Assembly: GCA_013285595.1 (NCBI GenBank)
Contig: JABDHF010000020.1
Coordinates: 1 to 38,080 of the forward strand
Direction: 5' to 3'
Source: Bacteroidota bacterium
GTDB taxonomy: Bacteria; Bacteroidota; Bacteroidia; Chitinophagales; Chitinophagaceae
Length of the DNA: 38,080 bases
In this document: positions 1-38,080 of the stretch, piece by piece
Numbering within the stretch: position 1 is the first letter of the stretch
Layout: the number at the start of each line of letters is the position of its first letter
Position numbers and translations under genes: made by a program
The notes under the pieces: model-generated
What the model saw: only the letters and a program-made list of their open reading frames with translations
Told to the model about the DNA's origin: nothing
Database searches by the model: none

Positions 1-318
1 TTACAACTTGCGGAACATCCGCAATGGGTGGGCGACAATTTTCAGGGTGCATTCCAGGAAGCCTGTGGTAACTGGCAACGATCATCAATAGATATCGTAC
101 AGTTTATAGAAAAGCAATACGATGACCGCGCATTCCAGCACGTAGTGCAATATTATGACCGCTCCAAAGTGTCGCACAAAATGCAGGTAAGCGATGTATT
201 GCAGCATGTATTCAACCACAGCACCTACCATCGCGGCCAGTTAGTGACCATGCTCCGCCAGCTGGGAGTAAAAGATATTCCGGGTACTGATCTTATTGGC
301 TTTGCAAGGGGTAAATAA
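1..318 (+). CDS. DinB-family protein, 3' part only
   Basis: The reading frame is open from base 1, so the start lies outside the window and the GTG at 28 is only an internal codon. The visible ~105 residues match the C-terminal half of DinB/YfiT-like four-helix-bundle proteins, which often bind a divalent metal through three histidines. The family's characteristic C-terminal segment is visible as HSTYHRGQ followed by an LRQLG helix. DinB-like proteins are typically about 150-170 residues; some are thiol-transferases, many have no known substrate, and nothing here identifies one. The stop lies 3 bp from the stop of the convergent Uma2 gene. Confidence 0.8.
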   Translation, partial: LQLAEHPQWVGDNFQGAFQEACGNWQRSSIDIVQFIEKQYDDRAFQHVVQYYDRSKVSHKMQVSDVLQHVFNHSTYHRGQLVTMLRQLGVKDIPGTDLIGFARGK

Positions 319-321
319 AGT

Positions 322-903
322 TTAAAGATTATTGAATATCACGGATAGATCTAAAATAAATCCAGGCAATAAAGGGCTTGTTACTTTATCTTCTGAGTAT
401 AAATATCCTGAAGCCAGTAACTTTTCATTAGTTAGTAAATATATCTGCACTGCTTTCTCTCTTGGGTCTACTATCCAGTATTCCTTTACTCCGGCTTCCT
501 CGTAAACCTCATGTTTATACTTGAGTTCCTTCTTATTATTGGACGGAGAGAGTATTTCTACCACGATATCAGGCGCTCCCAGGCATCCGCGTTCTTCGAT
601 CTTTGAAGGATCGCAATTCACGACAATATCCGGCTGCAACACAGTAATAATGTCCTTATCATCCTTTGATTTGCGTGGGAGTCGCACGTCAAAAGGCGCA
701 GAAAATACTTCGCATTTTTGCCCTTGCAGGAAAGTAAACAAAGCAGTAGTAATACGCAAAGAAATCCTTTGGTGGGAAGACGTTGGAGAGGGGCTCATTT
801 TAAATATCTTGCCCTTAATTAGCTCCACCCGCTCCTCAAAATTCCATTTGATATAATCTGCGTAGGTATATACCTTATTTAAATCAAGGTCGGCCAGTTC
901 CAT
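322..903 (-). CDS. Uma2 family (DUF820) endonuclease-like protein
   Basis: The 193-residue protein has the Uma2/DUF820 fold pattern, a PD-(D/E)xK nuclease relative. Visible pieces are an early ERVELIKGKI segment (E27), PDIVV with D92, GAPDIVVEILSPS with E116, nearby lysines K128/K130, and the typical YxEAGVKEYWIVDP block near 134-147. These match the expected E, D, E, K catalytic set, so the protein could be an active nuclease. The biological role of this widespread family is unsettled; it is common in cyanobacteria and Bacteroidota, often scattered singly. The ATG at 903 lies just downstream of a TAnnTTTG promoter element on the same strand. No methylase or antitoxin gene is adjacent. Confidence 0.88.
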   Translation of the reverse strand: MELADLDLNKVYTYADYIKWNFEERVELIKGKIFKMSPSPTSSHQRISLRITTALFTFLQGQKCEVFSAPFDVRLPRKSKDDKDIITVLQPDIVVNCDPSKIEERGCLGAPDIVVEILSPSNNKKELKYKHEVYEEAGVKEYWIVDPREKAVQIYLLTNEKLLASGYLYSEDKVTSPLLPGFILDLSVIFNNL

Positions 904-920
904 AAATTTTTTTCTTTACA

Positions 921-928
921 CAAATTTA
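921..928 (-). promoter_or_regulatory. Bacteroidota -7 element (TAAATTTG) for the Uma2 gene
   Basis: The minus strand reads TAAATTTG, an exact TAnnTTTG match. It lies 17 bp before the ATG at 903, so transcription would start near 914. No convincing -33 TTG is visible. Confidence 0.5.
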
Positions 929-955
929 AGCATGAAACCGCGAACATTTGTTAAC

Positions 956-988
956 AAAAAAACGGCTGGTCTTTTGACCGGCCGTTTT
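956..988 (-). terminator. Intrinsic terminator of the propeller/T9SS gene
   Basis: Arms at 961-971 and 976-986 pair over 11 bp with one G-T wobble and a 4-nt loop (AACGGCTGGTC with GACCGGCCGTT). On the minus strand the hairpin is followed by a run of T, so it fits termination of the minus-strand gene ending at 1029. A nearly identical hairpin follows dnaK. Confidence 0.8.
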
Positions 989-1028
989 AAAAATCAGCTT
1001 ATTGCGTACCCGGTTTTAAAAATTGTAC

Positions 1029-2858
1029 TTATTGAATTAATATTCTTGTTGTCACGCGAGTACTCTTAGATACAGCTGATATAAAGTAAATGCCTGGTGG
1101 AATAGGAAGTTTTACCTCTTCTTCTTTATTAGTCGCAATCGTCATCTCTTTTACTTTTTCGCCTACTGCGTTTGTAATAATTATTTGTGCATCTTCATCA
1201 ACAGGAGATGATAATAATAATGCAAATGATCCCTGGTTGGGGTCAGGATAAGCCTTCAGTGAATAAGCTACGGGACCAACGGTATTGTTTACTGCAGTTC
1301 GGCACGCATTTACCGTTACTGTTTTAGTTGCAGTTGCTGTACCGCACTGATTGGTGACCGAATAAGTAATAGTGGCGCTGCCCGCAGTGGCCCCGGCTAC
1401 TGCACCGGTACCGTTTACCGTAGCAACGGTTGTTGTACTGCTATTCCATACTCCCCCCGTTACACTTTCCGTTAATCTGATAACTGAATCAGAACATACA
1501 TGCGTGGCTCCCGTAATACTGCCTGCCGAGGGTGTAGTAATGACAGTTACCAGCACCGTAGCAGAAAGGCCAGACACAGTATAGGATATTGTAGCTGTGC
1601 CTATACCTACCCCCGTCACGGTGCCTGTGCTGCTAACAGTAGCTATGCCGGTGTTTGTACTTGTCCATGTTCCGCCGCCTGTAGCATCGCTTAAACTGGT
1701 GGCCACACCAGCGCACAACGTATCGTTCCCTGTTATGGTCGCAGGGCTTAGTTCCTTTACCGTAATTCTGGCTGCGCTATATATATTGTCTCCATAGGCA
1801 ACGTATGGTGTGCCGCTCCCGTTTATTGCAATGCTGGTACCAGCCCCTAATGAGACACCTGTGCCTGCTTCTACCCAGCTGCTGCCATTGTATTTCATTA
1901 CTTTAACGGTATCGTAAAAGGTAGACCTGTTCTCTCCGTAGGAAACATACGGAGTGCCGCTGCCATCTATAGCTAATGAGGTATAAACTATTTGCCCCGC
2001 CGAGAACCCTGTACTACCCACGGGTGCCCAACTGGTGCCATTGTATTTCATTACCGTAGTTTTCTCTGAATCCGGATTGTCCTGGTAAGCTAAATAAGGT
2101 GTGCCACTTCCGTCTAATGCTAAAGATAGGAACAACGCTACGCCTGTAGAGAATCCCGGGCTGCCTACCGTTACCCACGCGCTGCCATCATATTTCATTA
2201 CAGTTGCCTTTCCGCCTGTGGCATAATCCTCAAAAGCCAGGTAAGGTGTACCACTGCCATCTATAGCTATAGAGGTGGAATAGGCAATATCCGGGGTAAA
2301 CCCTGCGCTACCTACATTTACCCAACTGGTGCCATTGTATTTCATCACCGTAGCTTTGTTGCCAAGGCTACCATCATTGTAGGCAACATACGGAGTGCCC
2401 GCACCATCTATCGCGATGGTGGGTGCGCCATAGGTACTGCCGCCCACTGTGCCTGCCGAGAAACCGGCACTACCTACATTTACCCAGCTGCTGCCATTAT
2501 ACTTCATTACTGTAGCCATGCCGGGAACACTTGTTGCGTTATCACTATAAACGACATATGGAGTGCCACTCCCATCTATTGCAATAGACCTTGTTGACAG
2601 CATTGTAATACTTCCTGCTGAGAACCCAGCACCGCCCACGGTTACCCAGCTACTGCCATTGTATTTCATTACTGTTGCTTTATTGCCAGTTGCCATATCT
2701 TCAAATGCCACATAAGGTGTGCCGCCTGCATTTATTGCCATAGATAGCATAATGATTCCTCCGGTAAAGCCCTCCGTACCCACAAGGTTCCAGCTTTGGG
2801 AAAACGAACTACTAAACGATACTATAAGCGCCAAAACGAGTAAAAGAGTTCTTTTCAT
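1029..2858 (-). CDS. Secreted beta-propeller/Ig-like protein with T9SS type A sorting domain
   Basis: This 609-residue protein begins with a clear signal peptide (MKRTLLLVLALIVSF, cleavage likely near residue 20). It then has seven copies of a ~50-residue unit with the signature AIDGSGTPYVAY ... ATVMKYNGSSWVNVGSAGF. Seven GTPY motifs suggest a seven-bladed propeller. Two BIG2-like Ig modules follow (each rich in GTxTGxGxGTATISYTV), then a C-terminal domain of about 75 residues beginning near LKAYPDPNQGSF and ending GIYFISAV...RILIQ, typical of T9SS type A sorting. The usual PNP of that motif is PDP here. The protein is probably exported by Sec and displayed or released through T9SS. No enzymatic residues are recognisable; a binding or adhesive role is inference. 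The gene stands alone, with a terminator on its 3' side. Confidence 0.88.
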   Translation of the reverse strand: MKRTLLLVLALIVSFSSSFSQSWNLVGTEGFTGGIIMLSMAINAGGTPYVAFEDMATGNKATVMKYNGSSWVTVGGAGFSAGSITMLSTRSIAIDGSGTPYVVYSDNATSVPGMATVMKYNGSSWVNVGSAGFSAGTVGGSTYGAPTIAIDGAGTPYVAYNDGSLGNKATVMKYNGTSWVNVGSAGFTPDIAYSTSIAIDGSGTPYLAFEDYATGGKATVMKYDGSAWVTVGSPGFSTGVALFLSLALDGSGTPYLAYQDNPDSEKTTVMKYNGTSWAPVGSTGFSAGQIVYTSLAIDGSGTPYVSYGENRSTFYDTVKVMKYNGSSWVEAGTGVSLGAGTSIAINGSGTPYVAYGDNIYSAARITVKELSPATITGNDTLCAGVATSLSDATGGGTWTSTNTGIATVSSTGTVTGVGIGTATISYTVSGLSATVLVTVITTPSAGSITGATHVCSDSVIRLTESVTGGVWNSSTTTVATVNGTGAVAGATAGSATITYSVTNQCGTATATKTVTVNACRTAVNNTVGPVAYSLKAYPDPNQGSFALLLSSPVDEDAQIIITNAVGEKVKEMTIATNKEEEVKLPIPPGIYFISAVSKSTRVTTRILIQ

Positions 2859-3030
2859 AAAGAATTACAATAATTAAGCTTAAATAAAGGAAGAGTAGGA
2901 AGGGCAACTGGCAATGAAGACAGTAAATATTTATCTTTTAGTTGGATTTCATCGATAATTAGTTGAATGAATGTTTTTAAAGATAGCTCTACACCATAAA
3001 TAACCTCACGGTGCAATCAATATCTGGAAA

Positions 3031-3061
3031 ACAAAACGGCCGATCAAAAGACCAGCCGTTT
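3031..3061 (-). terminator. Intrinsic terminator downstream of dnaK
   Basis: Arms at 3035-3045 and 3050-3060 pair with a 4-nt loop. Read on the minus strand the hairpin is AACGGCTGGTC, loop TTTT, GATCGGCCGTT, then TTTTGTTTT. It differs at a single base from the plus-strand reading of the hairpin at 961-986. Confidence 0.75.
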
Positions 3062-3089
3062 CAAACTATTTAACCTTTACCTGATTAAC

Positions 3090-4994
3090 TTATTTCACTT
3101 CTTCATACTCAGCATCAGCTACACCGCCATCGTTGGCGCCTGCGTGCTGCTGGCCGCCGTCGTGCGGTGCACCATCACTCGGGCCGCCTTGTGCGCCAGC
3201 TTTATACATTTCCTCACTTGCTGCCATCCACGCTGCGTTAAGGTCTGCTTCAGCTTTATCTATGCCGTCCAGGTCTTCCGCTTTTTGTGCAGCCTTCAGC
3301 TTGTTCATTGCATCTTCTATCACAGACTTTTTATCAGCCGGTATCTTATCGCCGTATTCTTTCAGTTGTTTTTCGGTGTTAAATACCAGGCCGTCTGCCT
3401 TGTTCAGCTTCTCTACACGCTCACGCACTTTCTTATCTTCTTCTTCGTTGGCTTTAGCCTCGTTCTTCATGCGCTCTACTTCAGCCTTATCAAGGCCGCT
3501 GCCTGCTTCTATACGTATGTTCTGCTGTTTGCCCGTGCCTTTATCTTTAGCGGTCACGTGCAGCATGCCGTTAGCATCTATATCAAAGATCACCTCTATC
3601 TGTGGTACTCCGCGCGGTGCCGGTGGTATACCATCAAGTATAAAGCGGCCCAGGTTCTTATTGTCTTTTGCCATCGGGCGCTCACCTTGTATTACGTTGA
3701 TCTCTACGCTTGGCTGGCTGTCGCTTGCTGTTGAGAAGGTTTCGCTCTTCTTTGTAGGGATAGTCGTGTTAGATTCTATCAGGCGGGTCATTACACCACC
3801 CATAGTTTCTATGCCCAGGGAAAGCGGCGTAACGTCCAGCAGCAACACATCTTTCACATCGCCTGTAAGCACGCCACCTTGTATAGCCGCGCCTATTGCT
3901 ACCACTTCATCAGGGTTTACACCCTTATGTGGCTTCTTGCCAAAGAATTTTTCTACCACTTCCTGTACCTTAGGTATACGTGTAGATCCGCCCACCAGTA
4001 TTACTTCGTCTATTTCAGCTGCAGTAATGCCTGCATCCTTCAATGCTTTGCGGCAAGGCTCCAGCGTACGCTCTACAAGGCTGTCAGACAGTTGCTCGAA
4101 TTTTGCACGTGTAAGCTTGCGTACCAGGTGCTTAGGTGCGCCATCAATAGCCGTGATGTAAGGCAGGTTAATTTCAGTTTCCTGTGAAGATGATAATTCT
4201 ATCTTAGCTTTTTCAGCAGCTTCTTTCAAGCGCTGCCATGCCATAGGGTCCTTGCGCAGGTCCATAGACTCGTCTTTCTTAAATTCGTCGGCCAGCCAGT
4301 CCATCACTACTTTATCAAAGTCATCACCACCCAGGTGTGTATCACCATTAGTAGATTTTACTTCAAATACGCCATCACCCAGTTCCAGTACAGATACGTC
4401 GAACGTACCACCACCAAGGTCAAATACCGCTATTTTGCTGTCTTTATGTTGTTTGTCAAGGCCATAAGCAAGCGCAGCTGCTGTAGGCTCGTTGATGATG
4501 CGTTTTACGGTAAGGCCTGCTATTTCGCCAGCTTCTTTAGTAGCCTGGCGCTGTGCATCGTTAAAGTAAGCGGGTACTGTAATTACAGCCTCTTTTACTT
4601 CGTAGCCAAGAAAGTCTTCTGCAGTCTTCTTCATTTTCTGAAGGATCATTGCAGATATTTCCTGTGGCGTATATGGGCGGCCGTCTATATCCACACGTGG
4701 TGTATTATTTTCACCCTTGATCATTTTGTACGAATAGTGAGATGTCTCATTCGTAACTTCATCAAAACGGCGGCCCATAAAGCGTTTTATAGACTGTATC
4801 GTGTTTTGCGGGTTAGTGATCGCTTGTCTTTTTGCCGGATCGCCTACTTTACGCTCTCCGTTTTTCAAAAATGCAACTACCGATGGGGTGGTGCGGCGCC
4901 CTTCGTCGTTTGCAATAACCACAGGCTCATTGCCTTCCATTACGGCAACGCATGAGTTGGTGGTTCCTAAGTCAATTCCAATGATTTTTGCCAT
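3090..4994 (-). CDS. dnaK: Chaperone protein DnaK (Hsp70)
   Basis: The protein is 634 residues, the normal bacterial DnaK length. It starts [18 protein letters not shown] (phosphate-1 motif) and contains [29 protein letters not shown], the adenosine-site region [16 protein letters not shown], the interdomain linker [16 protein letters not shown] and the substrate-binding domain. The C-terminus is a flexible glycine/alanine-rich tail ending EYEEVK. DnaK binds exposed hydrophobic segments of unfolded proteins in an ATP-dependent cycle with DnaJ and GrpE. Neither partner gene is adjacent, so this is a monocistronic dnaK with its own terminator. No HrcA/CIRCE inverted repeat was seen between the ATG and 5193, so heat-shock control through CIRCE is not supported. 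Confidence 0.98.
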
Positions 4995-5125
4995 AGTATA
5001 TTATAATTATAAGTTCGTATTTCGTTTATTTAATATTGGATACCTACGGTATCTGAATACCATACTCAATGAACATGCCAGTCTTAAATCTCTGAAATAT
5101 TGGCAGAAATGCTGCCAGAATTAAA

Positions 5126-5160
5126 AGAAATATGCCTTATGTGGGAACATTAAGGCATAT
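5126..5160 (-). terminator. Terminator of the lipoprotein gene
   Basis: Ten-bp perfect arms ATATGCCTTA (5130-5139) and TAAGGCATAT (5151-5160) enclose an 11-nt loop. On the minus strand they are followed by TTCTTTTAATTC. It lies just past the stop of the minus-strand gene at 5194 and upstream of dnaK. Confidence 0.65.
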
Positions 5161-5193
5161 TATTAAGTATTTATTTACGGAACCCGGAGATGA

Positions 5194-6267
5194 TTAGTAA
5201 GCTTTCCCTATTATATGCGCCGGAGCCAGGTAAGGGCTTAAAGTAAGTGAATCTATAGTGTCGTCAGTGATTCTTACTTTACCGGTTCTTACTCCCTTGG
5301 CTGTGTACAAGCCTATCGTATTGGCGCCTTTAATGTTGGTGTAGATCGGCTCTATTTCACTGCCTGTCAGGCCCAGTCCCTGGGTTGCAGCTGCCTGCTG
5401 GTAGTTGTCATAGTCCTTTGTGGTCAGGTATACCGTCATATCGCATTGGTCTATCAGCCTGTATACATTTGCAGGTGCCACGCCCATGCCGGCATATATA
5501 GCCTTATACATGTCTGTGTTCAGTGGATTAAAGTAATGCAGCGAAGGGTACAGGCCATATCCCAGGTTGTAGTCGTATGAGTGTGCCGTGCGTTGGTGTG
5601 TTTGAGAATTCGAATCTACCCAGTTAAAGGTCAGTACCGCCTCTATTGCATCCGGGGTCGGAATAGACAGGCCGCTCTGGTTGTAACCTACATTTACATT
5701 AAAGTGTTTATCATTCGCACCGGTTGTGGCAAAACCAAGGTCGGTAAGATAAAAGCTGCCGGTACGCTCCAATACATCCACGCGGAATACGGTGCTGTCA
5801 TTATCTACAATTACTATCGAATTGGCAGAATCCACTTCTCCGGTACTAAGATTAGTGATCACCAGGCGGTAACTGTCTATAGCAGCCAAAAGGCCCGTAA
5901 ATTTATATGCATAGTTAGGCGATTGAAAAAATATACCAGGCTGCTTTGGATATCCCTCATTGTCCATATTCACCCGGTTCAGATGAATTGTGTCCAGGCG
6001 CGCACCACTGGCGCTTATTCTCTGGATCTTTACATCAAGATTTGAATAAAAACTCGAATCAGGATCCTTCGACATGGTAATGGCGCTCTTATTCTGGTCT
6101 AAGAAAGCTTTCTGTATACGTATATAATGTGCTGTATCTGACTGGTCAAGAAAGCCATACACAACAGTAATATTTTTATAAGGAGCGCCGATGTTGAATT
6201 TCGTTGAGCAGCCTGCTATTACAAACACTGCCAGTATTATCGCTATCGGGAGGAAAAGCTTTTTCAT
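5194..6267 (-). CDS. Putative lipoprotein, DUF4249-like architecture
   Basis: The start was set at the ATG at 6267 (MKKLFLPIAIILAVFVIAGC) rather than an upstream TTG, because this gives a textbook type II signal peptide with lipobox IAGC and follows the TAnnTTTG element at 6296-6303. The 357-residue mature protein should be anchored by its N-terminal cysteine, outer-membrane or surface exposed. The body is rich in beta-strand-like sequence with an NITVVYGFLDQSDTAHYIRI start, resembling Bacteroidota DUF4249-type lipoproteins that usually accompany TonB-dependent receptors. No susC-like gene is adjacent, and the DUF4249 match is by impression only. Function unknown. Confidence 0.7.
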   Translation of the reverse strand: MKKLFLPIAIILAVFVIAGCSTKFNIGAPYKNITVVYGFLDQSDTAHYIRIQKAFLDQNKSAITMSKDPDSSFYSNLDVKIQRISASGARLDTIHLNRVNMDNEGYPKQPGIFFQSPNYAYKFTGLLAAIDSYRLVITNLSTGEVDSANSIVIVDNDSTVFRVDVLERTGSFYLTDLGFATTGANDKHFNVNVGYNQSGLSIPTPDAIEAVLTFNWVDSNSQTHQRTAHSYDYNLGYGLYPSLHYFNPLNTDMYKAIYAGMGVAPANVYRLIDQCDMTVYLTTKDYDNYQQAAATQGLGLTGSEIEPIYTNIKGANTIGLYTAKGVRTGKVRITDDTIDSLTLSPYLAPAHIIGKAY

Positions 6268-6295
6268 TTTGAACAATAAAAATTTATAAAGTGGA

Positions 6296-6303
6296 CAAAG
6301 ATA
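6296..6303 (-). promoter_or_regulatory. -7 element TATCTTTG for the lipoprotein gene
   Basis: The minus strand has an exact TAnnTTTG match (TATCTTTG). It lies 28 bp upstream of the ATG at 6267 and supports that start over the upstream TTG. No clear -33 TTG is seen. Confidence 0.5.
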
Positions 6304-6512
6304 AGCGTTTAGTTGATTGATTGATAAGTTAAAAAAAGTTAAAGGTTTTCTAATTAATAAGTTAAAAAAATAATGAGTTATTAGAAAGGAGGGCAGTATT
6401 GCAACACAATAAAGACGTATCTACGCCAGACAATCTTGGGTGCCTGGCGCATTTATTTTTAGGTTTCGTTTAGCCTCAATCTCCCGTTGCACATTTTCCG
6501 TATTTTCACACC

Positions 6513-7307
6513 ATGGCTATTATCACCATAACCACGCCGTTCAATATTGATCTTGAGTTCAGGATAGCCTCGTTCAATAAGCGCCTGCTGGCATGGCTTA
6601 TAGACATCACCATTATTTGCTTTTATTATTATCTTATGCTTCGCTTCATCTATCCTTTATTTGGCATGGGCGAGGCGGTAAGCACTGCTGCCGGGCTTTT
6701 TGTCATTGTGCTCCCGGTGCTGGCATACCAGCTGGCCTTTGAGTTATTTCTCAATGGGCAGACGATAGGCAAAAGAATAGCAGGCATAAAAGTAATAGAT
6801 AAAGAGGGTAGGGAACCAACATGGGGCCAGTACATCACCCGCTGGATATTGTGCATAGGTAACCTGTTTATATACATTATTCCCTATGTGATTCTCGCAA
6901 ACCCGGCTTTCATGCTATTCTTCATGATACTGTACCTGCCCGACTTTCTCACCATCGTTATTTCTCAGAGATCACAGCGAATAGGCGATTTTGCTGCCGG
7001 CACAGTAGTGATAGACGCTAATTACAAGGCTAATATCAGCGAAACCATTTACCTGGAGATCGAAGACAAGGGCTACCAGCCTTTGTTCCCCGAAGTTATG
7101 CGCCTTACCGACCGCGACATAAATGGCATAAGAAACCTGCTGAACACAAAACGTCCGGGAAAAGATACGGAGCATTATATTATAGATGTAGCGCAAAAGA
7201 TCAAGACCGTCCTTAACATCCAGTCAGATCTATACCCCACAGACTTCCTCGAAAAACTCCTCCAGGACTATAACTATTTTACCGCAAAAGCTTCTTCCGG
7301 TCGCTAG
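6513..7307 (+). CDS. RDD family integral membrane protein
   Basis: The 264-residue protein carries an RDD domain over roughly residues 15-170. The first helix region reads FNKRLLAWLIDITIICFYYY, with the family's conserved Arg and Asp. It is followed by GLFVIVLPVLAYQLAFELFL, the loop GQTIGKRIAGIKVID and further hydrophobic helices around 110-150, then RSQRIGDFAAGTVVID. The remaining ~95 residues are soluble and probably cytoplasmic. RDD proteins are polytopic membrane proteins; some have been linked to ion or compatible-solute transport, but most have no defined substrate. The ATG was chosen because the RDD core begins within 20 residues of it. In many Bacteroidota RDD genes pair with a stage II sporulation M-like gene, which is not present here. 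Confidence 0.87.
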   Translation: MAIITITTPFNIDLEFRIASFNKRLLAWLIDITIICFYYYLMLRFIYPLFGMGEAVSTAAGLFVIVLPVLAYQLAFELFLNGQTIGKRIAGIKVIDKEGREPTWGQYITRWILCIGNLFIYIIPYVILANPAFMLFFMILYLPDFLTIVISQRSQRIGDFAAGTVVIDANYKANISETIYLEIEDKGYQPLFPEVMRLTDRDINGIRNLLNTKRPGKDTEHYIIDVAQKIKTVLNIQSDLYPTDFLEKLLQDYNYFTAKASSGR

Positions 7308-7454
7308 GGGGTGTAGGCCTGTTAACTAACTATTATTAAAGCGAGGGTATTGTTCTGAAAGGCTGTCTGCTTTGCTGCTTCTGAATACAAAATATATCTT
7401 TGCCCAGTGGTCGGCACAATTCACGGCAATTTGAAAGGGCATTCATGAAAAGCT

Positions 7455-7483
7455 TTGGCAAATTGTTTAATTATCTATCTTTA
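7455..7483 (+). promoter_or_regulatory. Probable promoter of the NHL/T9SS gene
   Basis: TTG at 7455-7457, an 18-bp spacer, then TATCTTTA at 7476-7483 (one mismatch from TAnnTTTG). This predicts a start about 25 nt upstream of the ATG at 7517. Confidence 0.5.
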
Positions 7484-7516
7484 TAGCAATAACAGCATAT
7501 CTTTTTAATAGATTTT

Positions 7517-8896
7517 ATGAGAAAACATTGTACTATTTTAATATTAACACTTACGGCTGTTTTGTTTCACACGCAGCAGCTACATGCACAACTCATCAAA
7601 ACCTTTGCTGGTAACGGCTTTGGCGCCCACACCGGCACAGGTGCCCATACCGGCGATGGTGGCCAGGCCACACAGGCAGAGTTAAATAGCTGTACAGGTG
7701 TGTCGTTCGATGGGGCGGGAAATATATATATAGCCGACCGCGGTAACAACGTGATACGTAAAGTAAATACTGCAGGTGTTATCAGCACATTTGCCGGCAA
7801 AGACTCTGCTGGCTATAGTGGCGATGGCGGCCAGGCCACTGCCGCAAAGCTGAATAAACCATACAGCGTAGCTACTGATATTGCAGGCAATGTCTATATC
7901 TCCGATTTCGGTAACAACGCTATTCGTATTGTAAATACGTCAGGTATTATTTCTACTTACGTTGGCACCGGTACCGCTGGTTTCGCAGGCGATAACGGCC
8001 CAGCCTCGGCTGCTATGTTAAATAACCCGCAGGGCATTGCAATAGATACTTTTGGAAACCTCTTCATCGCAGATGCAAATAACCACGTTGTTCGCGAAGT
8101 ATTTAACGCAGATACCAGCATTATCACATTTGCAGGTACAGGTGGTGTCTTCGGCTATAGTGGAAATGGTGGTTTCGCTAACGGTGCGCTCCTGCATTCT
8201 CCTGCAGCAGTAGCTACCGATATTTTTGGCAATGTATATATCGCAGATTATCTGAACAACGTGGTACGCCAGGTCGATCCGTCAGGCATCATCACCACGT
8301 TTGCAGGTAATGGTTTGGGCAGTTATAGTGGCGATGGTGGCTCGGCGGCCGCAGCTGGCTTGCATTTTCCTTCTGGCGTTGCAGTATATGGCTTTGGCGA
8401 TGTGTATATAGCAGATCAGAGCAATAACACCGTGCGCAAGGTAAACAGTGCGGGCATCATCAGCACTTTTGCAGGCACGGCCACAAACGGCTACCTGGGC
8501 GATGGCGGCGATGCCAATGCCGCAGAAATAAGCTCTCCTAAAGGCCTTGCGCTCGATGCGCTGAACAGGCTCTTCATTTCAGACTATGATAACAATGTGA
8601 TAAGGGTGGTATATACAAACGTTCCTGCCGCGGTTAACGGCGTAGCTAACCAGGGAGAGCTGAAAGTATATCCCAATCCATCCAACGGTTCGTTTACGCT
8701 CAATATTCCGCAGTCAAACACAAGCAGCACGGTTACCATTACCGATATGCTGGGCCGGTGCGTAGATACAAAACAGCTGCAGCCAGGTGCGTCATCAAAG
8801 TATCTGGTGAATACAGATATTCCTGCCGGTAGCTACATTGTTACTGTTAGCTCAGGCGTTAATATTTTCAGGCAGCAGGTCTGTGTAATAAAATAG
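7517..8896 (+). CDS. NHL-repeat secreted protein with T9SS type A sorting domain
   Basis: This 459-residue protein has a signal peptide (ILTLTAVLFHTQQLHAQ) and six NHL-type repeats. Each follows the pattern TFAGxGxxGYSGDGGxAxxAxLNxPxGVAxDxxGNVYIADxxNNxIRKVxxxGIIS, spaced about 55 residues apart. Six NHL units suggest a beta-propeller. Residues ~375-459 form a T9SS type A C-terminal domain starting LKVYPNPSNGSFTL and ending in the usual GSYIVTV...RQQVCVIK pattern. NHL propellers bind proteins, peptides or nucleic acids in other organisms; the ligand here is unknown. Two more members of the same repeat family lie in this window (20777-22135 and 34154-end), with nearly identical repeat wording, suggesting recent paralogy. 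It is probably exported by Sec and then T9SS to the cell surface. Confidence 0.9.
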   Translation: MRKHCTILILTLTAVLFHTQQLHAQLIKTFAGNGFGAHTGTGAHTGDGGQATQAELNSCTGVSFDGAGNIYIADRGNNVIRKVNTAGVISTFAGKDSAGYSGDGGQATAAKLNKPYSVATDIAGNVYISDFGNNAIRIVNTSGIISTYVGTGTAGFAGDNGPASAAMLNNPQGIAIDTFGNLFIADANNHVVREVFNADTSIITFAGTGGVFGYSGNGGFANGALLHSPAAVATDIFGNVYIADYLNNVVRQVDPSGIITTFAGNGLGSYSGDGGSAAAAGLHFPSGVAVYGFGDVYIADQSNNTVRKVNSAGIISTFAGTATNGYLGDGGDANAAEISSPKGLALDALNRLFISDYDNNVIRVVYTNVPAAVNGVANQGELKVYPNPSNGSFTLNIPQSNTSSTVTITDMLGRCVDTKQLQPGASSKYLVNTDIPAGSYIVTVSSGVNIFRQQVCVIK

Positions 8897-8952
8897 TGCC
8901 ATACGCTAATGGTGGCTGGCTATACCAGTATTCTTATTCCTTATGCGCTCTG

Positions 8953-8984
8953 TTGGCTTTTGATTTTTCATTGCTCTACCTTTG
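8953..8984 (+). promoter_or_regulatory. Promoter of the superoxide dismutase gene
   Basis: TACCTTTG at 8977-8984 is an exact TAnnTTTG match, with a TTG at 8953-8955 (21-bp spacer). The predicted start near 8991 leaves a leader of about 20 nt before the ATG at 9010. Confidence 0.6.
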
Positions 8985-9009
8985 ACCAAAATTTTAAAAC
9001 TATATAACT

Positions 9010-9615
9010 ATGGCACATTTACTTCCTGCTCTGCAATACGCTTTCGATGCGCTGGAGCCACATATCGATGCTCAGACAATGCAGATACACCACGACAAAC
9101 ACCACCAGGCCTACGTTGACAACCTGAACAAAGCCCTGGCCGGCAACGATGGCGAAGGCAAAACGCTTGAAGAGCTGATGGCTAACATTTCTTCTTATCC
9201 TGCAGCCGTGCGCAACAATGGTGGCGGACATTACAACCACTCTTTATTCTGGACAATACTTGGCCCTAATGCAGGCGGTACCCCGTCAGGCGATCTTGAA
9301 AAAGCAATAAATGAAACATTCGGTTCTTTAGATGCACTAAAAGAAAAAATGAACGCAGCAGGCGCAACTCGTTTCGGCAGCGGCTGGGCATGGCTGTTAG
9401 TAAATGATGGTAAGCTGATAGTAAGCTCCACGCCTAACCAGGACAACCCGCTGATGGATGTTGCAGAAGTAAAAGGACAGCCTATTTTAGGTATAGATGT
9501 ATGGGAACATGCCTACTACCTGAAATATCAAAACAAGCGCCCCGACTATCTTATAGCAATATGGAACGTCATCAACTGGGATGCGGTAGCTATGCGCTAC
9601 AAAGCAGCACTCTAA
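9010..9615 (+). CDS. sodA: Superoxide dismutase, Mn-type
   Basis: The 201-residue protein converts superoxide to oxygen and hydrogen peroxide and is a normal-length Fe/Mn SOD. The four metal ligands are visible: H27 (in MQIHHDKHH), H77 (NHSLFW), D163 and H167 ([13 protein letters not shown]). The second-sphere pattern GGG-H-YNHS before H77, together with Gln144 in NQDNPLM, is the arrangement of Mn enzymes; Fe enzymes carry the Gln near residue 70 instead. Cambialistic activity remains possible. No signal peptide is present, so it is cytoplasmic. It is monocistronic, with its own TAnnTTTG promoter and a strong bidirectional terminator. Confidence 0.97.
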
Positions 9616-9638
9616 GCAATAATATCTTGATAAAATAA

Positions 9639-9675
9639 AAAACTCCTGCTCTCCAAAAGAGCAGGAGTTTTTTTG
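9639..9675. terminator. Bidirectional terminator between sodA and a convergent gene
   Basis: A 14-bp perfect stem (9639-9652 with 9658-9671, core ACTCCTGCTCT / AGAGCAGGAGT) and a 5-nt loop, flanked by A-rich and T-rich runs on both sides. It serves sodA on the plus strand and the outer-membrane protein gene on the minus strand. Confidence 0.85.
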
Positions 9676-9688
9676 CAAAAGCATTTAC

Positions 9689-10342
9689 CTAGTTTATTCC
9701 AAAAGAAAAACCAAAGCCTATGATCAGCCCGCCGGGAGAGATCAGGTTCATCGTGGTTTTTGAATTATCGCTGAGCGGGTAGCCGCTGATTTGGGTGTAT
9801 TTATTGCCATAAGAAAGAGGTACCGAATAACCGAGTTCGAGATAAATGCGGTTGTATTGTTTTCCTAAGTTCCAGTAACGGTGTACTGCGAGAAAAGCGT
9901 TTGTTTGCGGGTTCAGCGTCAGCGATACCTGTTCCACGTTGCCGGTAACTGTCTCCAGGTTTTGCTGGTAGTTCTTCAGGCCTGTATTGTAGGTCACTCC
10001 GCCGCCAAATGCCCATCCCCTGTGACAGGCATCTAAGTAATACTTGCCGGAGATAGCGATCTTATAACCCCACGAGCTAATGCCTGCGCCACCCTCTATG
10101 GAGGCATATCTGACTATCGGCACATCAAAACTGACACCAAGTAGTCCCGTATTGTTATTGATACCTGTACCAAGGGAAATATACGATGAGGGACAGTGCG
10201 ATGGGCGTTGGATACGGCGTTTTGTTGAATCCAGGTGTTTTGTCGAAGCTTTATTTCGCTGATACACCGATACATCGTAAGCTTGGGCAAATGCACTAAA
10301 GCTTAAAAGCACAACAAATAGGGTTAGCATCGTTTTCTTCAT
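9689..10342 (-). CDS. Putative outer-membrane beta-barrel protein
   Basis: The start was placed at the ATG at 10342 (MKKTMLTLFVVLLSFSAFAQ), which gives a clear signal peptide of about 20 residues. The longer frame from 10432 would put 30 unlikely residues in front and would start upstream of the TAnnTTTG element at 10396-10403. The 217-residue protein alternates hydrophobic and polar residues in strand-like segments (YISLGTGINNNTGLLGVSFDV, WNLGKQYNRIYLELGYSVPL) and ends LIIGFGFSFGIN, as expected for a small barrel. No named family is recognised and the function is unknown. Confidence 0.68.
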   Translation of the reverse strand: MKKTMLTLFVVLLSFSAFAQAYDVSVYQRNKASTKHLDSTKRRIQRPSHCPSSYISLGTGINNNTGLLGVSFDVPIVRYASIEGGAGISSWGYKIAISGKYYLDACHRGWAFGGGVTYNTGLKNYQQNLETVTGNVEQVSLTLNPQTNAFLAVHRYWNLGKQYNRIYLELGYSVPLSYGNKYTQISGYPLSDNSKTTMNLISPGGLIIGFGFSFGIN

Positions 10343-10395
10343 CTCGTATTTTTTTAATTGTCTAATGGTATAGCTGGTCAATATTTTTATGGCTG

Positions 10396-10403
10396 CAAAT
10401 TTA
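10396..10403 (-). promoter_or_regulatory. -7 element TAAATTTG for the outer-membrane protein gene
   Basis: Exact TAnnTTTG match on the minus strand, 53 bp upstream of the ATG at 10342. It excludes the longer in-frame start at 10432 if used. Confidence 0.5.
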
Positions 10404-10956
10404 TTTTTTTGTTGCAATAAATTGATACACATATTGTCTATATAAATTACAAGGCATGTTACATGTATTCGCTTTTCCTTGCATCTAAACTCAGCACGTT
10501 ACAATAAATTCTCCATTATATCGTTTATCAATGGCGCTTGTAAAAACTTTAATCACAGGCAGATATCACTTCGAAATAAATGAAATAACTTAGAACGTTA
10601 TTTTTTGCTGTCTGTGCATGTATATCACTTTTTCAGTAGCCCCGGCCTTTAGGCCGGGGGCACAATGAAACAAGAAACAGGCTTTAGCCAAAACTGCGTT
10701 ATTAGGGGTAAAGTCTATTGGTATAATATGGATGGGAAAATGATCTGCTCACGGATATATGCCCGTAGCGGGCTAACCACACAATAGCCACGGCAATAAT
10801 ATAGAAGGATATACTAAATGAATTGGGGCAGAAATAGAGCACAAAAATATAGGGTTCCGCTCCCCCAAAAACATGCTGGAAACCCGCACTAATCCAGTCT
10901 TTTTAATAAATAATAATTTTATTTAATAAATTCTAAACTTTCAGTAAATTCCAATA
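10404..10956. other. Long intergenic region without a recognisable gene
   Basis: About 550 bp between divergent genes at 10342 (minus) and 10957 (plus). It holds the REP-like element described separately at 10635-10700. I see no plausible coding frame, tRNA or strong terminator elsewhere in it. The last 60 bp before 10957 are very AT-rich and probably carry the promoter of the plus-strand gene, but no exact TAnnTTTG was found. Confidence 0.5.
10635..10700. repeat. REP-like two-hairpin palindromic element, copy A
   Basis: Two GC-rich hairpins share a TTTA loop. The first pairs CCCCGGCC with GGCCGGGG around 10640-10659; the second is GGC-TTTA-GCC at 10680-10689. They are separated by a CACAATGAA-containing linker. 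The element aligns over about 66 bp with copy B at 23066-23131 in the same orientation. The design, a strong hairpin plus a short related hairpin in intergenic DNA, is that of REP/BIME elements moved by IS200-like RAYT transposases. No RAYT gene is in the window. Confidence 0.7.
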
Positions 10957-11661
10957 ATGAGAACGAACCGAATCCTCTTGTTTTTTATGCTCCTGCTCCC
11001 CACTCATTTGTTTGCTCAGACCATAGATACCAGCCACACTCATGCACTCGGGTTACTCGTAGAGTCCAATTCTATGTTTGCCCGGGACGGCAATGCCGAA
11101 TTAGCGACAGTAGGGCTGCAATACAATAAAAGGAGGAAGAAGTTAAGCTACAAGCTCACGGCAGGCTATGCAAGCTATGATCAGGAACCCCACGGGAACG
11201 GGTTTAACAGCATCATACAGGATACAGCAATTCGAAAGACCCCGAAAACAAAAATAGACATGGTAATGATTGGCGGAGGGTTGGAAGTACAGCGGCAGTT
11301 TTATAGAAAACTATACTTCTTTGCAGGGGTGGAGCTTCGCGCAGGGTATGGAAGTGGTACTGTAGATACTACAATAACCAAGGAATACTATGTTCCCCTG
11401 GTCAATCCATATACTGGTATGGCAGTAGCCGCCATAGCCGATGCTTCTTATGGAAAGACAGGTACTGATGCCACCTTGTTTTACCTTGGCATAACGCCTT
11501 ATTTCGGATTAAAGCTGGAGTTTAAAAGGTTTATCCTTGGCACAGATTTTAAGAACTACGTTGCCTTTACTGCATTGCATGATCGTACCGGCGCTACTGG
11601 CAATGTTGATTTCAGTAGTAGCAATATTTCCCAAAGCTTTTTTGTGCAGTATAAATTTTAA
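10957..11661 (+). CDS. Putative outer-membrane beta-barrel protein
   Basis: The 234-residue protein has a signal peptide (MRTNRILLFFMLLLPTHLFAQ). Its strand-rich body (KKLSYKLTAGYASY, LYFFAGVELRAGYGSG, ITPYFGLKLEFKRFILG) ends in SFFVQYKF, an aromatic C-terminus typical of outer-membrane barrels recognised by BamA. The predicted barrel is small, perhaps 8-10 strands. No named family is recognised. Its stop is 9 bp from the stop of the convergent cytochrome gene, so the two cannot be co-transcribed. The ATG at 10957 is the only start giving the signal peptide. Confidence 0.7.
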   Translation: MRTNRILLFFMLLLPTHLFAQTIDTSHTHALGLLVESNSMFARDGNAELATVGLQYNKRRKKLSYKLTAGYASYDQEPHGNGFNSIIQDTAIRKTPKTKIDMVMIGGGLEVQRQFYRKLYFFAGVELRAGYGSGTVDTTITKEYYVPLVNPYTGMAVAAIADASYGKTGTDATLFYLGITPYFGLKLEFKRFILGTDFKNYVAFTALHDRTGATGNVDFSSSNISQSFFVQYKF

Positions 11662-11670
11662 GGCTGTTGG

Positions 11671-13632
11671 TTAAAAGTTGCCAAGATCCGCCAGCATAGC
11701 CTTTGCCCGCTCATTCCCGGGATGCTTTTTTAGCAGGTGTTCCAGGCTTTTTCTTGCGCGGTCTGGCTGATGGTTACTATGGTACCACACCGCCAGGTTT
11801 ATGAGGTTCTGCTCATAATCAGGGTCTAGCTGGTTGGCGCGCATCATATAGTCGTAAGACATCGTATTGTTGCCTTGCTGCATATAGATGAAGCCCAGGT
11901 TGGTATTAGCGCTCACATGGTTAGGGTTTTCACCCACCACAAACTGGAATACAGCCAGCGCTTCAGGTACCTTCTTTACTGCCAGCAGGCATATACCATA
12001 CTTGTTCTCAAAGTCCAGCGAGTATTTCCATAGCTCAGTGGCACGGTGGTACCATGGCAGCGCACTGTCAGGCTGTTGTAGCTGGTAGTATGCTTCACCT
12101 ATGCGGTATGCCGTCCATGCATCATTAATGGTAGCCGGCTGTAATTGTGCAGCATAACTAGTTACCCTTTGATAGTCGTTAAGCAGGTAGTAAACCCGTA
12201 TGTAATCCCGGTTTTGCTTCTTTGCCGCTTCTATATCATTTTGTTTACCAAGGTATAGCAGGGCAGAGTCCAGCAAGCCCTTCGACTGTGCATACCGTTC
12301 ATAAAACTCCATATAGCCCCTTGCCGTAGTTATAGCGTCCGGGCTATTATTATTAAAACACTTCAACCCCAGGAAGGCTGTTATCTTCTGCTTCATAGAG
12401 TCCTCCACAGGCCGCTTCCTTATAAAGTGGTCCGTCACTGCTACGTGGGGTATATCTATACTGCTATTGTGCGGCATGTGGCAGGTCACACAGTCGTTGT
12501 TCTTAGTGGCGCGCACCTGTGCAGTCTCCGTGCATTGGTGTTGCCCATTCGCATTACCATGGCACCCCTGGCAGGCATTCAGGTATTGTGCCCGTGGTGT
12601 GAACTTCACGCTTACATGCGGGTTGTGGCAGGTAATGCAGCTCATCTTGCCCGACTGTACGTAGCACTGGCTTTTCTTCATACGCTCCACGTGCGATGCC
12701 ATGATCATCTTATCCTGTGCGCCCTCATACTCCGGCATAAACACGTTCATCACCTCAGATAGCTTCATGCCAGGGTGAAAGTCAAAAAACGTCTTCCCGT
12801 CGTTCAGCACAGCAATGCCCTGCAGGTGGCAGCGCTGGCATACATTGTTCTGTAGCTCAGTAGGCAGCCTGCGCGGGTTTACAATAGTATAGTCCGGTGT
12901 CTTAGAGGTGTCTATTGGCGTGTTGTTTTGCCGCTCCAGCACATGCAGGCTGCCCGGCCCATGGCACCGCTCACAGTCTATGCCGGTTTTTAAGGCCGTA
13001 TACTTATTCTCGCTATTGCTCACAAACTCCGGGTACCCGTTATGGCAGCTCATACACTCTATCTCTATAAGCCGCTGAAAACGGCTGCTGGCGCCCTTCT
13101 CAAACCCTGGCGCAAGGTCCCACCTGTGTTTCTGCGTATAAAAGGTAATAGGCGCCTGGTACAGGTAGCCGTTATTATTAAAGATGTGGGAATTAGTGTG
13201 TTGCCCTGAGCCCACTACATAGTTTACCTTCTGTACTCGCTTATGTACAGTATCTCCGCCCTCCACTCTGAACTCCATAATGTAGAACGAATCATGGTCC
13301 CAGTAAGGCTTGTAATAATAATCAAGTGCAGAGTCATACACCAGCGCATGGGCCGCAGAAAAGTCAGCCGCAGATTTTTCCTTAGTAGCAAACCCAAACG
13401 ACTGCCCCATGCCTGTTTGTATAAACGTCTCATATACGCTTTCATGGCAGCCACGGCACGTTTGCATCCCCACATAGTGTGCGCTGGTATCATACACATT
13501 CCGCCATAAAGAAGTTTCATGCGTATTATCGCCATCATCTTTACCCGCAGGGTTATTGCAAAAAAATAGCGGCAGTGTTATAGCAAACAAAGCAACCACA
13601 AGCAACACACTACGAAGAAGACGCGACGACAT
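11671..13632 (-). CDS. Seven-heme cytochrome c fused to C-terminal TPR repeats
   Basis: The 653-residue exported protein has an N-terminal hydrophobic segment (residues ~8-24) and a possible, non-canonical lipobox with Cys25. Seven CXXCH heme-attachment motifs lie at residues 59, 193, 220, 265, 332, 354 and 381, giving a cytochrome c554/c'-type multiheme domain over about 50-400. Extra histidines (for example H145, H149, H169 and H230) could serve as distal ligands. Residues ~490-645 contain TPR-like helices (NHVSANTNLGFIYMQQGN, PDYEQNLINLAVWYHSN), which would recruit a partner protein. It probably carries electrons in the periplasm or at the outer membrane; the donor and acceptor are unknown. 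No NrfA, CcsB or quinol-oxidising partner is adjacent. Its stop faces the stop of 10957-11661. Confidence 0.87.
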   Translation of the reverse strand: MSSRLLRSVLLVVALFAITLPLFFCNNPAGKDDGDNTHETSLWRNVYDTSAHYVGMQTCRGCHESVYETFIQTGMGQSFGFATKEKSAADFSAAHALVYDSALDYYYKPYWDHDSFYIMEFRVEGGDTVHKRVQKVNYVVGSGQHTNSHIFNNNGYLYQAPITFYTQKHRWDLAPGFEKGASSRFQRLIEIECMSCHNGYPEFVSNSENKYTALKTGIDCERCHGPGSLHVLERQNNTPIDTSKTPDYTIVNPRRLPTELQNNVCQRCHLQGIAVLNDGKTFFDFHPGMKLSEVMNVFMPEYEGAQDKMIMASHVERMKKSQCYVQSGKMSCITCHNPHVSVKFTPRAQYLNACQGCHGNANGQHQCTETAQVRATKNNDCVTCHMPHNSSIDIPHVAVTDHFIRKRPVEDSMKQKITAFLGLKCFNNNSPDAITTARGYMEFYERYAQSKGLLDSALLYLGKQNDIEAAKKQNRDYIRVYYLLNDYQRVTSYAAQLQPATINDAWTAYRIGEAYYQLQQPDSALPWYHRATELWKYSLDFENKYGICLLAVKKVPEALAVFQFVVGENPNHVSANTNLGFIYMQQGNNTMSYDYMMRANQLDPDYEQNLINLAVWYHSNHQPDRARKSLEHLLKKHPGNERAKAMLADLGNF

Positions 13633-13640
13633 TTATCTAC

Positions 13641-13648
13641 CAAAAATA
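13641..13648 (-). promoter_or_regulatory. Possible -7 element TATTTTTG for the cytochrome gene
   Basis: Exact TAnnTTTG on the minus strand, with a TTG on the same strand at 13673-13671 (22-bp spacer). It lies only 8 bp from the ATG at 13632, so the transcript would be nearly leaderless. The site may be a chance match. Confidence 0.3.
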
Positions 13649-13686
13649 GGAAATGATTAGGTGTGTATTGCAAATGAGAGCATTCA

Positions 13687-14688
13687 TTATTCCGCATCTA
13701 GCTTTTCAATTTCTTTCCTGACCTCATCGATTAGCTGTTGCTCGGTAGGAAGGTACAATTGGTACTTGCTGGCAATAATAGTTTTGTTATTCTCAGGAAG
13801 AGTAAATTTCACCACTGCATCATTTTTGTCTGCACAAAGTAAAATGCCTATTGTTTTATTTTCAAAATCCTGCTTTTCAAAACGGTCGTAATAATTTACA
13901 TACATCTGTAGTTGGCCAATATCTTCATGAGTTAATTTCCTGATTATGATCTCAAAAATTACAAAGCATTGCAAAAGGCGGTTATAGAATACAAGATCAA
14001 TAAAGAAATCATCACCATCAATATGAATGCGTTTTTGCCTTGCTATGAAAGAAAACCCATTTCCCAGTTCTAACAAAAAATCCTGCAAGTGACTAATAAT
14101 GGCACCTTCTAAATCCTTTTCATAATAAGATGCTTCCCTTTTTAATCCCAGGAATTCCAATACCATTGGGTCTTTTATGATATCCTTTGTATCAGAAGGC
14201 AGCTTTTCTTCCCTTGCTACTGCTAATACACTCTTCACATCATTGCTCATCAGCAGCCGTTCGAATAATTGGCTGTTTACTTGTCTTTCCAGTTGCCTTG
14301 CGGTCCAGTTGTTCTTCTCTGTTTCTGCTATATAAAAATCCCTTTTATTTTCATTTTCAATACGAATAAGTATTCGAAAATGTGTCCAACTGAATTGGGG
14401 GCGCACTGCGTCCCTAATTGGGAACATTTTATAAAATTGTTTATAACGGTTTAATTCTCTGTATGAAAATCCGCTGCCAAACTGAATTTGCAAATTTTCA
14501 GCTAAAGATTTAATAAGATACTCACCATATCCCGCCCTTTCTTTTCCCTGTAGTTCTTCTTCAAAGATCTTTTTGCCAATATTCCAATACATCAGCACAC
14601 GCGCTGTATCTACAGAGCGAATTGCATTTTCCCGGGCTCGCGCAATGATCTGTGTTATTTCGTCTATAAGTTCTATTCTTATATCCAT
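13687..14688 (-). CDS. YhcG/DUF1016 family PD-(D/E)xK nuclease-like protein, catalytic Lys replaced
   Basis: The 333-residue protein has the full DUF1016 arrangement: an N-terminal domain (residues 1-150; RVLMYWNIGKKIFEEE, GSGFSYRELNRYKQFY) and a C-terminal nuclease domain (180-330; DGDDFFIDLVFYNRLLQCFV, then HEDIGQLQMYVNYYDR and GILLCADKNDAVVKFTLPE). In active relatives the core Asp is followed by an ExK pair written as IELK or FEIK. Here D231 is present, but the pair reads FEIII: E246 stays and position 248 is Ile instead of Lys. Catalysis may be lost or use another residue. YhcG-like proteins are linked to restriction-modification loci and DNA processing, but no hsdM/hsdS gene is nearby. 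The gene follows tyrS by 18 bp and probably shares its transcript. Confidence 0.85.
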   Translation of the reverse strand: MDIRIELIDEITQIIARARENAIRSVDTARVLMYWNIGKKIFEEELQGKERAGYGEYLIKSLAENLQIQFGSGFSYRELNRYKQFYKMFPIRDAVRPQFSWTHFRILIRIENENKRDFYIAETEKNNWTARQLERQVNSQLFERLLMSNDVKSVLAVAREEKLPSDTKDIIKDPMVLEFLGLKREASYYEKDLEGAIISHLQDFLLELGNGFSFIARQKRIHIDGDDFFIDLVFYNRLLQCFVIFEIIIRKLTHEDIGQLQMYVNYYDRFEKQDFENKTIGILLCADKNDAVVKFTLPENNKTIIASKYQLYLPTEQQLIDEVRKEIEKLDAE

Positions 14689-14706
14689 TAGGCCATTTTG
14701 ATTTCT

Positions 14707-15984
14707 TTACCCAAACATCGCAAGCGTATAATTCGACTTCCCCTTTTGTATCAGCAGGTATTTACCATTCAGCAAATGCTCTTCAGCAATTTTAAAGTCT
14801 AGTGCAGTCACTTTTTCTTTGTTAATGCTGATGCCGCCGTTTTGCAGCATCTTCTTTGCTTCGCCTTTTGATGCGAACACTCCGCTTTCTGCTAAAAATG
14901 TAATGAGTTCCAGGCCATCTGCAAGTCCGCTCTTAGCGCCGGTTACCTGCGGCACACCATCCATCACCTCCAGTAATTGTTGTTCGTTAAGCGACCGCAA
15001 CACATCGATAGATGATTGCCCAAAGAGTATGTCAGAAGCCTGTTTCGCGAAAGACAGGTCATCTTCGCTATGCACCATTATGGTCATTTCTTCAGCAAGG
15101 GCCTTTTGCAGTTTTCTTTGATGAGGAGCCAGTTCGTGTTCTGCAATTAAAGCCTTCAGTTCATCTACAGGTTTGAAGGAGAATACAAGCGCCATCTTCG
15201 CAGCATCAGCATCTGGCAGTTTAAGCCAGAATTGGTAAAACTGGTATGGCGATGTTTTATTCCTGTCGAGCCACACATTGCCACTTTCAGATTTCCCGAA
15301 CTTGCTGCCGTCACTTTTGGTGATCAGTTTGCAGGTAAAGGCAAATGCATCGCTGCCGCCTTTCCGGCGTATTAGTTCGGTGCCGGTCACTATATTACCC
15401 CACTGGTCTGCGCCACCCATTTGCAGGGCCACCTTGTGGTTCTTATTCAGGTAGTAAAAGTCATAGCCCTGTATCAGTTGGTAAGTAAATTCAGTAAAAG
15501 ACATTCCAGTCTCCAGTCGGTTCTTTACAGAATCTTTTGCCATCATATAGTTCACTGAAATGTGCTTGCCAACATCTCGTATAAAATCGAGGAAGGAAAT
15601 TTCTTTGAACCAGTCATAATTATTTACCATCACGGCGCCATTCGGTTGTGAACTGTTAAAGTCAATGAACTTTCCCAGTTGCTTCCGAAAGCAACTGCAG
15701 TTATAGAGTATGCTATCCATATCCAGCAGGTTGCGCTCCTGCGATTTGCCCGATGGGTCACCAATCATGCCGGTGGCGCCGCCCACAAGTGCATAAGGCT
15801 TATGGCCTGCCCGCTGCAAACGCATGAGCAGGGTAATAGGAACCAGATTGCCCACATGCAAGCTGTCGGCCGTAGGGTCAAAACCTATATATCCGGCTGT
15901 CATTTCCTTGGCCAGTTGTTCTTCAGTTCCCGGCATTATGTCCTGTATCAGGCCCCTTTGTTGTAATTCTGCTATTAGATTCAT
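14707..15984 (-). CDS. tyrS: Tyrosine--tRNA ligase
   Basis: The 425-residue protein is a full-length bacterial TyrRS of the TyrZ/TyrS class I type; it activates tyrosine with ATP and charges tRNA-Tyr. Visible are the HIGH-like motif HVGN (residues 43-46) after GYIGFDPTADSL, the tyrosine/tRNA site GGADQWGNIVTG (190-201), and the KMSKS-equivalent KFGKS (228-232) in the sequence TKSDGSKFGKS. The C-terminus (~355-425) is an S4-like RNA-binding domain (GEAKKMLQNGGISINKEKV). A TAnnTTTG element lies at 16007-16014. No T-box leader is seen, as expected outside Firmicutes. The downstream YhcG-like gene is 18 bp away. Confidence 0.98.
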   Translation of the reverse strand: MNLIAELQQRGLIQDIMPGTEEQLAKEMTAGYIGFDPTADSLHVGNLVPITLLMRLQRAGHKPYALVGGATGMIGDPSGKSQERNLLDMDSILYNCSCFRKQLGKFIDFNSSQPNGAVMVNNYDWFKEISFLDFIRDVGKHISVNYMMAKDSVKNRLETGMSFTEFTYQLIQGYDFYYLNKNHKVALQMGGADQWGNIVTGTELIRRKGGSDAFAFTCKLITKSDGSKFGKSESGNVWLDRNKTSPYQFYQFWLKLPDADAAKMALVFSFKPVDELKALIAEHELAPHQRKLQKALAEEMTIMVHSEDDLSFAKQASDILFGQSSIDVLRSLNEQQLLEVMDGVPQVTGAKSGLADGLELITFLAESGVFASKGEAKKMLQNGGISINKEKVTALDFKIAEEHLLNGKYLLIQKGKSNYTLAMFG

Positions 15985-16006
15985 TGCTTTTTTCTTGGAA
16001 ACAGCG

Positions 16007-16014
16007 CAAAAATA
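16007..16014 (-). promoter_or_regulatory. -7 element TATTTTTG for tyrS
   Basis: Exact TAnnTTTG match on the minus strand, 22 bp upstream of the tyrS ATG at 15984, giving a leader of about 15 nt. Confidence 0.5.
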
Positions 16015-16170
16015 GCATTTAGAAATGCCTTATTTTTATATTATTGCATAATTGTATTCAATGGCTGTTTAAATGATTTTTTAGCCGGTTAATAAATTGG
16101 TTGTCTCTTTTCTTTTATTATTCCGATATTTTTTTCTATCTTTCGGTGCTACTTAACAAAATTTTAGGCC

Positions 16171-17028
16171 TTGAAACGACTTTTATTATCAATAGCCCTG
16201 TTTCTTCCCTTCTGCCTGCAGGCACAGGAACATCATGAAATAGGGGTAACTTTTGGTGCTGCTAATTACTTCGGCGATTTGCAACCTAAGCTATTTCCAA
16301 GCTACGGCTATGAGCCAATGGCCGGTATTGTGTATAAATATTTCATGAGCCCGCGCGTAGGCATTAGGCTGGGCGCATCTTATACCAACCTTACTGCGGC
16401 AGACAGCCTTAGTAATATCCCCGTTAATCAGCAGCGCAATCTTAGCTTCTCTACACGCCTGTTTGAAGTACATGCTGCGCTGGAGCTTAATTTGCTGCCA
16501 ATAGAAATAATGGATCATAAGGTTACTCCTTACATATTTGGTGGTATTTCTGCATTTTATTTCGATCCTTATGCAGATGACGCTGCCGGCGATAAAGTAT
16601 ACCTGCGCCCATTGAGCACGGAAGGAGAAGGCTTGCCTATGTACCCCGACCGTAAGCAGTATAGCCTGGTAAATATGGCATTCCCATTTGGTGGAGGTAT
16701 GAAGTTTTTCATCGGGCACAGGATCATGCTGACTGGTGAGCTAGGCTTCCGCTATACTAATACTGACTATCTTGATGACGTTAGCAAATCGTACGTAAAC
16801 CTGGATACATTGCAGGCTTATAAAGGAACGATCGCAAAACAAATGTCTTATCGCGGCAATACTACCGCAAAGTGGGATCATAACAATCCTAACTATGGCT
16901 TCCAGCGCGGAGATAGTAAGTCGAACGATTGGTTTTGGTATGCCAATGTTACTGTGACGGTTTATTTCAGAGCGTTCGGTAACCCGAAAGAATACCTGAA
17001 AACCAAGTGTCCTGGCTTCTTCCGTTAA
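16171..17028 (+). CDS. DUF6089 family outer-membrane protein, PorG-like
   Basis: The 285-residue barrel protein uses a TTG start at 16171; no ATG precedes the signal peptide (KRLLLSIALFLPFCLQAQ). The mature start EHHEIGVTFGAANYFGDL, followed by a GIRLGASYTNLTAADS segment, matches the DUF6089 family. That family includes PorG, an outer-membrane component of the type IX secretion machine. Strand-like segments continue to VTVYFRAFGNPKEYLKTKCPGFFR. Several probable T9SS client proteins are encoded in this window, so a secretion role fits. However, DUF6089 paralogues are numerous and PorG identity is inference. A strong terminator follows at 17053. Confidence 0.78.
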   Translation: MKRLLLSIALFLPFCLQAQEHHEIGVTFGAANYFGDLQPKLFPSYGYEPMAGIVYKYFMSPRVGIRLGASYTNLTAADSLSNIPVNQQRNLSFSTRLFEVHAALELNLLPIEIMDHKVTPYIFGGISAFYFDPYADDAAGDKVYLRPLSTEGEGLPMYPDRKQYSLVNMAFPFGGGMKFFIGHRIMLTGELGFRYTNTDYLDDVSKSYVNLDTLQAYKGTIAKQMSYRGNTTAKWDHNNPNYGFQRGDSKSNDWFWYANVTVTVYFRAFGNPKEYLKTKCPGFFR

Positions 17029-17052
17029 TTCTATAAAAGCTTTACTGTTATT

Positions 17053-17085
17053 AGGAGCATTGTGTACACAATGCTCCTTTTTTTG
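17053..17085 (+). terminator. Terminator of the PorG-like gene
   Basis: A 26-bp perfect palindrome at 17053-17078 (arms beginning AGGAGCATTGTG, ending CACAATGCTCCT) runs directly into seven T residues. It is an intrinsic terminator 24 bp after the stop codon. Confidence 0.9.
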
Positions 17086-17133
17086 TAGATGCCTTTTGGG
17101 TAGTCGCTATGCATTTAGCTTTAAAAAAAATTA

Positions 17134-17179
17134 GTGGTTATAACAACCACCTAAAGAAAAATGTACTACATTTGTAGTG
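17134..17179 (+). promoter_or_regulatory. BlaI/MecI-type operator overlapping a TAnnTTTG promoter
   Basis: The dyad ACTACA-TT-TGTAGT (17165-17178) matches the operator core recognised by BlaI/MecI-family repressors. The same bases contain TACATTTG (17167-17174), an exact TAnnTTTG element, so repressor binding would block the promoter. A separate inverted repeat, GTGGTT / AACCAC with a 5-nt loop, lies at 17134-17150 over the expected -33 region, and no good TTG is present. No blaI or blaR gene is in the window; the regulator would act in trans. Confidence 0.5.
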
Positions 17180-17180
17180 G

Positions 17181-17241
17181 GTATATTTTTCATAAGGTGT
17201 AAGTAAGGCTTCAGCATCCCTGCTGGGGCTTTACTTTTTTT
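17181..17241 (+). ncRNA. Candidate ~60-nt small RNA ending in a strong terminator
   Basis: The TACATTTG promoter predicts a start near 17181. A 15-bp stem (17202-17216 with 17221-17235, three G-U pairs, loop TCCC) follows, then seven T residues at 17235-17241, so a transcript of about 60 nt should end here. The upstream PorG-like gene already has its own terminator, and DUF4294 has its own promoter at 17257-17283, so this hairpin needs neither as its gene. It could instead be an attenuator in a long DUF4294 leader. No protein-coding frame of useful length lies inside. Confidence 0.35.
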
Positions 17242-17256
17242 ATGCCGTTTTTAACA

Positions 17257-17283
17257 TTGCTTTTCCTTAGCCCGCTATCTTTG
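17257..17283 (+). promoter_or_regulatory. Promoter of the DUF4294 gene
   Basis: TTG at 17257-17259, a 16-bp spacer (short), then TATCTTTG at 17276-17283, an exact TAnnTTTG match. The predicted start near 17290 leaves a 20-nt leader before the ATG at 17310. Confidence 0.6.
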
Positions 17284-17309
17284 GTACATAGATTGATATA
17301 CAAGAGCTA

Positions 17310-17888
17310 ATGATAAAACATACGCTTCTAATACTCTGCATACTCAATGCTTATGGCAGTACCGCGCAAACAACGGCCGCCGCAGCAGATACGATATACA
17401 CTGTGCATCTGCGCCAGGTAGATGTGAGAGCTAAGTGGCGCAATGATACGGAGCGCTATCGTTATAACCAGATGAAGTATTACGTTACCACCATTCTCCC
17501 ATATGTAAATGCTGCAACAAAACTGTTTAACGAGATCAACACGAAACTTGATGCCCAGGATATGAGCCGTAAGGACCGGCGGAGATTTATAAACAGTAAG
17601 GAAGAAGAGATGCGCAGCCAGTTTGAAGATAAAGTAAAGGACCTGAACGTAACCCAGGGAGTGCTGCTGGTAAAGCTTATTGCAAGGCAAACCGACGTGA
17701 ACATTTACAAAGTGCTTACCGAATTTAAGAATCCTTTTGCGGCTATAAAATGGCAGGCATGGGCGCGGCTGAATGGAATGAACCTGGACAGGAAATATCA
17801 GCCTGAAGAAGAGCCATACCTGGAGATGATAATGGATGAGCTTGGGTATCCGTTGCCAAACAGCTACGCTGTAAATGGACGGTGGTAA
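17310..17888 (+). CDS. DUF4294 family protein
   Basis: The 192-residue exported protein has a short signal peptide (MIKHTLLILCILNAYGSTAQ). Its DUF4294 domain occupies residues ~30-185, with the typical charged helix block DRRRFINSKEEEMRSQFEDKVKDLNVTQG, then LVKLIARQTDVNIYKVLTEFKNPFAAIKWQAWARL and a YQPEEEP end. DUF4294 is almost restricted to Bacteroidota and has no established biochemical function. The length is normal for the family. The ATG at 17310 is preceded at 20 nt by the predicted transcription start. Confidence 0.88.
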   Translation: MIKHTLLILCILNAYGSTAQTTAAAADTIYTVHLRQVDVRAKWRNDTERYRYNQMKYYVTTILPYVNAATKLFNEINTKLDAQDMSRKDRRRFINSKEEEMRSQFEDKVKDLNVTQGVLLVKLIARQTDVNIYKVLTEFKNPFAAIKWQAWARLNGMNLDRKYQPEEEPYLEMIMDELGYPLPNSYAVNGRW

Positions 17889-17972
17889 TTATAGTTATCC
17901 TGCTGTTATTTAGCTATTATTTTTTTCGGTGTTCGGGCACATATTCTATATTGTTGTGCGAAAAGATACCCC

Positions 17973-18344
17973 ATGAAAAAAGCCCCATACACCTTACTGG
18001 AAGCGGAGAAGATATGTAAAGACCATCAATATTTAATAGGAAAAAAGTTCTCGCCAACCAGCGACCTCATTATTGAATCTGTAACGGTAACACCATACGA
18101 CGAAGTAAATAAAAAGAGGTTCCTGATCTTTTACTTTTTGTTCAATAATGCGGAAAGCGCCCTGAGCCATGAATACCGGGGCTTTCTTTTTGACATAATA
18201 GTTATAGGCCGGTCTGCCAACGATGAGCATGATCTGCTGCAGGAAGACCTGTCTGTATGGCTTACTGAAAATATGGCTGCGGTGAACAATGATATGAAAA
18301 TACCGGGAGAGGGCGAGTCGCCGGCAATAGCGGGTAACGGATAA
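17973..18344 (+). CDS. Hypothetical protein, 123 aa
   Basis: A small, apparently cytoplasmic protein with no signal peptide. The sequence (MKKAPYTLLEAEKICKDHQY..., then SVTVTPYDEVNKKRFLIFYFLF and RGFLFDIIVIG) suggests a compact alpha/beta fold with an acidic C-terminal region (SANDEHDLLQEDLSVWL). I do not recognise a family. It follows DUF4294 by 84 bp on the same strand and could share its transcript. A hairpin terminator at 18375 closes the unit. No other ORF of comparable quality overlaps it, which supports it as real. Confidence 0.6.
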   Translation: MKKAPYTLLEAEKICKDHQYLIGKKFSPTSDLIIESVTVTPYDEVNKKRFLIFYFLFNNAESALSHEYRGFLFDIIVIGRSANDEHDLLQEDLSVWLTENMAAVNNDMKIPGEGESPAIAGNG

Positions 18345-18374
18345 CAGAGATACTTGCCTAACGGGCAATAAATA

Positions 18375-18408
18375 CAGATAGCCGGCACCATATGGTACCG
18401 GCTATCTG
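18375..18408. terminator. Hairpin terminator between convergent units
   Basis: Eleven perfect base pairs, CAGATAGCCGG (18375-18385) with CCGGCTATCTG (18398-18408), extended by three more after one mismatch, loop ATAT. It lies between the stop of 17973-18344 and the stop of rplT, so it may serve both strands. The T-tracts are weak. Confidence 0.65.
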
Positions 18409-18429
18409 CTATAATAGATCCTTCAATGA

Positions 18430-18774
18430 TTATTTAACCTGGGCAACCAGCTTTTTGAATGAATCCGGCTCATTCATAGCCAGGTCAGCAAGTACTTTGC
18501 GGTTAAGGTCTATGCCTTTTGCGGCAAGCTTACCAATGAACTGAGAATAGCTCAGCCCTTCTTCGCGCACAGCTGCATTGATACGCACTATCCACAGTGA
18601 GCGGTAGTCGCGTTTCTTCAGCTTACGGCCTACAAACATGTAGCCCTGGCCTTTCTCTAATACGTTTTTGGCAACGGTATATACGTTTTTACGTTTACCG
18701 TAGAAGCCTTTTGCTTCTTTCAGTATCTTCTTTCTTCTCGCGCGTGATGCAACTGCATTTACGGAACGTGGCAT
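18430..18774 (-). CDS. rplT: 50S ribosomal protein L20
   Basis: The 114-residue protein is full-length L20, a primary 23S rRNA-binding assembly protein. It has the hallmark start [30 protein letters not shown] and the conserved [23 protein letters not shown]. It is preceded by rpmI with a 103-bp spacer, which is longer than usual. In other bacteria L20 represses its own operon by binding the leader or the rpmI-rplT region; whether the spacer forms such a structure was not tested here. Confidence 0.98.
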
Positions 18775-18877
18775 ATATTAAAAATTAATAACCTTGAAAC
18801 CTAAATCTCCGAGGTTTGTTTATAAAAATTTATTTTAAAAGCACTTTTTGGTTCAATTATTGCTTGTGCTTAATGGC

Positions 18878-19075
18878 TTATGCCATTACGAGCATGCGCT
18901 TCACCAGCCTGGCATTACTTGGGTGCACAAGGCCATGTATGCGCAAATGGCGCTTGCGGCTCTTTGATTTCTTAGTAAGCAGATGGCTTTTAAAAGCCTT
19001 GTACCTGCGTATTTTGCCCGTACCTGTAACTCTGAATGTCTTTTTTGCACGTGAGTGCGTCTTCACTTTTGGCAT
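18878..19075 (-). CDS. rpmI: 50S ribosomal protein L35
   Basis: A 65-residue basic protein starting [21 protein letters not shown], with [20 protein letters not shown], the normal L35 sequence and length. It is first in a two-gene unit with rplT. The usual upstream partner infC (IF-3) is absent; instead there is a dedicated TAnnTTTG promoter at 19097-19104 and, beyond it, a divergent gene. Confidence 0.97.
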
Positions 19076-19096
19076 AATCTGTCAAATTTGGGATGG

Positions 19097-19104
19097 CAAA
19101 GGTA
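19097..19104 (-). promoter_or_regulatory. -7 element TACCTTTG for rpmI-rplT
   Basis: Exact TAnnTTTG match on the minus strand, 21 bp upstream of the rpmI ATG. It shows that rpmI-rplT can be transcribed without infC. Confidence 0.55.
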
Positions 19105-19132
19105 AGTAAATTTTAGCAACAAATTTTTAAAA

Positions 19133-19158
19133 TAGCAGATTTTTTATTTAATCTGCTA
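19133..19158. other. Hairpin between divergent rpmI and pRiA4b-like genes
   Basis: Nine-bp perfect arms TAGCAGATT (19133-19141) and AATCTGCTA (19150-19158) enclose an 8-nt AT-rich loop. No gene reads into it from either side, so it is not an obvious terminator. It may be an operator about 30 bp upstream of the rpmI -7 element. Confidence 0.35.
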
Positions 19159-19258
19159 AAACAGATGCAAAGTACCGAAATTATTCGTGAGCGGTATCAA
19201 TATTCTATAAAAAAACTACCGTTTCATTCCTTATTTTTACCCCGAGAACCGTATTAAC

Positions 19259-19831
19259 ATGACGATATTAAGATTTAGAATTTTTTGGGAAGATGATGAC
19301 CAGACCTACCGTGATATAGAGATACAGGGACACCAGACGTTCCTGGACTTTCACAATGCTATAGTAAAGGCTTATGAATTCGATGGCAAGCACCCTGCTT
19401 CCTTTTACGAAAGCAACGATAAGTGGCAATATGGCCGTGAGCTTAACTCTGAAGTGCTGGTAAATAAAAAGGATGCCCCGGCATTGTCTATGCTGAAAAC
19501 GCCGGTATCGGCGCTCGTGAGCCTGCCCGACCAGAAGTTTATTTATGTATATGACCCCACGAAGAAGTGGACCTTTATGGTAGAGCTGATAGGGGTGAGT
19601 AAGGAAGAAACACATAAGAGGGTATATCCATTCCTGCTGCGCAAAGAGGGTATAGCGCCCGCGCAGTATGGCGTTAAAGGTGTAAACCCCGATAAGATAA
19701 TGGAGATAGAAGAGAAATACGACCTGGGAGCAGAGGAAATGGCAGAGGGCTTCGGGAGTGAGGGGGAAGAAGGAACAGAGAGCACCGAGAGCACAGAAAG
19801 TATGAGTGAAGATACCGGAGGCGAGTTTTAA
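19259..19831 (+). CDS. Plasmid pRiA4b ORF-3-like protein
   Basis: The 190-residue protein matches the pRiA4b ORF-3 (IS1096 TnpR-like) family: LRFRIFWEDDDQTYRDIEIQGHQTFLDFHNAIVKAYEFD at the N-terminus, then ASFYESNDKW and the FIYVYDPTKKWTFMVELIG strand pair. The last ~30 residues are an acidic Glu/Ser/Thr-rich tail (EGFGSEGEEGTESTEST). Members are found on plasmids, near transposons and on chromosomes; no enzymatic role is established. The 3' end overlaps the miaA start region by up to 26 bp in another frame, indicating translational coupling and a shared transcript with miaA. Confidence 0.82.
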   Translation: MTILRFRIFWEDDDQTYRDIEIQGHQTFLDFHNAIVKAYEFDGKHPASFYESNDKWQYGRELNSEVLVNKKDAPALSMLKTPVSALVSLPDQKFIYVYDPTKKWTFMVELIGVSKEETHKRVYPFLLRKEGIAPAQYGVKGVNPDKIMEIEEKYDLGAEEMAEGFGSEGEEGTESTESTESMSEDTGGEF

Positions 19832-20735
19832 CTACAAATTGATCCCAACAGCTTACATAATAGCAGGGCCTACCGGGGTAGGGAAGACTGCTATAGCTAT
19901 ATCGCTGGCACAGCGGCTGAAGACCTCTATAGTATCTGCCGATAGCAGGCAGTGCTATAAAGAGATGACCATAGGCACTGCAAAGCCAACTGCCGCGGAG
20001 CTAAGCCTGGTAAAGCATTATTTTGTTGATGAGCTGCATGCAGACACCCCATTCTCTGCGGCCGATTATGAAACACTGGCCCTTGGCTATCTTGAAGAGG
20101 TATTTACCCGGAGTGATACGGCGGTAGTATGTGGCGGTACCGGCCTATACATTAAGGCGCTATGCGAGGGCCTTGACGAAATGCCAGGTGTAGATGAAAA
20201 GATTGTAAAAGAGACAGAAGAGGAATATAACCTGCACGGGCTGGCATGGCTGCAAAACGCGGTGATGCAGGAAGACCCACAGTTTTATAACACGGGTGAG
20301 ATACAAAACCCGGCGCGCCTGCTGCGGGCGCTTACCTTTATACGCGCTACCGGAAGCAGCATAGTGAGCTACCGGAAAAATACGCAAAAGCAACGGCCCT
20401 TCCGCATTATTAAGGTGGGGCTGGAACTGCCGCGAGAGGTATTATACAACAGAATAAATGACAGGACAGACAAAATGATGGCTAATGGCCTGCTGAAAGA
20501 AGTGGAACAACTGTACCCGCTGCGTGGGCTTAAAAACCTCCAGAGTGTGGGCTATACCGAGTTGTTTGACTTTATAGAAGACAAATACTCATTGCCGGAA
20601 GCCGTAAATAAAATAAAGCAGCATACCCGCAACTATGCCAAGCGCCAGCTGACGTGGTTTAAGAAGGATACCGGATTTGTCTGGTTTAATGCCGGTGATA
20701 CAACTATTGTTGAGCAGATATTAGCGCTAAAATAA
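19806..20735 (+). CDS. miaA: tRNA dimethylallyltransferase MiaA
   Basis: The 309-residue enzyme transfers a dimethylallyl group to N6 of A37 in tRNAs that read UNN codons. The P-loop AGPTGVGKT (20-28), the substrate region SADSRQCYKEMTIGTAKP (44-61), VCGGTGLYIKAL and the LQSVGYTE segment are all present. No ATG precedes the P-loop: the frame opens with GTG at 19806 inside the upstream gene, and a TTG at 19839 (just after that gene's stop at 19831) gives the usual short N-terminus before the P-loop. Either may be the true start; the longer one is given. The gene is translationally coupled to the pRiA4b-like gene. Confidence 0.96.
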   Translation: MKIPEASFNYKLIPTAYIIAGPTGVGKTAIAISLAQRLKTSIVSADSRQCYKEMTIGTAKPTAAELSLVKHYFVDELHADTPFSAADYETLALGYLEEVFTRSDTAVVCGGTGLYIKALCEGLDEMPGVDEKIVKETEEEYNLHGLAWLQNAVMQEDPQFYNTGEIQNPARLLRALTFIRATGSSIVSYRKNTQKQRPFRIIKVGLELPREVLYNRINDRTDKMMANGLLKEVEQLYPLRGLKNLQSVGYTELFDFIEDKYSLPEAVNKIKQHTRNYAKRQLTWFKKDTGFVWFNAGDTTIVEQILALK

Positions 20736-20776
20736 TAGCAGAAATTGACTCGTTCTTCTATCAGATATTGAGGGCT

Positions 20777-22135
20777 CTACTGTTTCACAAATCGTCTGAC
20801 TTCCAAGCCATTTACCCGGACAAGATAAACGCCTGCCGATAGGGCACTGACATCCACTTGTACCTTGCTTGTATTACACTGGCGACAGACTACTAACTGT
20901 CCTACTATGTTTATGATAGAAATAGAGAAAATTGGATATGGAGCATTTATAGTCAGGTCGGTCTTAACTGGATTGGGGTAAATGGAAAATCGTTTGTTGC
21001 TTTCAGTAGCAGTAATACCCGCCGTGTGAATATAGCCACACGAAGGTTGTGTTACTTTACGGATACGGTCACTCATATAATCTACGATAAATAAGTTGCC
21101 GGATGAATCTGTGGTAATACCGGTTGTAAAATTCAGTTGTGCGGCGGTTGCGGGCGATCCATCCCCACTAAAACCCGCAGTTCCATTGCCGGCAACAGTG
21201 CATATGATTCCGGCGTTATCTACCTTCCTTACTTCGTCATCAGTGCAGAAGTACAAATTGCCTTTTGTGTCCGTAGTTAACCCACTTGTTACGAATTCAA
21301 TTTTAGCATCAGTTGCCATTCCTCCATCGCCTGAATAACCGTCATAGCCCGTCCCGGCATATTGGGAAAGTACCCCGGCAGTATCTACCCGCACAATTGC
21401 TGCATATCCATTTTGCGCACGATAAGGTAGATAATCGAGTTTAATGTAGAGATTGTCGGAGTTATCAACTGTTATATCCTTTATGCCCGATAAACTAGCG
21501 GAAATTGCAGGTACCGGTGTAGAAAAAGGGAAGCTGCCTGATCCAATTCCATCCGTTCCTGCTATAACGTTGATAATGCCGGAAGGATCGATTTTATCAA
21601 CTTCGGCCCAATTAGCTATAAATACATTGCCTGCCCTGTCTATACACATACCCCTAATATCTCCAATGCATGAAGATGTGGCGGTTGCTCCATTAATGAA
21701 GTAGTTGCAGTCTAATTCTCCATTTCCGGCTATAGTAGTTATTATCTGGGTAGCAGCATCTATTCTTCTAACTCGTTTATTGCCTTCATCAGCGAAATAA
21801 ATATTCCCATTCACGTCCACAGCAATATCTTGAGGATAATCTAATTGGGCCTCAGTAGCAGGTATTCCGTCCCCGTTATAGCCTCCCACACCGGTACCTG
21901 CAATGGTTGTTATTATGCCTGCGGTGTTCACTTTACGTATTCTATGGGCTTCGTATTCAGTGATAAACAAATTGCCATCCTTGTCTGCAACACATCCATA
22001 AGGTTCTATGTGTGCCGCTGTCGCTGGGCCTCCATCCCCTAAGCCGGAAAATAAAGAACTTCCGGCCACAGTAGTGATTATCTGCCCCTCTGTTACGATA
22101 GGTAGAAACAGTAATAGGAACAGTAATCTGGTCAT
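20777..22135 (-). CDS. NHL-repeat secreted protein with T9SS type A sorting domain
   Basis: The 452-residue protein has a signal peptide (MTRLLFLLLFLPIVTEGQ) and six NHL-type repeats with the wording TIAGTGVGGYNGDGIPATEAQLDYP...GNIYFADEGNKRVRRI. Repeats 3 and 4 are diverged; repeat 4 carries an insertion (LDYLPYRAQNGYAAIV). Residues ~375-452 form a T9SS type A C-terminal domain beginning FSIYPNPVKTDLTI and ending GVYLVRVNG...RRFVKQ. It is a paralogue of 7517-8896. It is convergent with miaA, 41 bp away, and has a TAnnTTTG element at 22177-22184. The ligand and role are unknown. Confidence 0.9.
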   Translation of the reverse strand: MTRLLFLLLFLPIVTEGQIITTVAGSSLFSGLGDGGPATAAHIEPYGCVADKDGNLFITEYEAHRIRKVNTAGIITTIAGTGVGGYNGDGIPATEAQLDYPQDIAVDVNGNIYFADEGNKRVRRIDAATQIITTIAGNGELDCNYFINGATATSSCIGDIRGMCIDRAGNVFIANWAEVDKIDPSGIINVIAGTDGIGSGSFPFSTPVPAISASLSGIKDITVDNSDNLYIKLDYLPYRAQNGYAAIVRVDTAGVLSQYAGTGYDGYSGDGGMATDAKIEFVTSGLTTDTKGNLYFCTDDEVRKVDNAGIICTVAGNGTAGFSGDGSPATAAQLNFTTGITTDSSGNLFIVDYMSDRIRKVTQPSCGYIHTAGITATESNKRFSIYPNPVKTDLTINAPYPIFSISIINIVGQLVVCRQCNTSKVQVDVSALSAGVYLVRVNGLEVRRFVKQ

Positions 22136-22176
22136 AGGCCTCCTTTTTACATATGAAGATACGTTTTATCTAATTC

Positions 22177-22184
22177 CAAAACTA
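22177..22184 (-). promoter_or_regulatory. -7 element TAGTTTTG for the NHL/T9SS gene
   Basis: Exact TAnnTTTG match on the minus strand, 41 bp upstream of the ATG at 22135. Confidence 0.4.
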
Positions 22185-22225
22185 ATTGAGATGCGAAGAT
22201 CCGCTTCCGGACCCAAATTTCATGT

Positions 22226-22368
22226 ATTCCACTCCAATTCCCCCCCCCCACCGAATTTTCTGCCGTTGTTAGTGTTTTCACCAACAACCCTCGCGGAGGA
22301 CAATAATCACCAGCTTAATCATGAAAATCAACGTCCGGATTCCACTCCAATTCACCCCACCGAACTTT
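22226..22368 (+). repeat. Direct repeat pair around a C10 homopolymer tract
   Basis: ATTCCACTCCAATTC occurs identically at 22226-22240 and 22339-22353, followed in both by a C-rich stretch and then ACCGAA plus TTT. In the first copy the C-rich part is an uninterrupted run of ten C (22240-22249); in the second it is ACCCC. The repeat unit is about 30-34 bp and the spacing 113 bp. The second copy lies in the N-terminal extension of the longest frame of the terminase-like gene. Confidence 0.75.
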
Positions 22369-22395
22369 ACCTCAAAAGATCTAAACCTTAATTCT

Positions 22396-23064
22396 ATGTC
22401 AGTGTACACAACAAAACTCGGCGACAACATATGCGAGGCCACCTCCACCTCCAGCATTGGCCTGCGGCATATTTGCAAGCAACTGCGTTTGCCTTATTCC
22501 ACCGTCACCAGTTGGATATACAACCGTAAACATGAGCTGTGCAAAAAATATGCACACGCCAAATTAATGCAGCTCCACCACCTGTCGGAGGAGATACTCG
22601 AAATTGCCGATGACAGCACCAACGACTACATGACGATAGTAAAAAACGGTAAAAGCCGCCAGGTGCAAAACAAGGAAACCATCAGCCGCAGCAGGCTGCG
22701 CATACAAGCCCGCATGACCCTCATCAGCAAGCTTGCCCCCATCCTGCGCCAGCAGCAGGCAGGCAAGTACGCTGAAGAGCCAGAGGTAATAACCATCAGG
22801 CGGATGCGCTATCCCAATGAAACCCCCGAAGAATACCTCGCAAGCCAGGACAAGCTCGATCAGGAGTATGTTGATGCAATTGAAGAAGCGAAGAAAGAGC
22901 TGACACAAAAGAAAGGTACCACAAAGAAAAAAGCATCTGGGGTAGCATCAGGAAAAATGGCCTCCTCCTCCCCAAAAACAGACCTCAAACCCACGCCGGA
23001 AGCGCCCTCCGAAGGCGCGTGGGTACGTTATGCTACGTATCCCAGGGGCCCGGTCAACAGGTAA
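22396..23064 (+). CDS. Phage terminase small subunit-like protein (orphan)
   Basis: The protein resembles Sf6-type terminase small subunits, which recognise phage DNA for packaging. It has an N-terminal helix-turn-helix (GLRHICKQLRLPYSTVTSWIYNR), the helix KYAHAKLMQLHHLSEEILEIADDSTND and the region SRSRLRIQARMTLISKLAP. The tail is basic then low-complexity (KKGTTKKKASG). The frame is open from an ATG at 22321 (247 residues), but the ATG at 22396 (MSVYTTKLGDNICEA, 222 residues) was chosen because the domain begins there and the extra N-terminus is a direct-repeat copy. No terminase large subunit, portal or capsid gene is present, so it is a phage remnant or a domesticated DNA-binding protein. 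A REP-like element starts right after the stop. Confidence 0.72.
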   Translation: MSVYTTKLGDNICEATSTSSIGLRHICKQLRLPYSTVTSWIYNRKHELCKKYAHAKLMQLHHLSEEILEIADDSTNDYMTIVKNGKSRQVQNKETISRSRLRIQARMTLISKLAPILRQQQAGKYAEEPEVITIRRMRYPNETPEEYLASQDKLDQEYVDAIEEAKKELTQKKGTTKKKASGVASGKMASSSPKTDLKPTPEAPSEGAWVRYATYPRGPVNR

Positions 23065-23065
23065 T

Positions 23066-23131
23066 AGTAGCCCAGGCCTTTAGGCCGGGGTCACAATGAA
23101 GCTAAAAAAGGGCTTTAGCCGAAACTGCACT
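23066..23131. repeat. REP-like two-hairpin palindromic element, copy B
   Basis: Same organisation as copy A at 10635: a first hairpin with arms around AGGCC/GGCCGGGG and a TTTA loop, the CACAATGAA linker, a second hairpin GGC-TTTA-GCC at 23111-23120, then AAACTGC. It differs from copy A mainly in the 10-nt A-rich linker. It begins one base after the terminase-like gene's stop codon. Confidence 0.7.
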
Positions 23132-23231
23132 GGTAGTATAATTCAAAAGTCTCACGGTACAATGATAAATGGCTATCAAAACCACAAAAAGTAGCTATCA
23201 TTCCTGGTGCAAAAAGATGCGAAACGTTTGG

Positions 23232-23654
23232 TCACACGCCCGGCGGTAAGATATCTTTGCCCGTTCTATAGGCAGTGCCTTTAAACACAGCTACTATCTC
23301 CCCTTTATCGTTGGAGGTAGTAATATCATAGAAGCTCGTTTTGTTACCGGTGTGTATCTCTTTTGCTTCCACGGTCATTACGTCGCCTGCTTTCCCCGCA
23401 CGTATAAAGCTGATATGCACATCCAGCGCCACACTCAGCTGCCCGTGCGAGTTGCAGGCAAAAGCAAATGCGCTATCGGAGCCGGAAAAAACAATGCCTC
23501 CATGCACTATGCTAAAGCCATTGAGCATGTCTTCTTTTACGGTGTAATGCAGCTTGCAATATCCTTCCCTGTATTCATCTACTTCTATACCCATCCACCT
23601 GCTGAAGTTGTCTTTGGCAAGCATGGTTTTGAGTATCTGGTCTGTGTCAGCCAT
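23232..23654 (-). CDS. paaI: PaaI-type hotdog thioesterase
   Basis: The 140-residue hotdog-fold protein hydrolyses phenylacetyl-CoA-type (aryl-CoA) thioesters in its family. The active-site block NGFSIVHGGIVFSGSDSAFAFACNS contains N45, H51-G-G and D60, matching PaaI. Length is normal. It is cytoplasmic, and its start lies 6 bp after the stop of the paaK-like gene, so the two form an operon. PaaI typically rescues CoA when ring-epoxide metabolism stalls. The ring-cleavage genes paaABCDE are not in the window, so the wider pathway is unproven here. Confidence 0.9.
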   Translation of the reverse strand: MADTDQILKTMLAKDNFSRWMGIEVDEYREGYCKLHYTVKEDMLNGFSIVHGGIVFSGSDSAFAFACNSHGQLSVALDVHISFIRAGKAGDVMTVEAKEIHTGNKTSFYDITTSNDKGEIVAVFKGTAYRTGKDILPPGV

Positions 23655-23660
23655 TAGTTC

Positions 23661-24995
23661 TTATTTTAGTTTTCTCAAGTCAACAATACGATTTAGCTTG
23701 CCACCTTCGCTACGTGGTATTTCGTTGATGCCCACAATGGATATGCGCATGGTCAATCCTATATTGTCCTTTATTTTTTTGCTAAAGGCGTGTCCTATAG
23801 CTTTCACCTGTTCATCATTCTGAATATCCGTAGCATCTTCCAGTTTCAACTCATGGAATAATTGTTCTGCCAACTCTACTTTTACTTCTACTTCGTCCAT
23901 AGCGCCTTCGTGGCGCACTATCAGCTGGTAGTTGGCACTTAGCTTTGGCATGCCATTTAAAATATCTTCGACCTGGGTATGAAACAGGTTTACGCCGCGT
24001 ATGATGAGCATGTCATCGGCGCGGCCGCGGATTGGGCCCATCTTTACATGGGTGCGCTTGCCTGCCTTATCGTAATAGATGTTGGTGATATCGTTGGTCC
24101 AGTAGCGGAGCATGGGCATGCCCTTTTTGGTGAGGGTGGTAAATATGAGTACCCCATATTCTCCTTCCTTTACGGGCGTGCCGGTATCTTTATCTACGAT
24201 CTCGGGGAAGTAATGATCTTCCCATATATAGCAACCAGTGCCTTTTTCCTCATAGTCTTCCTGCGATATGCCGGGGCCCATTATTTCGCTGAGGCCATAG
24301 ATATTCGTAGCAGTAAGGCCTAATCCTTTTTCTACTTCTGTACGCACCACCTCTGTCCATGGCTCAGCGCCGAGGATGCCAAATCTGAGGTTGATGTTTT
24401 CGAGGGGTATATTTCTTTTCACCAGCTCCTGTGCCAGTGTTTGTGCGTAAGATGGCGTGCAACAGAGTGCCTCAGGTTTGAAGTCTTGCAGCAGCATTAG
24501 TTGCCGGTCTGTACCTCCACCTGATATGGGCACTACCGTCATGCCCAGCTTCTCTGCGCCATAATGAATGCCGAGGCCTCCGGTGAATAATCCGTAGCCA
24601 TAGGCATTCTGTAATATCATACCTGGTTTGCAGCCTGCGGCGGCCAGGGATCGTGCAACTGTATCTGAAAATACATCGAGGTCATGCTTTGTGTACGCGA
24701 CTACCGTTGGCTTGCCTGTAGTGCCACTGGAACAGTGTATCCTTGCCATTTCCTGCTGCGGCACGGCAAAGAGCCCGAAAGGGTAATTATCGCGCAGATC
24801 TGCCTTCTTTGTGAAGGGAAGCAGGTGGATATCGTCGATGGTTTTTATGGCCAATGGGTGGATGCCATGCTCATCGAGTTTCTTTTTATAAAAAGGTACG
24901 CGGTTGTAGAGGTAGGGTACTAGCTCTGTTAATCGCTCGGTTTGCAGCTGGCGCAGCTTGGCTAACGGGAGCTTTTCAATTTCGGGATGGAACAC
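23661..24995 (-). CDS. paaK: Phenylacetate--CoA ligase family protein
   Basis: The adenylate-forming enzyme (444 residues from the chosen start) has PaaK hallmarks: FHPEIEKLPLAKLRQLQTERL at the start, YLYNRVPFYKKKLDEHG, the P-loop HCSSGTTGKPT (about 88-97), NIYGLSEIMGPG and RGRADDMLIIRGVNLFHTQVE. It ligates phenylacetate or a related aryl acid to CoA using ATP. The frame is open from an ATG at 25109, but that would overlap the DUF4838 gene by 60 bp and add 38 unrelated residues. The GTG at 24995 starts exactly where the family begins and sits about 20 bp after a TAnnTTTG element at 25016-25023, so it is preferred. Confidence 0.92.
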   Translation of the reverse strand: MFHPEIEKLPLAKLRQLQTERLTELVPYLYNRVPFYKKKLDEHGIHPLAIKTIDDIHLLPFTKKADLRDNYPFGLFAVPQQEMARIHCSSGTTGKPTVVAYTKHDLDVFSDTVARSLAAAGCKPGMILQNAYGYGLFTGGLGIHYGAEKLGMTVVPISGGGTDRQLMLLQDFKPEALCCTPSYAQTLAQELVKRNIPLENINLRFGILGAEPWTEVVRTEVEKGLGLTATNIYGLSEIMGPGISQEDYEEKGTGCYIWEDHYFPEIVDKDTGTPVKEGEYGVLIFTTLTKKGMPMLRYWTNDITNIYYDKAGKRTHVKMGPIRGRADDMLIIRGVNLFHTQVEDILNGMPKLSANYQLIVRHEGAMDEVEVKVELAEQLFHELKLEDATDIQNDEQVKAIGHAFSKKIKDNIGLTMRISIVGINEIPRSEGGKLNRIVDLRKLK

Positions 24996-25015
24996 GGCGG
25001 AAAGATTGGCTATAC

Positions 25016-25023
25016 CAAATTTA
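25016..25023 (-). promoter_or_regulatory. -7 element TAAATTTG for paaK-paaI
   Basis: Exact TAnnTTTG match on the minus strand in the 53-bp gap between the DUF4838 stop and the GTG at 24995. It separates the paa pair from the polysaccharide module and supports the GTG start. Confidence 0.55.
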
Positions 25024-25048
25024 CTTATTTGGCAGCAGATACGCGTTA

Positions 25049-27307
25049 TTACTGCACGTATATTTCGTCGCAGGCTATCATAGGTTTTTTGTTTGCCCTG
25101 TAGCGCCATGATGGCACCGCATTGAGGTTATTTGCAGTAACCTTTATGTACCTGATCTGCTCAGATGGATGGGTGTTAGCTAATGAATATTCCTTGACTG
25201 CCAGTACATCGTCTGCTGTGTTTGTGATAGATAATGGTGACGCCATAGCGTGGTATTTAACGCCATCGGTTGACACTTCGACTGTAACCTTTTCTGGCTG
25301 GAAAATCCAGTGGCGGGGATCATCGAGGAAGTGCATCATTACTTTATTTACCGTGGTCGATTTGCCAAGGTCTATCGTTGCCACCATGGGCAGGCCATAA
25401 AAGCAAAGCCAATTGTAGCTGAAATCTGTGTACCCACGGTTGCCATCGGTCAATGTCCGGGTACCTTTTGCAGGGTAGTCTTCGGTAAAGCCATATTGCA
25501 GTGACACGGCAGCACCTAAGGCCTTTGTGGGGATAGCCCCGTCTTTAAATATGCCATTCCATTCTTCCTGGTACTGATCTGGGTTCAGGCCTACTTCGGC
25601 CAGCTCTGTTACTCCTGCTTTTTTGCAATTGGCCACAAAGCGTGTTACTTTCTCTGCAAACTTCGGATCGACGATCCACTTACCGGATCTGTCTTTTATT
25701 AAAAAGCCATGCTTCTCTATGCCGTAGAAACGGGCCTGTTGCAGTACTACATACTCCAGTGGCAGTCGTGCTCTTGTAACCCTATCCAGCAGGGTAGGGT
25801 TGCCTTCTACTGCGGCCTCGGCATTATCGAATACAGTGCTGTATTCCTCTATAGATTCAGGAGACAAGTACGATTTCCATTCGTTGATAGGGTTGCCGTA
25901 GATGTCGAGCTTGCGTTTGGATGATAGCAGCCTGTCCTGTACTTCATTGATATATTGCTGCAGAGATGGCGCTGCGGAGCCGTAATAATCTTTTAAGAAG
26001 GTACTTATGAGTTGTTTGGTATCAGCTTTATCGTCAGCTAAGAGCTTTGCCATTACGTAGCTTCTTAGTTCGGCCCATTCGCCGTAGGTATCGCCGCTGC
26101 CCTGTGCAAAGATGCCTTTTACGCCGTTGCTTTTCAGGAAATGAATGTTTGGTGCGAGGGTAGGAAAGTTCGGGAAGGGTGCGAGGTAGTTAGTGAACTC
26201 AACAATGTAGTCCCAGATAAAGAGGTTGTTGGTTAGCGCGTTCCACGCTTTAAGGTCGTTCCGGAATGCTCCGGCAGAGCCTTCTTCAGCCAACGGCTTA
26301 TCTCGGTAGGCGTCTATGTCGCTGAGGAATACGTATACGTTATCAGCCGGCTTTATGTTTTTGGGTGCTTTGTGGGTGTAACCGTAGGCGAGGGTAGTGA
26401 ACTTCTGATCCGGGAATACGGCTGCTACTTTGTTCACAAAGTTTACCAGGGAGCCGGATGGTACGCCACCGTATTTATTATCTATGGCTTTGCATTTATC
26501 GCAGGTACAGTTGCCGGCATCATCGTTTGGGCTTATAGACCAATACATGGCATCGGGGTTCTTTGCCATACGCTTCTTTAATTCTGCTACTACTATCTTG
26601 AACACATCTTCGTTGCTCAGGCATAACTGGGTGGCTTCGCGCTTGCCACCTACCTGCGAATAATATTCTGGGTGGGTGCTAAAGTAAGTTTGAGCAGGTA
26701 CCAGCTTATTGAAGGAATGGCCCCATATGCCCCATAAGTCATCGAGGCGTTGCAATTGATTCCATTCTAAATATTCGGCATCGTGCGAGGCGGGGTAGTA
26801 GACTTCGCGGTATACGAACTGGGGTTTGCGTTCATCGTAAATATCGCCGGGTATGCGTATTTTTTTTGAAGCAGGAATTAGGGCTGGTTCGCTATTCAGC
26901 TTTTTGCAACCCAGGTAATTTTCAAGAAAAGCATAGATGCCATAGATGAGGCCTTTGCCGCTGCCACCACAAAAAATGAGGTCTTTGCCATCGGTCTTGA
27001 ACAGGGATGCCTCGTCGGCCATCTTGCCCTTTGTGGCCCTGTCGCCTTTGGCTGTGTGGCCGATATAGATGGATGGGGTGGTGGTATTTTTAGTTTCCGG
27101 TATCACCGGGAGGTCGACACCGGAAACTTTTTGTATATAGCTTTGGAGGACTTTGGCTGAGCGCTGCTCTATTGCCGTGGGCTCTTTAGGGACGACTATC
27201 TTGTAGTCAGACCTGCCATTATTTGTTAGTATTACTTCCTGTGCAGTGCCATTGCACGCGCTCATAGTTATTAATGCTACAAGCAATCCATACAGCCTCA
27301 ACATCAT
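25049..27307 (-). CDS. DUF4838 lipoprotein with C-terminal F5/8-type (discoidin) domain
   Basis: The 752-residue protein is a probable lipoprotein: hydrophobic N-terminus ending MSAC (Cys18). Residues ~25-160 resemble the alpha-glucuronidase N-terminal (GH67-like) beta domain. Residues ~165-460 are DUF4838, with WSISPNDDAGNCTCDKC (N261, D262, D263, Cys267/269/272) and FIWDYIVEF. Residues ~640-752 look like a carbohydrate-binding discoidin domain (KVTVEVSTDGVKYHA, IRYIKVTANN). DUF4838 proteins are related to glycoside hydrolases but their substrates are largely unknown. Position at the 3' end of the GT2/TPR-barrel genes (13-bp gap) suggests it trims or binds the exported polymer, much as PgaB does in poly-GlcNAc systems. 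That role is inference. Confidence 0.85.
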   Translation of the reverse strand: MMLRLYGLLVALITMSACNGTAQEVILTNNGRSDYKIVVPKEPTAIEQRSAKVLQSYIQKVSGVDLPVIPETKNTTTPSIYIGHTAKGDRATKGKMADEASLFKTDGKDLIFCGGSGKGLIYGIYAFLENYLGCKKLNSEPALIPASKKIRIPGDIYDERKPQFVYREVYYPASHDAEYLEWNQLQRLDDLWGIWGHSFNKLVPAQTYFSTHPEYYSQVGGKREATQLCLSNEDVFKIVVAELKKRMAKNPDAMYWSISPNDDAGNCTCDKCKAIDNKYGGVPSGSLVNFVNKVAAVFPDQKFTTLAYGYTHKAPKNIKPADNVYVFLSDIDAYRDKPLAEEGSAGAFRNDLKAWNALTNNLFIWDYIVEFTNYLAPFPNFPTLAPNIHFLKSNGVKGIFAQGSGDTYGEWAELRSYVMAKLLADDKADTKQLISTFLKDYYGSAAPSLQQYINEVQDRLLSSKRKLDIYGNPINEWKSYLSPESIEEYSTVFDNAEAAVEGNPTLLDRVTRARLPLEYVVLQQARFYGIEKHGFLIKDRSGKWIVDPKFAEKVTRFVANCKKAGVTELAEVGLNPDQYQEEWNGIFKDGAIPTKALGAAVSLQYGFTEDYPAKGTRTLTDGNRGYTDFSYNWLCFYGLPMVATIDLGKSTTVNKVMMHFLDDPRHWIFQPEKVTVEVSTDGVKYHAMASPLSITNTADDVLAVKEYSLANTHPSEQIRYIKVTANNLNAVPSWRYRANKKPMIACDEIYVQ

Positions 27308-27320
27308 AAAACGGCATCAT

Positions 27321-30242
27321 TTAAAATCTATGCGTCAGCGTTACTGCAATATCGTATTGGTTTCTGTAGTTAAGCAGGTTAATACGGGTATTGTACCATG
27401 TACCAAATATGCCGAGTGTTGTTTTATAATGGAACTGCTTAGAGTACCCTGCACCTACACTAACCGATGGATACTGCAAGATATGTGACACCTGGTAGTT
27501 GCGGCTGAAGTCATCAGGAGCTGTACCATAACCCATAACTGCGGTGAAGAATGATGCACGGTTTTCAACATAGAACCTTGTAGTGAACAATACAGAATAA
27601 TAGTTAGCCGAAGTATCGAACGGATTATTAGGAAGATCACCGGTGAAAGTCTGAGACTTGAAGTTGATATAATAACCGCGGAGGTTAAAATAGAACTCCT
27701 TCATTTCTTTAGACACAGAGCCTACAACCGACCACAACTGGCCACTGTCGGCTTTCAGGTAACGGCCCCCAAGTTCTGCGTCCCAACCTTTCTTTAAGCT
27801 GTGATATAATGACAAGCCAAAACGGTCGGTAGGGAATATCTTGCCATCGGGAGACCAGCCGGCTACGCCGTAGGCATACCAACGTGGATTGAAGTTGAAG
27901 TAGGTTTCACCTTCAAACATATAACCTGTGCCTGTAGGGCGGCCTGCATAGTCAACACGGGCCGTAACTACACCACGGCTGTACTTGCGGGAATACTGAA
28001 CGGCTGCCATACCATAAACAGACGAAGTAGCAGAGTCTATGATCTTGGTATGTACGTACAGGAACCCAACTTCATTTTTAAGGAAGTGGCTATAGAGGAA
28101 CTCTGAATACTCGATATTCGAAAGGTCATAGGGAGTTAGTCTAACCAATGTATCTGCAGCATGCCATGCATCTTCCCAGTCTCTTTCAAATTCGTATACC
28201 TGGGCCCTTTTCAGCAGGAAGAATGGCGAATTAGGGAACATCATACGGCCTCTCTGTATCAGCGCAAGTGCCTGGTCGTAATCGCCCCTGGTGATCAATA
28301 AGCTGATGGTGTAGAATAATGGCAGCGTATCATTTGGCGCTACTTCTAACGCACGGTTGAATTCTATTAAAGCGCTGTCTTCGTTATTGCCTATCAGGTA
28401 TTGCTGGCCGGCAGCTGCTAACTGATCTTTGTAAGCGTTGCGATAGCGAATGTTGTAAGGATAGTCGGCATAAAGGCCACCTGATATTTCTGTTGCAGCG
28501 CCATAGTTCTGTGCATCTGCATAGATAGATGACTTTTTAAGCAGCAGGTCTTTATCGTTTGGATAATAGTTAAGCGCCTGGTCTGCATAAAAAATTGCAG
28601 AATCATAGTGCTTGTTTGCCGCCTGTATGTTAATCATATAGTTCAGCGCGTCCATATTCTCGGGCTGCTTGTCGAGCACTTCCTGGAGGATGGATACTGT
28701 ACCGTAATAATCATCGTATTGCATTGACTGGCGGCTTGCCGCTAATGACTGCTCTACATAGCTTACCAGGTATTGCTTGCTATCCGGGTATTTTGACAAC
28801 AGTTCTTTAGTGATCACAGAAGCTTCTGCGTAATGTTGGTATGCTTCCAGTGTTGCAGCTTTCTTGTACAATAATTGTTCATCGCCAGGGTAGTAAGTGA
28901 GGGCTTCGTCTATTGTGTGTAAAGCCTCGTCATACCTTTTCTGCTGCGTGTAAGCATTGATCAGATAGTTGATAGCGGCCATGTTAGCGTGGTCGTAGAA
29001 AAGCACTGTGTTGAGCGCTACGGTAGCACTATCAAAATCGTTCTGAGCTATATATTGTTTAGCAGCGAGTGTAGTGAGGTCGAGGAAGCTTTGTTTGTTT
29101 GCAGCGCTTGGATTGCTTTTGTATATCCTTTCTGCAAGCTGGGATGCCTGGTCATACCTTTTCAGGCTTTCGAGGATGCCGAGTTTTTTAAGCGTAAGCT
29201 CTGAATTGTTCGGGTAGCGTTTCAGCGCTACATTCACCCATTGCAATGCGTCAGTAAGCAAACCACGGCTAAAAGCTATGTTTATGAGGTAATTCAGTGC
29301 ATCTGTATTGCCCGGGTCTCTTTCAAGCACAGACTGAAACTGCAGGTAAGGGTCAGTATTCATGTAATACCGGCCAGCTTCCATGCGGATGTAGATATTT
29401 AGCTTCTGAACCTCAGGATTACCCGGGTAAAGCTTCATCAGCTTTTCAACAACTTCAACAGCCTCTACATAGCGAGACATAGCATCGAGTATGCTTACTT
29501 TCTTTATCAGGAATTCGTAAGAGTTTGGTGAAGACTGCAGCGCACGGTTAGTATAATCGAGTGAGCTTTCGTAAGTACCAGACTTAACATCGAGCGAGAA
29601 TACAGCCTGTAATGCTTCTTTGTTTAACGGATCTTGCTCCAGCACTGCTTCATAAGCGCGCTTAGATATTTCCAGGTATCCGCGATGGGCATACTGGCGG
29701 GCGAGGGTCAACTTATAGTCGAGGTATACACTGCGTATGTAAGAATCAGTAGAATATCTTTCAAATAAGTAATCGGCAAGTTTTGAGCTTTCTATCCAGT
29801 CACCTTCTTTGCTGTAGATGTCGAGTTTTTTCAGCAGCAGGTCTCGGTCGTTAGGGTAGTATTTAAGGCCCATATCTGCATATTCCAAAGCCTGTAAGTA
29901 GTTACAGGCAACGGCTTCAAGGTTTACGAGATAAACGTAGGCATCTTTGTAACGGGGATTTTTCTGAATAACATAGTTGAGCTCTGTACGGGCGCTATCT
30001 ACCTTGCCTGCAAGGCCATAGGCGCGGCCCAGCAACAGGTGTATATCCAGGTTGGTAGGTGAGATGTCTATTGCCTCGTGGCAAAGGTTAATAGCCTTTT
30101 GGTAATGCTTCAGATCTATTTCTTTCCGGGCTTCTTTATACAGATCATCAGAAGAGCCTGACTTCTTCAGCCATTGCGCATTTGATTGAAAGCTAATTAA
30201 GACCAGCAGTAACAGTAGTACCAACTTTGGGGTTGATCTCAT
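27321..30242 (-). CDS. TPR-repeat protein with YaiO-type outer-membrane beta-barrel (PgaA-like architecture)
   Basis: The 973-residue protein has a signal peptide (KLVLLLLLVLISFQSNAQ), a long array of TPR helices over about residues 30-690 (recurring YPNDRDLLLKKLDIYSKEG, NMDALNYMINIQAANKHYDSAIFYADQAL), and a C-terminal barrel over ~725-973. The barrel reads as YaiO family: DYAGRPTGTGYMFEGETYFNFNPRWYAYGVAGWSPDG near its start, ending NQYDIAVTLTHRF. A periplasmic TPR superhelix joined to an outer-membrane barrel is the layout of exopolysaccharide exporters such as PgaA, BcsC and AlgK/AlgE. With the adjacent synthase (31-bp gap), a secretin-like glycan export role is the best inference; the barrel size was not modelled. 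Confidence 0.88.
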   Translation of the reverse strand: MRSTPKLVLLLLLVLISFQSNAQWLKKSGSSDDLYKEARKEIDLKHYQKAINLCHEAIDISPTNLDIHLLLGRAYGLAGKVDSARTELNYVIQKNPRYKDAYVYLVNLEAVACNYLQALEYADMGLKYYPNDRDLLLKKLDIYSKEGDWIESSKLADYLFERYSTDSYIRSVYLDYKLTLARQYAHRGYLEISKRAYEAVLEQDPLNKEALQAVFSLDVKSGTYESSLDYTNRALQSSPNSYEFLIKKVSILDAMSRYVEAVEVVEKLMKLYPGNPEVQKLNIYIRMEAGRYYMNTDPYLQFQSVLERDPGNTDALNYLINIAFSRGLLTDALQWVNVALKRYPNNSELTLKKLGILESLKRYDQASQLAERIYKSNPSAANKQSFLDLTTLAAKQYIAQNDFDSATVALNTVLFYDHANMAAINYLINAYTQQKRYDEALHTIDEALTYYPGDEQLLYKKAATLEAYQHYAEASVITKELLSKYPDSKQYLVSYVEQSLAASRQSMQYDDYYGTVSILQEVLDKQPENMDALNYMINIQAANKHYDSAIFYADQALNYYPNDKDLLLKKSSIYADAQNYGAATEISGGLYADYPYNIRYRNAYKDQLAAAGQQYLIGNNEDSALIEFNRALEVAPNDTLPLFYTISLLITRGDYDQALALIQRGRMMFPNSPFFLLKRAQVYEFERDWEDAWHAADTLVRLTPYDLSNIEYSEFLYSHFLKNEVGFLYVHTKIIDSATSSVYGMAAVQYSRKYSRGVVTARVDYAGRPTGTGYMFEGETYFNFNPRWYAYGVAGWSPDGKIFPTDRFGLSLYHSLKKGWDAELGGRYLKADSGQLWSVVGSVSKEMKEFYFNLRGYYINFKSQTFTGDLPNNPFDTSANYYSVLFTTRFYVENRASFFTAVMGYGTAPDDFSRNYQVSHILQYPSVSVGAGYSKQFHYKTTLGIFGTWYNTRINLLNYRNQYDIAVTLTHRF

Positions 30243-30273
30243 CGTGTAATTTAGTTGTAATTAATGTTTAAAG

Positions 30274-31803
30274 TTAGCCAACCTTTACAGCACCTTTTTT
30301 CTTAGCTCCTGTAAAGCCCTGTCGCTGCATATCGCCCCACACATGTTTCCGTCCTACTATAAAATTAAAATATCCTTTAAGGGCAAAGAACATTATAAGC
30401 GGATGATACAGGAATGGCTCTAAAAAAGCCATCAGGCATAATCCTATTGTTTCGCCCCATGTTTTATAATACTTAAATGTGATCTGATCCCATAAGAGCG
30501 CCACTGTGGTGATCATTATGGAATAAGTGTACACAAATATTAACAAGATCAGGGCAAAAGGCCAGTTTATCTGATGCGTCAATATCAGGTAAATGTAAAA
30601 AAGAATTCCAGAAAATTCAATGATTGGCGCTAATAGTTCGAAAAAAAAGTGATAAGGGAAAACGATCATACCCATCCTGCCGTAGCGGGGGTTGAAAATA
30701 ACCCTTCTGTGTATGCTCATGAGCTGAGCTAACCCACGTCCCCACCTTGCGCGCTGGCGGCCAAATACCTTCAGGGTAGTAGGGCCTTCGGTCCAGCAGA
30801 GTGTAACGGGTACATACTTAACAGAATACTTCTTCTTATTATCTTTCATGTATGAACCCATACGCGTAATTAGGTCCATATCTTCAGCAAGCGACAGCGG
30901 ATCGTACCCACCGGCCTTGATAGCTACATCCTTATCAAACATACCCAAACCACCAGATACGTTTGGTACGGAATTGATCTTATCCCAACCCATTTTACCG
31001 AGTACAAACGAGCGGATATATTCCATCTCTTGGAAGCGAGGCAGGAAGCGGCGCGGAGGGCGCACGCGTATCATCAGGCCTTCATCGACATCGCAAGAGT
31101 TGACCATGCGCAGGGTAGCGCCGGTGGCAATAACCCTTTTAAAATCTTCCTGTATCTGCACATCACCGTTTATTTCCCTTACAGTGCTGGTTTCCTCATC
31201 CATAAAGGGCTTGATGAGCTTTATGAGCGTGTCTTTATCGAGGATACAATCCACATCTGTACAAAGGAAGTAATCGAATACGGAGATGTTGATACCGGCG
31301 TTAGAGGCATCGGCCTTACTCTTTCCGTTCACTTTATCAACGACCGCAAGCTTATCGTAGGCAAGGTTTGTGGACTTGAATATTCTCTTTACAGGCTTAC
31401 AGTTGAGGCGCTGCATGTAGGCATATTCTACCTCTACAAGCTCGAACTCTTTGATCAGTTTTTCCAGTGTATCGTCGGTACTACCGTCGTTAATAATGAT
31501 CACCTCAAACTTAGGATAGTTAAAGGTGAGCAATGAACGCACGTTAGAGATAATGGTGATGCCCTCATTAAAGGCTGGTGCGATAACGGAGATGCCCGGC
31601 GCCAGCGGCGACTCTACAATAATATTGTAGTCGACCGAGGCATTTTTTTTCATGTACCTGCGTATAGATACCAGTGATAATAACGCCAGTGTGCCGTAAG
31701 CCACAAGCAATACAATACCATATAGGAATACGGCAAACTGGTAATAAGTACCTAGTATTTGCCAGAAAATCCCTTTTGTAAAAAAGTCTATAATTACTTT
31801 CAT
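30274..31803 (-). CDS. Processive family 2 glycosyltransferase, PgaC/IcaA-like
   Basis: The 509-residue membrane enzyme has N-terminal helices (residues ~20-45) and a GT2 catalytic domain. All synthase motifs are visible: SVIAPAFNEG (72-81), NDGSTDDT (D106), DxD as TDVDC (D183/D185), the acceptor-base motif AEDMD (E308/D309), and QRARW (Q350-W354). Further membrane helices follow at ~370-470. This set indicates a processive beta-polymer synthase of the poly-GlcNAc/cellulose type. The donor sugar cannot be read from sequence. There is no PilZ domain, so cyclic-di-GMP control is not supported. It is followed by the TPR-barrel gene and preceded, across 155 bp, by the HEAT gene. Confidence 0.9.
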   Translation of the reverse strand: MKVIIDFFTKGIFWQILGTYYQFAVFLYGIVLLVAYGTLALLSLVSIRRYMKKNASVDYNIIVESPLAPGISVIAPAFNEGITIISNVRSLLTFNYPKFEVIIINDGSTDDTLEKLIKEFELVEVEYAYMQRLNCKPVKRIFKSTNLAYDKLAVVDKVNGKSKADASNAGINISVFDYFLCTDVDCILDKDTLIKLIKPFMDEETSTVREINGDVQIQEDFKRVIATGATLRMVNSCDVDEGLMIRVRPPRRFLPRFQEMEYIRSFVLGKMGWDKINSVPNVSGGLGMFDKDVAIKAGGYDPLSLAEDMDLITRMGSYMKDNKKKYSVKYVPVTLCWTEGPTTLKVFGRQRARWGRGLAQLMSIHRRVIFNPRYGRMGMIVFPYHFFFELLAPIIEFSGILFYIYLILTHQINWPFALILLIFVYTYSIMITTVALLWDQITFKYYKTWGETIGLCLMAFLEPFLYHPLIMFFALKGYFNFIVGRKHVWGDMQRQGFTGAKKKGAVKVG

Positions 31804-31958
31804 GTTATGACAATCAATTATTGATCCACGTGTGCGTATTCACTGCTTTTTCCTTCCGGTAACTTAAAATATAGGGTCGTAAGGTAGAAATATTTCTTTA
31901 AATTTTTATTAAAACAACTTCTAAAAATAAATATGCACTATATTAAAGCAACAATTGG

Positions 31959-33113
31959 TTAATACTTTATCAGTGGGTTTTGACAATGCTTGATGATCAA
32001 CTGATGATCTTCTTCTGTAGTTTCCATCAATTCTTCGATCATCAACCTGGACTGGTGCGTATTGTGCTTAATGATAGAGCGTGCGGCGTTCATCTGTATG
32101 TCAAAGTTGGTAGAATACAGGAACTCATGCTTAAGGAACTCGAGATAGTTGCCAGAACCAATACGGCCAAGCGCTTTCAGTATTTCTATCTGGCAATTTA
32201 CCGGCTGGCTGTTGTATATGCGTACCAGTGTTTCTTCCGACATTTCTGCAGACAGTTTGCCCAGGCAATTAATGGCATTGGCACGGAAAAAATGGTCCTT
32301 TGTTGTTAGCAGGTCCATTACGGCAGGTATTGCATTTTGCTGATCGTAATGAGCTATTAATTTCAGGCAAAAAGATACGATACTCTTATTAGTAGAGTAG
32401 CTTACCCAGCGCGAGAAATTGGGGATAGCAATATCCTTTGTAGTGGTAATGATCTTGAACATTTCCAGCTGGTCCCATGGTAGCAGCGGCTCTGTGGCAA
32501 TATCGAAAAATTTGAATGGATCGTTCTTACTTAGCTGGATGTATGCATTGCGGGAAACCGCTCTCAGCGTGGGGTTGGTGCTATTGGTAAGCGGCAGCAG
32601 GGTAGAGTCGGAGATCGGAATATCCATCTGTGTAAGCTCTACAATTGCTTTGATCTTGGTTTCCCATTTGTACTTTCTCAGCTTCTTGAATGAGTCCTCT
32701 ACGAGGTCCATATCTATGTATAGCTTTCTGAGCAGGTCACCTACTTCGCCACGGAAGTTTTTGCGGTAGCGGATGAGTATATCAATAAGCACCTGGCGAA
32801 CGCCGGGCTTTTTGTACAACTTATCAGATATAGCGGCCTGGTCGAATTCTATTTCATCGACAAGCATGTCTTTTCCAAGGTTCTCATTGAGGAGTACCTG
32901 CTCTGTGATCAGGTCTTCGATAATGGGGCTCAGGTAAGCCAGTCTTTTCTGATAAACATAGCCATTATACCTCCTAAAAAGAATAGAACCATAAGCTGCC
33001 AGCGTAGATACAATGGCGATAAATATAAACGCTAAAGCTATTTCTATTGAAAGTGGAAGTAAGCTAAATTGTTCGTAAGCCTGGAATAAAAGATTAACCA
33101 GATCATTCCACAT
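31959..33113 (-). CDS. Membrane-anchored HEAT-repeat protein
   Basis: The 384-residue protein has one N-terminal transmembrane helix (residues ~23-46, IEIALAFIFIAIVSTLAAYGSILF) followed by a cytoplasmic helical region. From residue ~150 the helices have HEAT-like pairing (WETKIKAIVELTQMDIPISD, HFFRANAINCLGKLSAEMSE, CQIEILKALGRIGSGNYLEFL). HEAT arrays act as protein scaffolds. The gene sits 9 bp after the response regulator stop and 155 bp before the GT2 synthase. It may couple the regulator to the synthase, taking the place of PgaD-like accessory subunits. Function not established. In the 31804-31958 gap no exact TAnnTTTG element was seen. Confidence 0.82.
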   Translation of the reverse strand: MWNDLVNLLFQAYEQFSLLPLSIEIALAFIFIAIVSTLAAYGSILFRRYNGYVYQKRLAYLSPIIEDLITEQVLLNENLGKDMLVDEIEFDQAAISDKLYKKPGVRQVLIDILIRYRKNFRGEVGDLLRKLYIDMDLVEDSFKKLRKYKWETKIKAIVELTQMDIPISDSTLLPLTNSTNPTLRAVSRNAYIQLSKNDPFKFFDIATEPLLPWDQLEMFKIITTTKDIAIPNFSRWVSYSTNKSIVSFCLKLIAHYDQQNAIPAVMDLLTTKDHFFRANAINCLGKLSAEMSEETLVRIYNSQPVNCQIEILKALGRIGSGNYLEFLKHEFLYSTNFDIQMNAARSIIKHNTHQSRLMIEELMETTEEDHQLIIKHCQNPLIKY

Positions 33114-33122
33114 GTGCAGGAG

Positions 33123-33524
33123 TTATTTTTTTTTAGTAAAAAACTGGGTTTTGATATTTTTATCTGCTATCAGTTTCCTGATGCGGATGAGCAGCTCTGT
33201 AGCCATAATAGGTTTTTTCAGGTAATCGTCGGCCCCAAGCTGGAAGGCTTCTGTAATAGTTTCTTCATTGCCTACAGACGAAACTACTATTATACCTACG
33301 TTCTTTGTTGATTCATGGTTGCGGAGCCGGCTAACCACCTCAAGCCCGCTGGTATGGGGGAGCATAAGGTCAGTGATCACAATATCGTAGGTAGCATTAT
33401 CCATCATTTCAAATGCCTCTTTGCCATCCTTTGCTGTAATTACATTAAAACCCTCCTTATTCAGGATATTTTTAATGGCCTTCAGCATTATTTCATCATC
33501 TTCAATTACTAAAATATTCGGCAT
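33123..33524 (-). CDS. CheY-like single-domain response regulator
   Basis: The 133-residue protein is a bare receiver domain. Acidic pocket E8-D9-D10 (VIEDDE), phospho-acceptor D52 (DIVITDLMLP), S82/S83 (VVSSVG) and K104 (YLKKP) are in the expected places. It has no DNA-binding or enzymatic output domain, so it works by protein contact. No histidine kinase gene is adjacent. It is first of the minus-strand polysaccharide set, 9 bp ahead of the HEAT gene, and is a plausible on/off switch for it. The basic C-terminal tail (FFTKKK) is short. Confidence 0.9.
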   Translation of the reverse strand: MPNILVIEDDEIMLKAIKNILNKEGFNVITAKDGKEAFEMMDNATYDIVITDLMLPHTSGLEVVSRLRNHESTKNVGIIVVSSVGNEETITEAFQLGADDYLKKPIMATELLIRIRKLIADKNIKTQFFTKKK

Positions 33525-34153
33525 ATCAGGTAAAAGCTAAAAGTTATCAGGTTTTTAATGGCGATTTAAAAGTAAGAATTATATCTTATTACGCAAATAT
33601 GCGGTAATTTTTTTTAAAAAGGAAATGGTTTGAGTTATTACTTGGTTATCTGCACCACTAAACGATTAAATATTTTGGATGATGTGGCTGACGTTGCCGG
33701 CACTTGCTTATTCTCATCATTGTGCATAAGACGACCGGCTGATAAATTTTGAAAGTGTGCAAGGATATTTTAATTAGCACATATTTTTATATTTATAAAC
33801 CTGATGAAAAAATACAAATGAACATAATAATATGTTTGCTGTGAATAATTTTTACATATATTTTAATGTTTATTTATAATGATCATTATTAACCGAAAGC
33901 AAAAAGCTTGTGCGCTGATATGACATAATAGGAATTTAAAATGCATTATGGCTGAATTACTGAAAAGGATGAAGTGCCAGAATTTGGGCGGGCAAAAAAT
34001 ATAATATAATTAATTTTATATCTTGTCCGTTCTTTTTTAACAGAAAAAGGGATTATTTTTACATTTAAGCAAACTATTTTAACATTTTTGCCGTCTGTAA
34101 TTAATAAGATAAGTTTATTTGTATCACCGAGTCATCTATATTAATGCCATTTT
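33525..34153. other. AT-rich intergenic region between divergent genes
   Basis: About 630 bp with no convincing coding frame or RNA gene, separating the response regulator (minus) and the large NHL surface protein (plus). A perfect 14-bp palindrome ATAATGATCATTAT lies at 33876-33889. Before the plus-strand gene there is a near-match promoter, TTG 34088-34090 and TTTATTTG 34114-34121 (23-bp spacer, one mismatch), which would start near 34128. The response-regulator promoter is not obvious. Confidence 0.4.
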
Positions 34154-37100
34154 ATGAAAAAAACGTTACCTACCTTTCTGCGCAATCTATTGTTATCTGC
34201 GGCATTGCTGTTGCTTGGCTTTTCATCGCGGGCATCGCACATTGTGGGCGCGGAGCTAACGTATAAATGGCTTTATTGCAATACTTACGTGGTAACTCTG
34301 GCCATATACGGTAACTGTGGTGCATCAAGCACTGCGGCATTTAACTGCCTTGATGGCACTTCTGGTTATGCAACGCCAGTGATATGTATCTTTGATGGTA
34401 ATACTTCAGTTACCAGCATCACATTGACGAAGCAAATGCCCTTCTCAGGTCTTGAGGTAACGCCTGTATGTCCTGATTCTATAATGTACGACGCCTGCCA
34501 TATACCCACCTCCCTTACTCCTGGGATCAAAAAATTCATTTATACCGACACGTTTACTTTTCCTCATAATTCAGCAGTCTGGAGGCTGATATTTAGCGGG
34601 GATATTGGCCCATGTTCTTCCCCGGGGCGTGCAGGCGATATTAGTAATTTACTCGGTGGTAGTACCCTTGCACTGGTAGATACGCTAAATAACACCTTCT
34701 CTAATACAAGAGGGCATAATTCAAGCCCGGTGCTAACAGTGGAGCCTGTGCCCTTCTTTTGCCCGAACACGGAGTCTTGTTATAACCCAGGGGCAGTGGA
34801 TGTTTACGATGTAAATACCTCAGACGAGCCGTCGGGTGATAGCTTGAATTTTTCGCTGGTAGCAGCGAACCAGGGAACTGGCTCGTGCGCGGGTACCGGA
34901 GGATTCGTTGGCTATAATCCTACGTTTACCTGCCCGGGGGGTACAACGATATATTCCGGCAGCAACCCGCTGTTATTAGCGGACTGTTCGGCTTCAAGCT
35001 TTGCGTTCGACCAAACCACGGGGCAATTGTGCTTTAATGGCCAGGCGCAGAGGTCGGTGGTAGTGTATAATATAGATGAATACCGCCATGATACCGTTAA
35101 TAATATACATACAGTAGCAGGGCTGGGCGGAAGCTCTTTCAGCGGCGACCATGGCCCGGCGTTGTCGGCTTTACTGAATAAACCTGCCGGTATACGCACT
35201 GATAAGTTGAATAATATTTATTTTGCAGACCAGGCTAATAACAGGATCCGTAAAGTAGACAATCTTGGTTTTATCACCACTATTGCGGGTACTGGCTTTA
35301 CCGGTTATTGCGGTGACGGGATAGCGGCAACTGCAGCGAAGTTAAATAACCCGGTAGGCGTAGCGGTAGATACAGCGGGCAATGTGATCTTTGCTGATGA
35401 CAATAATAACGCGATCAGGAAAATAAACGTGTCGACCGGTGTTATTACCACTATTGCAGGCAACGGCACACCAGGGTATGAAGGCGATGGCGGGAATGCG
35501 AAAGGCACAATAACTACATTTGCCGGTACGGGTGCAGCTCCGTTTTTTGGTACGGGGATACCTGCTGTGAGCGCCAACATTCATAACCCGGCCGGTATAT
35601 GCAAAGACGTGGCGGGCAATGTATATGTGTCGGACTACGCTAACAACCGCATCCGTATGATCTCAATCGGTGGCATTATTACCACATTGGCTGGCGGGGC
35701 TACTGCAGGCTATACAGGAGACGGAGGGCCAGCGTCAGCTGCGTTATTAAATAACCCCGAAGGAATATACATCTCCGGTAATGCCTTATATTTTGCAGAC
35801 AATGGTAATCATGTTGTCCGCAAGATCGATTTTTCTACGGTTGGTTTTCCGATCACAACGGTTGCCGGTACGGGAACTGCAGGGCTGGGGGCCGACAATA
35901 TAGCTGCAACTTCCTCTGCATTAAATCATCCACACTCCGTATTTGTGGAAGGCTCCGGCACAGCCCTTAAAATCTATTTCACCGATGGAGGTAACAACCG
36001 TGTACGTTTAATTGATGGATTCGCTAATGTTTACACTCTTACCGGAAACGGAGTTGCCGGCTTTTCCGGTGAAAACGTTCTTGCCAGTCTGCCAACAGTT
36101 GAGGCAAACAATCCTTATGGCATTTGGAAAGACCCGGCGGGCAGGGTGTTCTTTACCGATGCCGGCAATAACCGTGTGCGTGTAATATCACCGAGTGGTT
36201 TCATAAATACCTACGCCGGGGGAACCGGTGTACCTGCATTTATAGGAGACGGCGGATCAGCGACATCTGCCAGGTTTAATAACCCTACAGATGTTATTAT
36301 GAATTCTTTCGGTGATCTTTTTGTTGCTGACAATGGTAATAACTGTATACGTAAAATTGCGGCATGCGACAGTATAGTGACAACGGCGATAGGCAGACCG
36401 CCACTTCCTGGTTTTGCAGGTGATGGCATGTCGCCCGATTCTACTAAATTAACTAACCCATCATTTATATGGCTGGATGCATTTACCGGCACAATGTATA
36501 TTTCGGACTGGGGCAATAACCGTGTGCGTGTGCTTGCACCGTGCGAGCTTAATCACCCTACAGGTGTGTTTGTAGATAATGCCAACAACATATTCATCTC
36601 TGATGCCGGCAACCAGATCATCCGTAAAATATCGGGGTCTACCGGTATTATCAGCAGATTTGCGGGCAACCAGGGAGTTACCGGTTTCTCTGGCGACGGC
36701 TCGTCGGCAGTAGCTGTCGGTTGTGCATTAAGCAGCCCTAGCGGTGTATTTGCGGACAATAGCGGCAATGTATTTATTGCGGACGCTGGCAATAACAGAA
36801 TTCGCGAAGTGAACACAGCAGGTATAATCAGCACGGTAGCAGGGAGTGGATTAACAACCCATACAGGTGATAACTGCATCGCCCTGGCAACTGCAGTAGG
36901 TTTAAATAGCCCTTCGGATATTAGTGTAGATAACGCCGGTAACCTGTTTATCGCAGACCGCCTTAATAACTGTATTCGTAAAGTGACTACCGGTACCAAC
37001 ATCATAGAAACTGTTGCCGGTACAGGCGTTGCAACTTTTGGTGGAGAAGGGATTGCGGGCTACATGGCTATGTTGAATAACCCTTCTTTCCTTTGCCTGG

Positions 37101-38080
37101 ACCCTTCAAAAAATGTGCTAATATCAGACTTTATGAATAACCGCGTGCGCAGGCTTGACTATGCCAGCACGGTAAACAGGGTACTGGTAGGCACTATGCA
37201 GCGCGAGATGACGTTTAAAGTATTAAACGCGTGTACCATTGTTTCACCTGTGGGGCAAGTGGATTCTATTACAGGTACTACCGGCCAATTCGTTGATCCA
37301 ACTGATCACATACATATTACTGCGTGCCAGTACACAGGAGATTTTATTCTTCATATGAATCCTCATGAGCCAGATACGGCATATCACATTATTGTTACGG
37401 CGAGTGGTTTAAATACTGGTTTTAACTTTACTATTGATAGCGATAATACCAATCATCCGCATGCTACGGTTACTGGTAATACGGGCGTTATTGCGCCGGG
37501 CATTTATACTTTCTACCTGACGTATACCGATAACCACTGCCCGCTTGTAGGCACACAAACCCAGCCATTCACCGTGCAGATATACCCTGTACCATCTATT
37601 ACTGATTCACTCATTTCGCCGGCAACGTGTTCTGACTCTGCAGACTACCGGATAATTCCTGGTGGATATGGCAGCCCATGGACAATAAAGGTCTCCACGC
37701 TCGCGTCTCCTTTTGATACGTTTGCAGTCTTTGCCAATGATACCGGCGCCTTTGCAGATAGCCTTAAACCTCTGCCAACAGCTTATGGCAGCTATGTGTT
37801 TACTATATATACGTCAGTATCTAATCAGTGCGCTAAGGGCGATACAATAACGCCTGCAGTTCCGAGCTCGTCAATTACCGCCTCATTTGTAAATCCAAAT
37901 TATTGTGGCGCGCATGATCATTTGGATGGAGGCAGGATATTTATTAATGACCTGCCGCCAGGGCTGCAGGATACGCTTATCTATACGAAGTTTGGCGTTT
38001 TGCAACCGCGACAACCGTTTGTGTCGTCGCCGACGGGCACCGATACGCTGTTCAGCCTTATAAAAGCAGACTATACCATA
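34154..38080 (+). CDS. Very large NHL-repeat surface protein, 3' end outside the window
   Basis: The frame is open from the ATG at 34154 to the last base (1,309 codons, no stop). After a signal peptide (LLLSAALLLLGFSSRAS) comes an N-terminal module HIVGAELTYKWL...TLAIYGNCG, with a DEPSGDSLNFSLV segment, common in large Bacteroidota surface proteins that end in gliding-type (CHU_C/T9SS type B) domains. Residues ~315-1006 hold about 13 NHL repeats (for example GTGFTGYCGDGIAATAAKLNNPVGVAVDTAGNVIFADDNNNAIRKI). Two are shortened, near 35500 and 36545. After ~1007 the sequence is Ig/PKD-like. The last domain, and hence the T9SS signal, is beyond the window. It is probably a surface adhesin or structural protein. 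Reverse-strand ORFs across it are shadows. Confidence 0.9.
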   Translation, partial: MKKTLPTFLRNLLLSAALLLLGFSSRASHIVGAELTYKWLYCNTYVVTLAIYGNCGASSTAAFNCLDGTSGYATPVICIFDGNTSVTSITLTKQMPFSGLEVTPVCPDSIMYDACHIPTSLTPGIKKFIYTDTFTFPHNSAVWRLIFSGDIGPCSSPGRAGDISNLLGGSTLALVDTLNNTFSNTRGHNSSPVLTVEPVPFFCPNTESCYNPGAVDVYDVNTSDEPSGDSLNFSLVAANQGTGSCAGTGGFVGYNPTFTCPGGTTIYSGSNPLLLADCSASSFAFDQTTGQLCFNGQAQRSVVVYNIDEYRHDTVNNIHTVAGLGGSSFSGDHGPALSALLNKPAGIRTDKLNNIYFADQANNRIRKVDNLGFITTIAGTGFTGYCGDGIAATAAKLNNPVGVAVDTAGNVIFADDNNNAIRKINVSTGVITTIAGNGTPGYEGDGGNAKGTITTFAGTGAAPFFGTGIPAVSANIHNPAGICKDVAGNVYVSDYANNRIRMISIGGIITTLAGGATAGYTGDGGPASAALLNNPEGIYISGNALYFADNGNHVVRKIDFSTVGFPITTVAGTGTAGLGADNIAATSSALNHPHSVFVEGSGTALKIYFTDGGNNRVRLIDGFANVYTLTGNGVAGFSGENVLASLPTVEANNPYGIWKDPAGRVFFTDAGNNRVRVISPSGFINTYAGGTGVPAFIGDGGSATSARFNNPTDVIMNSFGDLFVADNGNNCIRKIAACDSIVTTAIGRPPLPGFAGDGMSPDSTKLTNPSFIWLDAFTGTMYISDWGNNRVRVLAPCELNHPTGVFVDNANNIFISDAGNQIIRKISGSTGIISRFAGNQGVTGFSGDGSSAVAVGCALSSPSGVFADNSGNVFIADAGNNRIREVNTAGIISTVAGSGLTTHTGDNCIALATAVGLNSPSDISVDNAGNLFIADRLNNCIRKVTTGTNIIETVAGTGVATFGGEGIAGYMAMLNNPSFLCLDPSKNVLISDFMNNRVRRLDYASTVNRVLVGTMQREMTFKVLNACTIVSPVGQVDSITGTTGQFVDPTDHIHITACQYTGDFILHMNPHEPDTAYHIIVTASGLNTGFNFTIDSDNTNHPHATVTGNTGVIAPGIYTFYLTYTDNHCPLVGTQTQPFTVQIYPVPSITDSLISPATCSDSADYRIIPGGYGSPWTIKVSTLASPFDTFAVFANDTGAFADSLKPLPTAYGSYVFTIYTSVSNQCAKGDTITPAVPSSSITASFVNPNYCGAHDHLDGGRIFINDLPPGLQDTLIYTKFGVLQPRQPFVSSPTGTDTLFSLIKADYTI

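Follow-up and report, generated by a model that had tools for sequence, protein, structure and literature searches.

The window, a stretch of 38,080 nucleotides from a draft Chitinophagaceae genome (2.93 Mb in 146 contigs, 59.6% complete), carries a set of five genes on its minus strand. In transcript order, the first of these (33123..33524) encodes a single-domain, receiver-only response regulator (RR) of 133 amino acids (Response_reg, 108.4 bits), and the second (31959..33113) encodes a 384-residue HEAT-repeat protein that has a single membrane segment at its N terminus (HEAT_2, 40.9 bits). A 155-bp gap (31804..31958), which is the site of the first GT2 gene in most relatives, separates it from the gene for a 509-residue GT2 synthase of the processive, second-copy type (30274..31803), recognized by Pfam GT2 models, sequence motifs, and hydrophobic segments. 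The fourth gene (27321..30242) codes for a protein of 973 residues that combines a TPR solenoid with a C-terminal YaiO outer-membrane barrel and is the presumed exporter, as judged from TPR and YaiO matches above the cut-offs and from a structural model. The last one (25049..27307) encodes a 752-residue DUF4838 lipoprotein (329.9 bits) with a modeled glycosidase-like fold and a CBM32-like C-terminal domain. The intergenic gaps, computed from the open reading frame (ORF) coordinates, are 9, 155, 31, and 13 bp. The order and spacing reported in the earlier note, which was made from the DNA alone, are the same, and its domain calls (RR, HEAT, GT2, TPR plus YaiO, and DUF4838) were reproduced with Pfam and NCBIfam. 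Judging from domains and models, the set very probably encodes a synthase-dependent polysaccharide machine.

Conservation of the gene set and its core

The earlier note had made its proposal depend on the neighborhood being conserved in relatives, which is indeed the case. When named genomes were scanned with an alignment of GT2s, 382 loci were obtained, and the ORFs of the best 80 were read by blastp. The full order RR-HEAT-GT2(-GT2)-TPR/YaiO-DUF4838 is present in 60 of these 80 loci, including two with broken frames (L147 and L155). Contig ends truncate 15 of the remaining 20; L114 and L130, with just ∼1 kb left, are ambiguous, and three are clear exceptions. No TPR/YaiO gene follows the GT2 gene in L131 and L136, although the sequence is present, and L180 contains a set without DUF4838, again with the sequence present. 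In two genomes (G222 with locus L084 and G231 with locus L083), the DUF4838 gene is found on a separate contig; in a set of further loci separate from the 80, DUF4838 is present in 33 of 40. Apart from the genes of the set, no ORF family recurs in more than 7 of the 40 loci examined. Because 60 of 80 loci keep the whole order and other ORF families are limited to at most 7 of 40 loci, the conservation is far beyond chance, and the gene set is a conserved unit in Chitinophaga-type bacteria. The closest named loci come from records labeled Flavipsychrobacter, Taibaiella, Chitinophagaceae, or uncultured Bacteroidetes, which points to a probable Flavipsychrobacter-like host.

Candidates for additional members at the borders of the set were rejected: the recurring ORF families are either antisense to genes of the set or found in no more than 7 of 40 loci. 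A PaaI-like gene, seen in 7 of 40 loci, all from the same genus, was taken as part of the neighborhood.

Among 34 other genomes from the window's genus, 26 encode the HEAT protein and eight do not. As five of these eight have a completeness of at least 96%, the set is not found throughout the genus. Within the family, the HEAT protein was detected in 55 of 195 genomes at an E value of 1e-10 (60 matches, 28 of them at 1e-80 or better).

The comparison was extended to more-distant HEAT loci, 18 in the family (17 of a sister type plus L184, which has DUF4838) and 20 elsewhere in the phylum; the counts for these loci were made by eye from gene maps. The GT2 gene directly follows the HEAT gene in all 38 of them. 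An RR gene is located directly upstream of the HEAT gene in 14 of the 17 sister-type loci and in 14 of the 20 loci from other families; the respective numbers for the presence of a YaiO-type gene are 14 and 19. RR-HEAT-GT2 is, then, a core found across the phylum, a feature that the earlier note missed. It also missed that DUF4838 is replaced in many sister sets by a PF00884 protein, which in L186 and L227 is fused to the GT2 synthase. These RR-HEAT-GT2-PF00884-YaiO sets (L078, L100, L218, and others), for which no name was found, share the RR, HEAT, GT2, and YaiO barrel with the window set, and the GT2 of L078 is 41% identical to the window GT2. They differ from it in having PF00884 instead of DUF4838, a short TPR part, and, in several cases, adjacent kinase or Hpt genes. 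Beside the RR, L078, L100, and L218 encode hybrid kinases that contain receiver and Hpt domains, L193, L221, and L225 encode Hpt proteins, and L183 encodes a receiver-Hpt protein. A deep branch with the order HEAT-GT2-TPR/YaiO-DUF4838 (L184, L216, L228, L233, and L097) has no RR in the stretches that were read, of which that of L216 includes less than 1 kb upstream; AraC-type genes are found upstream in L184 and L228.

The synthase and its lost tandem copy

A membrane GT2 synthase with catalytic motifs is a trait of synthase-dependent machines, and the window GT2 displays it. It scores up to 60.7 bits with the Pfam GT2 models, contains the NDGS, DVDC, AEDMD, and RQRARW motifs, and has hydrophobic segments on both ends of its catalytic part; the earlier description of a processive GT2 with all its catalytic motifs therefore holds. 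It is 80 to 86% identical to the GT2s of the same genus. The catalytic motifs are kept in the other aligned GT2s too, in both copy types. Several GT2s of the second type contain a CxxCG-type insert, which is absent from the window GT2 and its nearest relatives.

Most loci contain a tandem pair of GT2 genes, so the machine usually has two synthases, a feature overlooked in the earlier note. The first-copy GT2s (64 in the tree) form one clade with support of 0.971 that includes no single-copy locus, and the GT2 of L097 lies beside this clade. The single-copy GT2s of the window's genus and its neighbors are of the second type. In the HEAT tree (76 sequences), the single-synthase group that includes the window forms one clade of seven sequences (bootstrap, 77), and parsimony requires five changes in synthase number on this tree. 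These changes fit one duplication plus four losses, a presumed split. The HEAT and the next GT2 gene usually touch or overlap (median distance of −1 bp over 73 pairs), and the gaps in the window's clade range from about 93 to 628 bp. Given the tandem GT2s of the relatives, the two trees, and the wide gaps in its clade, the 155-bp gap marks the site of a first GT2 gene lost in that clade, where the machine would run on one of two ancestral synthases.

A recent remnant of the lost gene was sought with tblastn, using eight first-copy GT2s against the gaps of the window and eight relatives. This candidate was rejected, as the matches were only at chance level (best E value, 0.39); an old remnant may still lie in the 155-bp gap.

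Exporter, lipoprotein, and relation to known systems

The TPR/YaiO protein belongs to the YaiO family by curated cut-offs (104.7 bits against 23.9 in Pfam and 66.1 against 32 in NCBIfam), and its TPR models score above their cut-offs as well. Its last 340 residues were modeled as a 14-stranded barrel (pLDDT, 88.3), and a C-terminal Phe is found in all 33 relatives. A barrel too small for export would have counted against the earlier note, and one of 14 modeled strands is not too small. Fold matches of the model include CymA, OmpG, FadL-type channels, PelBC, and BcsC; PgaA was not among the 50 fold matches listed, which excludes nothing. Another trait of synthase-dependent machines, a TPR protein with an outer-membrane barrel encoded beside the synthase, is thereby present. 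The product that the GT2 and the barrel make and handle could, in principle, be a short glycan that stays in the periplasm or bound to the envelope, rather than a secreted polymer. Such a role would fit the matches of the PF00884 proteins of sister sets to phosphoglycerol/LTA synthases, families that act on envelope glycans, but these matches are weak (41.8 bits or less, far below the cut-offs). The outer-membrane barrel, the long TPR part, and the matches to the PelBC and BcsC exporters make this alternative quite improbable.

The model of the DUF4838 protein (pLDDT, 90.0) matches glycosidases of families GH115, GH84, GH67, and GH20, as well as CBM32, with the CBM32-like domain at about residues 592 to 752. 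The earlier assignment to DUF4838/discoidin stands for DUF4838 and, in the model, for a CBM32-like domain; the discoidin part of the window protein stays below the Pfam cut-offs (24.0 and 23.1 bits against 27.8 and 28.2) and exceeds them in a C. filiformis relative (33.5 bits). The lipobox stretch reads LITMSAC, and an alignment of 32 rows shows almost no variation at Cys18, although the strict lipobox pattern was matched in only 29 of 63 relatives. DUF4838 might be a passenger that serves in the uptake of foreign glycans and does not belong to the machine, given that its genes lie away from the set in L196, L197, and L198 and that L180 does without it. However, the DUF4838 gene lies within 150 bp of the TPR/YaiO gene in 66 of 69 neighbor pairs, and this holds also in deep relatives at 24 to 35% identity, so that a passenger role is very unlikely. 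The lipoprotein is rather expected to act on the product of the machine.

The GT2, the TPR barrel, and the glycosidase-like lipoprotein hold Pga-like positions in a conserved synthase-exporter unit, as had been proposed. E. coli pgaABCD (L201) likewise encodes a GT2 synthase, a TPR-barrel exporter, and a periplasmic protein with a glycosidase-type fold. A divergent Pga-type system that makes PNAG, with PgaD and PgaB replaced by unrelated parts, would account for this likeness. Both GT2 types match PgaC_IcaA better than any other NCBIfam model, the window GT2 with 107.0 bits and a first-copy GT2 with 105.8 bits; E. coli PgaC is about 23% identical to the window GT2 in blastp, and the CBM32 fold matches include chitosan-binding modules. 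However, the scores are far below the curated cut-offs, both for the synthase (TIGR03937, 422.3 bits) and for the exporter (54.4 against 366.65 bits for the PgaA-type model TIGR03939). No match to PgaD or a polysaccharide deacetylase was found in the five proteins and two downstream genes (Pfam and NCBIfam, E value of 0.01; for the RR, the best 25 of 101 NCBIfam matches), in agreement with the earlier note. Furthermore, the same genome encodes a GH18-deacetylase-GT2 fusion that is a better PgaC-like candidate (194.6 bits, itself below the cut-off). In a midpoint-rooted tree of 14 sequences (no supports), the window GT2 groups with this fusion and the sister GT2s, apart from PgaC, YaiP, BcsA, and NfrB. 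The window set also differs from Pga in the presence of the RR and HEAT protein and in its 14 modeled barrel strands, as the PgaA barrel has 16. Membership in Pga was rejected on the basis of the PgaC and PgaA cut-offs and the missing PgaD and deacetylase, and the specific poly-GlcNAc identity suggested earlier did not hold up; PNAG synthesis is unlikely. A polymer of the hexosamine type may be envisaged, with slightly less than even confidence.

Other E. coli systems show partial likeness. The Bcs cellulose system (bcsABZC and bcsG, L235) also includes a synthase, a glycosidase (BcsZ), and a TPR-barrel exporter (BcsC), and BcsG, as a transferase, may parallel the PF00884 protein seen in sister sets. 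It differs in that BcsA is c-di-GMP-controlled and belongs to a different GT2 branch, and BcsE is annotated for c-di-GMP. The yaiP-yaiX-yaiO region (L202) encodes a GT2 and a YaiO-family barrel close to each other. It also contains genes for an acyltransferase (disrupted in K-12) and, nearby, a putative deacetylase, and its annotated neighbors include no TPR, HEAT, RR, or DUF4838. The nfrB-nfrA pair (L236) has in common a GT2 and a large outer-membrane exporter, and the window GT2 has no blastp match to NfrB at an E value of 0.001. In work on the N4 glycan, the synthase NfrB is described as being under post-translational control by c-di-GMP via its MshEN domain (PMC8669469), whereas the window GT2 has an RR and a HEAT protein beside it. 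A literature search, with most subscription papers and bioRxiv-only texts outside its scope, returned no description of the gene set. The set resembles synthase-dependent exopolysaccharide machines in its presumed mode of action and is not assigned to any named system.

A possible phosphorelay switch

In the window RR, the Response_reg domain covers residues 4 to 115, and no output domain was found with Pfam. Asp9 and Asp52 are kept in all 71 aligned regulators, including this one, and the median distance from the RR to the HEAT gene is 9.5 bp (70 pairs). The N-terminal hydrophobic segment is present in all 33 HEAT relatives, three of which have a later hydrophobic stretch. According to the positive-inside rule, basic residues mark the cytosolic side of a membrane segment; Lys and Arg are more common after the N-terminal segment than before it in 32 of the 33 proteins, which places the HEAT solenoid in the cytosol. 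The HEAT protein is presumed to be a membrane-anchored cytosolic adaptor. A Pfam scan for RR-HEAT or HEAT-GT2 fusions covered the longer or divergent HEAT proteins of L188, L222, L231, L234, L223, and L218, together with those of the window and L184; those six gave HEAT matches only. No kinase gene was found among the window ORFs scanned.

The earlier note saw no PilZ domain and suggested that control may run through the regulator and the HEAT protein rather than c-di-GMP. None of the five proteins matches PilZ in Pfam, and control without c-di-GMP is plausible because GGDEF is found in only 3 of 60 family genomes (one of which, G062, carries the gene set) and was not detected in the 59.6%-complete draft. 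By the same token, the set does not fall into the c-di-GMP-controlled class, defined by a c-di-GMP-binding domain in the set together with GGDEF in the genome. The adjacency of the genes, an RR without output domain, its conserved phosphorylatable Asp, the anchoring of the HEAT protein, and the rarity of GGDEF make the route from RR via HEAT to GT2 the most economical one.

On the basis of its family, its motifs, and its hydrophobic segments, the GT2 would build the polymer and thread it through the inner membrane. The domain order and the model suggest that the polymer is then led through the periplasm by the TPR solenoid and released by the 14-stranded barrel, with the DUF4838 lipoprotein likely trimming or tailoring it. 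The RR could be phosphorylated by a kinase or Hpt relay whose genes lie elsewhere; it would then act via the HEAT protein on the neighboring synthase, so that the RR-HEAT pair may take the place held by c-di-GMP in the Pga, Bcs, and Nfr systems. Such gating of the synthase is suggested tentatively, with confidence just short of even. The kinase and Hpt genes beside the RR in sister sets argue for it; the lack of fusions among the six HEAT proteins scanned, the lack of a kinase gene among the scanned window ORFs, and the presence of the set in the GGDEF-positive genome G062 argue against it.

Alternatively, the RR might not gate the machine at all, being instead a relay partner for other regulators, with the HEAT protein only a structural scaffold. 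This view draws on the existence of RR-less sets and on six sister loci (L181, L182, L199, L229, L230, and L232) in which the RR gene is located elsewhere or on the opposite strand. The RR-less deep branch indicates that some of these sets can do without the RR, and it speaks against a universal RR-HEAT-GT2 route. On the other hand, the position of the RR directly upstream of HEAT in most distant loci, its close spacing, and its lack of an output domain argue against a non-gating RR, which is a substantial, if less than even, possibility. The preferred explanation as a whole, a polysaccharide machine gated by a relay through the RR and HEAT protein, is a reasonably probable one.

The rare occurrence of GGDEF raises the question of how polysaccharide synthesis is switched in this family, to which the RR-HEAT-GT2 core offers a direct answer that can be tested in culturable Chitinophaga species. 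It is conceivable, on the grounds of sequence comparison and with reservation, that this core represents a Bacteroidota-wide class of synthases with a post-translational phosphorelay switch leading from a kinase via Hpt, a receiver-only RR, and a HEAT adaptor to the GT2. If so, this class would have a two-component equivalent of the c-di-GMP switch, and its tailoring modules, the DUF4838 glycosidase and the PF00884 transferase, would be interchangeable. The core would also assign functions to three poorly described groups of proteins: the HEAT family, the long TPR-YaiO proteins, and DUF4838, mentioned by just one paper in the literature searched.

Surroundings of the set in the window

On its downstream side, the set is bordered by a gene for a PaaK-like CoA ligase (window 23232-25109, minus strand), which lies between the DUF4838 gene and a gene for a PaaI-type thioesterase and whose predicted start overlaps the DUF4838 gene by 61 bp. 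No PaaK match was found among the loci of the 40 relatives; the PaaI-type thioesterase is the next matched gene past DUF4838 in 7 of them. Elsewhere, the window encodes three NHL-repeat proteins, two with Por-type secretion tails (7517-8896, plus strand, and 20777-22135, minus strand) and one with an open end (34154-38080, plus strand), as well as a DUF1016/YhcG-type PDDEXK nuclease (13687-14688, minus strand).

Sister sets and irregular loci in relatives

In the sister sets, which carry a PF00884 protein in place of DUF4838, the YaiO gene is repeatedly adjoined by a family exemplified by a 386-aa protein (locus L078, 11016-12176, minus strand) that matched neither Pfam models at E 1e-5 nor NCBIfam models at E 1e-4. 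Locus L226 combines a PF00884-type and a DUF4838-type set in tandem (6237-18999, plus strand). Two loci have broken frames: in L147, which carries three GT2 ORFs, the TPR gene is fragmented, and in L155 (C. pinensis YS-16) the TPR and DUF4838 genes each occupy two frames. The record of L140 (CAJCIQ010000176.1) names Beijerinckiaceae in its title, yet its set resembles those of Chitinophagaceae, so that it is perhaps a mislabelled bin.

GT2 fusions and a further PgaC-like candidate

The domain scan, covering L186 and L227, revealed GT2-PF00884 fusions in both of these sister sets (1181 aa, L186 5845-9390, minus strand; 1145 aa, L227 7117-10554, plus strand); GT2 ORFs of about the same length are found in L181, L182, L183, and L193. 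The GT2 ORF of L105 (4493-6292, plus strand) ends in a tRNA_anti-like (OB-fold) domain, probably through fusion with a former neighbor. Second-type GT2s of several genera, such as that of L071 (7239-8786, plus strand), contain a CxxCG-type insert, which the window GT2 and its nearest relatives lack.

Domain and PgaC matches also identified, in the window's own genome, a 1127-aa GH18-polysaccharide deacetylase-GT2 fusion (contig G000:C18, L203 5693-9076, minus strand). It scores 194.6 bits against the PgaC model, above the window GT2 (107.0 bits), both being below the cut-off of 422.3. Judged from sequence, this fusion is a better PgaC-like candidate than the window GT2.
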